A program made the position numbers and the translations under genes. The notes beneath the pieces were generated by a model. That model had not been told where the DNA came from, did not search any database, and worked only from the letters and a program-made list of their open reading frames with translations. From Candidatus Undinarchaeales archaeon (GTDB lineage Archaea > SpSt-1190 > JASMDC01): DNA of 64,000 nt. Below are positions 1-64,000 of this stretch, one piece after another (position 1 is the stretch's first letter; each line of letters begins with the position of its first letter). The DNA lies in NCBI GenBank assembly GCA_030753015.1, contig JASMDC010000010.1:32099-96098 (forward strand). Reading direction: 5' to 3'.

Positions 1-3000
1 TCCCGTGGGTTCGGCGATGCGCTGGCCATCGGACATCAGGCACGGCCGGACATCTTCGCCCTGGACATACGCAAGCCACGACCGCTCTACGAGGACGTGG
101 TCGAGCTGGACGGGCGTATGGCCGCTGACGGTACGGAGCTCGCCCCCCTGGACCCCGAACAGGTCGAGCGGGAGCTGCGGGGTGTCCTCGACCGGGGTGT
201 CCGGTCCTTGGCGGTGGTCCTGCTCAACAGCTACCGCGACGACGCCCACGAACGGACGGTCGGCCAGGTGGCCCGCAGGCTCGGATTCGAGCAGGTGTCC
301 CTCTCCTCGGCCACAATGCGGGTCCAGAAGATGGTGGGCCGGGGCGATACCACCGTCGTCGACGCTTACCTCAATCCCGTGCTGCGTCGGTACGTAGAGC
401 GGGTGCGACGGGACACCGGTGACGTCCCGCTACGGTTCATGCGCTCCAGCGGGGGCCTGGTGGACGCCGGGAGCTTCACCGGCAAGGACGCGATCATCTC
501 GGGACCCGCAGGTGGTGTGATCGCAGCTTCCCAGGTCGCTGTGTCCTTGGGCATCGAGCGGGTCATCGGGTTCGACATGGGCGGTACTTCCACCGACGTC
601 TCCCGATACGAGGGGGGCCGGTGCGAGAAGGTGTACGAGACAGAGACCGCGGGGGTACGCATCCACGCGCCCATGGTGAACGTTGTGACAGTGGCGGCGG
701 GCGGCGGGTCCGTCCTGCACTTCGACGGTACGCGCCTGTCGGTGGGCCCCGATAGCGCCGGCGCCGATCCTGGACCGACCTGCTACCGCAACGGGGGGCC
801 ACTCACCGTGACGGACGCCAACCTCATGCTCGGCCGCATCCTCCCCCACCACTTCCCTATGGTGTTCGGCCCGGGGCACGACATGCCCCTCGATCCGGAC
901 ATCGTCCGCAAGCAGTTCGCCGAGCGCGCCGAGGAGGTCCATCGGGCCACGGGGCGTCGGATGAGCCCCGAGGAGGTGGCCGAGGGGTACCTACGCATCG
1001 CCAACGAGAACATGGTGCGACCCATCAAGTCCATCTCGGTGGCCAAGGGGTTCGATCCCCGTGACCACGTGCTCATGTGCTTCGGCGGCGCCGGGGCGCA
1101 GCACGCCTGTGCGATCGCCCGCGAGCTGGGGATGGACCGGATCGTGCTCCACCCGCTGGCGGGGGTACTCTCGGCCTACGGGATGCTCCTGGCGGACGTG
1201 CTCCACGAGGACGCGAGGGCCGTGCTCCTCCCCTTGGAGGACGCTTCGGCCCAGGCCATTGAGGAGGCCTTCGCGGACATGGAGCTGGTGCTCACCGAAC
1301 GCGTGGCGGCCGACGGCATCAGACCGGACTGGACCACGATCCGGCGGTTCGCCGACGTTCGTCCCCGGGGCGCCGACACCAGCGAGACCGTACCCTACGA
1401 CGGGATCGACGCGTGTCGGGATACCTTCTCCGCTGCCTATCGGCGCCACTACAGCTTCGAGCCACCGGTCGACCGGCTCGAGCTGGTCACCCTCCGGGTG
1501 GAAGCGGTGGGTGAGCGGCCCAAGCCCGCTGAGCCCGAGAGAGAACAGGTCCGCCGTGAGCTGGGACCGGACGACGCGCTTGAGGTCGCTCGCTCCTGCT
1601 TCCGGGGCATCTGGTATGACGCGCCCGTCTACCGGCGGGACGACCTGCGGCCCGGCGACACGCTCCACGGCCCGGCCATCATGGTGGAGGACACGTCGAC
1701 CATCGTCGTGGAACCCGACTTCGCGGCATCGGTGAACGCCCGGGGACACGTTGAGCTGTACCAGGTGGAACGCCCCCCGCGCGGAGAGGAGGGGACTGCG
1801 TGCGATCCGGTGCTCTTGGAGGTGTTCTCCAACCTGTTCGCCTCGGCAGCGGAGCAGATGGGGAGCGCGCTCCAGCGGACGGCCCACTCGGTGAACATCA
1901 AGGAGCGGCTAGACTTCTCCTGCGCGGTGTTCGACGCAGAGGGAGGGATGGTAGCCAGCGCCCACCACATCCCCGTCCACCTGGGGGCCATGGGCGCGTC
2001 CGTGCGTAACGTGCTGGCGGCCGTTGGCACCACTATGGGGCCGGGTGACGTGTACGTCACCAACGATCCCTTCCACGGTGGCTCGCACCTCCCGGACGTC
2101 ACGGTGGTCACGCCCGTGTTCGCCGGGAACGGGCAGCTACTCTTCCTCGTGGCCAGCCGGGGACATCACGCGGACATCGGAGGGACGACTCCCGGATCCA
2201 TGCCGCCGGACGCTACCTGCCTGGAGCACGAGGGCGTGGTCATCGAGTGCTTCCGACTCGTGGCCGAGGGACGGTTCGACGAGGAGGGCATCACCGGGCT
2301 CCTTTCGTCGGGGCCGTACCCTGCACGCAACCTCCGCGAGCGCCTGTCCGACCTCAGGGCACAGGTGGCGGCGAACGCAACGGGTGTACGTGAACTGCAG
2401 CGCCTGGTGGCCGACCACGGGCTGGGGACGGTCCAGGCCTACATGGGCCACGTGCTCGCCCACGCTGACCAGGTCATGCGACGCGCCATCGGCAGGCTCC
2501 CTGACGGCGCGCATACCGCTACGGACCGGCTCGATGATGGCACTGTGCTACACGTGACCGTCACAGTCGACGGTGACGAGGCGGTAGTGGACTTCGATGG
2601 GACCGGGCCACAGCATCCGGGTAACCTCAACGCACCGCCGGCAGTGGCGATGGCCGCGGTGCTCTACGTGTTCCGCACCCTGGTGGACGAGGATGTACCT
2701 CTCAACGAGGGATGCCTGCGCCCGCTGTCGGTCCGCATCCCCGAGGAGTGCGTGCTCAATCCCCGACCGGGGGCGGCGGTGGCCGGCGGGAACGTGGAGA
2801 CCTCCCAGCGCGTGGTGGACGTGCTCTATCGGGCGCTTGGGACCGTGGCGGCCAGCCAGGGCACCATGAACAACCTCACCTTCGGCCCCGAGGACGGTGA
2901 GTACGGCTACTACGAGACCATCGCCGGCGGAGCGGGGGCCGGACCCGGGTTCAACGGTGCCAGCGCGGTCCACACCCATATGACCAACACGCGCATCACT

Positions 3001-3339
3001 GATCCCGAGGTGCTGGAGCAGCGGTATCCCGAGGTACGTGTGGAGGCGTTCTCCATCCGCCGGGGATCGGGGGGCGGTGGGCGGTACCGGGGCGGCGACG
3101 GAGTCGTCCGAAGGCTGCGGTTCCTGGTGCCATGTCGTGTGTCCATCCTCTCCGAGCGTCGACAGGTCGCGCCCTACGGGCTCGCAGGCGGCGGGGACGG
3201 TGCCACCGGAGAGAACCTCCTGATCCGTGCGGACGGCACCGAGGAGCGGCTCGGCGGCCGGGCCAGCGTATCGGTCTCGCTCGGCGACCAACTGGTGGTA
3301 AGGACGCCGGGTGGCGGCGGTTGGGGCGTAACGATTTAA
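1..3339 (+). CDS. Hydantoinase A/B (5-oxoprolinase-type) fusion, 5'-truncated by window edge
   Basis: ATP-dependent hydantoinase/oxoprolinase family enzyme that opens cyclic amides such as 5-oxoproline or hydantoins. The frame is open from base 1, so the true start lies outside the window; about 1112 codons are visible. The first part is HyuA-like, with the actin-fold signature DMGGTSTDV near nt 575-600 and a preceding GPAGG. A HyuB-like half follows from about nt 1800 ([17 protein letters not shown]) and ends in the characteristic GGGGWG tail. Having both halves in one chain matches the 5-oxoprolinase arrangement, but substrate cannot be read from sequence. A small cupin begins 24 nt downstream and is probably co-transcribed. 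Confidence 0.9.
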
Positions 3340-3362
3340 TCCTCATCCCCCTCCTGACGCCC

Positions 3363-3629
3363 GTGGTCATCGAGATCCGCAAACCGGGTGAGGGCGAGCT
3401 CAAAGAGCTAGGCATCGACGTCTGGGGCACCTGGGAGTGCGCCGTGTCCGAGTTCTCCTGGGAGTACACCGACCGCGAGACCTGCTACCTCTTCGAGGGC
3501 GAGGTCACCGTCACGTCCGACGATGGAGCGGTCACCTTCGGCGCTGGCGACATTGTGGTGTTCCCCAAGGGTCTGAAGTGCACGTGGAAGGTCACCAAGC
3601 CCGTGCGGAAGAAGTTCAGGTTCGGTTGA
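3363..3629 (+). CDS. Small single-domain cupin (Cupin_3/DUF861 type)
   Basis: An 88-residue cupin. I chose the GTG at 3363 because the protein then starts VVIEIRKPG, as in the roughly 89-residue Thermotoga TM1112-type cupins, with the same WECAVSEFSW and ETCYLFEGEV blocks and the closing FPKGLKCTWKV. This family resembles the cupin of (S)-ureidoglycine aminohydrolase and EutQ, but the single-domain members have no settled function. It lies 24 nt after the hydantoinase A/B stop with no promoter in between, which suggests a joint role in ring-opening or ureide metabolism (inference). An upstream ATG at 3132 in this frame falls inside the hydantoinase gene and is rejected as the start. Confidence 0.85.
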   Translation: MVIEIRKPGEGELKELGIDVWGTWECAVSEFSWEYTDRETCYLFEGEVTVTSDDGAVTFGAGDIVVFPKGLKCTWKVTKPVRKKFRFG

Positions 3630-3657
3630 CGCTACCGCGCACGCGGCCCGTGAGGAC

Positions 3658-3665
3658 ATATAAAG
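3658..3665 (+). promoter_or_regulatory. TATA box for the GT-C glycosyltransferase
   Basis: ATATAAAG is centred about 28 nt before the ATG at 3690, so transcription should begin at or next to the start codon (leaderless mRNA). Confidence 0.7.
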
Positions 3666-3689
3666 CTTGGGCGCTCCCTGCGCCACGCC

Positions 3690-5270
3690 ATGCAGTCACT
3701 GGTGGCCTTAATCGCGCAGTTCAGGAGCAGTCATCTCGAGACCCTGCTGACCTCGGTCTGCCTCCTCCTTCTGCCTGTGCTGGTGCTCGCCGCCCGGCGC
3801 GAGCTAGCCACCTTGATCCCGCGTCGATCGAAACGCGAGATCGGGGCGCTCCTGCTCGTGCTGGCGGTGGCCCTGGCGCTGCGGGTCCATCCCATGGCCG
3901 ATCCCTTCCAACACCGTGTCTATTTCGATGAATGGGAATACATGGCCAACGCCCGGTCCATCCTCCTGGACGGACAGGCCTCGGTCTGTGTCCGGGGCAC
4001 CATCGAGCACTGTCTTCAGCCTGCCATATCGCCCAACAACAAGATAGGGTTCACGGTGCTCCAGGCGTTCGCGTTCTCGCTCGCGGGCATCTCCGAGCGC
4101 ACGGCCATGTATCTGACACTGGCCGCATCGGTCGCCTCGGTGGCCCTGGCCTGGCTCCTCGCCGCCACCCTGTTCCCTGGCGAACGGTGGTCGCCTCTAA
4201 CCGCCGCTGTGTTCCTGACGGTGCTCCCCCTACACATCAGGTACTCCACCTGCGCCGCCACGGAGTCTATGTCGCTCTTCTTCGGTGGCCTGGCCATGCT
4301 CGCGGGCCTGGCCGCCGCACATACACCTAGCAGGCGGACGCAGTACCTCGCCGCCGTGACCTTCATCCTCGCGGTGACCGTCCGGTACGAGAACGTGCTG
4401 CTCATCGTACCCCTCGCCCTGCTCCTCAGGAGGACGAGAGGAGCACGCGGACCGGCTGTGCTCACGGTGGTGCTTGTGTCGTCCTTCCTGCTCGCATACT
4501 TCTCATCGGTCAACGTGGACGACGCCACGCCCTTTACGACCTCGATCACCGTTCTTGCTCGGAGCGTGCGCGCCTCCGTCCCCCTGTGGCTCGGCAAGGA
4601 CCACCACCCCCTCCTCCTAACTGCGCTCGCGCTCATCGCCCTGTGGCAGGCGCCCCGAGACCGCTCACGCCTCCTTCTCCTGGCTTGGCTGGTGCCCTTC
4701 GTCATGCTCTATGCTCTCCACGACTGGCCCATGGATATCTGGGACCAGGACCGCCATATGCTCCAGGGGTACTTCCCCATCGTCCTGCTCGCGGCGGCCG
4801 GTGTGGACGCACTGAGGAAGTTCATGGGTGGGGGGAGCGACCGCTTCGTGGCCCTCGTGGCGCTTGTCATGGTGGCCAGCTCGCTCTCGCTCCTGACCTC
4901 CTGCCCCGGCCAGGGATGCAGGGACTACGTCGTTCGCGAGTTGGAGTTCGCCCTAGCGCATCGTGAGATCAGGCCGCAGTGCGTCATCGTTGCGCCGACA
5001 CCTGTGTTCATCAACTGGATATGGAAGCGCCGGGCCGTCTACTTCGAGCGCTTCGATGACGTGGACGACATCCTTGCAAGGGGCGAGTGCGCTATCCTCC
5101 ACGAGAACTTCTATTGTGATCCCGGAGAGCTTGGACCGGCAAAAGTGTACTGGCGGATCCCGGCGGTGTGCGATGCGTACCGTGAACGATACGACGTACG
5201 AACCATACTGGAGGACATCGACGGCCCCTATCCGATAAGGCTTTCGACCCTCTCGTCGAAGGGATCCTAA
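3690..5270 (+). CDS. GT-C fold membrane glycosyltransferase (ArnT/PMT-like)
   Basis: A 526-residue polytopic protein with about 10-12 hydrophobic segments. The first extracytoplasmic loop after TM2 carries FDEWEYMANA (about residues 74-83), the acidic D-E motif typical of GT39/GT83-type enzymes that use polyprenyl-phosphate sugars. An Arg/Tyr-rich loop (LPLHIRYSTCAATES) follows, and a soluble C-terminal stretch of about 120 residues closes the protein. It probably transfers a lipid-linked sugar to an acceptor outside the membrane, such as a lipid or surface protein; the acceptor is unknown. It is a monocistronic gene with its own TATA box. The class assignment is more secure than any substrate. 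Confidence 0.75.
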   Translation: MQSLVALIAQFRSSHLETLLTSVCLLLLPVLVLAARRELATLIPRRSKREIGALLLVLAVALALRVHPMADPFQHRVYFDEWEYMANARSILLDGQASVCVRGTIEHCLQPAISPNNKIGFTVLQAFAFSLAGISERTAMYLTLAASVASVALAWLLAATLFPGERWSPLTAAVFLTVLPLHIRYSTCAATESMSLFFGGLAMLAGLAAAHTPSRRTQYLAAVTFILAVTVRYENVLLIVPLALLLRRTRGARGPAVLTVVLVSSFLLAYFSSVNVDDATPFTTSITVLARSVRASVPLWLGKDHHPLLLTALALIALWQAPRDRSRLLLLAWLVPFVMLYALHDWPMDIWDQDRHMLQGYFPIVLLAAAGVDALRKFMGGGSDRFVALVALVMVASSLSLLTSCPGQGCRDYVVRELEFALAHREIRPQCVIVAPTPVFINWIWKRRAVYFERFDDVDDILARGECAILHENFYCDPGELGPAKVYWRIPAVCDAYRERYDVRTILEDIDGPYPIRLSTLSSKGS

Positions 5271-6199
5271 ACGCCCGCTGCCTCGATGAGGCGGACTATC
5301 ATATCCTCGTAACCGACGGCCATGATGTGGGCACCAGCTGCCTTGGTCTTGCGGATGTCGGCCAGCAGGTCGCCGAAGAACTCGAGGTTGATCGCATCGT
5401 AGGCCTGATGTTGCTGGTCACGGGTGAGGTTGCGGGCTGTGCGCAGCCGGTCCATGAGCTCCTCGGGGATGGACACGCCCGGTACGCAGGCATCGAACCC
5501 CTCAGCAGCGGCGAAGGAGCGCAGGGGGAGCAGGCCGATGAGGATTGGGATGGTGACACCCTTGTCGCGTGCCATATCCAGGAACCGGTCGACGGTCTCC
5601 ATGTCGAACACCGCCTGTGTCTGGGCGAACCGTGCGCCCGCAATCTGCTTGCGCACCAGCTTGAGGACCTCGGGCTCAAGGGGATCGGCGTTTGGATTGG
5701 CAGCAACGCCCACGAAGAGCCGGGGCGGCCCCTCGATGGGATTTCCCTCCAGATCGCACCCTTCCTCATCCATGCGGGAAATCATGTCCACGAGCTGGGT
5801 CGAGTCCAGGTCGTATACCGGCATGGTGCCCGGGAGGTCGCCCAGGGACGTGTGGTCGCCGGTGATGGCCAGGACGTTGCGCAGTCCCAGGGCCCATGCG
5901 CCCAGGAGGTCCGACTGGAGCGCCAGCCGGTTGCGGTCCGAGCACCGGAGGTGACATACCGTCTCGACCCCGGTCTCGCGTTCGATGATGTGGGACGCTG
6001 CGATGCTGCTCAGGCGCCCCATGGACTGGCAGTTGTCGGGGACGTTGCACGCCACAACCGAGCCTTTGACCTTCCTGGCCGCCTTGATGAGCCGGGCGAC
6101 GTCGGTGGAGCGAGCGGGCTCCAGCTCCCCTGTGAACGTGAACGTACCCTCGGCAAGGGCGACGGAGAGGGCGCTGTCCAGGGATTTCTCAGCGCTCAT
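5267..6199 (-). CDS. metF: Methylenetetrahydrofolate reductase
   Basis: A 310-residue TIM-barrel enzyme that reduces 5,10-methylene-tetrahydrofolate (or a pterin analogue) to the methyl form. Visible features are the early FTGELEPARS block, the CHLRCSDRNR segment and the nucleotide-region motif ITGDHTSLGDLPG, with FAQTQAVFD further on. The start at 6199 was chosen because its ATG overlaps the TGA of the upstream metV gene (ATGA) and the family begins at about this point; a longer reading frame to 6415 runs back inside metV and is not used. Coupled translation with metV indicates a stable MetF-MetV pair, as in Wood-Ljungdahl-type organisms. The product could feed the core methionine synthase at 51.5 kb. 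Confidence 0.92.
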   Translation of the reverse strand: MSAEKSLDSALSVALAEGTFTFTGELEPARSTDVARLIKAARKVKGSVVACNVPDNCQSMGRLSSIAASHIIERETGVETVCHLRCSDRNRLALQSDLLGAWALGLRNVLAITGDHTSLGDLPGTMPVYDLDSTQLVDMISRMDEEGCDLEGNPIEGPPRLFVGVAANPNADPLEPEVLKLVRKQIAGARFAQTQAVFDMETVDRFLDMARDKGVTIPILIGLLPLRSFAAAEGFDACVPGVSIPEELMDRLRTARNLTRDQQHQAYDAINLEFFGDLLADIRKTKAAGAHIMAVGYEDMIVRLIEAAGV

Positions 6200-6840
6200 A
6201 TGCCCTCGACCCCCGTGCGCGGGTGACGTTCGGACCGCCAATCCCGTGGTGGCTCCACACGCAACAGCTGTCCTGCACGTCCGAGCGCTGACAGCCGGCG
6301 CCAGATGAGCACCCAGACACAAGGAATTGCCTGTACATCGACCTCGCACATGCCGTCGACCTGGCCGCCGCAGGGGCCATTGAGCAAGCCCTTGGGACAC
6401 CGGGCCAGTGGGCAAAGCCCGGCCGTGCGGTCCACGAAGCAGTCACCGCAGGCATGACAGCCCTCGAGCACCGTATCCTCCTCCTCGCCCTTGTACCCGA
6501 TGAGCATGGTGTCCGCTGCCGGCAGGACTATGTGGTCGGGGAAAGCGGTCGCCAGTGCCTGGAGGCCTGCCCCACAGGCCGTCGAGAGGATGAGCTGGTG
6601 CTTGCCAGGCTCGAGGCGGTCCCCAACGAGAGCGAGATCGCACTGCCGGGGAACGGCGGTGACATCGATGGTGAGCTTGTCCTCGTCGGTGGTCAGTGAC
6701 TCGGCGAGGGCCTCGGCCTCCTTTGTGCCTCCGGTGCGGTGCACGGCGGTGCACGCGTTGCACGCGACGACAAGGACGGACGTGGCGTCACCAAGCATGT
6801 CCTTGAGCCTACGCTGTTCCTTGAGCCTGGTAAGGATCAT
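6196..6840 (-). CDS. metV: MetV-type zinc/iron-sulfur partner of MetF (MTHFR_C domain)
   Basis: A 214-residue protein of the MTHFR C-terminal family. The Cys pattern is plain: VACNAC near the N-terminus, STACGAG in the middle, then GCHACGDC and CPKGLLNGPCGG. In acetogens MetV binds MetF and is needed for methylene-THF reductase activity, probably for electron transfer (family knowledge). The ATG is placed about 30 nt downstream of a TTTAAATA box, so the mRNA is probably leaderless. The stop overlaps the metF start by the ATGA tetranucleotide. Its presence argues that this MetF takes electrons from a redox partner rather than directly from NADH (inference). Confidence 0.9.
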   Translation of the reverse strand: MILTRLKEQRRLKDMLGDATSVLVVACNACTAVHRTGGTKEAEALAESLTTDEDKLTIDVTAVPRQCDLALVGDRLEPGKHQLILSTACGAGLQALATAFPDHIVLPAADTMLIGYKGEEEDTVLEGCHACGDCFVDRTAGLCPLARCPKGLLNGPCGGQVDGMCEVDVQAIPCVWVLIWRRLSALGRAGQLLRVEPPRDWRSERHPRTGVEGI

Positions 6841-6867
6841 GGCCGCTATCCCGGAAGTCGTTGCAGG

Positions 6868-6875
6868 TATTTAAA
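6868..6875 (-). promoter_or_regulatory. TATA box for metV-metF
   Basis: TTTAAATA read on the minus strand, about 30 nt upstream of the metV ATG at 6840. This spacing implies a leaderless transcript. Confidence 0.65.
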
Positions 6876-6958
6876 GGTGTGGTCGCCGCAGGCCTGGCGC
6901 ACCCAAACCAATATAATCACTGACGTCCTCTAATTATCCACACCTGGTGATACCTCCC

Positions 6959-7687
6959 ATGCACACGGAGCCCATCGTTGTGGAAGGCAGGACCTACGCG
7001 GTCCGCATCCATCTTGAGAGCCGCCGCAACTGCCGTGTGTCCGTGGGGAAGCAGGGGGTGAGCATCCGGATGCCGCGGTGGATGCCCCGGGCAGACAAGG
7101 AGTGGCATCTAGTGGAGCTCCGGGCTTGGGCCGTCGAACGCATCACCAGGGAGCCCGAGCGGTTCGCCCCACGGCGCGGACGAGAGTACCACGACGGCCA
7201 CGTGCTGCGTGCGGCCGGTGAGGAGTACGTTGTCCGCCTCAACCTCGAGGAGCGGCGTACGTCCTCAGGCCGGATACGCGGGAACGAGCTACATCTACAC
7301 CACCCCTGGCGTCTCCCGACGGACGAGCTCAGAACGCGAAGCGCCACGGTGGTAAGCCGCCTGCTGGCGGACCGGCACCTACCCCGGGTGAGGGACCTCG
7401 TCGACCGGCTCAATCGGGAGCACTTCCAGGCGAAAGTGAACCAGGTCCGCCTCAAGCACCAGCGCTCCCGATGGGGCTCGTGTTCCTCACGTGGGAACAT
7501 CAACCTCTCCACCCGGCTCCTCATGGCGCCCCCGGACGTGCTGGAGTACGTCATAGTCCATGAGCTCGCCCATCTGAAGGTACGCAAGCACGATCGGAAG
7601 TTCTGGCAGCTCGTGGAGCGGGTGGTGCCCGACTACAAGGAGAAGGTCGCCTGGCTGCGCGAGCACGGACGCGAGTGCGACCTCTAA
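6959..7687 (+). CDS. YgjP-like metallopeptidase-domain protein (DUF45)
   Basis: A 242-residue protein with an M48/SprT-like zinc site: RWGSCSSRGNINLS followed by VIVHELAHL (HExxH near residue 201) and a later His in VRKHDRKFW. This is the YgjP/DUF45 family; some members have been linked to nucleotide pyrophosphatase activity, others are only predicted proteases. The ATG at 6959 is preferred over the in-frame GTG at 6947 because GGTGAT sits 8 nt upstream as a Shine-Dalgarno element and a TATA-like AATATAATC at 6910-6918 gives a short leader. It stands alone between divergent metV and convergent hef. Confidence 0.85.
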   Translation: MHTEPIVVEGRTYAVRIHLESRRNCRVSVGKQGVSIRMPRWMPRADKEWHLVELRAWAVERITREPERFAPRRGREYHDGHVLRAAGEEYVVRLNLEERRTSSGRIRGNELHLHHPWRLPTDELRTRSATVVSRLLADRHLPRVRDLVDRLNREHFQAKVNQVRLKHQRSRWGSCSSRGNINLSTRLLMAPPDVLEYVIVHELAHLKVRKHDRKFWQLVERVVPDYKEKVAWLREHGRECDL

Positions 7688-7693
7688 AGGGAC

Positions 7694-9598
7694 TTAGAGC
7701 ATAGCAATGCGGTCGGGGGACGGGCGGTACACCATCCCCTCGACAGACAGTCGCTCCACGGCCTTTGATAGCACGCCCTCGGGGATGCCCTTGCCCTCGG
7801 CGGCCGCGATGAGTTCGTCGAGCCCCACTTCACCACCATTTCGGTGGAGATGGATCATCACCCAATGAACAACACGGTTCATGGCGGGGCCCACCTGCTC
7901 GGGCTCCTCGCGCAAAGCGTCTGCAGGTCCCGATGGTGCGTCCCGTGCGGAGGGCCGTGTACCGCTCTTCAGCCGGAACCGTGCATCCCGCTCCCGCACG
8001 GTCCACCCAGGTGGCTCGGAGATGGGCGACCGCTCGAGCTTGAGGTCCAGTTCACCATACAGCCGGGAGACGATGCCCTTCATCCGGCGCTCCCGTCCCT
8101 GGCTGGCCCAGGCATACGCGACGTCCACCGTCCCTCGGCTGAGTAGGATGTCCACCGCGCCCGAGTGCTTCCGGCCGGTGCGGCCCCTTCGCTGGATGAG
8201 CCTGATCTCCGAGGGGATGGGCTCGTAGAACACCACCCGGTTCACAGCTGGGATGTCCAGTCCTTCCTCCGCGATGGACGTTGCGACCAGCACGTTGTGC
8301 TCGCCGGCAGCGAACTGTTGGATCCGCTCGGCCTGCTCGTTCTGAGATAGACCGGCGGAGCCCTCGCGGCTCGCCTGGCCAACGAAACGGATGGCGCGTG
8401 CACCGGGCACGTCTGCCAGGGCCTCGACGATGCGATCGACCGTGTCCCTGAACTGGGCGAACACGATGATGCGAGAGGCCGGTTCGTTTGCCAGCTCCTG
8501 CTCCACGAGACCTGCCAGCGCACCGAGCTTGGGATGGGGGATGTGCTCCCACCGCTTGGCCAGGGCCACGAGCTCCTTGAAGCGGGGGTCCTGGCAGAGG
8601 CGCTGTGCCGTCTTGGAGGTCTTGCGCCCCACCTCCCCAAGGAAGCGTACGAGCACCGTGATGTCCTGTGTGGTGAGCACCTCGAGTGCATGCATGAGCG
8701 ACATGGCCGTGGCCTGGAGCCCAAGCTGCCAGTACACGGGACCCGTCTCCCCCGCGGCCAGCCGCGCTTGGAGCTTGCGTCCCAGCTCCAGGATCTCGCC
8801 TTTGGTGACGCGGCCGTCCTTGCCGCGGGGCGGTCCGAGCACATCCAGCCGGCGAAGACGTACGATCACGTCATCCAGCAGTGAACGGATGAGGTCCGCC
8901 AAGTGCTCGTAGTGGCGAGGGAGGTCGACATGATGGTACCGTTTCTCAATAGACTGGATGTAGGGGGCCACGTCCTCGTCCTCGTCGGAGCGGAACTCTA
9001 TGGTCTCGATGGAAAGTGCGTCACACAGGTCCTGGATACGCTCACGGGTGCTGCCGGGGGATGCCGTCAGGCCCAGGACGCGAGGATCGGAGCAGGTCTC
9101 TATGTAGCGTCGGGCGATCTCGGTGTAGGCATAGCTGGCCCGGGCACGATGTGCCTCGTCGAACACGACCAGTACACAGTTGGAAAGGTCGTACCGACCG
9201 GTCCGTAGGTCATTGCGCACCGTCTGCGGTGTGGCGAAGACCACCCTGGACGCGTCCCACACGATACGACGGACCGCCTGGGGAACCCTGCCGGTGAGCA
9301 TACCAACGGCCTCCACGGGGACGTCACTGTTCAGGAACTGGGTGAAGGAGCGCCGGTGCTGGTCGACCAGGGGCACGGTGGGAGCGAGCACGAGCACTTT
9401 ACCCCATGGGTATTGATCGAGACGCTCCACGGCGACCATGAGGCTGATGACCGTTTTCCCAAGGGCGGTCGGGAGGATGACCAGCGTGTTGCCGTGCTTG
9501 CAGCTGGCCGTGATGCTGCGCTGGTAGAGCCGGTCCTCGATGGTGCCCCGCTTCAGCAGGCGGTGGTCAACGTATGCGGGCACCTCCTCGGCCTCCAT
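7694..9598 (-). CDS. hef: Hef/FANCM-type superfamily 2 helicase without nuclease domain
   Basis: A 634-residue helicase resembling the helicase half of archaeal Hef, which unwinds forks and branched DNA. The Walker A is PTALGKT (residues 43-49, Ala where most Hef proteins have Gly), the DEAH box is VVFDEAH (144-150), the motif III TAS is in LGLTASPGS, and motif VI is LIQRRGRTGR. The XPF/ERCC4 nuclease and HhH domains of full-length Hef are absent. The last roughly 60 residues (VVHWVMIHLHRNGG to the end) look like a winged helix instead. The ATG follows a TATA-like CTTAATAC at 9620-9627. The nuclease may be encoded elsewhere. Confidence 0.85.
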   Translation of the reverse strand: MEAEEVPAYVDHRLLKRGTIEDRLYQRSITASCKHGNTLVILPTALGKTVISLMVAVERLDQYPWGKVLVLAPTVPLVDQHRRSFTQFLNSDVPVEAVGMLTGRVPQAVRRIVWDASRVVFATPQTVRNDLRTGRYDLSNCVLVVFDEAHRARASYAYTEIARRYIETCSDPRVLGLTASPGSTRERIQDLCDALSIETIEFRSDEDEDVAPYIQSIEKRYHHVDLPRHYEHLADLIRSLLDDVIVRLRRLDVLGPPRGKDGRVTKGEILELGRKLQARLAAGETGPVYWQLGLQATAMSLMHALEVLTTQDITVLVRFLGEVGRKTSKTAQRLCQDPRFKELVALAKRWEHIPHPKLGALAGLVEQELANEPASRIIVFAQFRDTVDRIVEALADVPGARAIRFVGQASREGSAGLSQNEQAERIQQFAAGEHNVLVATSIAEEGLDIPAVNRVVFYEPIPSEIRLIQRRGRTGRKHSGAVDILLSRGTVDVAYAWASQGRERRMKGIVSRLYGELDLKLERSPISEPPGWTVRERDARFRLKSGTRPSARDAPSGPADALREEPEQVGPAMNRVVHWVMIHLHRNGGEVGLDELIAAAEGKGIPEGVLSKAVERLSVEGMVYRPSPDRIAML

Positions 9599-9668
9599 GG
9601 TTGACGGATGGTCATGTATGTATTAAGGTGTTATGGTGGGGCCGTGCCGCTATTCTGAGAAAGTAGTC

Positions 9669-9697
9669 ATAGCGGGGTCGTCCTGCGACCCCGCTAT
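9669..9697 (-). other. Perfect 12-bp GC-rich hairpin downstream of the histone gene
   Basis: ATAGCGGGGTCG and its exact reverse complement flank a 5-nt loop. It lies 27 nt past the histone stop codon and upstream of the helicase promoter. No T-tract follows, so it may be an mRNA 3'-end structure or processing site rather than a classical archaeal terminator. Confidence 0.6.
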
Positions 9698-9723
9698 CGA
9701 TACACCTGGTCCTATCGGGATTA

Positions 9724-9927
9724 TCAGGTCCGGAGGGCCAGCTTGATGTCCTTGGCCATAACGGTCTTGCGGCCGCTGTGCCGGGCGATCTGGTTCGCCT
9801 GGTCGGCGACCTCCATGGCATACTCCTCGAGGATCTCTTGCAGGGCCTGAACGCCGCTAACAGCGACGCGCTTGGCGCCAGCGTTCTTCATAAGGCGCGC
9901 AACGGCAGCGAAAGGCAGTTCTGACAT
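9724..9927 (-). CDS. Archaeal histone (HMf-type)
   Basis: A 67-residue single histone fold that packages DNA. The family landmarks are visible: SELPFAAVARLMKNAGAKRV (helix 1 and loop 1), VSGVQALQEILEEYAMEVAD (long central helix), and ARHSGRKTVMAKDIKLALR (loop 2 and helix 3). A longer reading frame to 10440 is spurious; the ATG at 9927 is preceded by a GGTGA Shine-Dalgarno element and a TTATAAAT box. The mRNA therefore has a leader of only a few nucleotides. A perfect hairpin lies after the stop. Confidence 0.96.
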   Translation of the reverse strand: MSELPFAAVARLMKNAGAKRVAVSGVQALQEILEEYAMEVADQANQIARHSGRKTVMAKDIKLALRT

Positions 9928-9956
9928 AATCTCACCGGCTTTCACAAACAGATTCC

Positions 9957-9966
9957 AATTTATAAG
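9957..9966 (-). promoter_or_regulatory. TATA box and GGTGA ribosome site for the histone gene
   Basis: CTTATAAATT on the minus strand lies about 34 nt upstream of the histone ATG, with GGTGA 5-9 nt before the ATG (9932-9936). The leader would be about 8 nt. Confidence 0.65.
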
Positions 9967-9971
9967 AATTT

Positions 9972-9992
9972 CCTTTTTTTCGCAAAAAAAGG
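9972..9992 (-). terminator. T-tract terminator after the Q-rich surface protein gene
   Basis: CCTTTTTTT-CGC-AAAAAAAGG is a 9-bp perfect inverted repeat with a 3-nt loop, so the minus strand also reads CCTTTTTTT here, about 50 nt past the stop at 10043. A T7 run is the usual archaeal intrinsic termination signal. It also insulates the histone promoter that follows immediately. Confidence 0.55.
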
Positions 9993-10042
9993 CCGAATCG
10001 TGCCTCTTTCTCCAGAATACCCGCACAGAACGTCCCCGGGGC

Positions 10043-13000
10043 TCACTGCTGGGGATAACGTCGCCTCTGTTGCTGACCCGGCTGTTGTTGCTGTTGGCCC
10101 ATGCCAGCTTGTTGTTGCTGCTGACCCGGTTGTTGTTGCTGCTGACCCGGTTGTTGTTGCTGCTGACCCGGTTGTTGTTGCTGTTGGCCCATGCCAGCTT
10201 GCTGCTGTTGTTGGGGATAGCGCTGGCCGTACTGCTGCTGCTGGTAGCCTCGCTGGTAGTAGCCGGTCTGGGGGCGTCCCTGCATCCCTGGTTGCTGCTG
10301 CTGCATCCCCGGTTGTTGCTGCATCCCCGGCTTCGGCGCAGCTCCTGCTTGCCCCCCTCCTCCAGCCTGGGCGAGCTTGGCCTGGAACGCGTTAGCCACT
10401 CCCGCCTCGCGCATGTAAGCCATATAGCCGACCACACCAAGTAAGGATCCGAGGAGTACGAACACGACGGAGAACCTGACGACCTTCTGGAGCGTGGAGA
10501 GCTCTACCGTGGCCGGCTTGATGGTGTTAGCGACGATGAAGTCGTTCTGCCGCGCAATCACCTTGTTGATGGTGGCGAGGGCCGTATCGTACTCGCCTTC
10601 GAAGTACTGCTCTTCGGCCTCGTTGATCATCTTCTGGATCTCGAGACGGCCGTCCTCGTCCTCCACCTTCCCGATCCGGCTCTTGGCCTCAGAGAGCTTG
10701 TACTCAACCTCCTCGACCATTGTCTCGTTCACATCACCTGATGGCTTCTTCGTGGGCTCCGGTGTGGTACTGGCGCCGGGTGAGGCGGACGGGTCCACGC
10801 TCGTATCAGGGGTGGGACTCGGTCCGGATGTGGGTGTGGTGCTGGGCTTGACCGTGGGCTTCGGTGTCGTCGAGGCCGATGGTGTGACGGTGGCATTGGG
10901 CTTGGTCGTTGGTGTTGCGGTCGCATTGGGGGCGACCGTTGCATTGGGCGAGATTGTGGCATTGGGGGCGACCGTTGCATTGGGCGTGAGAGTAGCGTTG
11001 GGCGTGACGGTGGCGTTTGGAACAGGAGTTGGCGTCGCCGATACATCGGGGGCCTCGATCAGTGCCGTGGTGTTGACGCACCCTTCGTTCTCCAGGGTAT
11101 CGCGACAGCACACCTTGATCGTCTGGTTGCCTGGTGGGAGGTTCAGGATCCAGGAAACCGATGCGTTGGGCGACTCGATGGACGCGTTGCCCTCGAGCAT
11201 GGACGAGAGGGGCGTAGAGCTGTTGATGGTCACGGCGCACCGCTCCACGGGGAGGTAGGCGTCGGCGACGGACGTAGCGTTGACAGTGAGATTGCCGGAC
11301 ACGGCAAGATCAAACGTCGGCGGATCCTGGTCCCGCACGAACACCGTCGTATTGGTGACCGAGTCGTAATCGCTGGAGCAGTTGACCTTCGCGGTGATAT
11401 TGCCCGTGTCGGTGATGCTGAAGGAAAGGTAGGCCGAGCCCTGCTTCTTGCCGCTTTCGAGCATGTCCAGCACGGGACCCTTGGTACCGTTCTCGTACAC
11501 CAGTCGGCCGGAGCATGATGCTATGTGCTTGCTTTTGTAATCGGCATAGATCATCGCAGTACGGTCGGTGATCGGCTCGATCGGGCGCACGGTGACGTTG
11601 ATGGTACCATTGAGGCCGAGCGCCTGGAACGTGCTGTTGTCGGTGACGTTCCAGCGGCCGCCCTCGTTGATGACCCATGCCCGTGCCGTGATATAGGTCC
11701 CTGCCGTGAGATTGGCCTGGGCGATGGTGAACGTGATGTCGACGAGCCCGCTCTTCCCCGATAGGTCCTCGGTGACGTTCTTGAACTCACCAGTCGCGTT
11801 GTGTTCGAACACGGCGCTCGTAAGAGCGAGGGCGTCACCCGCCTTAACATCGATATCGACGTCCTGGTCGGCCGTGACACTGTCCGGGATGTCGCTGATA
11901 GTGATGTTGGGCGCTCCCGGGTAGCGGAGCAGGGAGATGGTGGAGTTGTTGTTCCCAAGGACGCCCACCAGGAGGTCGCCGTGGCTGCCAAGTGCGATGG
12001 AGGCGATCCGTTCGCCGGGCCACGTACGCGTCGCCAGCTCGTTGAGGTCCTTGTCGAGCAGCACGACCTTGCCACCTTCACCGGGCTTACCGCCACCTGC
12101 CACGAGCTCGATCTCATCGGAGGAGATCGCACCGGGGATGAGGTCGCCGAATGTGGCGATGGAGAGCGGAGCGATGTCGGTCACGGGGGTGAGAGGGGTA
12201 CCCGTGGCTGCGTACTTTGTGATGTCCGTGACGAGCACGTTCTGGTCCTGGATGCCCAGGATGATCTCCTTGAACCCGTAATCGGTCCCGATGGGGCCGT
12301 CATTGTCGATGATGTCGGCGGCGACGATCCTGCGGATATCGGTCCAACTGGGATCGGTGACCGATTTGATCTCGTCGAAGGCCTGAAGCCCGCGCTGGAG
12401 GATCACCAGCTTCGAGGTCACTCCGTTGCTCAGGGCCACGACGACCTCCTTGGTTCCGATGGCCTCCTCGTAGAGATTCTTGACATCGAGGTCCGAGACC
12501 GTGGTGTTCTCGTCCCAGGTCGTGACGGGAATGCTGCCGTCGAAGAGCTCGAGGTCCTTGGTGAGGATCTTGAGGAAAGGCCGCTTCTCATCGGCCGCCA
12601 CAGGGAGGTAGAATCCCCCGACCAGGATCTCAAGGGTTGTGCTCGAGATCTCGATGTCGGCGACATGGAGGGCGGTCGCGTAGGTCATGCGTCCGTCATG
12701 CGTCCAGTTCAGCTGCTTGACCATGTTGAGCTCACGGTTGAACACGATCACCTGGGATGTGACGTTCGTCGGATCGGTGGTGTTGTAGTTGAAGTTGGCC
12801 GTCACGACGATCTCCTTGAGGTCGTCGCCGTCGAGGTCCACGACCTCCATATCAGTGAACTGGTAGCCCCGTCCTAACAGGTCCCAGTTCATCAGCGACT
12901 TGACGGTCGTGGAGGGATCGGCCTCGTTAGCGAAGAAGATGAACGCCTTGTCCTTGGTCCCCGCGGGAGCTAATATGTGCCCGGCCATGACGATGGTGTC

Positions 13001-13159
13001 CGGCTCGCCGGGCCCCAGGGGCGTCTTGGCCACCTTGAGGATCTGGATATCGCCTGAGGACGTGTCGCTGGCGGTCTCGATGAGGGTGTAGGCGGCGAGG
13101 GCCGGTCGTAGGAGTAGAAGTATAAGAACTCCCAGTACCAAGAGGCGTCCCCTCTTCAT
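10043..13159 (-). CDS. Large surface protein: beta ectodomain, Asn/Thr/Pro stalk, one TM helix, Gln-rich cytoplasmic tail
   Basis: A 1038-residue protein of unknown function. It has a signal peptide (residues 1-22, ending ALA), an FG-GAP/propeller-like region to about residue 420, and Ig-like beta segments with many NxT/NxS sequons. A low-complexity stalk (TPNAT/APNAT units, then TTPKP/PSASPG, about 700-790) is followed by a short acidic helical segment and one TM helix near residue 905 (VVFVLLGSLLGVVGYMAYM). The roughly 110 residues after it should face the cytoplasm and are repeats of QQQQQPG, GMQQQ and AGMGQ. The ectodomain could be heavily N-glycosylated. Its neighbour upstream is a macroglobulin. 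The ATG at 13159 has GGAGGT about 10 nt before it. Confidence 0.85.
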   Translation of the reverse strand: MKRGRLLVLGVLILLLLRPALAAYTLIETASDTSSGDIQILKVAKTPLGPGEPDTIVMAGHILAPAGTKDKAFIFFANEADPSTTVKSLMNWDLLGRGYQFTDMEVVDLDGDDLKEIVVTANFNYNTTDPTNVTSQVIVFNRELNMVKQLNWTHDGRMTYATALHVADIEISSTTLEILVGGFYLPVAADEKRPFLKILTKDLELFDGSIPVTTWDENTTVSDLDVKNLYEEAIGTKEVVVALSNGVTSKLVILQRGLQAFDEIKSVTDPSWTDIRRIVAADIIDNDGPIGTDYGFKEIILGIQDQNVLVTDITKYAATGTPLTPVTDIAPLSIATFGDLIPGAISSDEIELVAGGGKPGEGGKVVLLDKDLNELATRTWPGERIASIALGSHGDLLVGVLGNNNSTISLLRYPGAPNITISDIPDSVTADQDVDIDVKAGDALALTSAVFEHNATGEFKNVTEDLSGKSGLVDITFTIAQANLTAGTYITARAWVINEGGRWNVTDNSTFQALGLNGTINVTVRPIEPITDRTAMIYADYKSKHIASCSGRLVYENGTKGPVLDMLESGKKQGSAYLSFSITDTGNITAKVNCSSDYDSVTNTTVFVRDQDPPTFDLAVSGNLTVNATSVADAYLPVERCAVTINSSTPLSSMLEGNASIESPNASVSWILNLPPGNQTIKVCCRDTLENEGCVNTTALIEAPDVSATPTPVPNATVTPNATLTPNATVAPNATISPNATVAPNATATPTTKPNATVTPSASTTPKPTVKPSTTPTSGPSPTPDTSVDPSASPGASTTPEPTKKPSGDVNETMVEEVEYKLSEAKSRIGKVEDEDGRLEIQKMINEAEEQYFEGEYDTALATINKVIARQNDFIVANTIKPATVELSTLQKVVRFSVVFVLLGSLLGVVGYMAYMREAGVANAFQAKLAQAGGGGQAGAAPKPGMQQQPGMQQQQPGMQGRPQTGYYQRGYQQQQYGQRYPQQQQQAGMGQQQQQPGQQQQQPGQQQQQPGQQQQQAGMGQQQQQPGQQQRRRYPQQ

Positions 13160-13219
13160 GTATACATTACCTCCTGCGTAGTATTTATCCTTTACAGTAC
13201 GACTACTTAAGTCTCAATG

Positions 13220-13229
13220 ATTTATAAAG
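13220..13229 (-). promoter_or_regulatory. TATA box for the Q-tailed surface protein
   Basis: CTTTATAAAT lies about 65 nt upstream of the ATG at 13159, giving a leader of about 40 nt that contains GGAGGT (13169-13174). A weaker GGATAAATA at 13182-13190 is an alternative, but it would exclude the ribosome site from the transcript. Confidence 0.5.
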
Positions 13230-13292
13230 CAGCATTGGATCGTAGGGTTACGCACGGCACCCCCATCCTACGTACGGCCGCTCTACGGACCT

Positions 13293-16200
13293 CTATCCCG
13301 CAACGGTGACCTCACCGGCCGCACTTTCTGCCGTTATCGCCGGGTTGTAGTAGGCGTAGGCCTTGCTCACCGGGATCTTGGCCTTCACCGGAAAGAGCGA
13401 CATCATCTTGAAGGAGAGGGCGAGCTCCTTATCTCTGGGCAGGTCGTCGATGTACAGTACGATCTTGCGCCCGGCCGTCTCGAACCGCATGATGGTGCCA
13501 TCCTCCAAGAGCGTGTCGAGTGAACCGGGATTGGCAGCGAATCCCGTGGGCACAGCGACGTCCACAAGGAGCATACCTGTGGAGGAACCCGAGCCGCGGT
13601 ACGTCACCGACACGTCCACGTCGATGAGGGCGGAGACGGCCACATCGGCCGTGTCATAAGTGACCTGAAGGTCGAGGTCCGGCGTCGGTGCGGCCTCGAG
13701 CAGGGCGGGCTCATGCCAGATACTGACGACCTGGGTGGACACCTCGCCGGAACCGTCGCCCACGAGCGAGACCGTGGCCGTGCCGCTGGGGACCTCAACG
13801 GTCTGGAGCACGTCGAAGTTGTCCTGATTAACATCCAGAGCGGCCACCTCGGTCCCGTCCGCGAGCACCCTGACGCTGAGATCGACCTCCCGGGCTTGTG
13901 AGCGAGCGGCGAGCATGAGTGTCTTGAAGGCCATCACCGTGTCCTGGGTGGAGCCGTACCCGCCGCGGCTGTTGCGCTGCGAGTGTATCCACTTGACGAT
14001 GCCGGCGGCCTCGGGACGCTTGAGCTCCATGAGGAGGATGGCAGCGTACGAAGCGGTCTCCACGGCCACGGTCGCGGGCTGGACGTGCAGGTCCTTGCCC
14101 TCGGTCACGGGCGCACCGAACGACGTCCCCTTCTCCCCCACCTGGGAGAGGTCGAGGACCATGTCGGCTGCCCGCTCGGCATCGGGCGAGGCTAGCCTGT
14201 TGAGGGCGAGCCCGGCGATGGAAAGGGCGTACGCGTCGCTCTTCGCGCTGTCGAGTTCGGCCTCCAGATAGGAGCGCGCTTTGTCGAGCACACCAGAGGG
14301 TGCTCGGCCGTAGTCGGAGAGGGCGAGCACGGTGTAGGCCGTGAGGCCGAAGGTGCCGGAGAGGCCGCCGGAGAGGTCCTTATGACAGAGGAACCCGACA
14401 GGTGCCCATGAGCCATCGGCACCCTGGTGGCTCACGATCCAGTCGGCGGTGCGGTCCATCACGCCCTCGTCGATGGTCATGAGCTCGCGGGCACCGCTGA
14501 AGGTCATAAGGACGAAGGCGGTCAGCCACAGGCTCCCCTCGGGATCTGAGTTACCGAAGGCGGAGAATGAGCCGTCAGTTCGCTGGAAGGTCAGCTCCCG
14601 TTGGTACCCCGTCTGCATGAGGAACTCCGACTTGGCGCGGATCTCGGGAGTGAGCTGGTCGCTTTGCTTGAGGTAGCGGAGCATCTCCGTGTTAGGCGCC
14701 ATCCTGATCATGGTCTGCTCGCCGCATCCGGTGGGGAGGGTTAGGAGGTTCTCGACACCGGTGATCGCCTGGGCGGCCAGGCTAGGCGTTACGTGCACGA
14801 GCACCTTGTCCGAGTCTGGGACGAGATCGACGGGCATGGACACGTCAACGTCGGTGCGCTGGCCGGCCGAGAGCATCGCGTTCTCCACCGACTCGCGACG
14901 GGTGCCCTCGGGATCCACGATGAGGGTCTTTACGACCGCGTCGGCCTTGTTCGGGCCCCTGGCCGTGATGCGCACCTTCCTGGTGCCGACCTTCGTGGGC
15001 CGGATGACGTACGTGACGGACCGGACGCCACTGGGCTCGACCTCCACCTCGGCGTCCGCGCCGGACACCAGGTCGTACCAGTCGCCGCCCTCCAGCGTCA
15101 CCTGGACCTTCTGGGGCACACCCAGGTAGTTGTACACCTGGACCTTGACCGGGAACTCCTCGCCGCGGATGACCGCGTATGGGAGGTCGGGATCCGCAAA
15201 GAACTCCTGGAACACCTTCAGGCTCCCCTCTGCGATGCCGAGACCTGCTGACGACGAGGATACCGCGTGGAGCCTCCATGTGGTGATGGAGTCTGGTACC
15301 GAGAGCGACATGGTGGCCGTTCCGTCGTCTGCGGTCTCCAAGTCAGGCACCCACATCCACGTCTCCGGGAAGAACTGGCGCACTCGCTCGACCTCGGCGA
15401 GCTCCTGGCCGTCGCTATCGTCGGCTGCCTGCGTCTTCTTTTCCATGGGCGCTGCTGCCATCATCCTCTTTGGAACCGCCATGACCGCTTTTTCGACCAT
15501 GTCGAATTCCATCGCCTCCTCGAAGAGACCACCGGGCGCCATGCCCCCGCGCATACCGATATCGGCCTCCTGCGTGCGTGGCACCACGAGGTCGTCCGAG
15601 GCGAGAACTATCAGCCCTGCCTCCTCCAGCGTCTCCCACGCGCCCTGCGGGGGTTTGTACGATGGCCCCCACCGATTGATATCGGGCTTCGGATGTGCCT
15701 CGGCGGACGGCTCCATGAACCGCCGCTCCAGCTCGTCGAACACCTGGCGGAGATTGAGGCGACCCTCGCTGAGGGCGAACACCGATTCGTCCACGATGGC
15801 GAACCCTATCTCGGACCTGCGCTGGGCGTCGAAGGACACAGTGACCGTGTCCCCCGGTGCCGCCTCATCCTTGTCGAATTCAGCGGTGAGCTCTACCGGG
15901 AGCTTCAGCTCAACATCGAAGGGCAGTGTGTCTGCGGCCACTTCGCTATCGGGATTGATGCGATAGGCCACGATCTTGGCCGACGGTGCCATGGTGGGCG
16001 TGACGGCGAAGGAGATAGCGTTACCGTCGCTCGCACCCGAGAACACCGTGCGCCCTCCGGCTACGACGTCGTAGAATGTCGTGCCCGGGAAGGTGGCGTG
16101 GGCCTCGGCCTCGAACAGCGTTCCGATCCCGATAACGCCTCTGGTCTTCTGGGCAAGATGGATGAACGAGGAGCTTGGCGAGTAGGCCAGTGTGAGGTCG

Positions 16201-17945
16201 AGCGAGGCGGTGGTCCCCTGGGCCGCAGCGGATACCGATCCCTTCTGAGTAGTGTTGGGGGGCGTGTAGGTCACAAGGGCCATACCGTTCTTCGTCTCGA
16301 CCGTCCGATCCGTTGATGTCCCCTCGCTCCACATGTCGTCGCTGAAGGCGGTCGACAGGACAACTTCCGCATCCACGGGCACGCCATCGGGCGTTTTGGT
16401 GATGACCAGGAGGTCAAAGGGCAGCCCGGGCTTGATCGTCGGGCTCTCGGCGATGAGCTGGATGACCAGCGGCGACTCGACGACCTTCAGAAGACGGGAT
16501 TCCTTCTCCTCGTGGTCGCCCGTGTCGGTGACGGTGATGTTGAGCATCAGCGAGCCCGCCCCTCCGGCGCCCACGGTCCCTGCAGCGAAACCAGCGGCAG
16601 CGAGATCGAACTCGGTGTTCCCCTCATCATCGAGCTCGGCGGTGTATGTAGCGTACTCCTCCCACACCCCGCGGTACACCGACGCTACGATCTCGGCCGT
16701 CCCCTTCACGGGCTTGCCAAAGAAGTAATTTCCTGACACCGAGCCCTTAACCTTCTCGTCGACGAGCACCCATTCCTTCTCCATGTCGACCTCGATCTTG
16801 AACTTGGGGAGCACGTACTTCTCCACGCGCACGTCCACCGTCGCCTCGGCGTCGCCCGATGTCGCCGTGACCTTCCAGGTGCCAAGGTTGAGCTCGGTGG
16901 CCAGTGGGAGGTCGAAGGACAAAGAGCCCCAGCCGGAGGACGTGTCCACCTTCTTGAAGACCTTGATGCCCTTCGCGTCCTGGACGCTCACCTCGAGGGG
17001 TGCTGACACGGGGCGAAGCTCGGCATCGAGCACCAGCACGCGGCCGCGGATCGTCTGTCCCGGCTTGTAGATCGGCTTGTCCGTCTCGATGAACAGCAGG
17101 CGTCCGACCTTGATGGAAACGTCGCCGGTCAGGTGGTCCGGGCCGGACTCGATTATGAGTCGGTAACCGCCCTCGGGCACATCAGGGACGGTGAAGGGAG
17201 CGAGCACGTGGCCGTCGGTACCGGTCTTCCCCTCGTAGACCATGGAGGGGGGTTCGTCGTCCTTGTTGAGGAGGAGGAGGGTGATAGGGGTGTCCGGGAC
17301 AGGGCCCCCTTTCTCATCTGTGACGGTGACCGTAGCGGCCGCGCTCCCTCCAGCGTAGAGTGTATCAGTGGTGACGAGCATGACCCGGTGGTCGGTGGCA
17401 GGGATGAGCGTCGTGGCGGTCGTACCCTTGATGTCCACGGCATGGGCGGCCAGTTCCGTCGTGTGCTCCTTGAACCGGGCGAGCAGGTCGGTACAGAGCG
17501 CGGTCTGGTCCCGGCCCCAACCGGCCACGACGATCGCGTAACGATTATCGGAGAGCCTGTTCTTGTACGCGCGCACCACGGCCCGCGGCTCTGTACAAGG
17601 CCAGGTTCGACCTGCACAGAAGTCCCACTTGGTGAGCCTGAGCTCTCGGGCGAAGCTGTTGACGGCGGGCCCGCCCACTACGATGAGATGGGCCTCCTGC
17701 CGGCTCCATGGCGTCAACTGGTCATCAGCGGACGAGATGGCGTCGAAGCCTGCGGCACGCAAACCCTTCTCCAGGGCCTTTGCAGCGGTCTCGTCATCAG
17801 CGTGGGCGGATGCGCCCCAGACGACGATCACCGTGTCGTCACCTATTCCCGCGATGGCCTCGTTGACGGACACTGCGGCAAGTCCCTGGCTGCATATCAG
17901 TGCCAAGATCAATAGGAAATGGAACGGTCGTACTCGGGCTCCCAT
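13293..17945 (-). CDS. Alpha-2-macroglobulin/complement-like protein with thioester and C-terminal receptor-binding-type domain
   Basis: A 1550-residue exported protein. A signal peptide (about 1-24) precedes a Cys-containing N-terminal domain to about 170 and tandem macroglobulin domains with IETDKPIYKPGQTIRG (about 287) and VEKYVLPKFKIEVD. A putative bait segment (about 790-850) is followed by RQFFPETWMWVPD (about 858) and AVIRGEEFPVKVQVYNYLG. The thioester motif PTGCGEQTMIRMAPN is near 1073, then GYQRELTFQRTDGSFSAFG in the thioester domain. The end (IPVSKAYAYYNP) matches the A2M receptor-binding fold. The order and wording of these blocks resemble animal A2M/CD109/C3 more than bacterial YfhM. 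Likely role: covalent trapping of foreign proteases at the cell surface. The transcript is probably leaderless. Confidence 0.93.
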   Translation of the reverse strand: MGARVRPFHFLLILALICSQGLAAVSVNEAIAGIGDDTVIVVWGASAHADDETAAKALEKGLRAAGFDAISSADDQLTPWSRQEAHLIVVGGPAVNSFARELRLTKWDFCAGRTWPCTEPRAVVRAYKNRLSDNRYAIVVAGWGRDQTALCTDLLARFKEHTTELAAHAVDIKGTTATTLIPATDHRVMLVTTDTLYAGGSAAATVTVTDEKGGPVPDTPITLLLLNKDDEPPSMVYEGKTGTDGHVLAPFTVPDVPEGGYRLIIESGPDHLTGDVSIKVGRLLFIETDKPIYKPGQTIRGRVLVLDAELRPVSAPLEVSVQDAKGIKVFKKVDTSSGWGSLSFDLPLATELNLGTWKVTATSGDAEATVDVRVEKYVLPKFKIEVDMEKEWVLVDEKVKGSVSGNYFFGKPVKGTAEIVASVYRGVWEEYATYTAELDDEGNTEFDLAAAGFAAGTVGAGGAGSLMLNITVTDTGDHEEKESRLLKVVESPLVIQLIAESPTIKPGLPFDLLVITKTPDGVPVDAEVVLSTAFSDDMWSEGTSTDRTVETKNGMALVTYTPPNTTQKGSVSAAAQGTTASLDLTLAYSPSSSFIHLAQKTRGVIGIGTLFEAEAHATFPGTTFYDVVAGGRTVFSGASDGNAISFAVTPTMAPSAKIVAYRINPDSEVAADTLPFDVELKLPVELTAEFDKDEAAPGDTVTVSFDAQRRSEIGFAIVDESVFALSEGRLNLRQVFDELERRFMEPSAEAHPKPDINRWGPSYKPPQGAWETLEEAGLIVLASDDLVVPRTQEADIGMRGGMAPGGLFEEAMEFDMVEKAVMAVPKRMMAAAPMEKKTQAADDSDGQELAEVERVRQFFPETWMWVPDLETADDGTATMSLSVPDSITTWRLHAVSSSSAGLGIAEGSLKVFQEFFADPDLPYAVIRGEEFPVKVQVYNYLGVPQKVQVTLEGGDWYDLVSGADAEVEVEPSGVRSVTYVIRPTKVGTRKVRITARGPNKADAVVKTLIVDPEGTRRESVENAMLSAGQRTDVDVSMPVDLVPDSDKVLVHVTPSLAAQAITGVENLLTLPTGCGEQTMIRMAPNTEMLRYLKQSDQLTPEIRAKSEFLMQTGYQRELTFQRTDGSFSAFGNSDPEGSLWLTAFVLMTFSGARELMTIDEGVMDRTADWIVSHQGADGSWAPVGFLCHKDLSGGLSGTFGLTAYTVLALSDYGRAPSGVLDKARSYLEAELDSAKSDAYALSIAGLALNRLASPDAERAADMVLDLSQVGEKGTSFGAPVTEGKDLHVQPATVAVETASYAAILLMELKRPEAAGIVKWIHSQRNSRGGYGSTQDTVMAFKTLMLAARSQAREVDLSVRVLADGTEVAALDVNQDNFDVLQTVEVPSGTATVSLVGDGSGEVSTQVVSIWHEPALLEAAPTPDLDLQVTYDTADVAVSALIDVDVSVTYRGSGSSTGMLLVDVAVPTGFAANPGSLDTLLEDGTIMRFETAGRKIVLYIDDLPRDKELALSFKMMSLFPVKAKIPVSKAYAYYNPAITAESAAGEVTVAG

Positions 17946-17968
17946 ACCAGATTGATAGGCTTGCAGGG

Positions 17969-17978
17969 CTTAAAAACC
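17969..17978 (-). promoter_or_regulatory. TATA box for the macroglobulin gene
   Basis: GGTTTTTAAG on the minus strand, centred about 28 nt before the ATG at 17945; predicts a leaderless transcript. Confidence 0.6.
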
Positions 17979-18032
17979 GGCGTGTTTTTCTAGGGTTGAC
18001 ACCACACGGTCGTTCATAACGGAAAGAAAACG

Positions 18033-18040
18033 TTTTTATA
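18033..18040 (+). promoter_or_regulatory. TATA box for the HAD phosphatase gene
   Basis: TTTTTATA centred 28 nt before the GTG at 18065. This spacing supports the GTG as a leaderless start. Confidence 0.6.
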
Positions 18041-18064
18041 GAGCCTCTGGGGCTCGGCGTCCTC

Positions 18065-18811
18065 GTGGACGCCGGGTATGATATCGTGCTTAGTGACTTC
18101 GACGGCACGATATACCACGAGGGCAAGATAGATCCCGAGGTCGTCGAGGCCTTCCGCCGAGAGCACGAGGAAGGACGACGTGTAGGGATCGTCACCGGGG
18201 CAGGTGTTGACCACGTTCTTGACTGCCTCGAGGAGACCGGTGCCACTGAAATGCTCCAGTACGTCGACTTCATCGCCACCCAGTCGGCGGCCGAGTTCCA
18301 CACCCTTGAGAACGGTGAGGTGACCGAGAGCATCTACCTCGTGACCGATGAGGTCCGGGACCTCGTGGCCGAGCTCCACCCCCGGTTCGAGGAGATCTGC
18401 GGAGGGTCCACTTTCAACTGGGGCGGATCCCTCGGGTACATCACCGGCGACGATATCGAGCGACGCGACAGCATCGCCAAAGAGCTCAGGGAAGAGTTCT
18501 CACCTTACGGGCTCAAGGTGCAGACCTGGGCCACCGGTGTAGGCATCTCCCCGGTGACCAAGTACGACGGACTGGACCGGTACTTTACCGAGCATGAGGG
18601 TGAGATACCAGTTGCTCTCGCTCTCGGCGATAGCGAGAACGATGTCCCGCTATTCACCTTTGCCAAGGAGCACGGTGGGTACGCTGGTCAGGTGGGGAAC
18701 GGTCGAGACCTTGATTTCCCGGTCGACTACAAGGCGACGGCACACGCTGGTGCGGGCGTGGCCGAAATCATCGATCACTACCGCGATATGCCGGACGGGT
18801 ACGCTCTCTAA
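18065..18811 (+). CDS. HAD-superfamily phosphatase (Cof/phosphoglycolate phosphatase-like)
   Basis: A 248-residue HAD hydrolase. Motif I is LSDFDGTIYHEG (residues 8-19), motif II is GIVTGAG (about 41-47), and motif IV is LALGDSENDVPLF near residue 183. The region between motif II and motif III has the size of a C2-type cap, as in sucrose-phosphate phosphatase and phosphoglycolate phosphatase relatives. The substrate is likely a small phosphorylated metabolite but cannot be named. The GTG start follows a TATA box at leaderless distance. It is transcribed away from the macroglobulin gene. Confidence 0.82.
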   Translation: MDAGYDIVLSDFDGTIYHEGKIDPEVVEAFRREHEEGRRVGIVTGAGVDHVLDCLEETGATEMLQYVDFIATQSAAEFHTLENGEVTESIYLVTDEVRDLVAELHPRFEEICGGSTFNWGGSLGYITGDDIERRDSIAKELREEFSPYGLKVQTWATGVGISPVTKYDGLDRYFTEHEGEIPVALALGDSENDVPLFTFAKEHGGYAGQVGNGRDLDFPVDYKATAHAGAGVAEIIDHYRDMPDGYAL

Positions 18812-18842
18812 ACCTAATCCTTCGTGTCCCGGGAAGGGCACC

Positions 18843-18862
18843 ATGTGTCGCACCATAGCGTG
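18843..18862 (+). repeat. 20-bp direct repeat copy 1 (ATGTGTCGCACCATAGCGTG)
   Basis: First of two near-identical 20-mers (19/20) in the 233-nt gap between the HAD gene and pepT. Each contains a CGC-N6-GCG half-dyad. Weak similarity continues a further 10-12 nt upstream. Confidence 0.6.
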
Positions 18863-18941
18863 ATACTGAGTGTCGCTGGATGCTGAAGGGGCATCACCAA
18901 TACGTTACGGTCGCTCCTAATGTGCCCATGGAAGTGCCAAG

Positions 18942-18961
18942 ATGTGTCGCACTATAGCGTG
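18942..18961 (+). repeat. 20-bp direct repeat copy 2, upstream of the pepT promoter
   Basis: ATGTGTCGCACTATAGCGTG, 99 nt after copy 1 and about 30 nt before the pepT TATA box. Its position suits a regulator-binding site, but no regulator is identified. Confidence 0.6.
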
Positions 18962-18990
18962 TCACGAGGATACGCCCACCAGTGATTAAC

Positions 18991-18998
18991 TATTTATA
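18991..18998 (+). promoter_or_regulatory. TATA box for pepT
   Basis: TATTTATA, about 50 nt before the ATG at 19045; the leader of about 25 nt contains GGTGAT (19034-19039) as ribosome site. Confidence 0.6.
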
Positions 18999-19044
18999 CC
19001 GCTTTACCTGCCGAATCCGGCTGTCAGTCAGACGGTGATATACC

Positions 19045-20280
19045 ATGCGCGACCTGATCGATCGGTTCCTGGATTATGTCAAGGTGGAGACTACCTCGGA
19101 CGAGGGGTCTGATACCTTCCCGAGCACCCCCGGGCAGAGGGTGCTGGGGCAGAAGCTGGTGGACGAACTGCATGGACTGGGCCTCACCGATGCCGCTATG
19201 GACGCGAACGGCTACGTGTTCGCCACGCTGTCGGGCAATCTCGCTGACAACTCCGCAGTCCCTGTCGTGGGATTGCTTGCTCACATGGATACATCCGACG
19301 GAGCATCAGGCAAGGACGTGAATCCCATCGTGCACCGCGATTATCAGGGTGGTGATATCGTGCTGCCCGGCGATCCGTCAGTGGTCATCACCGAGGCCGA
19401 CAACCCGGACCTCGCAAACTACGTTGGCCAGGACATAATAACCGCCGACGGTACCACGCTCCTAGGCGCAGACGACAAGGCCGGTATCGCCGAGACCATG
19501 ACCGCTGTGGAGTACCTGCTCGCCCACCCGGAGATCAAGCACGGGGACATCCGCATCGGGTTCACACCGGACGAGGAGATCGGCCAAGGGACCGACCACT
19601 TCGACGTGGCGGCCTTCGGAGCCGACGTGGCCTACACCATCGACGGCGGCCGCCTCGGCGAGCTGGAGAACGAGAACTTCAACGCCGCTACTGCCGTGTA
19701 CACCATCAATGGCGTGAACGTCCACCCTGGTGACGCCTACGGGAAGATGAAGAACGCCGCTCTCATCGCCGGTGAGCTCTCACAAATGCTGCCCGCTGAC
19801 GAGACGCCCGCAACCACCCGTGACAGGGAGGGCTTCTTCCACCTCTACGATATGAAGGCCGATGAATCCGAGGGGACGCTCAAGTACCTCGTCAGGGACC
19901 ATGACGCCGCGAAGTTCGAGGAACGGAAGGACCAGCTCCAGCTGTACGCCGACTTCCTCAACGTCGTGTACGGTGCCGGCACCATAGAGCTCACAATCAC
20001 CGACTCCTACAAGAACATGAAAGAGGTGCTTGACCAGCACCCCGAGGCCACCGAGAACGCAGCAGTGGCCTACCGACGGGCCGGTGTGGATCCCGAGATC
20101 GTTCCGATCCGAGGCGGGACCGATGGCGCTCGCCTCTCGTTCATGGGGCTGCCCTGTCCGAACGTGTTCACCGGTGGCCACAACTACCACGGGAAGCTCG
20201 AGTACATCCCGGTCCGGTCCATGGAGAAGGCTGTCGAGGTCATCGTCAACATCGCCGAGGTCTACGCCGAGGGCGTATAG
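19045..20280 (+). CDS. pepT: Peptidase T (M20B tripeptidase)
   Basis: A 411-residue M20 metallopeptidase that removes the N-terminal residue of tripeptides in the cytoplasm. The di-zinc motifs are visible: LLAHMDTSDGASG (about residues 76-88), TLLGADDKAGIAE (about 138-150), FTPDEEIGQG (about 173-182), YTIDGG, and the C-terminal FTGGHNYHGKLEY. Length matches PepT (about 405-410). The start has a GGTGAT Shine-Dalgarno element 5 nt upstream. Two 20-bp direct repeats precede its promoter. Together with the carboxypeptidases at 36-38 kb it points to intracellular peptide use. Confidence 0.95.
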   Translation: MRDLIDRFLDYVKVETTSDEGSDTFPSTPGQRVLGQKLVDELHGLGLTDAAMDANGYVFATLSGNLADNSAVPVVGLLAHMDTSDGASGKDVNPIVHRDYQGGDIVLPGDPSVVITEADNPDLANYVGQDIITADGTTLLGADDKAGIAETMTAVEYLLAHPEIKHGDIRIGFTPDEEIGQGTDHFDVAAFGADVAYTIDGGRLGELENENFNAATAVYTINGVNVHPGDAYGKMKNAALIAGELSQMLPADETPATTRDREGFFHLYDMKADESEGTLKYLVRDHDAAKFEERKDQLQLYADFLNVVYGAGTIELTITDSYKNMKEVLDQHPEATENAAVAYRRAGVDPEIVPIRGGTDGARLSFMGLPCPNVFTGGHNYHGKLEYIPVRSMEKAVEVIVNIAEVYAEGV

Positions 20281-20363
20281 GCCGCCTTCCGAAGAAGTAA
20301 TCCCTCCGACAGTTGTCAGGATTCCTATGACCGTGGGTTCTCGGGGACCGAGTGGGCTAGCTG

Positions 20364-21410
20364 CTAACCTTTGGTGAGGATACCGCCAGCTACGAGGCGC
20401 TGCTTCGGATCATTGAGCTGTGCTATGAGGAACCTGTCGTCAGCACGATAGGCGAGCTCTCTTGCGGTCGTCAGCGTGACCGTGCACGTGCTGCCAGGAG
20501 GCGCCTTGTCCGTCTCCTTCCCATCGACCACGATACGTGCCACGGTGGCAGGCGAGGACTGGAGACCGACGAACAGGTGGACCGTATCGCGTAGAGCGAG
20601 CCTGGATGTGAAGGGTGAGAGCCGTGTTTCAATCTCGAACTTGTTACCGATGCTCTCCTGCGCCGAGATGAGATACCCCCGGTCGAAGTCCTTGGCCCGG
20701 CCGCCCTTGAGGCATAGGCCCACACGCGTCCCGGCAGGGGCCTTGTCCACATCCTCGTCATTGCATTGGATGGAGCGTATCTCGACACCGAACTCCGGGG
20801 GGTAGACCGTCATCGCGTCACGCTTGGCGACCACACCACGGTCCACGTGACCGAGGATGACGCACCCGACGCCTTTTACCGTGAAGAAGTGGTCCACAAT
20901 GACCCGTGCGGGGCCATCGATGAGCTTGGCACGGTCCTCCTTGGCCACGACAGTCAGCTCGGCAAGGCGCTCGTGGAGCAGGTCCATCCCGGAGAAGGTT
21001 GTGGATGAGACCGGGACGATTCCCCAATCCTCCATGGACGTCCCCTTAACGACCGTGGAGACATTGTCGGCCAGCTCCGTCAGGGCCACGGGGAAGGACT
21101 CGTCCGCACGGGTGAGGACGATCAGACCGCGCTGCTTCTCGAGCAGGTCCATCGCTACGATGCACTCGCCGGTCCGGGCCGTGAGGCCGGAGGATGGGAC
21201 GCATACGATGACGATATCGGCCATGTTCACCGCCTGGACCAGACTCTTGATCGATTCCGGGTACTTCTTCACGTCAACGAAGGTGAACACACTATCGCCC
21301 TTTACGAGGTTGTAGAAGGTGATGTCCGAGTCGGTCCCCTTCTTTCCGAGCCTCCCAGCGAGTGTTGATACGCCCACGCCTTCGTCGCCCACAATGGCCA
21401 CTGTCGTCAT
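20364..21410 (-). CDS. SelB-like translation-factor homologue with degenerate GTPase motifs
   Basis: A 348-residue protein with the domain order of EF-Tu/SelB: an N-terminal G-like domain (about 1-165) followed by two beta-barrel domains. The GTPase signatures are eroded: G1 reads GDEGVGVST instead of GxxxxGK(S/T), the DxxG of G3 is replaced by VDVKKYP, and G4 is LTRAD rather than NKxD. Domain 2 keeps VKGVGCVILGHVDRGVV. Archaeal SelB-like proteins have been described in species without selenocysteine; this fits that group, though I cannot test it here. Start at 21410 was chosen because TTTTTACC lies 28 nt upstream and the conserved TTVAIVGDEG follows; the longer frame to 21476 is not used. 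Confidence 0.7.
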   Translation of the reverse strand: MTTVAIVGDEGVGVSTLAGRLGKKGTDSDITFYNLVKGDSVFTFVDVKKYPESIKSLVQAVNMADIVIVCVPSSGLTARTGECIVAMDLLEKQRGLIVLTRADESFPVALTELADNVSTVVKGTSMEDWGIVPVSSTTFSGMDLLHERLAELTVVAKEDRAKLIDGPARVIVDHFFTVKGVGCVILGHVDRGVVAKRDAMTVYPPEFGVEIRSIQCNDEDVDKAPAGTRVGLCLKGGRAKDFDRGYLISAQESIGNKFEIETRLSPFTSRLALRDTVHLFVGLQSSPATVARIVVDGKETDKAPPGSTCTVTLTTARELAYRADDRFLIAQLNDPKQRLVAGGILTKG

Positions 21411-21476
21411 CGATACGAGCACACGCCCAAAGAGGTAAAAACCTATTGCCAGCGACAGTCCGCGACGCACGGACAA

Positions 21477-22391
21477 CTAGAAGATTATATGGAAGATGTA
21501 CTCCGTGGCCTCGACCTCGACGATGGCGGCCGTGAAGAGAATCACGAAAGCGCAGAGATAGGCGGGGGCGAGGCGGGCCGCGACGTCACGGGGACCCTCT
21601 GTAGCGTCCTTATCGACCAGCAGCCAGAATAGTGTACGCCACAAGGTCACGAACACGGCGGCAATCAGGAATATACCGGGGAGCTCGAGCACGCCGTGTG
21701 GTACGAGCAGGGGGATGGTCATGGGGAAAGGAAGGTCCTCGTCCCCAGCAACGACAGAACCGACGACATATCCGTTGACCACCATCGACATCAGGGGCAT
21801 GAAGCAGGCGGCAGCGGCCATCAGGGCGACAGCGACATAAGCGAGCCACCCACGCTCTGACATGGGACGAAGCCAATGAAAGAAACGGGCGACAAGGTAG
21901 AGCATCAGGCCCGGGAGCGTGAACGAGAAGGAGGACATCCCGAAGTTGTTGAGGAACAGGAAGATGTACGAGAGCGTGAACCCGCCATCCTCGGTCTCCT
22001 CGATGACCTTGTCGGCCAGGGGCGAGGCCTCCAGCAATGAGCGGATGATTTCGAAGTCGATGGGCCAAATGACTCCCACAAGGGCCATCGCGATGAACAG
22101 GCTCGCAAGCGCGGTCCAGGTCCTTCGCAACCGTCGCACCGACCCGAGCATCCTTGCAGGGCCCGTACCGAGTGCTGCGGCCAGCCCCATGAACAGGGCA
22201 CCAGCTGAAAGGACCGCGGCCCCGAGGCCGTGGGCGACCTTTATCATTAGCAGGGATGTATCATCGGGACCGATGCGGCCGTCCCACACACGGGCGCCGA
22301 TGGAATGGTGGACGAGAAGGAGCGTGACCACTGCAACGATGGTCCTTATCTGCCTGTCCGTGGTCTCGTCCCCGCTGGTCGGCATTCCCAC
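21477..22391 (-). CDS. SpoIIM/DUF95-family membrane protein
   Basis: A 304-residue protein with about six TM segments. Two blocks are characteristic of the SpoIIM family: FLFLNNFGMSSFSF in the middle and LLVPHGVLELPGIFL near residue 235. Members sit in the membrane, often near vesicle- or sporulation-related genes; archaeal homologues have no defined job. The ATG at 22391 follows a GATTAAACC box by 26 nt, giving a leaderless transcript. It precedes the SelB-like gene by 66 nt on the same strand, but that gene has its own TATA box. Confidence 0.75.
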   Translation of the reverse strand: MGMPTSGDETTDRQIRTIVAVVTLLLVHHSIGARVWDGRIGPDDTSLLMIKVAHGLGAAVLSAGALFMGLAAALGTGPARMLGSVRRLRRTWTALASLFIAMALVGVIWPIDFEIIRSLLEASPLADKVIEETEDGGFTLSYIFLFLNNFGMSSFSFTLPGLMLYLVARFFHWLRPMSERGWLAYVAVALMAAAACFMPLMSMVVNGYVVGSVVAGDEDLPFPMTIPLLVPHGVLELPGIFLIAAVFVTLWRTLFWLLVDKDATEGPRDVAARLAPAYLCAFVILFTAAIVEVEATEYIFHIIF

Positions 22392-22505
22392 ACCAACGGA
22401 GGGGAAGCAAACGGTTTAATCTGCTTTGGTCCGGCGCCCCAAAAAGTTATCACTTCCCCGTGATAAAATATATAACGGGCAGATGGCTGATCTCATTCAC
22501 TCGCC

Positions 22506-23117
22506 ATGGAGCTCGGGGATACGACGTTCGGCATCGGCCTCCATCATGACGAGTGCTACGTGGGCGCCGGGGCCGTGTACTCGGAAGCGTACCAGTTCTA
22601 CCAGGCCACACCGGTAAAAGACGGCGTACTCCTCTACCCTCACCATGATCCTAACCTCGAGGAGGCCTACGTTCACGGTCCTTACAAGTCCGAGTTCAAC
22701 ACCGGAAAGGTCGAATCGGAACGACAGCTCGCGAGCGTCTTTCCCAGCGCGTCGTACCGCAACGATATCCTCTCACGCTACTCTGACCTCGTCATCACCG
22801 GTGGCGACGCCCGTCACTGCATGGCGAACATGCTAGAAGAGCTCATCGAGAACAGCGACCGTGAAAGGGACATCTACCTCGTGTCCGATGCGATCTACGA
22901 CTCCTGCAAGACAATGGACCGGCAGCTCGAGAAGCAGAACGCAGCGGAGCGACTGTTCAACAACGGCTCCCACTACGGTGCTTTCGAGCAGCTGAAGGTG
23001 CGCACACCCATCGACGTGTACGAGATCGACGGAACGGTCACCCATATCGACGGTGAGCGGGGCAGGCCGACGGTCCGCGTGCACGTGACAAGCATCGAGG
23101 ACGTCATCGACAGATAA
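22506..23117 (+). CDS. Conserved hypothetical protein, possible isochorismatase-fold relative
   Basis: A 203-residue protein without clear membership of a known family. The segment YSDLVITGGDARHCMANMLE followed by IYLVSDAIYDS resembles the second half of isochorismatase-like cysteine hydrolases, where a Cys follows a Gly-rich turn and precedes a strand ending in DA. The N-terminal Asp motif of that family (D-x-Q-x-D-F) is not evident, so the similarity may be structural only. A promoter ATAAAATATATAACG at 22462-22476 lies about 35 nt before the ATG. It is followed by the formylglutamate amidohydrolase-like gene on the same strand with its own TATA box. Confidence 0.6.
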   Translation: MELGDTTFGIGLHHDECYVGAGAVYSEAYQFYQATPVKDGVLLYPHHDPNLEEAYVHGPYKSEFNTGKVESERQLASVFPSASYRNDILSRYSDLVITGGDARHCMANMLEELIENSDRERDIYLVSDAIYDSCKTMDRQLEKQNAAERLFNNGSHYGAFEQLKVRTPIDVYEIDGTVTHIDGERGRPTVRVHVTSIEDVIDR

Positions 23118-23194
23118 TGTCCGGACGGACCGGCGCGGAGCCGTAGCTTATTTAAGCCCAATCGCACTTCCTGCACTCACCTGGCGAGAGAGAG

Positions 23195-24001
23195 ATGGTG
23201 CGAGATCTCAAGGAGGACCGTGAGCGGTTACTACGATTCGGACAGGGGGACAGCCCCGTCATCCTAACTGTACCGCACGGCGGCACGACACCCATCCCCG
23301 GCATCGATGGACGGCGTGGGGACCCGAATATCCCTGGGGACTGGGAATACTTCACCGACATGGATGTGAACACGTTCCAGCTCGGGGAGCTGGTGAGGGC
23401 GCGGATGGCCAAGCATGAGGTGATCCCCTTCACGGTCATCACCATGGCGAGCAGGCGGGACCTGGACATCAACAGGAGCTGGGACCACAATCTCCGCGGA
23501 TACGAGGCCGCGGGCGTGCCGGAGGATGGGATACGACGAGCTAAACGCGTGTTCGACGGTTTCCATGACACGATAGCAGAGTACATCGGAGATATCCGGG
23601 AGCGGTTCGGGCCGAACCTCGTGGAGAACGCGTTCCTCATCGACCTTCACGGGACACATCTTGCCAGCGACGCCCAGATCGAGCTGGGAACCCTGCATGG
23701 CGTATCGGCCAAGCTCGAGCTCGTCTACCCTGTAGCGTACACCGTGCCCACGCTCTGGGATGCCTTCGCCAAAGCGGGCTTCAGGCTCTCCGGGGAGCCT
23801 GTCCCCGAGGGAGAGGACCTTGAGGGTTGCTTCGTGTCAGCACACCACGGGCGGAAGAATCCGGGCGGTCTCAATGCCGTGCTCGTCGAGGTTGACATAA
23901 GCCTCCGTCAGGAGGAGGAGCTCCCACGGACGGCAGCTCGCATCGGTGACGTCCTGGCAGGTTCCGTCCGCGCAGCGATATTGCGTGCGGACGACGTGTA
24001 A
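23195..24001 (+). CDS. N-formylglutamate amidohydrolase family protein
   Basis: A 268-residue member of the FGase family (PF05013), zinc hydrolases that cleave N-formyl or related amide bonds of amino-acid derivatives. Landmarks are VPHGGTTPIPG near residue 27, RDLDINRSW near 92, and LIDLHGTHL near 150, followed by AHHGRKNPGG. In bacteria this activity ends the histidine degradation pathway via formylglutamate; no hut genes are visible here, so the substrate is open. A TATTTAAG box at 23149-23156 and a purine-rich GAGAGAGAG just before the ATG support the start. Confidence 0.82.
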   Translation: MVRDLKEDRERLLRFGQGDSPVILTVPHGGTTPIPGIDGRRGDPNIPGDWEYFTDMDVNTFQLGELVRARMAKHEVIPFTVITMASRRDLDINRSWDHNLRGYEAAGVPEDGIRRAKRVFDGFHDTIAEYIGDIRERFGPNLVENAFLIDLHGTHLASDAQIELGTLHGVSAKLELVYPVAYTVPTLWDAFAKAGFRLSGEPVPEGEDLEGCFVSAHHGRKNPGGLNAVLVEVDISLRQEEELPRTAARIGDVLAGSVRAAILRADDV

Positions 24002-24055
24002 AAGAAGGGTGACCGGGAGCGAAGGACACCCCCGACCTTTCCGGTGACGAGGTCG

Positions 24056-25411
24056 TTACTTCTCCTCGTCCTTCTTATCTTCTTCTTCCTTCTCAGGTTC
24101 CTCTTCCTTTTCCTTCTTCTCGGGCACCTTCTTGGCCGACTTCTCCTCTTCCTCTTCTTCTTCCTTCTCAGGCTCCTTGCCCGCAGGAGCATTGGTGATG
24201 AGGGCCAGGAGGGCCGCCACCACGCACAGACCGGCAGCGATGAGGAAGGCCTGGTCGTACACCTGAAGGGTGTCTTTTACATAGCCTCCGAGCATGGGGC
24301 CGAAGATGCCGGCCACACCGTAGGACGTGAACACCCAGCCGTAGTTGATGCCGATGTTCTTGGTGCCGAAGAAATCGGCGGTAGCGGACGGGAAGAGGGC
24401 GAAGTTGCCCCCGAAGTTGAAGCCCACGAGGCAGGCCACGCCCATGATGGCATAGTAACCGGTCACCTGGGTGAGGCCGAACATGGCCCCTGCCTGGAGC
24501 AGGAACATGATCATCATGGCCTTTGCGCGACCGATCTTGTCGGAGGCAGCGCCCCACACGATGCGGCCAAGTCCATTGAAGATGGAGAGCATCCCCACGA
24601 TGGTGATTGCCTTGCCACCGGCATCGGCGATGTTCCCTGCGGTGAGGATATCCTGAGAGAAGCCTTTGATGTGGCCGATGGTCATGAGGCCGGCGGTGGC
24701 CCCTATGATGAACATGAACCAGAGCAGCCAGAACTGCTTGGTGCCCAGCATCTCTCCCCACTCGTAGTTGTACGAGGAGGGGCCGCCCGCCTTGGCAGCA
24801 GGCGGCTCCCATCCCTCGGGCTTGTAGCCCTCGGGCGGGTTCTGGAGCATCTGTGCGGCCAGTGTGACCACCACAAGGAAGGTGATACCAAAGTAGAGGA
24901 ACACGTTGTACAGGCCCGGCTCGGGTGCAGTCGCGATCACGGGGATGAGCTTGGAAAAGATGTACGCGCCAGCACCGAAGCCCGCGACGGCAAGACCCGA
25001 GATGAGCCCCCGCTTGTCGGGGAACCACTTCACGAGGGCGGCGATTGGGCACACGTAGGCGAGGCCGATACCAGCGCCACCGATGATACCATAGGTGAGC
25101 ACGATCCAACCGGTCGTCGGGGGTACGCCCTGACTGGCGAGGATGTAACCGATACCGTACAGGATACCACCTACCGTGGCGACCTTGCGTGGTCCGGCCT
25201 TGTCCTGCCAGCGGCCTGCGAGCACCATGACCACCGCGAAGGTGGCAAGGCCCACGGAGAAGGGCAGCGATGCATCCTGGTGGCTCCATCCGAAACCCGT
25301 TGTGAGCAGGCTCTTGATGGGGCTCCAGGCGTAGATCACGCCCAGGCATAGCTGGATCGCGATAGCGGCTATGACTATGTTCCATCGGTTCGTAGTAGTC
25401 TCTCTTGACAT
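24056..25411 (-). CDS. Oxalate/formate antiporter family MFS carrier, copy 1
   Basis: A 451-residue major facilitator with 12 TM segments. The OFA-family hallmarks are GVIYAWSPIKSLLTTGFGW in TM1, GRWQDKAGPRKVA in loop 2-3, and ALVKWFPDKRGLISG. It ends in a tail of about 45 residues made almost only of Glu and Lys, lying in the cytoplasm. The start at 25411 (MSRETTTNRW) is preferred over 25444 because the TTTTTAAAGG box at 25446-25455 would overlap the longer start. Family members exchange carboxylates such as oxalate, formate or lactate; the actual cargo is unknown. It is a tandem paralogue of the next gene. Confidence 0.88.
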   Translation of the reverse strand: MSRETTTNRWNIVIAAIAIQLCLGVIYAWSPIKSLLTTGFGWSHQDASLPFSVGLATFAVVMVLAGRWQDKAGPRKVATVGGILYGIGYILASQGVPPTTGWIVLTYGIIGGAGIGLAYVCPIAALVKWFPDKRGLISGLAVAGFGAGAYIFSKLIPVIATAPEPGLYNVFLYFGITFLVVVTLAAQMLQNPPEGYKPEGWEPPAAKAGGPSSYNYEWGEMLGTKQFWLLWFMFIIGATAGLMTIGHIKGFSQDILTAGNIADAGGKAITIVGMLSIFNGLGRIVWGAASDKIGRAKAMMIMFLLQAGAMFGLTQVTGYYAIMGVACLVGFNFGGNFALFPSATADFFGTKNIGINYGWVFTSYGVAGIFGPMLGGYVKDTLQVYDQAFLIAAGLCVVAALLALITNAPAGKEPEKEEEEEEEKSAKKVPEKKEKEEEPEKEEEDKKDEEK

Positions 25412-25528
25412 GGGATCAGCTACAGCACGAAACCGCCCTGTCACCTTTAAAAATGTTGATTTGGGGGGCGATGAATCTTTGGAGAATGCCTAATCCATAT
25501 TACTTGGAATTCGAAGTGCTAACCTATT

Positions 25529-26797
25529 CTAATCCGGACCTTCCGATGTTACCTCGCTGACATGGCTCGGAACGGCCTGCGCCAGGACGGATCCCATCAC
25601 GCACAGTCCGCCGGCCGCCAAGAACGCCCTGTCGTAGACGAGCAAGGTGTCTTTGACCCAGCCGCCGAGCATAGGGCCCGCGACCCCCGCCATCCCGTAG
25701 GCGGTGATCACCCAGCCGTAGTTCACGCCTAGGTTCTTGGTCCCGAATAGGTCTGCTGTGGCGGAGGGGAAGAGAGCGAAGTTACCTCCGAAGTTGAAGC
25801 CCACCAGGCAGGCGGCCGCAAGGACGGTATAGTAGGACGAGGTCAGGGTGAGGGCGACCATGGCCCCTGCCTGGAGCAGGAACATGAGGCCCATGGCAGA
25901 GGGCCTTCCGAGCCTGTCGGAAGCGGCGCCCCACACGATTCGGCCAAGGGCATTGAACACGGAGAGCATCCCCACGATGGTGAGGGCCTTGCCCGCTGCG
26001 TCCGTGACACCCTGTGCCTCCAGGACCTCCTGGGAGAAGCCCTTGATGTGGCCGATCGTCATGAGGCCTGCAGTGGCCCCGATGAAGAACATCGCCCAGA
26101 GCAGCCAGAACAGCCGTGTGCGGAGCATCTGGCGCCAGGGGACGTCCGGAGCGGCGTGTGCCGCGGCCTCGCGCGGCGTCGGCACCCATCCCTCGGGACG
26201 GTAGCCCTCGGGGGGATTGCGGAGGAACTGGGCGCCCAAGGTCACGACCACCAGAAAGATCGCACCGAACCAGAGGAACACTGTGTATAGCCCCGGGTCC
26301 GGCGATGTCGCGAGCATGGGGATGAGCTTGGAGAAGATGAACGCGCCAGCACCGAATCCCGCGACGGCAAGACCCGAGATGAGCCCCCGCTTGTCCGGGA
26401 ACCATTTCACCAGGGCGGCGATCGGGCAAACATAAGCGAGCCCGATACCTGCACCGCCGATGATACCGTAGGTGGTCACGAGCCAGGCGAGAGTGGGGGG
26501 ATGACCCAGGCTGGCGAGGAGGTAGCCGAGGCCGTAGAGGATACCGCCCGCAGTGGCCACGCGCCGTGGTCCGACCTTGTCCTGCCACCTGCCGGCGTAC
26601 ACCATGACCGCTGCATTGACCGCGAGGGCGACCGAGAATGGCAGGGATGCCGCGGTATGGCCCCAGCCGAATCCCGTGGTGAGCATGCTCTTGATAGGGC
26701 TCCAGGCATAGACGACACCGAGACAGAGCTGTATGGCGATGGCGGCGATCACTATGGTCCAGCGTTCGGGGATGTGACTGTGCGGCTTCGGGGCCAC
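25529..26797 (-). CDS. Oxalate/formate antiporter family MFS carrier, copy 2
   Basis: A 422-residue MFS carrier closely similar to its downstream neighbour through all 12 TM segments (shared GVVYAWSPIKSMLTTGFGW, ALVKWFPDKRGLISGLAVAG, FPSATADLFGTKN). It lacks the Glu/Lys tail, ending SHVSEVTSEGPD. The start is a GTG at 26797 (VAPKPHSHIPERW). The gap between the copies is 117 nt and contains the TATA box of copy 1, so each appears separately transcribed. Tandem duplication with divergence at the termini suggests different regulation or partners rather than simple dosage. Confidence 0.88.
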   Translation of the reverse strand: MAPKPHSHIPERWTIVIAAIAIQLCLGVVYAWSPIKSMLTTGFGWGHTAASLPFSVALAVNAAVMVYAGRWQDKVGPRRVATAGGILYGLGYLLASLGHPPTLAWLVTTYGIIGGAGIGLAYVCPIAALVKWFPDKRGLISGLAVAGFGAGAFIFSKLIPMLATSPDPGLYTVFLWFGAIFLVVVTLGAQFLRNPPEGYRPEGWVPTPREAAAHAAPDVPWRQMLRTRLFWLLWAMFFIGATAGLMTIGHIKGFSQEVLEAQGVTDAAGKALTIVGMLSVFNALGRIVWGAASDRLGRPSAMGLMFLLQAGAMVALTLTSSYYTVLAAACLVGFNFGGNFALFPSATADLFGTKNLGVNYGWVITAYGMAGVAGPMLGGWVKDTLLVYDRAFLAAGGLCVMGSVLAQAVPSHVSEVTSEGPD

Positions 26798-26890
26798 GGA
26801 AGCTTGCCTGGGTAGCCCTCCTTATGAACCTTCCCCGGGGGTCAATGGGTGAAGCTTGAAAAAGCAAGAAGTACTCCGGAGTCAGTGCAC

Positions 26891-27454
26891 ATGGACCTAC
26901 AGCTCACTCAAGAGCAACGACGTCTGCTGATACTCATCCATACATACACGGCTCCACGGGACGATGGTTCCCAGGTATGGCTCAAGGACCTGCCGCTGCG
27001 TGCGCTGATGTACGACGGTATCGTCAAGAAGGTGTTCGACTGGGACTACTCGCCCACATCTGTGTTCGTCCATGGGATTAGGCGTTTCATCAATATCAGC
27101 CAGGAGGGGGAGCACGACCTCATCGAGCTGCGGGAGGCGGGCCTGGTCGACAAGCTCCGCATAACCGCCACAGAGCACGTCCCTTCGAAAGCTTACCGTT
27201 CCAGTGTCGAGGGGGCCGCCGTCGTGGCCGACTTCCCCGAAGAGGACCGGAAGACCATCATAGACCTCATCTCGTGCCTGCGTTGCGAGAGCGCCCGGGA
27301 GGTGCGGGTGACGTCCAGTGAAGCGTTCTACTTCTGCAAGGACTGCGAGAGCACGGAGCACATCGGTCTGTTCAATATCGAGGACGTAGCGTACGTCGCA
27401 CGGCCCTATTTACCTCGAGTGCTGGGTGTGGGATCGACGGGGGGTGAGAGCTGA
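26891..27454 (+). CDS. Uncharacterised zinc-ribbon protein, first gene of a two-gene operon
   Basis: A 187-residue protein I do not recognise. The N-terminal part (LTQEQRRLLILIHTY to about residue 100) looks like a winged-helix fold, and the C-terminal part carries a single zinc-ribbon signature, CLRC-x16-CKDC (about residues 134-157). ATG 26891 is preferred over the in-frame GTG at 26849 because an A-rich TATA-like element lies near 26857. It ends 2 nt before the ATG of the next gene, so the two are translated together. A regulatory or signalling role with its membrane partner is an inference. Confidence 0.65.
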   Translation: MDLQLTQEQRRLLILIHTYTAPRDDGSQVWLKDLPLRALMYDGIVKKVFDWDYSPTSVFVHGIRRFINISQEGEHDLIELREAGLVDKLRITATEHVPSKAYRSSVEGAAVVADFPEEDRKTIIDLISCLRCESAREVRVTSSEAFYFCKDCESTEHIGLFNIEDVAYVARPYLPRVLGVGSTGGES

Positions 27455-27456
27455 GC

Positions 27457-29247
27457 ATGGAGATCATCGATGAGCTCGAAGAGCTCGTGTTCCTCGAGAA
27501 CCCACGTATCCTGGTGACCGAGTGGATCCCGTGCGGGAGGAACCAGATCCTATCGCTCACGGACGGGCTCGAAGCTGTGAAGGAGGTCAATGATTCCCTC
27601 TACACGACGACGATGGACGTCCCCAACAGGCTCCACACACTGGTGACGGGGCCTGTCCTCACCAAGCTCCAGATGCAGGACCACGATCCTGCGAGCTACA
27701 TACGCTTCCATGCCAAGGTGTTCTACCCCGAGACCGTGCACCAGGTGGAGGAGTTCGGAGTGCACGTGGACTGGACCGGGCGCATCATCTACGGTCTGAT
27801 CCTGGAGCAGGTCGAGAAGCGCAAGAAGCGACAATCACTGGACCACATGTCTCGGGTCGTGGCCGACATCGTGCTCGACACGTCAACGATGATCGAGACC
27901 ATGCTCTCGGTGTTCCAGCGGGACGTCCTTGATACGGTGTTCTTCGAGAACCCCAACGAACGGAACAAGTTCGTGACAATCATCGCGGAGCGGATGACGC
28001 CCAAACGCAAGTCCCCCGCGGACTACCTGACCGAACGGCGCCTCAAGGGCGAGATCAACCAGGTCATCGAGAACGTGCACAAGGCAGAATCCCTGAGCGA
28101 TGGCGAAGCCGTCTTCCTGGGGACCAAGGGCATAATCCTGGTGTCCCCGGAACCGACGAGGTACGAGGAGGTGCTCTCGCTGTTCAACGGCCTCCAGGCC
28201 CTCGACATATTCCAGCGTAACATCCACGCACGGGTGGGTGCGCTCTGGGACGAGATGCGCGAGACGCGTCGTCTCACGGAGGATGTCTCCGAGCTCGACA
28301 TCCAGCGTGTGTCGGAGGCACAGCACTCGCTCTCCCAGATGACCGACCAGCTCCTGGCCATCGGGGAATGTCTGCGGTACATGGAGGACGCGTTGGAGGC
28401 GCTCAGTAGCGAGTGGAGGGAGCTGCGGGAGCGACGGGCCGCAGAGATAGTCCACCCGGGCGTCTCGCGTCTGCTTAGCCTGCTCGACATCGGCAATACG
28501 CTCGATCTCACCGGACACCGGACACGTGGTATCGGCCGCACCCTCGTGGGTCTCCAGAAGGAGGTGAGCGGCGTGAAGGAGCTGGCCTCAACCATCGGCG
28601 AGCGTCAGATGCGCCACCTTAACGAGAACCTCCAGGAGAACATCGTCCAGATGGAGACTATGAGCCGCTCGTCCCAGCGCACCAGCGTGGCCATCAACAT
28701 GCTCCAGCTCATCCTCGCGGGCTCACTGGCCTTCGACATACTCAAGACGCTCTCGGGCGATTACGAGAACACGGTGTTCAGCTCCGTCGCCAGTGAGAAC
28801 CCGGTGGCATGGCTCGGGCTCACGGTGCTGGTGTGGGTCGGTCTGGCATCCATCTTCTTCAACATCATCCGACCCATCGAGAAACGACGGGAGAAAGGGC
28901 TGCATGCTCGCGTGAAGCTCAACGCACCATATGACAATGATGCGCTCAAGTCGTTCCTCAGCACCCGGGAGATGCTCGTTCAGGAGTCGACATGGGACCT
29001 CCATCACCACGTGTTCAGACGATCGTGGAGCGAGCGGGGCGAGGGTTGGCGGAACAACGAGGTGACCATCCAGATCGATTACGACGAGCTCACAGGGCTC
29101 TTCCGGGACCTCGTCGTGAGCATACCCGCGCCCCAGTACATCGATGAGAACGACGCGATCCAGATAGCACTGCTGGACCTGGTCACTGCCGATGTGCTGG
29201 AGCACAGGACGCTGGACGCCTTCCGGGAATTATCGGGTCACGAATGA
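27457..29247 (+). CDS. Uncharacterised coiled-coil protein with two C-terminal TM helices
   Basis: A 596-residue protein with no family I can name. A soluble N-terminal region of about 280 residues contains a segment with YEEVLSLFNGLQALDIFQRN. Long amphipathic helices (about 280-410) follow, then two hydrophobic segments (about 415-435 and 450-475, GLTVLVWVGLASIFF) with positive residues after the second, and a C-terminal soluble domain of about 120 residues. The overall plan recalls CorA-like or RMD1/DUF155 proteins, but no GMN or other signature is present. Its last codons and stop overlap the left copy of a 23-bp direct repeat that bounds a mobile islet. Confidence 0.7.
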   Translation: MEIIDELEELVFLENPRILVTEWIPCGRNQILSLTDGLEAVKEVNDSLYTTTMDVPNRLHTLVTGPVLTKLQMQDHDPASYIRFHAKVFYPETVHQVEEFGVHVDWTGRIIYGLILEQVEKRKKRQSLDHMSRVVADIVLDTSTMIETMLSVFQRDVLDTVFFENPNERNKFVTIIAERMTPKRKSPADYLTERRLKGEINQVIENVHKAESLSDGEAVFLGTKGIILVSPEPTRYEEVLSLFNGLQALDIFQRNIHARVGALWDEMRETRRLTEDVSELDIQRVSEAQHSLSQMTDQLLAIGECLRYMEDALEALSSEWRELRERRAAEIVHPGVSRLLSLLDIGNTLDLTGHRTRGIGRTLVGLQKEVSGVKELASTIGERQMRHLNENLQENIVQMETMSRSSQRTSVAINMLQLILAGSLAFDILKTLSGDYENTVFSSVASENPVAWLGLTVLVWVGLASIFFNIIRPIEKRREKGLHARVKLNAPYDNDALKSFLSTREMLVQESTWDLHHHVFRRSWSERGEGWRNNEVTIQIDYDELTGLFRDLVVSIPAPQYIDENDAIQIALLDLVTADVLEHRTLDAFRELSGHE

Positions 29248-29254
29248 TCGTGAG
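29232..29254 (+). repeat. 23-bp direct repeat, left copy (islet boundary)
   Basis: Starts ATCGGGTCACGAATGATCGT and is identical over 23 nt to 33279-33301. It covers the last codons and TGA stop of the upstream gene, so that gene stays intact despite the insertion. Confidence 0.85.
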
Positions 29255-29557
29255 CTCGACCGGCGGTCCTTTTCTCCGGACGCAGCGTGCTTGCCGCTTC
29301 CTCTGCGGTCATCTCGTGGCGCCAGACGGCGGCGAGCAGTTCTTGGACGCTAATGTCCGCGGTCTTCGACTGATGCGCCCCTTCGCGCTTTCGGGGCGTT
29401 CGCTCCTGTGACCTTCTCTTCTCCGGGTCCTTGCTGAGGTAAACGGCCGACCACCGTGAGCCCTTTCGATGAAGCCTTCCCTGTTCTATCAGCGTGGTGA
29501 GGGTGGTGCTGGCGCGGAGGCAGGAGAGGATGGGTCCCCTGGTTATGCGCTCGGGTC
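29238..29557 (-). pseudogene. Remnant of an IS orfA-like HTH gene
   Basis: The open frame reads QGRLHRKGSRWSAVYLSKD, then RKREG, which parallels GKGRLYREGARKSAVYYSM in orfA of the intact IS next door. The N-terminal half is missing and the frame runs into the terminal inverted repeat of that IS. It is best read as the tail of an older, related element into which the present IS inserted. Its 3' end reaches the left 23-bp direct repeat. Confidence 0.55.
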
Positions 29558-29616
29558 TTATTATGATATAGTAAGCAGTTAAAATAATAATACGCCATAG
29601 CGTCAAGAATCGGTTG
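29558..29616 (+). repeat. IS left terminal inverted repeat
   Basis: Outer block 29558-29580 (TGATATAGTAAGCAGTT within it), spacer 29581-29594, inner block 29595-29616 (CCATAGCGTCAAGAATCGGT plus 2 nt). It pairs with 32300-32358. Confidence 0.88.
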
Positions 29617-31549
29617 GGGCCAGAGCCATCTGGCCTGCCAATAGCGGTCGATTGAGATGTGAAATAATTATGTGTGATTCAACATCCTTGAGCACCCTTC
29701 TACAGACTTCCTTGAACGTCTCGAACTCACCCTCCCCCCTAGCCCTCGTGACGTCGTATCTGCACCGTGCATCCTTGAACTCTGCTGTCAGCCTGTCCAC
29801 TTCGTCCTTCGGGATGGTACCGAGCTCCTCGGGCATGCGATCGATCGAGCCGAACATAGTCTTCACGTACTCGTCGGAGTGGAGGTTCTGGACGAGGCAC
29901 AGGAGCACCCCGTATCTGTTCAACTCGTAACCGGTGTCCTTCCTTCCCGTCCGCTTCCTGATGCCGGTCTTGACCCGTCCGAACCTGGTATCGAGAAGGC
30001 TTACAGCCCGCGGCACGGCAATGTTCTTCGTCTTCCCGTCCACGTTCACGGTGATGTTCGGCACCACGAGACCTTTCCAGTGCTTCTTGATGTGATAAAG
30101 AACGACCTCTTCCTCGGGAGTGATGGTACGCTCCTTCCTGACTTTCTCGAGCCTGTCCCTGAGCGCCGCCAGCTCACGTTCCATCACCGTCGCCTCCTCG
30201 TCCGACACGAGGAGCTGGTCCCGGGGTATGTCGCCCTTGTCCTCGCTCATCCTGAGGACCCCTCTCAGCTCAGAGAAGAGCTCGTAGGCGTCCGCAAGCC
30301 GTCGTCCTAGTGTGTCAGCCGACCTGCTCTCCCTGCTGTTGAATGGGCGCTCGACGATCCTGCGCACCGTCTCGATGTCCCCCGTGTCGAGTCCTGCCCG
30401 CTCCGCCGTCCGTGCGATCATCGATGCGGCCCCCTGCGCCTGCCGGCATCTTCGGTAGAGGTCCGCCCAGGGAATGCTGTAGGGGAACCGGAGCCCGTGC
30501 GCGTCCTCACGGTAGTTGAGGATCCACGACACGAGGTGATAGGTCTCTGCCAGGACGACCGTCCCGTCGTCCTCCACAGGCGCACCCCCCTTGAGGGCGC
30601 ACATGGTGGCCCTCAGGTCGACGTCCCGCTCCGCGGCCTCGGCGCCGATCTCCTTGCGCCGCCTGTCGAGGTCGGGTCTGATCCTGAGGTCGATCATGGC
30701 CTTTCTGAGCTTCATGTAGGTGTCCTCCATCACATCCTCGCCGACATCACGGAGGAAGTGATAGTTGCACTCCCGGGTCGGAAGATCCGGGAACACGCGT
30801 TCGCCCGCCTTGCGCAGTCCGAGCCCCATGTCCCTGACGAAGGCGAGCGGCGTGCCCGCCCGCTCCTTGATGTCCTCGAAGTACGGACCGATGTGCTTAC
30901 TGCTCTCCGACGGTATCGGGCCGCAGGAGAGCGCCCAGCCCGTGAGGAGGTCCATCAGCAGTAGGATGCGGTCACTGCCACCGTCGCCCGTCCCGTCCGC
31001 GCCAAGCACGTAGCCACCGTTCTTGTCCATGGCCTCCACCAGCCGGCCGAAGTGCCGGCGGTGGTACAGCTCGAACCTGGCGAGGAACTCGAGTGCGTGG
31101 TTGCTGACGGTGCCCGCCGACAACGGCACCCCATGCCGCCACCGCATCTCACCACAGGTGTCCTCCCGCGACCGATTCTCCAAATATCGCATCATACCGA
31201 CGGCGCACACCACGTCCATCGTGAACCGCGCCTTGCCGCGCGTCAGGCGACGGAGTTCGCAGGAGGTGTACTCCAGCACATGCCCGCGCTCCAGCTTGTA
31301 CTTCGGGTCGTAAAGATGGACGATCCGGGCGACGAAGCTCCCGTACCGGACCGTGTGCATCGTGCGCGTCGTGGTCTTGAGCACGCAAAGCTCCCAGAAG
31401 CGGTCGTCATCGACGAGCTCGGGCTCAGGGTAGAAGTCGATGACGGGAGGCTCGTCGCCCAGCAGCTGCGCCCGGTCGATCAGCTCGGATTCGGCAGCAC
31501 GGACCTCGGCTAGGACCCGGAGCGAAAGCCCTTTTTTTTGATATCGTAC
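29603..31549 (-). CDS. IS transposase orfB (MULE-like DDE domain), probably made by -1 frameshift from orfA
   Basis: The catalytic half of the transposase. The open frame runs from 31549 (just after an in-frame TGA) to 29603; the first internal start is a GTG at 31384, which gives 593 residues. MULE/DDE features are VLGADGTGDGG (first Asp), LAFVRDMGLGLRKAGERVFP (second Asp) and a CNYHFLRDVG Cys/His element. The stretch before 31384 (ELIDRAQLLGDEPPVIDFYP) has protein-like composition, which supports entry from orfA. A fusion through the slippery site at 31531-31537 would be about 858 residues. Start coordinate given is the open-frame limit. Confidence 0.8.
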   Translation of the reverse strand, partial: VRYQKKGLSLRVLAEVRAAESELIDRAQLLGDEPPVIDFYPEPELVDDDRFWELCVLKTTTRTMHTVRYGSFVARIVHLYDPKYKLERGHVLEYTSCELRRLTRGKARFTMDVVCAVGMMRYLENRSREDTCGEMRWRHGVPLSAGTVSNHALEFLARFELYHRRHFGRLVEAMDKNGGYVLGADGTGDGGSDRILLLMDLLTGWALSCGPIPSESSKHIGPYFEDIKERAGTPLAFVRDMGLGLRKAGERVFPDLPTRECNYHFLRDVGEDVMEDTYMKLRKAMIDLRIRPDLDRRRKEIGAEAAERDVDLRATMCALKGGAPVEDDGTVVLAETYHLVSWILNYREDAHGLRFPYSIPWADLYRRCRQAQGAASMIARTAERAGLDTGDIETVRRIVERPFNSRESRSADTLGRRLADAYELFSELRGVLRMSEDKGDIPRDQLLVSDEEATVMERELAALRDRLEKVRKERTITPEEEVVLYHIKKHWKGLVVPNITVNVDGKTKNIAVPRAVSLLDTRFGRVKTGIRKRTGRKDTGYELNRYGVLLCLVQNLHSDEYVKTMFGSIDRMPEELGTIPKDEVDRLTAEFKDARCRYDVTRARGEGEFETFKEVCRRVLKDVESHIIISHLNRPLLAGQMALAPTDS

Positions 31550-32178
31550 TCATGGATGATCCAGCGAACTCCACGCTCGTTCACATTCATTCCCTTGGAA
31601 CGCACGAGGGGCATGAGCTCCTCCACCGAGGTCGCCCGGTGCTTGATAGCGAGCGCAAGCACATCGATGATCTTCCCCTTCGTCAGGCCCGGCGGACGGC
31701 CAACCCGCGTCCTGAGTTCGGAGCCGCGTCTCTTCATCTGCACACGCCGTTTCCGGCTATTCATGCTGTAGTAGACGGCCGACTTACGGGCGCCCTCGCG
31801 ATAGAGCCGCCCTTTTCCCACACACGAGGACAGGTGGTGATGGATGTTGTCGTGGAGGCGCTGTTTGAGCTCCTTCGCTGTGACTCCTGCGTCGCTGTTC
31901 TCGATGAAGTGGACGATGGTCTCGGAGAGGTTGCCCCAGCGGGAAAAGCGAACTCCCTGGTACTCCCAGAGGTCATGCTCGTCCCATTCAGGGATGTCCG
32001 GCAGCGTGAGCACGCTGCCGTTCCGGTTGAAGCTCGTCAGATAACCTGTGCCCTCGAGCTTCCTCCAGATCGTGCCTTTCGAGCAGTCGAAATGCTCAGC
32101 CAGCTGTGACGCCAGGAGCACCTTGTGATCCCGTAAAAAGGCGATGACATCGTCAGCGGAGATCCGCTCTTTAATCAT
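31510..32178 (-). CDS. IS orfA, helix-turn-helix DNA-binding part of the transposase
   Basis: A 222-residue protein with an N-terminal HTH (LLASQLAEHFDCSKGTIWRK) and a second winged-helix-like segment (FSRWGNLSETIVHFIENS to VGKGRLYREGARKSAVYYSM), followed by basic residues. Its last codons cross an eight-A run (codons ATC AAA AAA AAG) and it stops 18 nt later. The next frame (-1) continues into orfB. This is the standard orfA/orfAB plan, in which orfA alone acts as repressor and the frameshift product is the transposase (family knowledge). Confidence 0.8.
   Translation of the reverse strand: MIKERISADDVIAFLRDHKVLLASQLAEHFDCSKGTIWRKLEGTGYLTSFNRNGSVLTLPDIPEWDEHDLWEYQGVRFSRWGNLSETIVHFIENSDAGVTAKELKQRLHDNIHHHLSSCVGKGRLYREGARKSAVYYSMNSRKRRVQMKRRGSELRTRVGRPPGLTKGKIIDVLALAIKHRATSVEELMPLVRSKGMNVNERGVRWIIHEYDIKKKGFRSGS
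31531..31537 (-). promoter_or_regulatory. Slippery heptamer A_AAA_AAG between orfA and orfB
   Basis: Read on the minus strand in the orfA frame the sequence is A AAA AAG, the classical -1 frameshift heptamer. It sits inside an A8 run (31532-31539). A -1 slip joins orfA directly to the orfB frame, 7 codons before the orfA stop. An indel in the homopolymer is the alternative explanation. Confidence 0.65.
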
Positions 32179-32299
32179 ACTTTTAAGTAAGCATATATCC
32201 TTAAATATATTTTCTTTTTATGCTTACTTTTATGTATCTAGTGCGGCATTTGCCAACAACGTATCAATCTCAGAATTAGTCCGATTACTTCACTACCGT

Positions 32300-32358
32300 C
32301 AACCGATTCTTGACGCTATGGATAATACGTTTCCAAACTGATTACTATATCATTATAA
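32300..32358 (-). repeat. IS right terminal inverted repeat
   Basis: Inner block 32300-32321, 14-nt spacer, outer block 32336-32358. It is the inverted counterpart of 29558-29616. Confidence 0.88.
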
Positions 32359-32460
32359 ATCAATCAACACCCTGGACGCCCGAAATGACGCCGTATAATA
32401 TGCATTATTGCGGCGTGGGCCGATCGGGGTAATTCGGACTCACAAATGGAGGTCATCTGG

Positions 32461-32478
32461 GGCTATAGGGGCGATAAC
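32461..32478 (+). repeat. Imperfect inverted repeat, left arm, flanking the toxin-antitoxin pair
   Basis: GGCTATAGGGGCGATAAC matches the reverse complement of 33229-33246 at 16 of 18 positions; the match extends outward a few bases with one indel. AAATGGAGGTCAT also occurs directly outside both arms (32444-32456 and 33259-33271). Confidence 0.6.
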
Positions 32479-32556
32479 TTATGTGTGCCTCTTACATTTA
32501 TTTGGAGGAAAAAGCGACGTCGCATAACCCCCTGTTATCAGAAGGCGGCTCGTCGT

Positions 32557-32808
32557 TTATTTATAGACCTTCTCTCGATGTCTGATCTTGAGTATGAGTA
32601 CTCCGTCATTGGTCTTCGTGTAGATCACACGATACTTGCCGACGACAAACTTGAACAAGCCTTTGAATTGGCCATGAAGGGGCTTGCCGCTGTTGGGGTC
32701 TTCGCTCAACGCTTTCTCAAGTGAATCAAGGACTCTCTTGGCAGCTTTCTTATCGATGTGTTTCAGGTCCTTGAAGACCGATGCCTTATACTCGATCTTA
32801 GAGGCCAA
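32557..32808 (-). CDS. relE: RelE/ParE-family toxin
   Basis: An 83-residue RelE-like protein. It has the YKASVFKDLKHIDKKAAKR amphipathic N-terminal helix, the GLFKFVVGKYRVIYTK beta-sheet signature and a basic C-terminus (LKIRHREKVYK). RelE toxins cleave mRNA in the ribosomal A site or, in the ParE branch, target gyrase; the basic C-terminal Arg/Lys/Tyr residues favour the ribonuclease branch (inference). The start overlaps the end of the RHH antitoxin gene by 11 nt, so both are made from one mRNA. The flanks are AT-rich compared with the core genome. Confidence 0.88.
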   Translation of the reverse strand: MASKIEYKASVFKDLKHIDKKAAKRVLDSLEKALSEDPNSGKPLHGQFKGLFKFVVGKYRVIYTKTNDGVLILKIRHREKVYK

Positions 32809-33025
32809 GCCTTTCCCTCATCTCATCACTTGAAATGATCTCATCATCCTTGTCGCGAAGCCTATCGAGAGCGATAAGATAATCGACATATTCCTGGAGA
32901 TAGGATTCGATAGCCTTGCGTATGATAAAGGTCTTCGAGCGCTCGAGGGAGGAGGCCATGCTATCTAATTCCTCGACGATTTCATCAGGAAGTCGTATTG
33001 AAACCGTTGTGGTCATGACACTCAC
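32798..33025 (-). CDS. Ribbon-helix-helix antitoxin (CopG/RelB type)
   Basis: A 75-residue antitoxin. The N-terminal TTTVSIRLPDEIVEELDSMA and SKTFIIRKAIESYL form a ribbon-helix-helix DNA-binding dimer unit; the acidic tail (DKDDEIISSDEMRE) should wrap the toxin. The first Met is at 33025, with MTTT at 33016 an equally possible start. Just upstream (33031-33050) two ATTACAA units form a direct repeat that could be the autoregulatory operator. It is co-transcribed with the RelE toxin. Confidence 0.87.
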   Translation of the reverse strand: MSVMTTTVSIRLPDEIVEELDSMASSLERSKTFIIRKAIESYLQEYVDYLIALDRLRDKDDEIISSDEMRERLGL

Positions 33026-33030
33026 TATGT

Positions 33031-33050
33031 ATTACAATGCATTACAAGTA
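33031..33050 (-). promoter_or_regulatory. Putative antitoxin operator (ATTACAATGC / ATTACAAGTA)
   Basis: Two tandem 10-mers, 8/10 identical, lie immediately upstream of the antitoxin start, overlapping its likely core promoter. RHH antitoxins usually bind such short direct repeats. Confidence 0.4.
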
Positions 33051-33228
33051 TATCAATGTATCGCAATTAATCCTCATCACGCCAGTATACCGCTTTCTGA
33101 TAACTAATGCATATGCGAACCCCGGGTGCGCATAATCTCCTGCTGGGGGAGGGTATATGACATATGGCGCATATCCCTCACTCTATCTGCATTCTTCTTT
33201 CGGTAGTTATGTTCGCAGATGGATCTTT

Positions 33229-33246
33229 GATATCGCCCCTAAAGCC
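33229..33246 (-). repeat. Imperfect inverted repeat, right arm, flanking the toxin-antitoxin pair
   Basis: GATATCGCCCCTAAAGCC; counterpart of 32461-32478 in inverted orientation. Together they delimit about 790 bp holding only the toxin-antitoxin pair. Confidence 0.6.
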
Positions 33247-33278
33247 TCAGGATGGGCGAAATGGAGGTCATGGAATGA

Positions 33279-33301
33279 ATCGGGTCACGAATGATCGTGA
33301 G
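33279..33301 (+). repeat. 23-bp direct repeat, right copy (islet boundary)
   Basis: Exact copy of 29232-29254. Only 3 nt separate it from the stop codon of the convergent permease gene, so the pre-insertion junction was two convergent genes about 15 nt apart. Confidence 0.85.
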
Positions 33302-33304
33302 GAC

Positions 33305-35323
33305 CTAGCGTTTATTGCGCTCTTGGCGCATATCCCGAAGTTCCTTGTGGAGCATGTCGATGGCCTCGCGCAGGTCGCCGATCTCTGACTTGAGCTCCTT
33401 CTCCTCGGCCGAGATCAACCGCACCTCGCGGTTGAGCTCCCGTTCTCCCTTGATGAGCTCTGCGGCCTCATGCTCCAGGATGACCTCTTCCTCGGCGATG
33501 CGCTCGACATCGTGCTTGAGCGATTGCTCGACGACAAGAAGGTTCTTGAGCTCGTTCACCGTCTCTTTCAACTCGGTTATCTCCTCGTGGAGCATGTTCT
33601 CCTCGTCCTTGAGGAAGATGACCTCCTTCTCCAGTATCTTCTCTTCCTGGACGTACTGCTCCTCGATCTTCTCGAATATCAGCTCGAGCTCCATGAAACG
33701 CTCCTTGATGCGCTTGAACTCCGTCAGTTCGAGCTCGTAGACGAAGTAGAACAGCAGGAGCACAAGGGGGATGATGGCCGCGACCTCGACGATACCCACG
33801 ATGACCTGGAGCCCCATGTTCGAATCACTGGACGCGAACATGAACCCGATGGCGAGGCCGATGCCCAATATAGCTCCCACGCCGAGCACCAGAAAGAGCC
33901 AGAACGAGGTGCTACCGTCTCCGAAACCACCGCTCTTTTCCTCTTTAGGCGGCTCCTTTGGCGTATCTCTCTTTGTCACAGTTGCCGGTGCTGCAGCACC
34001 TTCGTCTCGCATGTCTTCTTCCATGGTCTCACCACTGATATAAAGATACCCTCGCCGGCCTGCAAAGAGGGCGACGCCCGAAAGGATTACGCCCGCAGCC
34101 ATCACCAGCTCGGGGACGTGCACCAGGGTCAGCGCACCCAGGGAAAGGGCAGCGCACACGATCGACACCACTATCGGGATGGCCGGACGGTAGCCCGGAA
34201 CGCGTCCGAACCGTCGGACTATGACGGGGTGGGCCGCGGTCACCGATAGGTAGAGGATGAGCGCCAGAGGGACAAGGAGGTGGAGCAACGCCTCGTACTT
34301 GCCCCAGGCAAGGAACACCGAGGAGATGATGAACTGGAGGTAGATGGCAGCGTAGGGGACGTCCGCATCGTTCAGCTCGGCGAGCAGGGAGGGGAAGTGG
34401 CCCCGCCGCGCCATGGAGTACGGAAGGCGCGAGGATGATAGCACCCATGAGTTGGCCGTGCCCACCATGATGAGGAAGGCGGCGAGGGCCATGAAGTTTG
34501 ATCCAAGGCTGCCTATGGTGGGTCCGAGGATCTCTTTAGCCATGAGCGAGAGGGGAGCGTGACTTTCACCGAGCTCAGCTGAGGGGACCACTCCGAGAGC
34601 GGTGAAGGACACAAGAAAATACACGATGGTGACGCCCACGGTGGTGATGATGATCGCTTTTGGCATCATCGTCGGATCTGCCGCCTCCTCGCCCAGGAAG
34701 GTGACCGCTTCCCACCCGATGAACGGCTCGATGATGATGAGGATGGTGGCGATGATCGTGGCAGAGGTGAGGTCGGGGATTGCCACGAGGTTGGTGACCT
34801 CAACTTGACTGGCCCCGACAGCCGCGAGCCCCGCGAGCACAAGGAGCGCGAATCCGGACAGGAAGCTCTGGAGCAATGCTCCCGAGCGGACACCTGCAGT
34901 GTTCACCTTCACGAGCACGGCCAGCAGCACGATATTGAACACCACCTTGGACAGATCGTTGAAGGGGAGCACGAAGCTCAGGTACTCCGTTGCCGCCGAC
35001 ACGAGCATGGAGATCGTGATCCAGGAGATGATGCACGAGAGCCAGGCGACCACGAATCCGGGAAGGTTCCCAAAGGCGTTGCGCACGTATGTATAGGGGC
35101 CTCCCGCGTCCTGGAAGAACGCCGCCAGTTCGGCGATGACGAGGGACATGATGATGGCTCCACCACCGACGAGAACCCAGATGAAGAGCGAGGCGGGTCC
35201 CGCTGAACGAGCAGCGATGCCCGGGATCATAAAGATACCCGAGCCGATGATGGCCCCCATGCCGAGGAACACGAGATCGAGGAGCGATAGTTCCCGCTTC
35301 AGCTCGCCCCCTTCCGTGCTCAC
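33305..35323 (-). CDS. APC-superfamily amino acid permease with C-terminal coiled coil
   Basis: A 672-residue protein. The first roughly 440 residues are an APC permease with 12 TM segments; the substrate-backbone-binding motif GAIIGSGIFMIPGIA is in TM1 and IIEPFIGWEAVTFLGEE in TM6. A basic/Pro linker, two further TM helices (about 505-570) and a coiled coil of about 100 residues rich in Glu, Lys and Leu (about 575-672) follow. The GTG start at 35323 follows a TTTTATTC box by 27 nt; the longer frame to 35545 overlaps the upstream gene and has non-protein-like composition. The coiled-coil tail could mediate oligomerisation or regulation and is unusual for this family. Confidence 0.88.
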   Translation of the reverse strand: MSTEGGELKRELSLLDLVFLGMGAIIGSGIFMIPGIAARSAGPASLFIWVLVGGGAIIMSLVIAELAAFFQDAGGPYTYVRNAFGNLPGFVVAWLSCIISWITISMLVSAATEYLSFVLPFNDLSKVVFNIVLLAVLVKVNTAGVRSGALLQSFLSGFALLVLAGLAAVGASQVEVTNLVAIPDLTSATIIATILIIIEPFIGWEAVTFLGEEAADPTMMPKAIIITTVGVTIVYFLVSFTALGVVPSAELGESHAPLSLMAKEILGPTIGSLGSNFMALAAFLIMVGTANSWVLSSSRLPYSMARRGHFPSLLAELNDADVPYAAIYLQFIISSVFLAWGKYEALLHLLVPLALILYLSVTAAHPVIVRRFGRVPGYRPAIPIVVSIVCAALSLGALTLVHVPELVMAAGVILSGVALFAGRRGYLYISGETMEEDMRDEGAAAPATVTKRDTPKEPPKEEKSGGFGDGSTSFWLFLVLGVGAILGIGLAIGFMFASSDSNMGLQVIVGIVEVAAIIPLVLLLFYFVYELELTEFKRIKERFMELELIFEKIEEQYVQEEKILEKEVIFLKDEENMLHEEITELKETVNELKNLLVVEQSLKHDVERIAEEEVILEHEAAELIKGERELNREVRLISAEEKELKSEIGDLREAIDMLHKELRDMRQERNKR

Positions 35324-35360
35324 GAGGTTAGAGCAGGAGCGAAAAGAATAAAACGGTTTT

Positions 35361-35687
35361 TCACTCGGCGCGGCTGATCCTCTTCTTGGTCTTCCTCTCG
35401 ACCCGTTCGTTCTTGCGTGCCAGGCGCTCCAGATCGGGATTGACGCCGTGGAAATAGTACTTGAGCACGAGGAACGCCAGGATGAGGAAGGGCGAGAGCA
35501 CGGCGAGCACGATGGTGGCATACTCGCACTGTGGGCCCGGATCACGCCATGAGCAGTAGAGGGAGCCCGCGGTCCCGGTGAACACGATGGGGAGGAAGAG
35601 ATAGAGGAGGAAAAGCCATATGATGACGATATCGGTCGCTAGGAGCACGACCTCCCGTGGGATCCCCGAGCCCTGGTCCACGAGCAT
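35361..35687 (-). CDS. Small membrane protein with three hydrophobic segments
   Basis: A 108-residue protein I do not recognise. Hydrophobic stretches (LLATDIVIIWLFLLYLFLPIVF and TIVLAVLSPFLILAFLVLKYYF) surround a short loop with two Cys (LYCSWRDPGPQCEY) that could form an extracytoplasmic disulfide. The C-terminus is strongly basic (ARKNERVERKTKKR). It has its own TATA-like CCATAAAAAGG at 35705-35715, about 24 nt upstream. It lies 37 nt before the permease start, which overlaps the permease promoter region. Confidence 0.65.
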   Translation of the reverse strand: MLVDQGSGIPREVVLLATDIVIIWLFLLYLFLPIVFTGTAGSLYCSWRDPGPQCEYATIVLAVLSPFLILAFLVLKYYFHGVNPDLERLARKNERVERKTKKRISRAE

Positions 35688-35822
35688 GGGTGATGCGGCG
35701 CATCCATAAAAAGGCTTCGCCCCCCGACCGTGCGAAAGTGACTCACAGATTCAAAATGTATATATACAGCCTTACCCGCTGGACCCCGGCATCGGGTATG
35801 AAGCCCGAACGGGGTGTGCGAG

Positions 35823-37007
35823 ATGGATATACGGGACGGGAACCTTGGAGCGTATCACACGTACGAGGAGGCGATGGAGGAGATCGAGCGGGTCGCCGCC
35901 GAGAATCCTGACATCGCCAGGGTGGAGACCATCGGTTATTCCACCTACGGCAGACCGATAAAGGCCATCAAGATATCCAAGGACGTGGACGTGGAGGATC
36001 CGGACAAGCCCGAAGTGCTCTACATGGGCCAGACCCACGCTCGTGAGGTCATCTCGGCCGAGGCCAGCCTCGGTGTAGTCGACCGACTCATCGACGGATA
36101 CGGGACCGACGACTACGTCACCGGTCTCGTTGACTCCCGCCAGATCTGGGTCGTGCCCGTGGTCAATCCGGACGGTTCCATGAAGGTCGCAGAGGACGTC
36201 ACCGCGAGGGGCGACTCGTCCTGGCGCGGTAATTGTCGTGACAACAACGGCAACGGGAAGGTCGATGACGGCGACGGTGTCGACCTCAACCGCAACTGGG
36301 CTCGCAACTGGGGCGGCCAGGGTTCCAGCGGGACACCCGGCAGCCAGACCTACCGCGGCCCGGCACCATTCAGCGAGCCCGAGACGGCCGCCATCAAGAA
36401 GCTTGCCGAGGAGCACGACTTCGTCACCTCGGTCTCGTTCCACTCATACTCGGGGCTCATCCTCTATCCACTTGGGTACACGACGACCCCGGCCAAGGAC
36501 GAGGACCTCCTGAGATCGATCGCCGAGAACATGCGCGACCATCAGCCTTACGAGAAATACATAGCCGAGAAGTCCTCGGACCTCTACGTGGCGTCCGGCG
36601 ACTCGGACGACTGGCTCTACGAGGACATGGGCGTGCTCGCATTCACCTTCGAGGTCTACAAGGGGGGTAACAGCTGGTGGAACACATTCAAGCAGTTCAA
36701 TCCACCCGAGGACCGCATCCAGTACCACGTGGACAACGTCGTCCCCGCGGCCCTCTACGCGGCAGAGATCGCTGACGATCCGTCCCAGGCGCTCATCGAG
36801 CGGGAAGAGCGGGACGCCCAGGGGCCGCCCGCGCCCGAGGGTCCCCGCGATCCGGCCGACTACTGGCCTGAGGACGACAACCCATACTTCGGCGGCTTAC
36901 CGGGCGACTTCATGCTCAATGAGCTCACCCCCGGGTACCGCGGGACCGACGAGGACCCGGCCGAGGCCTACCGCCGCGCCGAGTGCGAGCCCGACTGCGA
37001 AGGATAG
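35823..37007 (+). CDS. Zinc carboxypeptidase (M14), copy 1, no signal peptide
   Basis: A 394-residue metallocarboxypeptidase that removes C-terminal residues. The zinc ligands are H72 and E75 in QTHARE and H207 in SFHSYSG; R157 in DLNRN binds substrate and E277 in FTFEVYKG is the general base. The chain starts directly with the catalytic domain (MDIRDGNLGAYHTYEE), with no signal or pro-peptide, so it should act in the cytoplasm. It ends in an acidic/Pro-rich extension of about 60 residues. Promoter ATGTATATATAC is at 35757-35768. The ATG at 35814 in the same frame is possible, but the paralogue starts at the same MDIRDGN. Confidence 0.9.
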   Translation: MDIRDGNLGAYHTYEEAMEEIERVAAENPDIARVETIGYSTYGRPIKAIKISKDVDVEDPDKPEVLYMGQTHAREVISAEASLGVVDRLIDGYGTDDYVTGLVDSRQIWVVPVVNPDGSMKVAEDVTARGDSSWRGNCRDNNGNGKVDDGDGVDLNRNWARNWGGQGSSGTPGSQTYRGPAPFSEPETAAIKKLAEEHDFVTSVSFHSYSGLILYPLGYTTTPAKDEDLLRSIAENMRDHQPYEKYIAEKSSDLYVASGDSDDWLYEDMGVLAFTFEVYKGGNSWWNTFKQFNPPEDRIQYHVDNVVPAALYAAEIADDPSQALIEREERDAQGPPAPEGPRDPADYWPEDDNPYFGGLPGDFMLNELTPGYRGTDEDPAEAYRRAECEPDCEG

Positions 37008-37171
37008 TCGCTTCGAAGGACTAGAGGAGCCCACCTCGCAAGTCGTACCGCTGTCGATGGGCCCCTGCCCTACGTCCATCGACGTGCAAATGTATATAAA
37101 CCGGCTAAGGTGCTAGAATTCTCACCGGGACAGGGGTCGGTGGACCTCTCGACCGACAGGGGTACAGAGAG
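37008..37171 (+). promoter_or_regulatory. Duplicated promoter region between the two M14 genes
   Basis: Contains TGTATATAAA (37091-37100), the counterpart of the ATGTATATATAC upstream of copy 1. A leader of about 50 nt follows, with a purine-rich GAGAGATG at the second start. Confidence 0.5.
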
Positions 37172-38260
37172 ATGGACATTCGGGACGGTAACCTTGGAGC
37201 GTATCATACGTATGAAGAGGCCATGGAGGAGATCGAGCGGGTAGCTGCAGAGCACCCGGACATCGCCAGGATCGAGACCATCGGTTATTCCACCTACGGT
37301 CGACCGATCAAGGCTATCAAGATCTCCAAGGACGTGGACGTAGAGGATCCTGACAAACCTGAAGTGCTGTACATGGGCCAGACCCACGCCCGCGAGGTCA
37401 TCTCGGCCGAGGTGAGCCTGGGTGTCATCGACCGTCTCGTCGACGGTTACGGGACCGACGACTACGTAACCGGTCTTGTGGACTCACGCCAGATCTGGGT
37501 GGTGCCCGTGGTCAACCCCGACGGCGCCGTGCAGGTAGCAAAAGAGGTCACCGAGACGGGCGACTCGTCCTGGCGCGGTAACTGCCGTGACAACAACGGC
37601 AGCGGCACGGTCGACTCCGGCGACGGCGTGGACCTCAATCGCAACTTCGGGCGAGGTTGGGGCGGTTCCGGCTCCAGCGGCAGCCCCGGCAGCCAGACCT
37701 ACCGCGGCCCAGCACCCTTCAGTGAGCCGGAGACGGCGGCCATCAAGGACCTTGTGGACAAGCATGACTTCGTCACCAGCGTGTCGTTCCACTCATACTC
37801 GGGACTCATCCTCTACCCCACCGCGTACACCAATGATCCGGCCGAGGACCACGACCTGCTGAAGTCCATCGCCGAGAACATGCGGGACCGCCAGCCCCAC
37901 GAGAAGTACGTGGCTCAGAAGTGCACTGACCTCTACGTGGCATCGGGCATCTCCGACGATTGGCTCTACGAGGACAAAGGCGTCATGGCCTTCACCTTCG
38001 AGATCTACAAGGGCGGCAGTGGTTGGTGGAACACCTTCAAGCGGTTCAATCCGCCCGAGGAGGATATCCAGTACCACGTGGACAACAACGTTGGTGCGGC
38101 CCTCTACGCGGCTGAGATCGCCGACGATCCGAGCCAGGCACTGACCGAGCGTGCCGAGCGCGACGCCAAGGGCGGACCCTTCGACCGCTCGGTGTCGACG
38201 TACGAGGACTTCGCCGAATATATCGGCCACGAGACGGAAGGGTACGACGTCCCTGCCTAG
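37172..38260 (+). CDS. Zinc carboxypeptidase (M14), copy 2, no signal peptide
   Basis: A 362-residue tandem paralogue of the preceding gene. It keeps all catalytic residues (QTHARE, DLNRNF, SFHSYSG, FTFEIYKG) and is nearly identical over the first 110 residues. It differs mainly in substrate-side loops (NNGSGTVDSGDG, TAYTNDPAEDH) and has a shorter, different C-terminal tail ending EGYDVPA. Like copy 1 it lacks a signal peptide. The pair arose by duplication that included the promoter. Different loops suggest different C-terminal preferences (inference). Confidence 0.9.
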   Translation: MDIRDGNLGAYHTYEEAMEEIERVAAEHPDIARIETIGYSTYGRPIKAIKISKDVDVEDPDKPEVLYMGQTHAREVISAEVSLGVIDRLVDGYGTDDYVTGLVDSRQIWVVPVVNPDGAVQVAKEVTETGDSSWRGNCRDNNGSGTVDSGDGVDLNRNFGRGWGGSGSSGSPGSQTYRGPAPFSEPETAAIKDLVDKHDFVTSVSFHSYSGLILYPTAYTNDPAEDHDLLKSIAENMRDRQPHEKYVAQKCTDLYVASGISDDWLYEDKGVMAFTFEIYKGGSGWWNTFKRFNPPEEDIQYHVDNNVGAALYAAEIADDPSQALTERAERDAKGGPFDRSVSTYEDFAEYIGHETEGYDVPA

Positions 38261-38278
38261 GTCAACGTCTCAGGTGTA

Positions 38279-38872
38279 TCATCTATCAAAAGGAGCGAGC
38301 AGTCGGTCGAGCGCCTCGGGGGCGGTCGCCCCGTGGAGCTGGTAGCTGTACTCGAAGCTCTTCTGGCCCATACGGTCGTCCAGGCGGATCACGAGCGTGT
38401 CGTCCACCCGGTCGATGTCGATGACTGCGTAGTTGGACGCATCATCACCGTTCGGTGTGAAGCCGTCCACGGACACGTCGAGCGTGTCGGGCGCTATTGC
38501 TGCGTGGAGGCACGCCCCGGCGTTCTCGAGGTAGACGTCCATCCCGGCGAACGAGCCGTCGGGTGCGTAGATCCCGAACACCCGGGCCTCGAAGTGGGAT
38601 CCCTCAACCTTGTGCTCCAGTGTTGCATAGCCCGTGTCGGAGCGGATGTCGTTCCGCACCTCTTCTTTGAGACCGTCCGCCTCGGTGCACGAAGTACGGA
38701 TGACACCGTAGAAATCAGTGCCCGGGGAGACGTACCTTCCCTCCTCGTCAGCGTGCCGCTTGATGACCAGGCGATGGTTCCCCGCTGAAAGGCTCACTTC
38801 GTCGAGACCTAGGGAAGCGTGCTCGTCGAGGTACCCTTCGACCGTGAGGGACAGATGGTCGCCGTACTCCAT
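38279..38872 (-). CDS. Hypothetical protein, beta-rich
   Basis: A 197-residue protein of unknown function, with alternating hydrophobic patterns suggesting beta sheets (HLSLTVEGYLDE, VIDIDRVDDTLVIRLDD). No motif, signal peptide or TM segment was found. The ATG at 38872 was chosen because CATATAAACC at 38903-38912 makes a good TATA box with a leader of about 8 nt; ATG 38905 is possible if a second box at 38963-38970 is used instead. It converges on the carboxypeptidase gene and diverges from pheA. Confidence 0.55.
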   Translation of the reverse strand: MEYGDHLSLTVEGYLDEHASLGLDEVSLSAGNHRLVIKRHADEEGRYVSPGTDFYGVIRTSCTEADGLKEEVRNDIRSDTGYATLEHKVEGSHFEARVFGIYAPDGSFAGMDVYLENAGACLHAAIAPDTLDVSVDGFTPNGDDASNYAVIDIDRVDDTLVIRLDDRMGQKSFEYSYQLHGATAPEALDRLLAPFDR

Positions 38873-39002
38873 GGTCAACGGATACCGCGCCGGAACGACC
38901 GCCATATAAACCTTCTCTTTCGGGCGCCGTTCCCTCTGTTGCGGAGATCTGCACCCCATCCACATTTAAATCCGACCCGGCCCAACCTTCATCGGTATCG
39001 AC

Positions 39003-39824
39003 ATGACCGTTTCCGTTGCCTTCCAGGGCGAGCGCGGCGCCTTCAGCGAGGCGGCAGCTATCAAGTACTTCGGTAACGGAGTGAAGCCCGTGCCGCTGCC
39101 ATCCTTCGAGGAGGTGTTCGCAGCGGTCCACGACGGGCAGTGCGTGTACGGGATCGTCCCCATCGAGAACTCCCTTGCCGGCTCGATCCACCGTAACTAC
39201 GACCTGCTGGTGCGTCACAACCTCCACATAGTGGGCGAGGTGAACCTGCGGATCATCCACTGTCTCATCGTCAATCCCGGCGTCACACTCAAGGAAATCA
39301 AGCGGGTGTATTCCCATCCCCAGGCGCTGGCCCAGTGCGAGGGTTCCATCACCCAGATCGGAGCCGAGCCATTCCCGACCTACGACACCGCGGGCGCGGT
39401 CCGTTTCATCAAGGAGCAGGCCGTCACGGACGGTGCTGCCATCGCCAGCCGACAGGCTGCCGTGGACTGGGAGATGGATGTGCTCCAGGAGGGGATGGAG
39501 GACTGGGGAGAGAACCTCACCCGGTTCCTGGTCCTTTCACCGAAGGAAGAGGTGCCCGAGAGCGATGCAAAGACGTCCATCGTGTTCGCCATGAAGGACG
39601 TGCCTGGGGCCCTGTTCAAGGCACTCTCGGTGTTCGCCCTGCGCGACATCAACCTCACCAAGATCGAATCACGTCCCCTACGAGGACAACCCTGGCAGTA
39701 CCTGTTCTACCTGGACTTCGAGGGGACGATGGCAGAGGAGCGCTGCCAGCGCGCCATCGGCCACCTCGGCGAGATCACAAGCTACTTCCGACTACTGGGA
39801 TCGTACTCTGCGGCGACGGAGTGA
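39003..39824 (+). CDS. pheA: Prephenate dehydratase
   Basis: A 273-residue monofunctional prephenate dehydratase, converting prephenate to phenylpyruvate in phenylalanine synthesis. The catalytic region begins VAFQGERGAFSEAAA and includes GIVPIENSLAGSIHRNYDLL and the late LTRFLVLSPKE. The C-terminal ACT domain carries GALFKALSVFALRDINLTKIESRP-type residues (GALFKAL and ESRP), the Phe-sensing site, so feedback inhibition by phenylalanine is expected. Length matches the archaeal enzyme. An ATTTAAAT box at 38963-38970 lies about 37 nt before the ATG. Confidence 0.95.
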   Translation: MTVSVAFQGERGAFSEAAAIKYFGNGVKPVPLPSFEEVFAAVHDGQCVYGIVPIENSLAGSIHRNYDLLVRHNLHIVGEVNLRIIHCLIVNPGVTLKEIKRVYSHPQALAQCEGSITQIGAEPFPTYDTAGAVRFIKEQAVTDGAAIASRQAAVDWEMDVLQEGMEDWGENLTRFLVLSPKEEVPESDAKTSIVFAMKDVPGALFKALSVFALRDINLTKIESRPLRGQPWQYLFYLDFEGTMAEERCQRAIGHLGEITSYFRLLGSYSAATE

Positions 39825-39840
39825 GGTCTAGTCCGCTGCA

Positions 39841-39990
39841 TCAAGGCATTCGTTCTTGAGCCTGGCGAAGGCGAGAGCACGTGCTCGGTTCCCGTTCGGC
39901 TCCGCGCAACGACATGTCGAGCGTATAGGCAAGACCTGCCACGCCGACGACCAGGAGCAGCACCATCGCCGCTACCTGTTTGGGCTCCAT
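39841..39990 (-). CDS. Small single-TM protein (49 aa)
   Basis: MEPKQVAAMVLLLVVGVAGL begins a 49-residue protein with one TM helix and a charged Arg/Glu-rich tail. The ATG at 39990 lies exactly 27 nt from the centre of GAATATAAAA (40014-40023 on this strand), which argues for a genuine leaderless gene. An ATG at 40014 in the same frame would sit inside the TATA box. Function unknown. Confidence 0.5.
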   Translation of the reverse strand: MEPKQVAAMVLLLVVGVAGLAYTLDMSLRGAEREPSTCSRLRQAQERMP

Positions 39991-40064
39991 ACGGTGTCTG
40001 GGAGCGTTCACCATTTTATATTCATCATCGTGCCGCTCCGGATTGGCCGCCTCGCCAAAACGCC

Positions 40065-40072
40065 TATAAATG
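40065..40072 (+). promoter_or_regulatory. TATA box deciding the start of the 225-aa gene
   Basis: TATAAATG, centred 26 nt before the ATG at 40094. The in-frame ATG at 40070 is part of this box and cannot be the start. Confidence 0.6.
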
Positions 40073-40093
40073 TATCCCCACATCCCGCCCCCG

Positions 40094-40771
40094 ATGGTGG
40101 ACCCGCCTGACGGCAAGGACGGATCGGAGGACCTCTACCTCAACGACCTCGCCCAGCCCGCATGCCGTCACGGAACGCCCATGACACGGCCCCAGCTGGC
40201 ACACCGTATCGGCGTGTTCTTCCAGGAAGAGAAGTGGGAGGTGCGCCAGGAAGGGGGCACCACAGGTCCGGAGCACGGGTTCGATCTGCTCCTCAGGAAG
40301 GGACGGCGGGGGGCTGCCGTCACCGTCCTCACCAGTAACTCCCTAAGAGACGTGGACGAGGCCGCACGCCACATCCGAGCGCTCCAGGAACAGCGCCCCC
40401 AGGTGAAGCCGTACCTCGGGATCGACTGCACCCAGTTGACCTCGCTCTTGCGGGGGGACGTCGGAGCGGCCACCCTTGCGTGTGTCGAGGAACTGGGCGC
40501 GGGCATTGTGGCCGTGTCCCCTGATGCCGTGCTCCTTCTGGAGAACGTGGACGACGTTGACTGGCACGACAAGGACTTCTCACATTGCTTTGGATGCCCC
40601 GCATGCGAGGGGTTCGTCATCGATCCATTCGGCTATCTCTTGTTCAGGTTCGGACTGGCCCACGCCATCAAGGCAGTGGGGGCCGAGGAGTTCCAGGCCA
40701 TGACCGGTGTCGACCTCAACATCTCGGTGGAGGACGCCGAGCGGGACCTGGTGGGCGAGCCGGAGGAATAA
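40094..40771 (+). CDS. Hypothetical protein with CxxC motif
   Basis: A 225-residue protein I do not recognise. The N-terminal half (FFQEEKWEVRQEGGTTGPEH, then GFDLLLRKGRRGAAVTVL) has the E-D-x-K-like spacing of restriction-endonuclease-fold domains, but a Lys in the right strand is not certain. The second half contains HCFGCPACEGFVID, a CxxC that may bind zinc. It is followed after 32 nt by the PMI-like gene, which has its own TATA-like CTCTTAAGCC, so co-transcription is not required. Confidence 0.55.
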   Translation: MVDPPDGKDGSEDLYLNDLAQPACRHGTPMTRPQLAHRIGVFFQEEKWEVRQEGGTTGPEHGFDLLLRKGRRGAAVTVLTSNSLRDVDEAARHIRALQEQRPQVKPYLGIDCTQLTSLLRGDVGAATLACVEELGAGIVAVSPDAVLLLENVDDVDWHDKDFSHCFGCPACEGFVIDPFGYLLFRFGLAHAIKAVGAEEFQAMTGVDLNISVEDAERDLVGEPEE

Positions 40772-40803
40772 CCCTCTTAAGCCTTCACCCGCTATCCTGT
40801 CCC

Positions 40804-42033
40804 ATGGCCGCGGACACCGACATGATCATCCCATCGTACATCGAACGCACCGGTGGCGTGCTGCGGATGGTACCCAACTTCCAGGCCCGGTTCTACCGGG
40901 ACGGTGGCAGGTTCCCGGGCGTGAACCGTGGTGACGGCAGGCCCGTGGACGAGCTGGGGAACTTCGTCGACGAGCGTTGGCTGTTCTCCATCACGCGCAT
41001 CGAGCAGGAGGGAGCTTCTGGCGAGGACGGGCTCAGCACCGTGGCCGATGAGGACGGCAGCCCGCTCTGCACGCTCGACGCTCTCGTACGCGCACACGCC
41101 GACATCATGCTAGGCGCCGACTACGTGGCGGCCCACGGTGGGCCGGGCGTGGCCATCTTCGAGCTGCTGGCAAAGATCCTCGACATAGGTTCACGGCCCG
41201 ACGACCGTATCAACTGTCACATCCATCCGCGAAAGGACGAGGCCTACTACTACCCGCCCATCCGCGGACAGGACGACGTCTATCTGGCCATGGGTTTCTT
41301 CGGGGGCACTCGCGACCGCGTACGGCAGTGCCTCGAGCAGGCCGTGAGCGGAGAGCGGGCGGACAGCATTCTTCATCTCCAGCCCCACTTCCGGCTCAAG
41401 GTGGGGAGCGGATGGCACGTGTACGCCGGGATGCCCCACTCGCCCGTAGGCTACGTGTTCGAGCTCCAGCGGCCTCGCGACGACTTCAGGCTCCTCCAGC
41501 TCTACCACAGGGGCCAGGACAAGCTGTTCGAGCCCGACCTCCTGCTCCGGGGGGACGATGCCGTGGAGGCTGCGATGGCGGACATCGACTGGGCGATGGC
41601 CGAGAGCCCCTACATCTGGCACCTCTTCCACGTCGAGCCCGAGCGCATCGAGGAAACGTCGGTCGCGGGCGTCGTGGAGGAACGATGGGTGTTCAATCCC
41701 GACCGAACACGGCTGTGGAGCGGCAAGGAGGTCGTGCTGGAGCCGGGGAAGACCTACACGTCCCGCGAACAGGGTGCCTACGGCCTCTTCGTGTTCACGG
41801 GGAAGGGCACCGTGGCAGGGCTCGACGTCGCTGCCGGTGATCCGGAGCGGGACGAGCTCTTCGTCTCCCACCGTGCTGGGACGGCAGGGATCGAGGTAAC
41901 CAACACCGGCGACTGTCCGCTCGTGTTCTACACCTTCTTCCCGGCGGACGTGAACACCGCACCCCTGCTGTACGACGATCAGCGGTTCAGGGAATGGATG
42001 GCAGTCACGAGCATCGAGCCCAGAGGCTACTGA
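40804..42033 (+). CDS. Phosphomannose-isomerase-like double-cupin protein
   Basis: A 409-residue protein resembling class I mannose-6-phosphate isomerases. The metal site is visible as NCHIHPRKDEAYY (H-x-H and E, near residues 140-150), with a later H in the GMPHSPVGYVFELQ cupin strand. A second, degenerate cupin lies near the C-terminus (KTYTSREQGAYGLFVFTGKG). It probably acts on a sugar phosphate or sugar acid, but the specific substrate is uncertain since the active-site Arg/Lys set of true PMI is not obvious. ATG 40804 follows CTCTTAAGCC by about 26 nt; an upstream ATG at 40585 falls inside the previous gene. Confidence 0.65.
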   Translation: MAADTDMIIPSYIERTGGVLRMVPNFQARFYRDGGRFPGVNRGDGRPVDELGNFVDERWLFSITRIEQEGASGEDGLSTVADEDGSPLCTLDALVRAHADIMLGADYVAAHGGPGVAIFELLAKILDIGSRPDDRINCHIHPRKDEAYYYPPIRGQDDVYLAMGFFGGTRDRVRQCLEQAVSGERADSILHLQPHFRLKVGSGWHVYAGMPHSPVGYVFELQRPRDDFRLLQLYHRGQDKLFEPDLLLRGDDAVEAAMADIDWAMAESPYIWHLFHVEPERIEETSVAGVVEERWVFNPDRTRLWSGKEVVLEPGKTYTSREQGAYGLFVFTGKGTVAGLDVAAGDPERDELFVSHRAGTAGIEVTNTGDCPLVFYTFFPADVNTAPLLYDDQRFREWMAVTSIEPRGY

Positions 42034-42042
42034 CGGCCCGCC

Positions 42043-42321
42043 CTACTCCTCGAAAGAGAACCCAGGGCAGCCAGCATCTTCGAGATCGGTCCCGGTGATC
42101 GGGAAGGCGCGGCATTGGAGCGGTCTGTGCTCGTAGATGGAGCATCCGGTTCCCCCGTCCTCGAGCTCGACGAGGTAGGGGCAGTAGACACCGAGCTTGC
42201 AGCATCGTCCGCATCGCTGGCATGAACCCTTTCTTCTGGCGTGCTGGGACGCGATGAAATCCTTCTTTAGATGGGATTGGTAGAAGCGTCGCACCTTACC
42301 CACCCAGTGTCGAAAGGCCAT
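42043..42321 (-). CDS. YkgJ-type CxxCxxCC zinc/iron-chelating protein
   Basis: A 92-residue protein of the YkgJ/CxxCxxCC family. It has SCQRCGRCCKLG followed by CPYL, GCSIYEHRPLQCRAFP and a final Cys near the end. The metal-binding Cys pattern is complete; function in archaea is unknown, although some relatives act near flagellar or methyltransferase genes. The start at 42321 is set by CTTTAAGT on the plus strand (minus ACTTAAAG) 27 nt upstream, inside the end of the Cys-repeat protein gene. The longer frame to 42570 overlaps that gene and is rejected. Confidence 0.78.
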   Translation of the reverse strand: MAFRHWVGKVRRFYQSHLKKDFIASQHARRKGSCQRCGRCCKLGVYCPYLVELEDGGTGCSIYEHRPLQCRAFPITGTDLEDAGCPGFSFEE

Positions 42322-42346
42322 CCGGCACGCGGCCAACCGCCATCCT

Positions 42347-43636
42347 TTAAGTCGTTTTGCCGGTGCGCTCGCGACACACCCTCTGGAGGTCGGCGTCCTC
42401 GATGTCCTTGCAATTCCCGTCACGATGGAGGCGCCGCGCCACCGCATAGAGGCAAGCATCGCGTCCTGCAGGCGTGGTCGTGAGATCGCACGCCTCGGCC
42501 ATGACGTCGGGGGCCGGGGAGTACACTCGTGCTGCGCGGGATGCCAGGCAGCGCTCGAGCTGGTCACCACGGGCGGAGAGGTCGCAGGTGCGCAGGTACG
42601 TCTCCAGGTCGGACGATGCCCAGGCGCGGTCTATCGCGGTCTCCCGCTCCTCGGGATCGGAGAGGGACCATGCACCGGCCAGGATGGGGGCGGGATCACG
42701 TGGCGGCATCCGTGTGATGGTCTCGAGCACGCAGGCGTCGCGCGACTCGATCAGGTCGAGCATAGCGCACACGTCCAGTGCGCCCTGGGGATCATGGTCG
42801 GCTTGTGCCTTCGCTACCGTCCTGAGACACGTATCCTCATCGTCCAGCTGAAGGCAGACATCGACAGCGCCGCCGGGATCAGCAAGGACGCTGCCCCGGG
42901 CCACGGCCATGAGGCACCGGGCGTCCCCCGAGCACAGACCGATCGTTGCGTTGGGTCCCGCGAACCGGGCCACGACGGGAGCGATACGGAGACGACATGT
43001 CCGTCTGCGTGTGGCGTTGGTGATGGTGTCGCACGCCTCGATTGAGAGCTGGAGGTGGCCCTCCGCGAGCCTGAAGGCGACCGTCTCAAGGCAGGTATCT
43101 GCTTTCGGACCTGCCCGCGTGCACACATCGATTGCCTGGCCGGGGTGAGCATGCTCGAGCACTGCACGCGAGGCGCACTCCATGCACCGGTCCCTGGCCT
43201 CTCCCAGTGGTTCGCACGCGGATGTCGCCTCGGCGGACGGTCGGTCCGCCACGTCCCACACCATGCACGCACACTCTCCACGAGGGACATCGTCGCTGGC
43301 AGTTTCAGTGCAAGCGGTGATACCTTCCTCGATGTTCCATAGTCCTGCTGCCACCCTCCCGGCGGCTTCATGGGAGAACCGGTCCACGCAGATGGGACGC
43401 AGCCCTGCGTGGTCCAGCACCTGGCATGTACGGCCCCACGCGGTCGGGGCCTCTCCGACCAGAGGACGGAGGACATGGTCAAGACACGCGATCGGGTCCG
43501 GATCCAAGGCGCACCGGGACGCGAGCACCCCGAGGGCCGCGGGCGGGCTGATGGAAGCGAACAAACCTGCGACCGCCATCACAAGGGCGAGTAAGCCCAT
43601 CGCTCGTCGTTCACGAGATGACCTGCCCACGGTCAT
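42347..43636 (-). CDS. Exported Cys-pair helical-repeat protein
   Basis: A 429-residue protein of unknown function. A hydrophobic N-terminal segment (GLLALVMAVAGLFASISPP, residues 14-32) is a likely signal peptide or anchor. The rest is built of roughly 28-33-residue units, each with two Cys spaced 8-14 residues apart, for example AIDVCTRAGPKADTCLETVA, AVDVCLQLDDEDTCLRTVAK and ALDVCAMLDLIESRDACVLE. Such units suggest an alpha-helical solenoid stabilised by disulfides outside the cell. The last units degenerate. It lies 46 nt after hom on the same strand, but there is no other link to threonine synthesis. Confidence 0.7.
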   Translation of the reverse strand: MTVGRSSRERRAMGLLALVMAVAGLFASISPPAALGVLASRCALDPDPIACLDHVLRPLVGEAPTAWGRTCQVLDHAGLRPICVDRFSHEAAGRVAAGLWNIEEGITACTETASDDVPRGECACMVWDVADRPSAEATSACEPLGEARDRCMECASRAVLEHAHPGQAIDVCTRAGPKADTCLETVAFRLAEGHLQLSIEACDTITNATRRRTCRLRIAPVVARFAGPNATIGLCSGDARCLMAVARGSVLADPGGAVDVCLQLDDEDTCLRTVAKAQADHDPQGALDVCAMLDLIESRDACVLETITRMPPRDPAPILAGAWSLSDPEERETAIDRAWASSDLETYLRTCDLSARGDQLERCLASRAARVYSPAPDVMAEACDLTTTPAGRDACLYAVARRLHRDGNCKDIEDADLQRVCRERTGKTT

Positions 43637-43682
43637 TGGGATGGACGGTAACCTTTTTGAGGTTGGTGGAGGCGGACCGGCC

Positions 43683-44669
43683 TCACGCTCGTTCCGGCAG
43701 AGTGAGCAGGTCGTTGAGCATGGCGGCGGCCGTTTCGTCCCCGCCCGCTCCCCTCCCGATGAGCACCAGTTCCTTGGCCCGTTCCATTCGGAACCTCACG
43801 GCGTTGAGCACACCGGGCACCGCAAGGGCCGAGCCGCGGGGCACGAGCTGCGGGCGCACCTCGAGGCCCTCGGGAGATGCGGAAGCGAGGAGCTTGATGG
43901 TGAAACCCTCGTCCCGCGCGAGCTCCAGTGCCTCGGGAGTGACAGCCGAGATACCGACCCGTGCTACGTCCTCATAGCTCCAGCGTCCGCCGAAGAACGT
44001 GTTGGCCAGGATGACGAGCTTGGCGGCGGCGTCGCCGCCCTCCACGTCGGCGGTGGGATCCGCCTCGGCGTAACCGAGCTCCTGTGCTTTGGCGAGGATG
44101 AGGTCGAAGGAGGCGCCTGTCTCCTCCATCTTGGAGAGGATGTAGTTCGACGTCCCGTTGAGGATGCCGTCCACAGAGAGCACCCGGTCGCCACGCATGC
44201 AGGAGCGAGCCATGGAGAACACGGGCACGGCACCAGCCACCGTTGCCTCGTACCGCACCTCGACACCCTTCTCCCGGGCTGCTTCCATGACACGGGTAAA
44301 GGCAGCGACGAACGGACCTTTTGTGGCGGCCACCACGTCCATACCCAATCCGATGCCGTGGAGGATGTTGGTGAGCCCGGGCTCACCGGTCGTTATGTCG
44401 GTAGGGGTGGCGTCCATGAGAACCGACGCTCTCGCCTCGTCCAGGAGGTGTGGAACGTCCCATTCGCACCAGACAGGTGCTTCCTGCAGGGTGCCCGCCT
44501 CGTGGCGGGCAAGGAGGTCGCTCACGTCGAGTCCCGAAGCGTCGAATAGGCACCCCGTGCTCTTGGCCACACCGACGATGCGCACCTTGTCCGGAGCGCT
44601 TACCGAGATCGCCCGGGCCACGGCACGGCCCACGGTCCCGAACCCTGCGATGACCACGTCCCTGCTCAT
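43683..44669 (-). CDS. hom: Homoserine dehydrogenase
   Basis: A 328-residue enzyme reducing aspartate semialdehyde to homoserine. The NAD(P)-binding start is VVIAGFGTVGRAVARA. The catalytic segment contains ATKGPFVAAF, EATVAGAVPVF and GILNGTSNYILSKME followed by ELGYAEADPTADVEGGDAA-type residues (ADPTADVEG). No ACT domain is fused; instead a separate ACT protein is encoded immediately upstream, its TGA overlapping this ATG (ATGA). It is the last gene of the thr operon. Confidence 0.96.
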   Translation of the reverse strand: MSRDVVIAGFGTVGRAVARAISVSAPDKVRIVGVAKSTGCLFDASGLDVSDLLARHEAGTLQEAPVWCEWDVPHLLDEARASVLMDATPTDITTGEPGLTNILHGIGLGMDVVAATKGPFVAAFTRVMEAAREKGVEVRYEATVAGAVPVFSMARSCMRGDRVLSVDGILNGTSNYILSKMEETGASFDLILAKAQELGYAEADPTADVEGGDAAAKLVILANTFFGGRWSYEDVARVGISAVTPEALELARDEGFTIKLLASASPEGLEVRPQLVPRGSALAVPGVLNAVRFRMERAKELVLIGRGAGGDETAAAMLNDLLTLPERA

Positions 44670-45154
44670 TGGGCCTCACCTACCAGAAGGAGCTCCTTGC
44701 GCTCGCACACCTGCGCGAGAAGGTCCAGAGAAGCTTCTAGCTGCTCAGGTGATCCCTGGAGAACGAACTTGACGGTGGACACCGACCGCTCGTCGGTGAG
44801 CCGGGAGTCCACCCCCCGGATGAGGGTACCGGGCTCGCGAACGATGTCCATGGTGTTCTTGATGTCCGTGCGGAACACGTGGCCCACGATGATGACGACA
44901 TGTTTCCCGTGGTCGCGGCCCAGCTCGATACCACGCACCGTGATGCCCTGCTCTTCCAGACGCTCGCCGATGGCGGCCAGGCGGCCGGGCTCGACCTGGA
45001 TCTGGAGGCGCACCGGTACCCTGCCCCGCACCATGTGTGCACGGTCATGCACCACGGTCACGACGTTCCCATGTTCAGCGGCCACCGCCTCCAGGATGCG
45101 CACGAGCTCTCCGGGACTGTCCCTAAGCTCGACCTCGATCTCAGCTTCGTTCAT
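44666..45154 (-). CDS. ACT-domain regulatory protein of threonine synthesis
   Basis: A 162-residue protein with two ACT-like halves: IEVELRDSPGELVRILEAVA at the N-terminus (DxPGEL signature) and a second domain from about residue 85. ACT domains bind amino acids. Because the neighbouring homoserine dehydrogenase lacks its own ACT domain, this protein is probably its threonine sensor, an arrangement seen in other archaea. It overlaps thrC by 14 nt and hom by 4 nt, indicating translational coupling. Confidence 0.88.
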   Translation of the reverse strand: MNEAEIEVELRDSPGELVRILEAVAAEHGNVVTVVHDRAHMVRGRVPVRLQIQVEPGRLAAIGERLEEQGITVRGIELGRDHGKHVVIIVGHVFRTDIKNTMDIVREPGTLIRGVDSRLTDERSVSTVKFVLQGSPEQLEASLDLLAQVCERKELLLVGEAQ

Positions 45155-46355
45155 GAGCGATCACCTTCCCGATCTCCTCGATATCTGCATCGATCCGCAC
45201 GATGGGGTCAGGATAGCGATCTATGACGATGTTGGGGTCCTTGAGCCCAGTTCCTGTCGTCACGCACACCACCCGCTCGTCAGCACCGATCGTACCCTCC
45301 TCGAGTAGCGCTTCCAGCCCGGCGATGGGCGAGGCTGAAGCGGGCTCCACGAACAGGCCCTCCTGGCGGGCCAACCGTCGCTGTGCCGAGAGGATGGACT
45401 CGTCCGACACCGCAAGAGCCGTGCCGTTAGATTCCTTGATAGCGCGAATGGCCTTTGGCCAGTTCACAGGATTGCCGATGCGGATGGCAGTGGCCAGGGT
45501 CTCGGGTGCGAGAACGGGCGCGAAATCGTCCCGGCCCTCGCGGACCATGGCTGCGATGGGGGCGGCGCCTGCGGCCTGCACCCCGGCCATGCGGGGCAAG
45601 CGGTCGATGATCCCCAGCTCCCTCAGCTCCTTGAGCCCCTTCCAGATGGCCGATATGTTCCCCGCGTTCCCCACGGGCAGCACGATCCAGTCGGGCACTT
45701 CCCATCCAAGCGCCTCGACGACCTCGAACCCGAGCGTCTTCTGACCTTCCAGTCGGTAGGGATTGAGAGAGTTGAGGAGGTAGATGTCGTAGCGGTCGCA
45801 GGCCTCCTTGATCAGTCGCATGGCCACGTCGAACCCGCCCTCGATACCGATGATCTCGGCACCGTGGGCGATGGCCTGTGAGAGCTTACCCTTCGCGATC
45901 TTCTCCACGGGGAGGATGACCAGGCAACGCATCCCGCTGCGAGCGGCGTACGCGGACAGCGACGCCGATGTGTTCCCGGTTGACGCGCACCCCACGAACG
46001 ACGCCCCCAGTTCCCGGGCGACCGTGACCCCCACGGTCATGCCCCGGTCCTTGAAGCTCCCGGTGGGGTTCTCTCCCTCGTTCTTCATCCAGAGGGGGCC
46101 CGAACCCAGCTCCGAGGCCAGACGCTTGCACCGGTGGAGGCCGGTGTTCCCCTCCTCGAGGGAGACGGGCGTGACATCGGGAGCGACGGGGAGCAGTTCA
46201 CGGTACCGCCATACGCCGGGGGGACGGGAGGCGAAGGCCTCTTTCGAGGCGCCGGTGGCCGCCAGGTCGTACCGCACCTCCAGCAGTCCGCCGCAGTCGC
46301 AGGTGTACCGGATACCGTCCGGGATTTCCCTGTCACAGGCGATGCACCTCAGCAT
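45141..46355 (-). CDS. thrC: Threonine synthase
   Basis: A 404-residue PLP enzyme converting O-phosphohomoserine to threonine. It begins with a four-Cys zinc finger (LRCIACDREIP, YTCDCGGLLEV), typical of the archaeal/plant class. The PLP lysine is in NPTGSFKDRGMTV (near residue 108), and the phosphate-binding loop is VLPVGNAGNISA. It overlaps both neighbours (7 nt with thrB, 14 nt with the ACT gene). Confidence 0.96.
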   Translation of the reverse strand: MLRCIACDREIPDGIRYTCDCGGLLEVRYDLAATGASKEAFASRPPGVWRYRELLPVAPDVTPVSLEEGNTGLHRCKRLASELGSGPLWMKNEGENPTGSFKDRGMTVGVTVARELGASFVGCASTGNTSASLSAYAARSGMRCLVILPVEKIAKGKLSQAIAHGAEIIGIEGGFDVAMRLIKEACDRYDIYLLNSLNPYRLEGQKTLGFEVVEALGWEVPDWIVLPVGNAGNISAIWKGLKELRELGIIDRLPRMAGVQAAGAAPIAAMVREGRDDFAPVLAPETLATAIRIGNPVNWPKAIRAIKESNGTALAVSDESILSAQRRLARQEGLFVEPASASPIAGLEALLEEGTIGADERVVCVTTGTGLKDPNIVIDRYPDPIVRIDADIEEIGKVIAHERS

Positions 46356-47251
46356 GGTTCCACCGATCCCAGCGCGCCCGTGTTCGCGACCTTGGTGCGC
46401 ACGACCTCTGCCTCCATGAGCCGGGCCGCGAGCTCCTCTAGCTCGTTCGGCAGTGGTGGGAAGGGGACGAACACAGATGGTCCCGCGCCGCTGATGGCGA
46501 CGGGGACACCGCGTTCAGCGAGCTCCCTTTTCAGCTCCTCATATCCCGGAATGAGGGTGGTCCGGTAGGGTTCTGCGAGCCGGTCCACCAGAGCCTCCTT
46601 GAACAGCTCGTTGTCCCCCTCCTTGAGCGCCAACACGATGAGCGCAGCGTTGCCGATGTTGGCCACCGCGTCACCGCGGTCGACGCTGTTGGGCACGACC
46701 TTCCGCGCCTCGGCGGTCAGTACCTCGCAGGGTGGGACGAGGAGGGCGAGGGGGAGGTCCACGTCGAACCGTCGCACACGGATAGGCTCGTACCGGACGA
46801 TACAGAACCCGCCCAGCACGCTGGCAGCGACATTGTCGGCGTGGAATCCGGCCACCGCTGCCTCTCCATAGGTAGCTGCCTCCACTACCTGGTCGGGGGA
46901 GAGGATCCCGCCGAGGAGGGCGTTGGCACCCGCAGCAGCAGCCGCTGCACTGGCGGCGCTGGAGCCCATCCCACCGCAGGACCGGATGCCCTTTGTCACC
47001 CGGATGGAGAAACCGGTGGTGGCGTCGCAGAACTCGGCGACCTTTGCGGCAGCGACCGAGGCCGTATTGCGCGCCGGATCGACGGGCAGTGAGGGATCAT
47101 TGGTGACGGCGACGGTCGTGGAGTCGGTGAGCTCCATCTCGACGATATCACCCATTCCCTCGATGGCCAGGGAGAACACGTCGAACCCGGGCCCGACGTT
47201 GGCGACGCTGGCAGGGGCGAACACGCGTACCCGTTCCGGTGTCTCACCCAT
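46349..47251 (-). CDS. thrB: Homoserine kinase
   Basis: A 300-residue GHMP kinase phosphorylating homoserine. Motif 1 is APASVANVGPGFDVF, motif 2 is GIRSCGGMGSSAASAAAA (ATP phosphate loop), and motif 3 is VPVAISGAGPSVFVPF. It is preceded by a strong GGGAGGGTG ribosome site 13 nt after the stop of a 50-codon gene, so it is the second gene of the operon. Confidence 0.95.
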   Translation of the reverse strand: MGETPERVRVFAPASVANVGPGFDVFSLAIEGMGDIVEMELTDSTTVAVTNDPSLPVDPARNTASVAAAKVAEFCDATTGFSIRVTKGIRSCGGMGSSAASAAAAAAGANALLGGILSPDQVVEAATYGEAAVAGFHADNVAASVLGGFCIVRYEPIRVRRFDVDLPLALLVPPCEVLTAEARKVVPNSVDRGDAVANIGNAALIVLALKEGDNELFKEALVDRLAEPYRTTLIPGYEELKRELAERGVPVAISGAGPSVFVPFPPLPNELEELAARLMEAEVVRTKVANTGALGSVEPC

Positions 47252-47264
47252 TCATGCACCCTCC

Positions 47265-47417
47265 CTAGATCTGGTCGTAGTACGTCGCAAGCTCCCAGGG
47301 CGTGACCTGGATGCGGTACTCGTCCCACTGGCGCTGCTGGGCGGCAAGGAGCTTGGTATGGGTGAGCTCGCCCAGCTGCTCCTTGAGCTTCTTGCGGTCC
47401 TTGGTTCCCGTCGCCAT
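47265..47417 (-). CDS. Small charged protein (50 aa), first gene of the thr operon
   Basis: Starts MATGTKDRKKLKEQLGELTH and ends TYYDQI. It is 50 residues, mostly helical with many Gln, Lys and Glu, and has no Cys or TM segment. Its stop is 13 nt before the thrB start and there is no promoter in the gap, while CTTTAATAAC (47448-47457) lies about 35 nt before its ATG. The composition is that of a translated protein, and the codon choice (GC-rich third positions) matches the neighbours. It does not contain a run of Thr codons, so it is not an obvious attenuator peptide. Function unknown. Confidence 0.6.
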   Translation of the reverse strand: MATGTKDRKKLKEQLGELTHTKLLAAQQRQWDEYRIQVTPWELATYYDQI

Positions 47418-47447
47418 GATCGGTCGGCAAGGGGGGTCGCATTAACG

Positions 47448-47457
47448 TTATTAAAGC
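47448..47457 (-). promoter_or_regulatory. TATA box of the thr operon
   Basis: CTTTAATAAC on the minus strand, about 35 nt upstream of the 50-aa gene. A separate CATTTAAACC at 47495-47504 serves the divergent membrane-protein gene. Confidence 0.5.
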
Positions 47458-47524
47458 TATGGCCCGCCGGGTTGGCCGCCCTCCCCCCCCAACGCATTTA
47501 AACCATCGTTGTACATTTGTACAC

Positions 47525-48661
47525 GTGCGCATCGACCGCCTCACCGTGCTCACCTTCGTGATCATACCTCTCGTCTTTGCACTCCTCCTCTTCCGAATCA
47601 TCACCTCCGGTGACGCCGAGGTCACCGCGCACACCGTAAATACCTTCCAGACCTTCCTCCTGCGGAACCTGAGCATCCTCTTCATCGGAGTGTTCCTGCT
47701 CCTCCTGCTCCTCCTGCTCGAGGACCGTCTCGAGTACGGCGTCATCATGACGCTCCACCGGTTCCATCTCATCCCCCGTGTGGTGCCTCCAGAGGCATAC
47801 ACGGCCATCCGCGACGAAGCGCTCGACCGCATCGAGGCCACACGCGTGCTCTCCCACCACCTCCGCCTCTCTGCGCTGGGACCCACGGACCATCCGCTCC
47901 GGGCGCTGGAGTTCTGGCTGGCACGCCTTTTCTCCCATGATCCCTTCATCAAGATCCCCGAGCGGTTCGTCGAGGTGTCCGAGCATTTCCGGCTACTGGA
48001 GGAGGACGAGGTCAACGACTGGGAGCTGCGGGAGACCTACGCGGACATCTCGCTGTCGGTGCTGGGCCGCACCCTCTCCATCATGGGACGTCAGCTGGCC
48101 GCGGACGTGGCTTACGAGGGCATGATGTTAGCCATCATCCTGGGGGCGCTGTTCATGGGCTACTCCGTCCTGGTGAACGAACCGCTCTTCTGCTTGGGCT
48201 GCACAGAGGCCGAGGCCCAAGCGGCCGCTGCTCTCAATCTGGGCGGACTGGTCCCCATTCTCAACGTCGGCATCCTCATGCTCATCATGGGGCTCGTCTA
48301 CCAGTTCTACGCCATCGTCAACGGTGTGGAGATCCCCCTGCTCCGGCTGCGGATCCTGGACGCGTTCCACGACCATGCCGAGGTGCTGGCCGAGGTGGAA
48401 CGCCGTATAGTGGAGGGCGAGGCCCATGGCGAGCGTGGCTGGGTGCTGCGCGAGTACCTCAAGCTCGCATACCAGTTCCTGTACGAGGCGCTCATCGCCT
48501 GGTGGGAGGGGAAGGAGAACGAGGCAGCAGCGTACGCCTACGCATGCGACGAGCTGTGCAAGGAGATCAAGGCCATGCACGCGGACTTCGAGTCCCACGC
48601 CGAGCTGCTCACGCGCGAGCATCGTGTAGTGCACTACGGCGAGGAGAGCGAATGGTTCTAG
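47525..48661 (+). CDS. Uncharacterised membrane protein with four TM helices
   Basis: A 378-residue protein. TM helices lie at about 7-27, 45-65 (FIGVFLLLLLLLL), about 200-220 and 240-265 (PILNVGILMLIMGLVYQFY), with soluble helical regions between and after. No known family is evident. The GTG at 47525 is exactly 26 nt after the centre of CATTTAAACC and is taken as a leaderless start; the longer frame to 47459 has no promoter. It converges on radB, and the two stop codons share the palindrome CTAG at 48658-48661. Confidence 0.65.
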   Translation: MRIDRLTVLTFVIIPLVFALLLFRIITSGDAEVTAHTVNTFQTFLLRNLSILFIGVFLLLLLLLLEDRLEYGVIMTLHRFHLIPRVVPPEAYTAIRDEALDRIEATRVLSHHLRLSALGPTDHPLRALEFWLARLFSHDPFIKIPERFVEVSEHFRLLEEDEVNDWELRETYADISLSVLGRTLSIMGRQLAADVAYEGMMLAIILGALFMGYSVLVNEPLFCLGCTEAEAQAAAALNLGGLVPILNVGILMLIMGLVYQFYAIVNGVEIPLLRLRILDAFHDHAEVLAEVERRIVEGEAHGERGWVLREYLKLAYQFLYEALIAWWEGKENEAAAYAYACDELCKEIKAMHADFESHAELLTREHRVVHYGEESEWF

Positions 48662-49416
48662 CCCGGGGCGGCCTTGACCAACCGCTCATCGGGACGCGCG
48701 TCGTGCGTGCCCAGGAGCCTTTCCAGAATGCCCGGGGCGGAAGGATGCACGCCGTCCTGTGCAATGGTCGCCTCCACTGACCGTCCCTCGGCGATGCACG
48801 GATGCTTGCGCACGACCAGACGCCGACGGGCCGTCCCGACACCGCTGCAGCGCATGTCCACTATGCAACCGGACCGGTAGGCGAGTATATCACCGGCCAC
48901 GGGCTGGAGCTCTCCGGTCTCACGGTCCCGCCACACTTGGTTGGTGACGACCACGGGCACACCCGATTCGGCGGCCTGTCGCCTCAGTTGTGACATGTGC
49001 TCGGCCAGACGGGCGTTCGCCTCGTCCCGGTCGCGGAGGGCGAGCGTTCGGTAGTGGCATACCGCCGAGTCCACGACGATGAGGGCGAGGTCCCCGATGT
49101 CCCCGGCCTCCTGGACCATGGATCCCTGCTCGATGAGGTCACGAGGCCTGCCGATGAGGATGCGGTCGAGCTCACGCGTTCCTGCGCCCAACTGTGAGGC
49201 ACGCTCGTTAGAGAACGCCATGTCGGCGTCCACGTAGGCCACAGTGCCCTCTTTTGCTGCCGCGACGGCCAGCAGCGTGCACACGGCGGTCTTTCCCGAG
49301 CCTGACGGACCGCGGAGCTGGGTGATCGCACCACGCGGCAATCCTCCGAGGAGCGAGTCGATTACCGTGATGCCCGTGCTCCAGGGCGGGACTGACAATC
49401 GAGAGGCGGTGTCCAT
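48658..49416 (-). CDS. radB: RadB recombinase paralogue
   Basis: A 252-residue RecA-core protein without the N-terminal HhH domain of RadA, as in euryarchaeal RadB. Walker A is GPSGSGKT (residues 36-43), Walker B is LALIVVDSAV near 110, and the conserved VVVTNQVWRD lies near 150. RadB binds DNA and Holliday-junction factors and modulates recombination, with weak ATPase. The C-terminal tail after about residue 225 (HPSAPGILERLLGTHDARPD) is longer than usual. Confidence 0.92.
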   Translation of the reverse strand: MDTASRLSVPPWSTGITVIDSLLGGLPRGAITQLRGPSGSGKTAVCTLLAVAAAKEGTVAYVDADMAFSNERASQLGAGTRELDRILIGRPRDLIEQGSMVQEAGDIGDLALIVVDSAVCHYRTLALRDRDEANARLAEHMSQLRRQAAESGVPVVVTNQVWRDRETGELQPVAGDILAYRSGCIVDMRCSGVGTARRRLVVRKHPCIAEGRSVEATIAQDGVHPSAPGILERLLGTHDARPDERLVKAAPG

Positions 49417-49472
49417 GGACAGTACTAATCGAACTTACGATAAGACCGTTTGCCCCTCCCCGCAGGGGGGAA

Positions 49473-49497
49473 GCGGCCCCTGGGTGACAGGGGCCGC
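49473..49497 (-). terminator. GC-rich hairpin after the 51-aa gene
   Basis: GCGGCCCCTG and its exact complement CAGGGGCCGC flank a GGTGA loop, 26 nt past the stop at 49523. A second imperfect C/G-rich stem lies just beyond (49454-49470). No T-tract follows directly. Its form (10-12-bp perfect stem, 5-nt loop) is like the hairpin after the histone gene. Confidence 0.5.
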
Positions 49498-49522
49498 GAA
49501 CGAGATGGTGTTACAGGACAGC

Positions 49523-49678
49523 TCAGCGAAGGACCGCGTCGAAGGTCCTCATCTGGCGGAGCCGCCGCTCCATCACGAAGGCATCGTCGCGGATGTCCTC
49601 GTTGAGGGATATCATCTTGTCGAAAAGGCGCTGCTTCTGGTCCAGGAGCATGATGAGCTCTTCAAGGTGTTCGGACAT
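49523..49678 (-). CDS. Small coiled-coil protein (51 aa)
   Basis: Starts MSEHLEELIMLLDQKQRLFD and is predicted helical throughout with a heptad pattern and an Arg-rich end. ATG 49678 has GGTGAT 4 nt upstream, the same ribosome element used by the histone, pepT and YgjP genes; the ATG at 49684 overlaps that element. A TTTTATATAC box is at 49722-49731. A GC-rich hairpin follows the gene. Function unknown. Confidence 0.55.
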   Translation of the reverse strand: MSEHLEELIMLLDQKQRLFDKMISLNEDIRDDAFVMERRLRQMRTFDAVLR

Positions 49679-49742
49679 GTGCATCACCCGGGGGGGTAAA
49701 ATGAAGAAGGTCCCTTCATCGTATATAAAACTCCGGCCGCGC

Positions 49743-49889
49743 TCAGAACGCCTTCTTGATCTTGGCGGTGCCGTCGTCCTCCTCCTTGGGCTTGGCTCCG
49801 AACACGAAGAACTTCTTCTTCTCCTTCTCGTCCTCCTCCGGAACCCGCGATCGCAGGCGACGGGCGATCTCACAGACTGGATCTAGCAT
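49743..49889 (-). CDS. Small Lys/Glu-rich protein (48 aa)
   Basis: Starts MLDPVCEIARRLRSRVPEED and ends GTAKIKKAF. It is very charged, with a KEKKKFFVFG core. It lies 13 nt after the stop of the zinc-ribbon gene, with GTAGGGAG as a ribosome site, and there is no TATA box between, so it is probably the second gene of that operon. The final TAKIKKAF resembles the end of the upstream protein (RAKIKYMIPP), which may be chance or a shared interaction tail. Confidence 0.5.
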   Translation of the reverse strand: MLDPVCEIARRLRSRVPEEDEKEKKKFFVFGAKPKEEDDGTAKIKKAF

Positions 49890-49902
49890 GACGAAACGCT
49901 CC

Positions 49903-50319
49903 CTACGGGGGTATCATGTACTTGATCTTGGCACGGCCTGATGTGACATCGCCCTCGAAACCGATGAGGCTGTCGACCATGTTGGCAGGGCCGAAGACCG
50001 CACCGCACTCGGTGCACGAGTAGAAGTTCGTGCCGTCCTTGATGAAGAAGGGGAGTAGGTATCCCTTGTGGCATCTGCCGCACGGCGGGTACATGCATCC
50101 GCTGCCCTGGGGGACGGACGCCTGGGGCGGTGACGTGGCGGGGCTATCAGTACCGGCACGTCGAGAGGCCGCAGGGGGCGAACCGTTCCGCAAGGCGGTC
50201 TTAACGGCACCCTCGTCGAGCCCCTGATCGACCAGCTCCCGGAGGATACGCTCGTCGTCGTACCCTGCTCTGCGGTAGCGCTCCACGTATCGTTGCGCCC
50301 TGTCCTCGCCTTGCGCCAT
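49903..50319 (-). CDS. Zinc-ribbon protein with UBA-like N-terminus
   Basis: A 138-residue protein. The N-terminal 45 residues (YVERYRRAGYDDERILRELV, then DQGLDEGAVKTAL) look like a small UBA/SHOCT-like helical module. After a Pro/Ser linker comes a zinc ribbon, CGRCHKGYLLPFF then CTECGAVFG. Function unknown; DNA, RNA or protein binding is plausible. The ATG at 50319 is set by the shared TATA element at 50341-50350; the longer frame to 50634 overlaps the divergent gene. Confidence 0.65.
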   Translation of the reverse strand: MAQGEDRAQRYVERYRRAGYDDERILRELVDQGLDEGAVKTALRNGSPPAASRRAGTDSPATSPPQASVPQGSGCMYPPCGRCHKGYLLPFFIKDGTNFYSCTECGAVFGPANMVDSLIGFEGDVTSGRAKIKYMIPP

Positions 50320-50340
50320 GGCCGCATCGCCGTGCCGAAG

Positions 50341-50350
50341 ACTTATATCC
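50341..50350. promoter_or_regulatory. Bidirectional TATA element (ACTTATATCC)
   Basis: The element is centred 27 nt from the minus-strand ATG at 50319 and 26 nt from the plus-strand ATG at 50372. One near-palindromic TTATAT core therefore fits leaderless starts on both sides. Confidence 0.6.
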
Positions 50351-50371
50351 TTTAACGGCGCGAGGCCCGTC

Positions 50372-51004
50372 ATGGTCCTCCAGTCCGAGCTTCGGGATGA
50401 AGACATCCAGGTGATGAGCGTCGTGGCCGACCGGGCGCCCAACACGGTCGATCCCGCCCTTCTCCTCTCTTGCGTCGTGAGCAATGTCTCCGGCTGGGAC
50501 CTCTTCCTCCAGCGTTCCATCATCCGCCTCTCTGTCGGGGGTACCGTCCTGGGCTCGTACCAGTGGCATGGCGAGGGCTTCACCCTCAAGAAGAAGATCC
50601 CCTCCAACCACGTCGAGTTCGTGTATACCCTCACCCCGGCCCAGCGTGCCTTCCTGGAGCGTGTGCGCCAGAAGGAGGGCGGGATAGTCCTTGAGCTCTA
50701 CTTCCTCGTGTACATCAAGGAGATGGAAAGGCCCGTCCCCGCGAGCCTCCGGACCGAGGTGCAGGGGCTGCAATGGGACGATTGGAACCGCGCCTGGGGC
50801 GGGACCGGTGGCGACCTGGCCCAGCGGACCGAGGAACTAGAGCGTCAGGTGGAGCTCATCAAGAGCTTTATCACGGACACGGACAAGACGTTCAACGAGC
50901 TACTTACAGAGTTCAAGCGTTCCGAGCTGACCGAGAAAACGCTCGAGTCCATGCTCCGCTCCACGAAGGCGATCGAGGCATGGGTGGCGCGTCAGTCCCG
51001 CTGA
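50372..51004 (+). CDS. Hypothetical protein with C-terminal coiled coil
   Basis: A 210-residue protein I do not recognise. The N-terminal half is beta-rich (LLLSCVVSNVSGWDLFL, IIRLSVGGTVLGSYQWHG) and resembles an immunoglobulin-like or C2-like sheet. The C-terminal part from about residue 140 is a coiled coil (RTEELERQVELIKSFITDTD). There is no signal peptide. ATG 50372 fits the shared TATA element at 50341-50350. It converges on the LMW phosphatase gene with only 1 nt between stop codons. Confidence 0.6.
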   Translation: MVLQSELRDEDIQVMSVVADRAPNTVDPALLLSCVVSNVSGWDLFLQRSIIRLSVGGTVLGSYQWHGEGFTLKKKIPSNHVEFVYTLTPAQRAFLERVRQKEGGIVLELYFLVYIKEMERPVPASLRTEVQGLQWDDWNRAWGGTGGDLAQRTEELERQVELIKSFITDTDKTFNELLTEFKRSELTEKTLESMLRSTKAIEAWVARQSR

Positions 51005-51005
51005 A

Positions 51006-51443
51006 TCAGGCAAGCCGCCCGGACTTGATATCGTCCAGCACACCGGACACTATCACCTCGAGCTCGCGACAGCATGCATCATAATGGTCCTGTCCTCGGC
51101 CGATAGGGTCCTCGATGTAGAGCGGGAGCACGTTGCTCGACGGAAAGCGTTCCTCGCAGTGGATGAGAGCGTCGGGGGCGTGGACAACAACGACCTCGGG
51201 CGAGCCCTCGACATCGTGGATGCTCCGTGGTGCCCGTCCATCGATGACCTCCTCCCAGCCGGGATGGCATGTCGCCACGGCGCGCACGGCCTCGGGCGAG
51301 GTGTACGCCGCGGGATGTACCCCTGCCGCCGAGTCCACCTCGACATCCAGACCACGCTCACGTACCAGACCCGTCGCAAGGGCGTGGGACATCGGGCTCC
51401 GGCAGGCGTTGGCCCAGCATACGAAGAGCACGCGCAAGGTCAT
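51006..51443 (-). CDS. Low-molecular-weight protein-tyrosine-phosphatase/arsenate-reductase family protein
   Basis: A 145-residue LMW-PTP fold protein. The P-loop is VCWANACRSPMS with C9 as nucleophile and R15; the general-acid loop is DPIGRGQ. It could be a phosphatase or a thioredoxin-linked arsenate reductase; the resolving Cys pair of ArsC is not obvious, though CC occurs near residue 127. The start at 51443 is set by ACTATAAGAA, 29 nt upstream; the longer frame to 51479 crosses that box. Confidence 0.85.
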   Translation of the reverse strand: MTLRVLFVCWANACRSPMSHALATGLVRERGLDVEVDSAAGVHPAAYTSPEAVRAVATCHPGWEEVIDGRAPRSIHDVEGSPEVVVVHAPDALIHCEERFPSSNVLPLYIEDPIGRGQDHYDACCRELEVIVSGVLDDIKSGRLA

Positions 51444-51466
51444 GAAGCTACACGGCACCCCAAGAT

Positions 51467-51477
51467 TCTTATAGTTC
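51467..51477. promoter_or_regulatory. Bidirectional TATA element (TTCTTATAGTT)
   Basis: Centred 29 nt from the LMW phosphatase ATG (51443, minus) and 25 nt from the MetE-like GTG (51497, plus). It appears to serve both divergent genes. Confidence 0.5.
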
Positions 51478-51496
51478 AATGGCCCGTGCTCCTGCC

Positions 51497-52432
51497 GTGA
51501 TCACGTCCGTCGTGGGTAGCTTCCCGGTCGAGGAAGGGCTCGACCGCACCGAGGCGCTGGCAGGGTTCTATGCAGGACGCCCCGTGGACCCCTTCGAGGG
51601 TGCCCTCCGCGAAGCCGTGGAGAGCCAGGTGGCCGCAGGTATCGACTGGGTCTCTGATGGCCAGGTCCGCGCCGACATGATCACCCTCTTCTCCGCCCAC
51701 ATCCCCGGGATGAAGGTGGCCGACGGGAGGACCACGGTGGTGGGCGCCATTGAACCACCCGCCCGGTCGATCACGCGCGGGGACATGCTCATGGCCAAGA
51801 GGTTCGCCGGGGACCAGGCCCGGGTCAAGGGCATCCTGACAGGACCGTCCACGATCGCCCTCTCCTGTGCTGTGGCCGACGGCTACCGGGACGAGCGGGA
51901 CCTTCAGCTCGTGCACGATATCGCCCGGGTGCTCCGTCGTGAGGCCGAGGAGCTGATCGCCAACGGTGCTGTCGCCGTCCAGATCGACGAGCCTTTCTTC
52001 TCCACCGGCGTGGACGAGCTCACCGCACGCCTGGCCGCGGTCGATTCGATCGCCAAGGGGCTTGCGGTGCCCGTTGCCATGCACGTGTGCGGGGACGTCA
52101 GCGACCTCATGGGCGATTTCCTCGCGCTCGAGCACGTCAATATCCTCGACCACGAGTTCGCTGCCTCGCCGCAGGTGCTGGATGCCATTAGCCGGGACGA
52201 TCTCGAAGGCTCGGGGAAGCGTGTCGGATACGGGTGCATCCGCTCGGACGATGCTACCGTGGAGGATGTGCCCACCATCGTCACGCGCATCCGGGCAGCG
52301 GTCTCCAAGCTCGGCGCAGAGAACCTCATCATCGATCCCGATTGCGGGCTGCGTGTGTTCCCTCGCGAAGTGGCCAGGGCGAAGCTCGAGAACATGGTGA
52401 AGGCCACCCGAGAGGTCGGTGGTAGTGAATGA
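51497..52432 (+). CDS. metE: Core methionine synthase (MetE C-terminal-type)
   Basis: A 311-residue protein equal to the catalytic half of cobalamin-independent methionine synthase. Archaeal core MetE proteins transfer a methyl group to homocysteine, often from a corrinoid protein rather than polyglutamyl-folate. The zinc ligands are H and C in MHVCGDV, a Glu in the following strand, and the late Cys in DPDCGLRVFP; the substrate motif is QIDEPFFS. The GTG at 51497 gives the usual start (V/M)ITSVVGSFP and fits the shared TATA box; ATG 51479 is only a few nt from the box. Its stop overlaps the next small gene (ATGA). Confidence 0.88.
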   Translation: MITSVVGSFPVEEGLDRTEALAGFYAGRPVDPFEGALREAVESQVAAGIDWVSDGQVRADMITLFSAHIPGMKVADGRTTVVGAIEPPARSITRGDMLMAKRFAGDQARVKGILTGPSTIALSCAVADGYRDERDLQLVHDIARVLRREAEELIANGAVAVQIDEPFFSTGVDELTARLAAVDSIAKGLAVPVAMHVCGDVSDLMGDFLALEHVNILDHEFAASPQVLDAISRDDLEGSGKRVGYGCIRSDDATVEDVPTIVTRIRAAVSKLGAENLIIDPDCGLRVFPREVARAKLENMVKATREVGGSE

Positions 52433-52557
52433 GCAACGACGAACGCCCCTGGTCCGAGCGCAAGACCGGGTGGTGGGGCGGATTCTGGCTGCGCCAGGCA
52501 CTTCTCCCAGGGTGGCTGCGGGTCCTCTTGGATCAGTGGCGCTTCCGGGACAAGTAA
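52429..52557 (+). CDS. Trp-rich small protein (42 aa) coupled to MetE
   Basis: Reads MSNDERPWSERKTGWWGGFW at its start and has 7 Trp in 42 residues, ending WRFRDK. Its ATG overlaps the MetE TGA as ATGA, the same coupling seen for metV-metF and ACT-hom here, which argues that it is translated. The middle (FWLRQALLPGWLRVLLDQW) could be an amphipathic or membrane-surface helix. No family is recognised. A role as a MetE-associated subunit is an inference. Confidence 0.6.
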   Translation: MSNDERPWSERKTGWWGGFWLRQALLPGWLRVLLDQWRFRDK

Positions 52558-52579
52558 TCCACCGTTCGTCCGCTCCCGG

Positions 52580-55321
52580 TTACTTCCCGTAGGACGGCCC
52601 GATGTCAACACGCCGGAGCAGGTTCGCGTTGGTGACCACCGTGATGGAGCTTGTGGCCATGGCCACCTCGGCCAGTGCGGGGTGCATCAGTCCCCCGATG
52701 GCCAGAGGGATCATCACCACGTTGTAGAAGAACGCCCAGAAGAGGTTCTGTCGGATCTTGGTGAACGTGGCCCTGCTGAGCTTGACGGCCGTGACAACGC
52801 CGGAGAGGTCTCCACGCACCAGCGTCACGTCCGACGCCTCGATGGCAATGTCCGTCCCGGTCCCGATGGCGATCCCGACGTTGGCCTGGGTGAGCGCGGG
52901 GGCGTCATTGATCCCATCCCCCACCATTGCCACCTGGCCGACCTCCTCCTGCAGCCGTCGTATCTCGTCCACCTTCCCGTCGGGCAGCACCTCTGAGAGC
53001 ACCCTGCTGATGCCCACCTTCCGAGCGATGGCGGCGGCGGTGCGCTTGTTGTCGCCCGTGATCATCGCTGTCTCGAGCCCGAGCTCCTCGAGCTCGCGGA
53101 TGGCATTGATGGAGTCCTCCTTCAGGGTGTCGGCCACGGCCACTACCCCTTTGAGCTTCCCCTCGTCGGCCACGAGCATGGCGGTCCTCCCCTCGCCCTC
53201 CAGCCGCGCCATCTCCTCCTCGAGCGGGTTCGGATCGATGCCGTTCTCGCGCATCAGGAGCCTGCTCCCCACGAGCACCCGGCGGCCCTCCAGGGTCGCC
53301 TGCACCCCTTTCCCGCGGATGGCCGTGAAGTCGGCAGGCTGTGCGAGCTCAAGCTCCCTGTCCTCGGCACCGGTGACGACGGACCTGCCTAGCGGGTGCT
53401 CACTGCCCTGCTCGACGGATGCGGACAGCCTCAGCACCTCGTCCTCGGACACCTGGTCATCTACCGGGACGACATCGGTCAGCTCCGGCCTGCCCTTCGT
53501 GATGGTGCCTGTCTTGTCGAACACGACGGTGTGCACGTCCTTGAGGGTCTGGATCGCTTCGCCCTGGCGGATGAGGACGCCGTTCTCGGCGCCGATCCCT
53601 GTACCGACCATCAGAACAGTTGGCGTCGCCAATCCCAATGCGCATGGGCAGGCGATGACAAGGACGGACACAGTAGCGATGATGGCCAGGGTCGTGGTCT
53701 CCAGCTCAGGATTCACCCACGGGAGGAACTCCTGTGCTTGGACGAGCAGGGGCCTGAAGAGGTTGGGGACGGTGAGCCATGCGACGAAAGTAAGGACGGC
53801 CATCACGATCACGATGGGCACGAACACTCCCGTGACCCTGTCCGCGAACTCCTGGATGGGTACCTTGGAGCCCTGGGCCTCCTCGACCATCCTGATCACC
53901 TGGGATAGGAACGTGTCACGTCCGATCTTCGTGGCCCTGACCTTGAGGAGTCCCTCCTGGTTGACCGTCGCACCGATCAACTCGCTGCCCTCCCGCTTGT
54001 TCACGGGCATGGATTCGCCCGTGGCCATGGACTCGTCCACGGCGCTCTCGCCTTCGATGACGATGCCGTCGGTGGGGATCTTCTCTCCCGGTCGCACCAC
54101 CATGACGTCGCCCACGGACACCTGCTCCATGGGGACCTCTACCTCCTTACCGTCCACGAGCACGCGGGCGGTCTTTGCACCCAGCTCCAGAAGCTTGCGG
54201 ATGGCCTGGGATGCGCGCCCCTTGGCAGAGGTCTCGATGTACCGGCCCGTGAGGTGGATGGCCATGATCATGGCCGACACGCCCGCATAGCTTGCCACGG
54301 GGATGAAGTACTTGATGGGACCTGTGATGAACGAGGCTCCCGTGCCCATCGCGATGAGGACGTCCATGTTGGCGCTCCCGTGGATCACCGAGGCGAATGC
54401 CGAGCGGTATGTGTCCCTACCCACCCAGAAGAGGACCGGGATGGCCAGGACGATCATCCCCAGCTCGAACACAGCCATGGACGGCCAGGCGATCCCCCAC
54501 ACCATCTCGGGGACCATCCAGGCCATTATGGGGCCGGTGAAGGCCCAGGCGATCACCATCTTGCGGTAGGCGTCGGCCATCTTCCGCTCCTCGCGCTCGA
54601 CAGCGTCGTCCTTCTGTGTGGCCTCGTCCGCAACACTCAGGGCCTCGTAGCCCGCGTGGGAGATGGCCTTGGCGAAATCGGCATACCCCGTGGTCGAGGA
54701 ATCGTACGTTATGGTCGCCTTCTCGGATGCAAGGTTGACGTTGGCCTCGCTGACACCGTCCACCTTGTTCAATGACTTCTCGATGGCAGCTGAGCAGGCG
54801 GCGCATGTCATGCCTCCGACGTTGACGATGATCTTTGATTCATTATGCTCGACGCCGTATCCGGTGTCGGTGACCGCCTCCTCCAGGTCCTCCACCGTGA
54901 CAACGTCAGGATCATACTCCACTGTGGCCTTCTCGGTCGCGATATTGACGCTGGCAATGCGGACCCCGTCGACCTTGTTCAGCGCCTTCTCCACGGCGGA
55001 AGAGCAGGACGCGCACGTCATGCCCGTGATGGGCAGGATGACCTTCAGCCCTTCGCCTTCACTCTCCTTCTTTTCCTCGGGCTCAGGTCGTGGCTCCGGC
55101 TCGACCTTTCGATCTCCCTTGACCGTGTATCCGGCCTCCTCAACGGTCTCGCGCATTGTATCGAGCGATGCATTTGCAGGATCGTACTCCACGGTGGCCT
55201 GCTGTTTCTCAAGGTCGACCTCGACCTCGCCCACGCCCTCCAGCTCCGAGAGCGCTTTGTGGACGCGCTTCTGGCAGTGCTCGCAGGTCATGCCCTCGAT
55301 ATCGAGTGCAGTACGTTCCAT
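52580..55321 (-). CDS. copA: Copper-translocating P-type ATPase with three HMA domains
   Basis: A 913-residue P1B ATPase that exports Cu(I). Three N-terminal heavy-metal domains carry GMTCEHC, GMTCASC and GMTCAAC; an acidic Lys/Glu linker separates the first two. The transmembrane metal site is [10 protein letters not shown] (near residue 558), the phosphorylation site DKTGTITKG (near 602), and the hinge [10 protein letters not shown] is present. Eight TM helices are expected. The start at 55321 ([13 protein letters not shown]) is preferred because the GAATATAAAATC box at 55351-55361 leaves too little space for the ATG at 55339. Confidence 0.96.
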
Positions 55322-55447
55322 GTCGGTCCCCTCTTCCATGCTCTACTGATTTTATATTCTATTGGCATTTGGCCGGAGGTTCGCTCCACCCCAAGACCAG
55401 ATATATAACCGGAACCCCGGCGCTGCCCTCACTGGAAGGAGATACCC

Positions 55448-56176
55448 ATGGAGATAGATTTCTACGAAGTACCCGGCACGGGGAACTATGTCTGCACGAG
55501 CGAGAGGGTCCACACGACCGGCCTCGGACGCTTCGTCGGCATTAACCAGACCTATGACCTGTTCACCAAACTCAACGACGATATAGCGGGCGAGGAAGGA
55601 TACGGCATCACCCTCCACACGTCCGATGCCCAGACCGAGAGCTTCGAGAGCTACAAGGAGGATCTCGCATCACTGCAGTCGACCTACGAGGGCAAGCGGA
55701 ACTCCGACGGTTTCATCGCTGGGATGTTCGGTCTCCTCCAGGCATCGGGAGGTGCCACTGGTATCGGCGTTGCGATCACGGCGTGGATGGGAACCAGCGC
55801 CTACTTCGAGCATCAGACAGCGAGCAAGATCAAGTCGTTCAAGGAGCACGTGCCCGAGACGAAGGTCGAGACCAATGATGCCCTGGCCGAGCTGCGCTCG
55901 CTCTACACCGAGCTGGACATCGAGGGCAAGCGCGACGAGATAAACGACCGGTTCACCGAGCTGAGCGGCTGGCGCAAGCTCTTCCCCGACAAGGAGTTCA
56001 AGGAGTTCCAGGCACAGAAGCTCGACGAGATCACCGCAGCCTACTCGCAGCTCACGGATCGCTCCTTCGAGCTGGCCCGAGAGACGGGCAACGACGACCT
56101 CAAGCTCGTTGCCTCCACCTATAGCAACCTCGCTAAGGGCCATTCGATCCCGCTCATCTTCGGATTCGCCGAGTGA
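55448..56176 (+). CDS. Uncharacterised protein, paralogue A of a tandem pair
   Basis: A 242-residue protein unknown to me. It opens with MEIDFYEVPGTGNYVCTSER. A hydrophobic Gly-rich central segment (GMFGLLQASGGATGIGVAIT, about 97-120) may be a TM hairpin, and charged helices follow to the end. The promoter AGATATATAACC is at 55399-55410 and GGAGAT is an ideal ribosome site 5 nt before the ATG. Its paralogue follows after 71 nt. Confidence 0.65.
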   Translation: MEIDFYEVPGTGNYVCTSERVHTTGLGRFVGINQTYDLFTKLNDDIAGEEGYGITLHTSDAQTESFESYKEDLASLQSTYEGKRNSDGFIAGMFGLLQASGGATGIGVAITAWMGTSAYFEHQTASKIKSFKEHVPETKVETNDALAELRSLYTELDIEGKRDEINDRFTELSGWRKLFPDKEFKEFQAQKLDEITAAYSQLTDRSFELARETGNDDLKLVASTYSNLAKGHSIPLIFGFAE

Positions 56177-56247
56177 GCGGGGGATTGACCCGCTGGAGAA
56201 AAGTATAAATAGCGGCAAGGGGCGCAGAGGCGGTCTGGTAGGAAACT

Positions 56248-56985
56248 ATGGACATCGAGTTCTATGAGGTCCCGGGAACGAATCGGTACGTATGTACCAC
56301 CGAGACCGCGAGCACCTCGTTCCTCGAACGGCTGGTGGGCAAGAACGACACCTACGTCCTGCTCGACAAGCTCAACGACGCCATCGACGACGCGGATGAC
56401 TATCATGTCGGTGTACACACCGCGGGCGGAACGTATGTGGCCAACGAGCAGTTCAACGACGTCCTCGACGATTTTGCTAAGCAGCACGGCTTCAAGCGGA
56501 ACATGGACGCCCTCTTCACCGGCGTGTGGACGTACGCCGGGCTGGCGGGCGGACTGAGCCCCTTCTACCTCGGCCTGGCCGCATGGATGGCGGCCGATAC
56601 CTACTACCATCACGCGACCGCGAGCGAGGCCAAGGCGTTCAAGGAGAATCTGGACGACCACTACGGTGTCGAACGGGACGATGCCCTCCAGGAACTGCAC
56701 AATCTCGCCCACGAACTCGACGTCGCCGGCACCCGGCGAGAGCTTGTGCAGAAGCATGGCGAGCAGTCACTCTTCCGAAAGGTGCTGCCGAGCAAGGAGG
56801 TCAAGGCCTTCTACGATGAGAAGAACGCCGAGCTCTCGTCCAAGTTCACGACGTTGAAGGAGCGTGCCTACGAGCTCGCCGAGGAGCGAGGTGACCCGAA
56901 CCTGCGTGTCGTGGGCGACGTGTACACGCTCATGGCCGAGGACAAGCTCAAGGGCCCGGACTTCATCTTCGCGCTCCCCGAATAG
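56248..56985 (+). CDS. Uncharacterised protein, paralogue B of a tandem pair
   Basis: A 245-residue protein that shares with paralogue A the opening (MDIEFYEVPGTNRYVCTTE), the central hydrophobic segment (YAGLAGGLSPFYLGLAAWMA), the HHATASEAKAFKE block and the closing FIFALPE. Overall similarity is moderate, so the duplication is not recent. It has its own AGTATAAATAG box at 56203-56213. No catalytic motif is seen. Confidence 0.65.
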   Translation: MDIEFYEVPGTNRYVCTTETASTSFLERLVGKNDTYVLLDKLNDAIDDADDYHVGVHTAGGTYVANEQFNDVLDDFAKQHGFKRNMDALFTGVWTYAGLAGGLSPFYLGLAAWMAADTYYHHATASEAKAFKENLDDHYGVERDDALQELHNLAHELDVAGTRRELVQKHGEQSLFRKVLPSKEVKAFYDEKNAELSSKFTTLKERAYELAEERGDPNLRVVGDVYTLMAEDKLKGPDFIFALPE

Positions 56986-57134
56986 GGTCCGTACGCCCGA
57001 TACGATCCGGCGTGAGCGTCAGCATTTTCATCGAGGAGCGGGTTTGTGTCGCCCCAGAGCCCATGTGGAGGCCGCTCGAGGCCGGGAGGGAGATAATAAA
57101 AAGACTATGATACTCGTGGTGGCAGGTGCATCAC

Positions 57135-58358
57135 ATGGTCGAGACGGTATTTGAGCTTCGCGGGCATATCATTGACTCTCTCATCCTTTCCCGGGTGTTC
57201 GGGGCTATCATGGACCTGGGCGGCGAGTTCGAGATCCTCGAGTTCAAGATAGGACGTTCCAAGACCGAGCACAGCTACACCCGGATGCGGCTGATAGCAG
57301 AGGACGACCACAAGCTCCATGCCATCATGGAGGAGCTCCAGAAGCTGGGCGCCACAGAGACCACCGTTAAGGATGCATCGATGGTCGAGGTGACGATGGC
57401 GGGTGTTGCTCCAGAGCACTTCTACTCCACGACCAATCACCAGACCTGGGTGCATCTGGGGGACGACTGGGTTCATGTCGAGGGCACCGAGATGGACTGC
57501 ATCATAGTCGTCGACGACGGGAAGGCGCGGACCGTACCCATGGGAAAGCTCCAGGTCGGTGACCGAGTGGTCGTCAGTTCCAATGGCATCAAGATCCACC
57601 TCCCGGAGCGGTCACGATCGGCGGATGTATTCGAGTTCATGTCGTCGATAGCCAGCTCCGAGAAGCCCACCGAGACATTGGTGGGGAAGGTGGCCCAGGC
57701 GATCCGGGACGTCAAGGACCGGGACCAGAAGCTGGTCGTTGTCGCAGGCCCTGCCGTAGTGCACACCGGTGGTCGCGAGGCACTTGCCGCTCTCGTGCGC
57801 GAGGGCTATGTGGACGTCCTCTTTGCGGGGAACGCGCTGGCGGTGCACGACATCGAGGTCGCTCTCATGGGAACGTCCCTGGGAGTGGACCTCAAGGGTG
57901 CATTCTGCCACGAGGGTGGACATCGTCATCACCTTATCGCCATCAACACGGTCCGCCGCGAAGGCTCGATCGCCGCTGCGGTGGAGCATGGGCTCGTCAA
58001 GGACGGCGTGATGCATGCTTGTATAACCTCCGGTGTCCCCTTCGTGCTCGCGGGCTCCATCAGGGACGACGGACCTCTCCCAGAGGTCATCACCGACGTA
58101 ATGGAGGCCCAGGACGCCATGCGCAAGGCGCTGGAAGGATGCGGGCTGGTGCTGATGCTCTCGACGCTCCTCCACAGCGTCGCCGTGGGCAACATGATCC
58201 CCTCCCACGTCAAGACCATCTGCGTGGACATCAACCCGGCTTCTGTCACCAAGCTTCTGGACCGGGGCAGTGCCCAGGCCATCGGCATCACCACGGACGT
58301 GGGCCTCTTCCTACCAAAGCTGAGGGACGAGCTCCTGGGAGCCAAGGGCGGGGCGTAG
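57135..58358 (+). CDS. TIGR00300-family protein (LOR/SDH-type; archaeal ornithine cyclodeaminase)
   Basis: A 407-residue member of the family known from the LOR/SDH bifunctional enzyme region and from cyanobacterial ArgZ/AgrE C-terminal domains. A methanococcal member has been reported as an ornithine cyclodeaminase making proline from ornithine. The N-terminal domain (VFELRGHIIDSLILSRVF) precedes an NAD-binding part with VVVAGPAVVHTGGREALAAL and LFAGNALAVHDIE, then SVAVGNMIPSHVKTICVDIN. ATG 57135 gives the usual family start; the GTG at 57126 is also possible as a leaderless start from ATAATAAAAAG at 57092-57102. Confidence 0.85.
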   Translation: MVETVFELRGHIIDSLILSRVFGAIMDLGGEFEILEFKIGRSKTEHSYTRMRLIAEDDHKLHAIMEELQKLGATETTVKDASMVEVTMAGVAPEHFYSTTNHQTWVHLGDDWVHVEGTEMDCIIVVDDGKARTVPMGKLQVGDRVVVSSNGIKIHLPERSRSADVFEFMSSIASSEKPTETLVGKVAQAIRDVKDRDQKLVVVAGPAVVHTGGREALAALVREGYVDVLFAGNALAVHDIEVALMGTSLGVDLKGAFCHEGGHRHHLIAINTVRREGSIAAAVEHGLVKDGVMHACITSGVPFVLAGSIRDDGPLPEVITDVMEAQDAMRKALEGCGLVLMLSTLLHSVAVGNMIPSHVKTICVDINPASVTKLLDRGSAQAIGITTDVGLFLPKLRDELLGAKGGA

Positions 58359-58419
58359 CTGGTCCGGGTGCCGACCTGCCCGGAATACACACTTAAGCTT
58401 CAGCGCCGTTCCTCGGAGC

Positions 58420-59163
58420 ATGAACGTCCTCGTACTCGGCGAGCCCGAATCGGCCTTCAGATACATCCACGCCGTCATTGATGCCCGCGGGTTCTTTTTC
58501 ATGCACATCCCCGTGAACGGGCTCGGGACGATGCCAGCAAAGTCCACATGGCTCGATTCGTTCGACGCTGTCCTGCTCAGCGACGTCCCCGCCGTCGAGC
58601 TCGGCGTGGAGCGGATGAAAGCGCTCAAGGACTTCGTGGAACGTGGCGGCGGCCTAGGGATGGTCGGCGGGTGGTGGTCCTTCACCGGTACCAAGGGAGA
58701 GTACCGAGGGACGCCCGTCGAGGACGTGATGCCCGTGCGCTGCTCCCCCGTAGATGACCGGGTCAATGATCCCAACGGGTACAAGATGGTCAGGACGCAG
58801 GACCATTTCCTCATCGAGGGATTGCCGTGGCATGATGCACCCACCATCTGTGGATTCAACAGAATCGAACCCAAGGCCGGCGCCCAGGTCCTGCTGACGG
58901 CCCGGCGAATCGAGCCCGTGGGAAAGGACCGGGTGGAGGGAGTGCGCCTGGCGGAGCAGGAACATCCACTATTGGTGGTCGGCGACCACGGACGAGGGAG
59001 GACACTCGCCTTGGCCACGGACCTCGCGCCCCACTGGGTGGGCGGGCTGGTGGACTGGGGCGCCGAGCGCGTCGAGCTGGACGGGACCGAGGTGGGCGAC
59101 CTGTACATCACGTTCGTGGGCCGGATGCTCGAATGGCTTGGTGGAGATGGGCATCAGAGATAA
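58420..59163 (+). CDS. Glutamine-amidotransferase-like protein (DUF1355 type)
   Basis: A 247-residue protein with a class I glutamine amidotransferase/ThuA-like fold. It has FDAVLLSDVPAVELG, the Gly-rich nucleophile-elbow equivalent VERGGGLGMVGGWWSFTG (no Cys at the elbow, so it is probably not a glutaminase), and GDHGRGRTLALATDLAPHW near the end. Such proteins often bind sugars or other small ligands. The ATG follows ACTTAAGC (58391-58398) by 26 nt. It is the last core gene before the tRNA-linked accessory zone. Confidence 0.78.
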   Translation: MNVLVLGEPESAFRYIHAVIDARGFFFMHIPVNGLGTMPAKSTWLDSFDAVLLSDVPAVELGVERMKALKDFVERGGGLGMVGGWWSFTGTKGEYRGTPVEDVMPVRCSPVDDRVNDPNGYKMVRTQDHFLIEGLPWHDAPTICGFNRIEPKAGAQVLLTARRIEPVGKDRVEGVRLAEQEHPLLVVGDHGRGRTLALATDLAPHWVGGLVDWGAERVELDGTEVGDLYITFVGRMLEWLGGDGHQR

Positions 59164-59170
59164 GCTGGAT

Positions 59171-59210
59171 CGCCGGTCGGGATCTGAGCGCACATTAGGG
59201 GACAAATGAA
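59171..59210 (+). repeat. tRNA-Gly 3'-end-like repeat A (decayed att-type copy)
   Basis: CGCCGGTCGGGAT (59171-59183) equals the 3' end of tRNA-Gly (61513-61525). A tail with CATTAGGGGACAAA (59193-59206) follows, and that 14-mer recurs in repeat C (61411-61424). Confidence 0.7.
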
Positions 59211-59280
59211 GGGGGCACGTCAGCAATGATGGTTCGATCCTCACCAACCTTAATATTGGTTTGGGACCTGCAATAATGCA

Positions 59281-60213
59281 ATGAATAATCTTCAGGACAC
59301 ATCTCAAACCGTAATAACATGCTACGACCTATTGGACGCTGCCTTGGCAGGAGGAGTAGAGGATTTTACGGATGGGAAGTATTCTGGAAATCCCTCATGT
59401 TCATACGAGGATGCGCAACGGAACCAGGCAGAATGGCTGTTGGATCAGATCAAATGCAGGAAAGGAAGCCATATCCTGGATATAGGTTGCGGAAACGGAA
59501 GGATATTGAAAGCTGCAAGGGACCGTGGAGCTCATGCGGTGGGCATCACCATTTCCAAGCAGCAAATCAAGAGGAACAAGGATAAGGGTCTGGACGCACA
59601 TTTGATGAATTATCGGAACATCCCACAGGATTGGGACCATGCATTTGACGGAGTGATCGCGAACGGATCTGTAGAGCATTTTGTTCAGGTGCAGGATGCG
59701 ATCGATGGGAAACAGGATCGGATCTACGAAGAGATGTTCGGGATCTGTCATCGGATCCTCAGACATGGAGGCTACCTAGCAACAACGATGATTCATTTCA
59801 ATCAACCTGTCGATCCACATGAGATCTGTAAGGGATCAAGAGCACATTCCAGAGGCTCCGATGATTTCCATTTTGCAAAAGTACTCCAGGAGGATTTCGG
59901 AGGATGGTATCCGGTAGAAGGGCAGCTCAAGAAATGTGGAAGCGACTACTTTGATCTTGAATATCATGAAGATGGTACACAGGATTATCATTGGACCTCT
60001 GAATTCTGGTTGTCCGAGATGAAAAGGCAAACACTAGTGAATCCGAAGGTGTGGACCGCGCTTCTAAGTAAATTAAGGCATAAACAAAGGGGAACTATCG
60101 GTATGTTGGATAATCTGATAATCGCTCAGTCATGGATGTGGCAATTCAGAGAGCGAGAGAATAATGGAACCCCAACGAAGCTGTTCCGGGACGTTTGGAA
60201 ACGAAAAGACTGA
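59281..60213 (+). CDS. SAM-dependent methyltransferase (cyclopropane-fatty-acid-synthase-like), likely acquired
   Basis: A 310-residue class I methyltransferase. Motif I is ILDIGCGNGRILKAA (about 70-84); GITISKQQIKRNK and VEHFVQVQDAI follow in the order seen in CMAS-like lipid methyltransferases. The C-terminal half (SRGSDDFHFAKVLQEDFGG and beyond) is not familiar. Base composition is clearly lower in GC than the neighbours and uses many A/T-ending codons, and it lies between tRNA-derived repeats, so transfer is likely. The TATA-like TTAATATTGG at 59248-59257 gives a near-leaderless start. Confidence 0.8.
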   Translation: MNNLQDTSQTVITCYDLLDAALAGGVEDFTDGKYSGNPSCSYEDAQRNQAEWLLDQIKCRKGSHILDIGCGNGRILKAARDRGAHAVGITISKQQIKRNKDKGLDAHLMNYRNIPQDWDHAFDGVIANGSVEHFVQVQDAIDGKQDRIYEEMFGICHRILRHGGYLATTMIHFNQPVDPHEICKGSRAHSRGSDDFHFAKVLQEDFGGWYPVEGQLKKCGSDYFDLEYHEDGTQDYHWTSEFWLSEMKRQTLVNPKVWTALLSKLRHKQRGTIGMLDNLIIAQSWMWQFRERENNGTPTKLFRDVWKRKD

Positions 60214-60338
60214 TCGATCACGTTGCTCTTTCCACATAGGATCCCACTATCCGACCGTAGGAGTAATTGAACCAGAGCCTCACAAGGCTGTTCCTCGATA
60301 GAGCCGTCGTGGAGGTCCAGTGCCTCATCGATGACCCG

Positions 60339-60652
60339 TTACATTTCCATTGGCTCGCCGATGGTCCCGTAAGGGCCCAGGTCCGTGGGCGTGTAGGTAG
60401 CGTTGGTGGGGGGGGGTTGGGATGAACTTGTCCCCGTATGACACTTGGTGCTCATGGGTCTGGTTGAAGCTCTCCAGACGAGGATTGATGCGGTCAATGA
60501 CCTCCATGGCGACATCGTACTGCCATTGCTTGTGGCACTCGCCGCTGACGGCAACATACTTGTTCTCCCGGCCGCCCTCGCCATTGGTGGCATCTATCGT
60601 GTGATCGTTCTTATTCGTAGTGTCGATCCGGAATCTGCAGTCCGGTAGAAAG
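60339..60652 (-). pseudogene. Gene fragment with a frameshift at a nine-base homopolymer
   Basis: On the minus strand one frame reads NKYVAVSGECHKQWQYDVAM, then NPRLESFNQTHEH and SYGDKFIPTPP. After the G9 run at 60408-60416 (C9 on this strand) the sensible continuation is in another frame: NATYTPTDLGPYGTIGEPME and a stop at 60339. The 5' end is cut by repeat B. The parent protein is not recognised. The reading could be intact if the homopolymer length is a sequencing error, but it would still lack a start. Confidence 0.5.
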
Positions 60653-60700
60653 AATGGTGCGCCGGTCGGGAACAAAGCCCACATTTACGGGCAAATGAGA
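60653..60700 (+). repeat. tRNA-Gly 3'-end-like repeat B
   Basis: The first 19 nt (AATGGTGCGCCGGTCGGGA, 60653-60671) are identical to 61506-61524, the 3' end of tRNA-Gly plus encoded CCA. The tail CACATTTACGGGCAAATGA (60680-60698) resembles that of repeat A. Confidence 0.8.
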
Positions 60701-60854
60701 GGGGAGACGGGAGCGGGGATCGCTATCCGTCTGATTGTATCGAGACGGAATCCATGAAATGGTGGATGGCGGGATCGCTGTCGGGAAAAAGAAGGCATGA
60801 CATCCACGTATCCGGCCTGAATCTGAACATGTACCGGCAGGATTCGTCCGAGGA

Positions 60855-60866
60855 AAGGTTTATATC
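60855..60866 (+). promoter_or_regulatory. TATA box of the hicBA pair
   Basis: AAAGGTTTATAT region, about 60 nt before the hicB ATG; the leader contains GGAGTGAGG (60910-60918) as ribosome site. Confidence 0.5.
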
Positions 60867-60921
60867 AGCCAAGCGGTATCTATCCAATAGAGGGAATCCA
60901 ATACAGTCAGGAGTGAGGGAA

Positions 60922-61140
60922 ATGAACTTCAAGGTCATGATAGAGCGGGACGAGGACGGGGCGTTCGTCGCGACGGTCCCGACCCTTCCCGGCTGCATCT
61001 CCCAGGGCGACACCGAGGAGGAGGCGCTCGAGAACGTCAAGGAGGCCATCGAACTGCACCTGGAGAGTCTCGCTGCGGACGGCCTGCCGATCCGCAGGGA
61101 GGCTAGTGTGCTGGAGAGGCAGGTGTCGGTCACCATATGA
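60922..61140 (+). CDS. hicB: HicB-type antitoxin
   Basis: A 72-residue partial-RNase-H-fold antitoxin. NFKVMIERDEDGAFVATVPT, then PGCISQGDTEEEALENVKEA are diagnostic for HicB. The usual C-terminal DNA-binding domain is short or absent (ends QVSVTI). ATG 60922 has GGAGTGAGG upstream; the longer frame to 60754 precedes the promoter and is rejected. Its TGA overlaps the HicA ATG. Confidence 0.92.
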   Translation: MNFKVMIERDEDGAFVATVPTLPGCISQGDTEEEALENVKEAIELHLESLAADGLPIRREASVLERQVSVTI

Positions 61141-61355
61141 CCAAGCTGCCCGTCCTCTCGGGACGTGATGTCATACGGGCCCTCGGGAAGCTTGGGTACT
61201 ACGTCCGCGACCAGAAGGGGAGCCATGTCCACCTCCGCCACTCCATCAGGCCACCGCTCACCGTCCCGAACCACCCGGAGGTCGCGCGCGGAACGCTGCG
61301 GGCCATCATCCGGGCAGCGGGATTGTCCGTGGCGGAGTTCGTCAAGCTCCTCTAG
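61137..61355 (+). CDS. hicA: HicA-type mRNA interferase toxin
   Basis: A 72-residue dsRBD-like toxin. It has LPVLSGRDVIRALGKLGYYV and QKGSHVHLRH with the catalytic His (GSHxxL), then LTVPNHPEVARGTLRAIIRA, the complete HicA pattern. HicA cleaves mRNA; HicB neutralises it. The order hicB-hicA is the reverse of the most common hicA-hicB order. The two overlap by ATGA. The pair lies between repeats B and C next to tRNA-Gly. Confidence 0.92.
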   Translation: MTKLPVLSGRDVIRALGKLGYYVRDQKGSHVHLRHSIRPPLTVPNHPEVARGTLRAIIRAAGLSVAEFVKLL

Positions 61356-61395
61356 ATGCCCACGGTGACATAAACGGGAACTCGGCTTGGTCTCT

Positions 61396-61426
61396 CGCGA
61401 TTTGAACACGCATTAGGGGACAAAAG
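61396..61426 (+). repeat. tRNA-Gly-like repeat C
   Basis: GATTTGAAC (61399-61407) is the T-arm part of tRNA-Gly as read on this strand, and CATTAGGGGACAAA (61411-61424) is the tail shared with repeat A. The acceptor-like head has decayed. Confidence 0.65.
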
Positions 61427-61507
61427 CACTGCTCTCGTCGTATCAATTAGATTCTCCCGGAACCGAATGACGGAGACGCTCTAATGATATTTTTATATGT
61501 AAATAAA

Positions 61508-61585
61508 TGGTGCGCCGGTCGGGATTTGAACCCGAGTCATTGGCTTGGAAGGCCAATGTCCTGGACCAGACTGGACTACCGGCGC
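61508..61585 (-). tRNA. tRNA-Gly (anticodon UCC), CCA encoded
   Basis: The acceptor stem GCGCCGG pairs with CCGGCGC. The anticodon arm is TTGGC-CTTCCAA-GCCAA with anticodon TCC, the T-arm is CGGGTTCAAATCCCG, and the discriminator A is followed by an encoded CCA (61508-61510). No intron. Its 3' end is the source of the decayed copies at 59.2, 60.65, 61.4 and perhaps 62.8 kb. Confidence 0.96.
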
Positions 61586-61613
61586 ACGCGCGAGCACAAC
61601 TCCGGTGGATAAC

Positions 61614-61620
61614 ATTTAAA
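61614..61620. promoter_or_regulatory. Shared TATA element between divergent tRNA genes
   Basis: ATTTAAA lies at the exact midpoint between the 5' ends of tRNA-Gly (61585) and tRNA-Ser (61650), 32-33 nt from each. A palindromic box here could drive both. Confidence 0.6.
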
Positions 61621-61649
61621 GCTATTCATACCAGCCCAAGAATCCCCGT

Positions 61650-61734
61650 GCCGGGGTAGCGGAGCCAGGCTAACGCGCCAGACTCGAGATCTGGTGGTGC
61701 TTGCACCACAAGGGTTCAAATCCCTTCCCCGGCG
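61650..61734 (+). tRNA. tRNA-Ser (anticodon CGA)
   Basis: An 85-nt class II tRNA. The acceptor stem GCCGGGG pairs with CCCCGGC, with discriminator G. The anticodon arm is CCAGA-CTCGAGA-TCTGG (anticodon CGA). A long variable arm (TGGTG-CTTG-CACCA) and T-arm AAGGGTTCAAATCCCTT follow. CCA is not encoded, unlike the neighbouring tRNA-Gly. Confidence 0.96.
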
Positions 61735-61830
61735 CTTTAACATTATTTCAGAAATTGGATAATTATTACACCCTACAATGACCAGAATGCTGTATGGCGA
61801 TACGAAAAGCCCGTGATGGATTGGACGCGC

Positions 61831-62727
61831 TCAGGCGTCGACACAGCAACGGAATCCGAAGCTAGGGTATGTGTCCGACGGCACACCGTACAGGCCCAGG
61901 TAAAAGCACCCGAACCCTGGAGAGCCGCCCGCGTAGTTGTACCAGTCGCCGCCGCGCAGGAACACGTTGCCTTCCTTCATATACGAAGAATCATGGTATA
62001 CCCAGTCGCCGCCGTACTTGGATCCGTCCTCGCCAAGTGCAGTGCCAACCGGTTCACTGCTGCCTCCCCACGTATCGCTGGGGACCTGCGCGTCCGTCCA
62101 CTCGAACACGTTACCGATCATGTCGAAGACGCCCTCGGCGGACCTGCAGTTCGCGCGGAAACCAGTCTCGTCTGAGCCGATCGAGCCCTTCGTGTGGCAT
62201 CCGTACGTCTCGTTCTCTTCCTCCTCGGTCAGGAAGTACTTATCCCCGTCGAGGTTGCACGCCGCCATCCACTCGAAATCCTTGCACAGCCTCTTGCCAA
62301 CGGCCTCGCACGCTGCCTTTGCATCGTGCCAGTTGATGTCAACCCACGGCCGCGTCCCCGGTGCGGAGCCCGCCACTCCGCCCCCGGCATCGTGGGCCTC
62401 ATACTTGTCGATACAGAACCCGCCGCACTGATCGATGAACGCCATTCCCTCAGGGCATTCCATCTCGGGTACGGGAGGTTCGGCGCAAACAGGGTCAAGG
62501 GCGGTCTTCAAGTCCGGGTACGGATCGAGCTGCTCCCGCAAAAGGGGCTTGTTCGGTGACTTTGGTATCTCAGTGACCACCGGTGAGGACCCGTTCGCTT
62601 CAGGAGACACTTCGGGAGGAGCGACGGACACGGATGGTGTTCCCTTTCCAGCATCCTCTCCACCCATGCACCCCGAGTAGAGCACCAACAACCCGATGAG
62701 AAGAAGGGGCAACAGTCGCCGGGTCAC
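61831..62727 (-). CDS. FGE/SUMF1-domain lipoprotein
   Basis: A 298-residue exported protein. A signal peptide ends in LLVLYSGC, an archaeal-type lipobox with Cys at residue 20, followed by a Pro/Ser spacer. The formylglycine-generating-enzyme-like domain runs from about residue 90: DKYEAHDAG, KRLCKDFEWMAACN, GVFDMIGNVFEWTD, FLRGGDWYNYAGG and the closing SFGFRCCVDA. Many prokaryotic FGE-like proteins are not formylglycine enzymes, so the reaction is open. There are many Cys, suited to an oxidising exterior. The GTG start is about 24 nt after GATAAAGATT (62746-62755). Confidence 0.82.
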   Translation of the reverse strand: MTRRLLPLLLIGLLVLYSGCMGGEDAGKGTPSVSVAPPEVSPEANGSSPVVTEIPKSPNKPLLREQLDPYPDLKTALDPVCAEPPVPEMECPEGMAFIDQCGGFCIDKYEAHDAGGGVAGSAPGTRPWVDINWHDAKAACEAVGKRLCKDFEWMAACNLDGDKYFLTEEEENETYGCHTKGSIGSDETGFRANCRSAEGVFDMIGNVFEWTDAQVPSDTWGGSSEPVGTALGEDGSKYGGDWVYHDSSYMKEGNVFLRGGDWYNYAGGSPGFGCFYLGLYGVPSDTYPSFGFRCCVDA

Positions 62728-62763
62728 GGAGCCGGGGAGGGCGTGAATCTTTATCTAGATTGC

Positions 62764-62792
62764 GATGGAGCGCTGGCCGGGATTTGGGCACG
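62764..62792 (+). repeat. Possible tRNA-Gly-like remnant E
   Basis: GGAGCGCTGGCCGGGATTTG and flanks match 61505-61533 of the tRNA-Gly 3' end at about 22 of 29 positions. It lies in the 190-nt gap between the FGE-like gene and the phosphoesterase gene, on the other side of both tRNAs. Confidence 0.4.
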
Positions 62793-62917
62793 GATCTGAA
62801 TGTAAAACCCAAGAACCGTCCCCGGTGCCTTTTCCCCTCAGGAAGAGCTGGAGCACCTCGTGCACAACGACAGCGCCACGTCCCTTCCGAAACAAGGGAT
62901 GCTGATCCTCACGGGTA

Positions 62918-63856
62918 TCAGTAATCAGGTGACGGGGCCTCATCGCCCTCGCGGTAGCCCTCGGGCAGCACGTCCTCGAGCTTCTTGAGGGTCAGGACGT
63001 TGTTGCGGAGGACCAGGACGTCGGTGGCGCCGTTCACCTGGGAGCCTGTATTGGCGATCCACTTGTCCTTGGACACATCGATGGGCACGTTGTAATCCTT
63101 GATCTCCTCGAGCAGCTTCTCGCCCTTGGCGTCGTAGTGGAGGATGCGGGGATTGTGGGTGTGGCCGTAGATTACCACGTCCTCACCGTACCGCTGCACC
63201 CAGTCCAGGGCGCCATCGATGTACTCCTGGTAGTCGCCCACGTACTCGGAGCCGCCGGGTGTGGGTTTGTTACCCCATTTCTTGAGGAACCGCTGCACTT
63301 TCCCGAAATATTTCTCCACGTCGTACCAGCCGGCCTTCTCCACTAGACCACCGATGTAGGCGATCCCACGACCGACCCACTCCAGGGGTCCATGGTTCCA
63401 CTTGTCCCAGATGTCGCCGTGGACGACCTCGATCTGACGGGCCCCTAGCGACTCGAACCCGTACCCGTCGTGGTACTCGTCCTTGAGCAGCCCGGTGATC
63501 TTCTGGATGTCGGCTGGACCGTCGTAATAGAGGAGCATATCGGTGGCGATCTCGCCGTCATGGTTGCCGATCGTGTACACGACCTTCTCCTTCTCGACGA
63601 GATCGAGCAGGTCCTCCACGAGGTCGTGGTGGGCGGAGTATATCTTCTTGAAGTTGGCCTGCCAGAGCTCGAACGCGTCCCCGGCGATGACGCACTTGGT
63701 GTCGGGCGTGTCCCTGATATAATGGAGGAATCGATGCAGCTGATCGGGGTCCGTCGTGTTCTCGTGGTTGGGATCGCCGTCAGCCAGATGGATGTCGGAG
63801 AGGAAGTAGAAAGTAACGTCACGTGACTCCTCACCGTCGTTACCGGGCTCTTCCAC
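62918..63856 (-). CDS. Calcineurin-like metallophosphoesterase (LpxH-like)
   Basis: A 312-residue two-metal phosphoesterase. Motifs are FLSDIHLADGD (D, H), VIAGDAFELW (GDxxE/D), YTIGNHDGEI (GNHD), VVHGDIWD and VVIYGHTHNPRI (GHTH). The layout is that of LpxH/UDP-2,3-diacylglucosamine hydrolase relatives, but archaea lack lipid A, so the substrate is probably another pyrophosphate or nucleotide. The GTG start at 63856 follows CTTAATATAC (63895-63904) with a leader of about 17 nt. No signal peptide. Confidence 0.85.
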   Translation of the reverse strand: MEEPGNDGEESRDVTFYFLSDIHLADGDPNHENTTDPDQLHRFLHYIRDTPDTKCVIAGDAFELWQANFKKIYSAHHDLVEDLLDLVEKEKVVYTIGNHDGEIATDMLLYYDGPADIQKITGLLKDEYHDGYGFESLGARQIEVVHGDIWDKWNHGPLEWVGRGIAYIGGLVEKAGWYDVEKYFGKVQRFLKKWGNKPTPGGSEYVGDYQEYIDGALDWVQRYGEDVVIYGHTHNPRILHYDAKGEKLLEEIKDYNVPIDVSKDKWIANTGSQVNGATDVLVLRNNVLTLKKLEDVLPEGYREGDEAPSPDY

Positions 63857-63975
63857 CTCAAGGTCCCCCTACACGAGTGTTAGCGCCCCAGGGAGTATAT
63901 TAAGGTTTTGAATCCCCCGGGCGGTGTAGAGTCCTGAAATTATTTCGTCGGGGCGCTTCGCCTCGGGATTGTGCT

Positions 63976-64000
63976 GTGACGAAGCTCAACGACAAGAAGA
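63976..64000 (+). CDS. Possible start of a gene cut by the window edge
   Basis: GTG ACG AAG CTC AAC GAC AAG AAG would read (M)TKLNDKK, the way several archaeal IS481-like integrase-type proteins begin. GAAATTATTT at 63937-63946 could be its TATA box. Only eight codons are visible, so this is a weak call. Confidence 0.25.

What the first reader, a model, noticed from the sequence alone, without database searches (positions are those of the whole stretch)
13293..17945. Animal-like thioester macroglobulin in an archaeon
Block order and wording follow animal A2M/CD109/C3: YKPGQTIRGRV, VEKYVLPKF, FFPETWMWVP, VIRGEEF, GCGEQTMIRMAPN, LTPEIRAKSE, a GYQRELTF segment and a C-terminal receptor-binding-type domain with YAYYNP. 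Bacterial YfhM-type proteins differ in order and lack much of this. Either there was transfer between eukaryotes and archaea, or this branch predates eukaryotic complement-type proteins. The Met/Lys/Arg-rich stretch before FFPETW is a candidate bait region.
Basis: partly seen in the sequence, partly recalled or inferred. Interest (0 to 1): 0.75.

Follow-up and report, generated by a model that had tools for sequence, protein, structure and literature searches.

The report
S-layer-anchored CD109-type archaeal α-macroglobulin
An archaeon carries a cell-surface protein built like the animal protease-trap and complement proteins; the type turns out to be scattered through many bacteria and archaea, so it is not a transfer from animals, but this copy is unusual in being fused to a domain like the one that anchors the microbe's own protein coat.

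Summary
Confirmed: ORF 13293-17945 (minus strand, 1550 aa) is a complete α2-macroglobulin-family protein (MG2-MG4, bait domain, MG7, thioester domain, receptor-binding-type domain), closest in the PDB by sequence and fold to human CD109. It carries the four signatures of the animal mechanism: CGEQ thioester, C3/CD109-type catalytic His, R-x-[FY]-F-P 'plug' and YVLP 'channel'. The putative bait is hypervariable and predicted disordered.

Not confirmed: uniqueness and a eukaryote-archaeon link. A scan of 84,980 genomes gave 98 relatives (80 kept) in Methanosarcinales, Altiarchaeota, Planctomycetota, Chloroflexota, Actinomycetota, Omnitrophota and Acidobacteriota; all 31 examined in full share the architecture. 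The ML tree puts this protein with archaeal ones; animals group with Chloroflexota/Actinomycetota. AU tests reject window+animals (p=7e-5) and archaea+animals (p=2e-6). Archaeal α2-macroglobulins were already reported (PMC8416519).

New here: an N-terminal domain shared with this genome's own S-layer-type proteins (top fold match: M. voltae S-layer anchor, 9FSA), absent from all 80 relatives. Most likely a surface-anchored, protease-triggered covalent trap. The wider point, that CD109-type proteins with the animal trigger are widespread in prokaryotes, conflicts with published statements that this type arose in animals.

The parts
13293..17945 (-). CD109-type alpha-2-macroglobulin gene, 1550 aa
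17874..17945 (-). Sec-type signal peptide aa 1-24 (no lipobox, unlike Methanosarcinales and Altiarchaeota relatives)
   Evidence: sequence directly; relatives' N-termini with LSGC-type lipobox
17388..17873 (-). S-layer anchor-type domain, aa 25-186
   Evidence: phmmer to own S-layer-type proteins 6e-25 and 9e-14, none of 80 relatives; Pfam S_layer_C 20.0 bits, below its 23.9 cut-off; AF2 model, Foldseek top hit 9FSA E=1e-4, TM 0.60/0.71
17097..17387 (-). MG1-type domain, aa 187-283 (about 96 residues present in all relatives aligned)
   Evidence: domain assignment inferred from position
16824..17096 (-). MG2 domain, aa 284-374
   Evidence: PF01835
16806..16817 (-). MG2-MG3 linker YVLP, aa 377-380: wall of the plug channel
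   Evidence: Y and P invariant in 32 of 32; role from A2ML1 structure PMC9156758
16593..16820 (-). MG3 domain, aa 376-451
   Evidence: PF17791
16227..16460 (-). MG4 domain, aa 496-573
   Evidence: PF17789
15771..16097 (-). A2M_BRD (MG5/MG6), aa 617-725
   Evidence: PF07703
15387..15566 (-). candidate bait region, aa 794-853
   Evidence: hypervariable, predicted disordered; cleavage not tested
15366..15380 (-). BR-C plug R856-Q-F-F-P860
   Evidence: R856, F859, P860 invariant in 32 of 32; role from PMC9156758
15093..15362 (-). MG7 (Pfam A2M), aa 862-951
   Evidence: PF00207
13917..14771 (-). thioester domain (TED), aa 1059-1343
   Evidence: PF07678 E=1e-63; helical in the AF2 model
14715..14726 (-). 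thioester motif C1074-G-E-Q1077
14382..14384 (-). catalytic His1188 (C3/CD109 type; Asn in human A2M)
13329..13583 (-). receptor-binding-type domain (MG8/RBD), aa 1455-1539
   Evidence: PF07677 54 bits

Best explanation
A secreted, cell-surface-held, probably monomeric alpha-macroglobulin of the CD109 type. The N-terminal S-layer-anchor-type domain holds it in or under the archaeon's S-layer. A protease from outside (competitor, predator, or misdirected own enzyme) that cuts the exposed bait (about aa 794-853) frees the R-x-F-F-P plug from the MG2/MG3 channel; the ring collapses and the thioester (C1074/Q1077) is exposed; His1188 turns it into a reactive acyl-imidazole that bonds hydroxyl or amine groups of the protease, which is tied down and sterically blocked at the cell surface. 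Shown by computation: architecture, predicted fold, motifs, variable disordered bait, kinship, S-layer-domain homology. Inferred from animal relatives: conformational trigger, thioester chemistry, protease as target. Inferred: localisation and monomeric state.
For: All domains in order; AF2 model of aa 351-1550 closest to native CD109 and A2ML1, better to native (TMq 0.58-0.61) than to cleaved forms (about 0.3), VIA Z 39.6 to A2ML1 and 35.0 to CD109. CGEQ, H1188, R856/F859/P860 and Y377/P380 conserved in 32 of 32; mechanism and acyl-imidazole chemistry from PMC9156758. Bait 12% identity between flanks of 67%, pLDDT under 50. Anchor domain; 9FSA is the M. voltae S-layer anchor region. Relatives in Methanosarcinales and Altiarchaeota start with lipobox-like signal peptides, so surface anchoring is a common theme. 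No conserved operon partner, as expected of a stand-alone inhibitor.
Against: No experiment. Pfam score of the anchor domain is under its cut-off and its AF2 model rests on 3 sequences (mean pLDDT 69.8, five models differ). The CGEQ and FPETW conservation is partly built in by the scan patterns; R856, H1188 and Y377/P380 are not. The His-type thioester also fits a complement-like surface tag.
Confidence: 0.66

Rival explanations
1. Complement/TEP-like surface tag: after cleavage the thioester bonds hydroxyls of foreign cells, viruses or glycans rather than the protease, marking or coating them.
For: C3/TEP1/CD109-type His rather than the Asn of A2M, which allows hydroxyl targets (PMC9156758); archaeal A2M loci have been proposed to act in conflict and immunity (PMC8416519).
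Against: No anaphylatoxin or C345C domain in the Pfam scan, no conserved partner genes, no phagocyte or lytic pathway known in archaea (own knowledge); A2ML1 has the same His and is a protease inhibitor (PMC9156758).
Confidence: 0.18
2. Structural or adhesive S-layer protein: a macroglobulin scaffold used for cell-cell or surface adhesion through the thioester, without protease trapping.
For: S-layer-type domain; the downstream gene 10043-13159 also looks like a surface protein.
Against: Full conservation of the plug, channel and His that serve a proteolytic trigger, with a bait kept hypervariable.
Confidence: 0.1
3. Gene transfer between an animal and this archaeon.
For: 33% identity to human CD109 over about 700 aa and shared wording.
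Against: Up to 55% identity to Methanosarcinales proteins; tree and AU tests; codon usage like neighbours.
Confidence: 0.02
4. Bacterial contig binned with an archaeal genome by mistake.
For: Genome 3.85 Mb against 0.6-1.1 Mb in its class, 5% contamination estimate, no 16S.
Against: Anchor domain shared with S-layer-type proteins on three other contigs; histone-fold and Rad51-like genes on the same contig; kin are archaeal.
Confidence: 0.03

Closest known systems
Human CD109 (PDB 8s3o) and A2ML1 (7q1y): animal alpha2-macroglobulin family
   Same: Domain order MG2 to MG8 with bait in MG6 and TED in the CUB region; CGEQ, catalytic His, plug and channel motifs; 33% identity; best PDB match by sequence and fold
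   Different: Extra N-terminal S-layer-type domain; no C-terminal hydrophobic tail such as a GPI-anchored protein needs; tree places it with archaea, away from animals
Methanosarcinales and Altiarchaeota alpha2-macroglobulins (e.g. Methanolobus; group reported in PMC8416519)
   Same: Same clade, 46-51% identity over full length, same architecture and motifs
   Different: They begin with lipoprotein-type signal peptides and lack the S-layer-type domain
Enterobacterial type I alpha2-macroglobulin YfhM/ECAM, Salmonella Sa-A2M
   Same: Same superfamily fold and a CxEQ thioester (CLEQ in YfhM)
   Different: Extra MG0/NIE domains and altered ring (PMC9156758, PMC12939704), next to pbpC, no RxFFPETW plug and no YVLP channel motif by pattern, no A2M_recep hit in the E. 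coli control genome; 15% identity in the fold match
Methanococcus voltae S-layer anchor region (PDB 9FSA)
   Same: Fold of aa 26-186, TM 0.60/0.71, 24% identity
   Different: There split by an insert (aa 24-75 and 484-576) and part of a lattice protein; here continuous and fused to a macroglobulin

Membership tests
alpha2-macroglobulin family of the animal (CD109/A2ML1) type | MG2-MG3-MG4-BRD-MG7-TED-RBD in this order | tested here: met
alpha2-macroglobulin family of the animal (CD109/A2ML1) type | CGEQ internal thioester motif | tested here: met
alpha2-macroglobulin family of the animal (CD109/A2ML1) type | plug-in-channel residues (R-x-Y/F-F-P and Y-x-x-P) | tested here: met
   against PMC9156758
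alpha2-macroglobulin family of the animal (CD109/A2ML1) type | flexible, variable bait inserted in MG6 | tested here: met
   (prediction only)
alpha2-macroglobulin family of the animal (CD109/A2ML1) type | bait cleavage leads to covalent protease trapping | not testable with these tools
   needs protein
CD109 (orthologue of the animal protein) | C-terminal GPI-anchor signal | tested here: not met
   C-terminus ...ITAESAAGEVTVAG has no hydrophobic tail
CD109 (orthologue of the animal protein) | groups with animal proteins in a tree | tested here: not met
   (AU p=7e-5)
Complement C3/C4/C5 | anaphylatoxin and C345C (NTR) domains | tested here: not met
   no hit in Pfam scan up to E=1
Bacterial type I A2M (YfhM/ECAM) | extra N-terminal MG0/NIE domains and pbpC neighbour | tested here: not met
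   N-terminus is an S-layer-type domain plus MG1; no conserved neighbours
Archaeal S-layer anchor domain (PF05124 S_layer_C) | score above the Pfam cut-off | tested here: not met
   20.0 bits against 23.9
Archaeal S-layer anchor domain (PF05124 S_layer_C) | homology to, or fold of, S-layer anchor domains | tested here: met

The most novel reading that the evidence does not exclude
The CD109-type alpha-macroglobulin, with its plug-in-channel trigger and His-activated thioester, arose in prokaryotes, and the animal alpha2-macroglobulin/complement superfamily descends from one such bacterial protein (nearest sampled: Chloroflexota/Actinomycetota), the reverse of the published view that the type originated in animals and that bacterial A2Ms came from animals. 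This archaeon represents a separate archaeal branch that has been fitted to the S-layer.
Probability: 0.45. Interest if true: 0.75.

Novelty: new variant of a known kind. Interest (0 to 1): 0.45.

Why it matters
PMC9156758 (2022) places the origin of the CD109-like ancestor of complement and α2-macroglobulins inside animals, calls bacterial A2Ms mechanistically distinct, and repeats that they are thought to come from animals by horizontal transfer. A wide prokaryotic clade with the complete animal trigger, within which the sampled animals branch, would overturn that and make the origin of complement-type immunity testable with simple microbial proteins. The S-layer-type fusion also suggests where an archaeal macroglobulin works: at the cell envelope, shielding it from proteases.

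Tried and rejected
Eukaryote-archaeon transfer: rejected by AU tests. Rooting on YfhM: its branch is 10 changes per column long, so GCFEQ-type paralogs were used instead. Conserved operon partner: none beyond Methanolobus-level synteny. The downstream surface gene 10043-13159 as part of the system: it has its own TATA-like box (TTTATAAA) and no relative beside other A2M genes. 16S to name the organism: none found. Homologs in the other 9 held genomes of its phylum: none. Removing the long C3 and TEP1 branches: same grouping. Literature search for a description of CD109-type prokaryotic proteins: only PMC8416519 touches archaeal members; Budd 2004 itself was not held.

Full report
What is there. 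ORF 13293-17945 (-) encodes 1550 aa. Pfam gives MG2, MG3, MG4, A2M_BRD, A2M, TED_complement and A2M_recep in animal order, all over their cut-offs. Phmmer against the PDB ranks human CD109 first (2e-122), then A2M, A2ML1, C3; with the C-terminal half alone YfhM comes last at 1e-5. Identity to CD109 and A2M over aa 843-1550 is 33% and 32%. An AlphaFold2 model of aa 351-1550 (mean pLDDT 77) matches native CD109 best (Foldseek 1e-69), native A2ML1 with VIA Z 39.6; E. coli and Salmonella A2M are weaker, 15% identity.

Is it unique? No. A scan of genome contigs with patterns from the window and two human proteins confirmed 98 relatives; the best 80 were kept: Methanosarcinales (Methanolobus, Methanococcoides, ANME-2, Methanoperedens), Altiarchaeota, Planctomycetota (mostly Phycisphaerae), Omnitrophota, Chloroflexota, Actinomycetota, Acidobacteriota. 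Of 32 full-length proteins scanned (window included), 32 have MG2, MG3, BRD, A2M, TED and A2M_recep. A2M_recep is found in 24 of 294 genomes of the Methanolobus phylum, 3 of 29 of the Altiarchaeota phylum, 31 of 246 Planctomycetota (some in short proteins), 15 of 251 Chloroflexota, and 0 of 14 control genomes. Archaeal α2-macroglobulins, including a Methanolobus protein judged close to bacterial ones, were reported in 2021 (PMC8416519).

Kinship. Careful ML tree, 49 rows, 688 columns, rooted on GCFEQ-type paralogs: the window protein is sister to Methanosarcinales plus Altiarchaeota (88/83); this clade is sister to Planctomycetota/Acidobacteriota/Omnitrophota (96/95); the five animal proteins are one clade (100/99) joined to Chloroflexota plus Actinomycetota (100/98). 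AU tests reject window+animals (7e-5), archaea+animals (2e-6), and, more weakly, all prokaryotes without animals (0.017; 0.011 after removing C3 and TEP1). CD109 is 36-38% identical to its best Chloroflexota matches against 33% to the window. Cautions: the retrieval patterns favour CD109-like proteins, only the 80 most window-like were kept, animal sampling is five proteins, and animal branches are long. So a prokaryotic origin of the animal proteins is the better-supported reading of this sample but is not established.

Mechanism signatures. The A2ML1 structures (PMC9156758) identify a plug (R730 to P734) threaded through a channel (Y214 to P217 and others) as the trigger released by bait cleavage. 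The window has R856-QFF-P860 and Y377-VL-P380. R856, F859, P860, Y377 and P380 are invariant in 32 of 32 prokaryotic proteins, as are CGEQ and H1188, the C3/CD109/A2ML1-type His that gives an acyl-imidazole (chemistry PMC9156758). CGEQ and FPETW conservation is partly by construction of the scan; R856, H1188 and Y377/P380 are not. YfhM shows none of the plug, channel or His motifs by the same patterns. The bait position, aa 801-848, is 12% identical among archaeal relatives while its flanks (MG6a, MG7) are 67%, and aa 794-861 are predicted disordered. The Met/Lys/Arg-rich make-up itself is not conserved.

The unusual part. aa 25-186 are not macroglobulin. They match proteins of this same genome on contigs C64, C25 and C35 (6e-25, 9e-14, 1e-6), of which the C25 protein is an S_layer_C protein at 67 bits, and none of the 80 relatives. 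The domain's own Pfam score is below cut-off (20.0 against 23.9). Its AF2 model (mean pLDDT 69.8, three sequences) has as top PDB match 9FSA, the anchor region of the Methanococcus voltae S-layer protein (E=1e-4, TM 0.60/0.71). Relatives in Methanosarcinales and Altiarchaeota instead show lipobox-like N-termini. Inference: the same task, holding the macroglobulin at the cell surface, solved by an S-layer domain here and by a lipid there.

Is it archaeal? Archaeal-type histone at 9724-9927, Rad51-like at 48661-49416, LOR/SDH-type enzyme at 57126-58355; TATA-like sequences upstream of this gene and the next; codon usage nearest of all genes tested to the window average (0.058), so no sign of recent import. 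The bin lacks 16S and is 3.85 Mb against 0.6-1.1 Mb for its class, which leaves a small doubt.

Verdict. Real, well-described observation; interpretation half right. The protein is a new variant (S-layer-type fusion) of a type that is more widespread in prokaryotes than the literature I could read acknowledges. Shown: domains, motifs, fold prediction, kinship, domain homology. Inferred: trigger, chemistry, target, location.

Noticed in passing
L012:6236-11374 (-), genome contig C20: A second macroglobulin of the same genome (1712 aa, GCFEQ thioester, RAFFPETL plug, YVLPKF) has about eight predicted membrane helices (aa 683-927) inserted where the bait region sits; GCFEQ-type proteins of two bacteria (L129, L131) lack them, and no GCFEQ-type relative was seen in 323 searched archaeal genomes.
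   Followed up: partly
L013:5804-13306 (-), genome contig C95: A third macroglobulin (2500 aa) whose thioester domain lacks the CxEQ motif, with MG10-like and C-terminal membrane parts and a Met-rich stretch before MFPETFLW.
   Followed up: partly
whole genome G000: The genome (3.85 Mb, 62% GC in the window) is several times larger than the nine other held genomes of its class (0.6-1.1 Mb); 5% contamination estimate and no archaeal 16S found.
   Followed up: no
10043-13159 (-): Surface protein of 1038 aa downstream of the macroglobulin, ending in a membrane helix and a long Q/G/P-rich repeat tail predicted inside the cell; it has its own TATA-like box.
   Followed up: partly
35814-37007 and 37172-38260 (+): Tandem near-copies beginning MDIRDGNLGAYHTYEEAMEEIERVAAE, looking like zinc carboxypeptidases by sequence; a recent duplication.
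   Followed up: no
24056-25444 and 25529-26797 (-); 55448-56176 and 56248-56985 (+): Two further tandem paralog pairs (a transporter-like pair and a small-protein pair) in the same window.
   Followed up: no
32144-33025: Short low-GC3 patch with two overlapping small genes that look like a RelE-type toxin and a ribbon-helix-helix antitoxin, amid GC3 of about 0.8.
   Followed up: no
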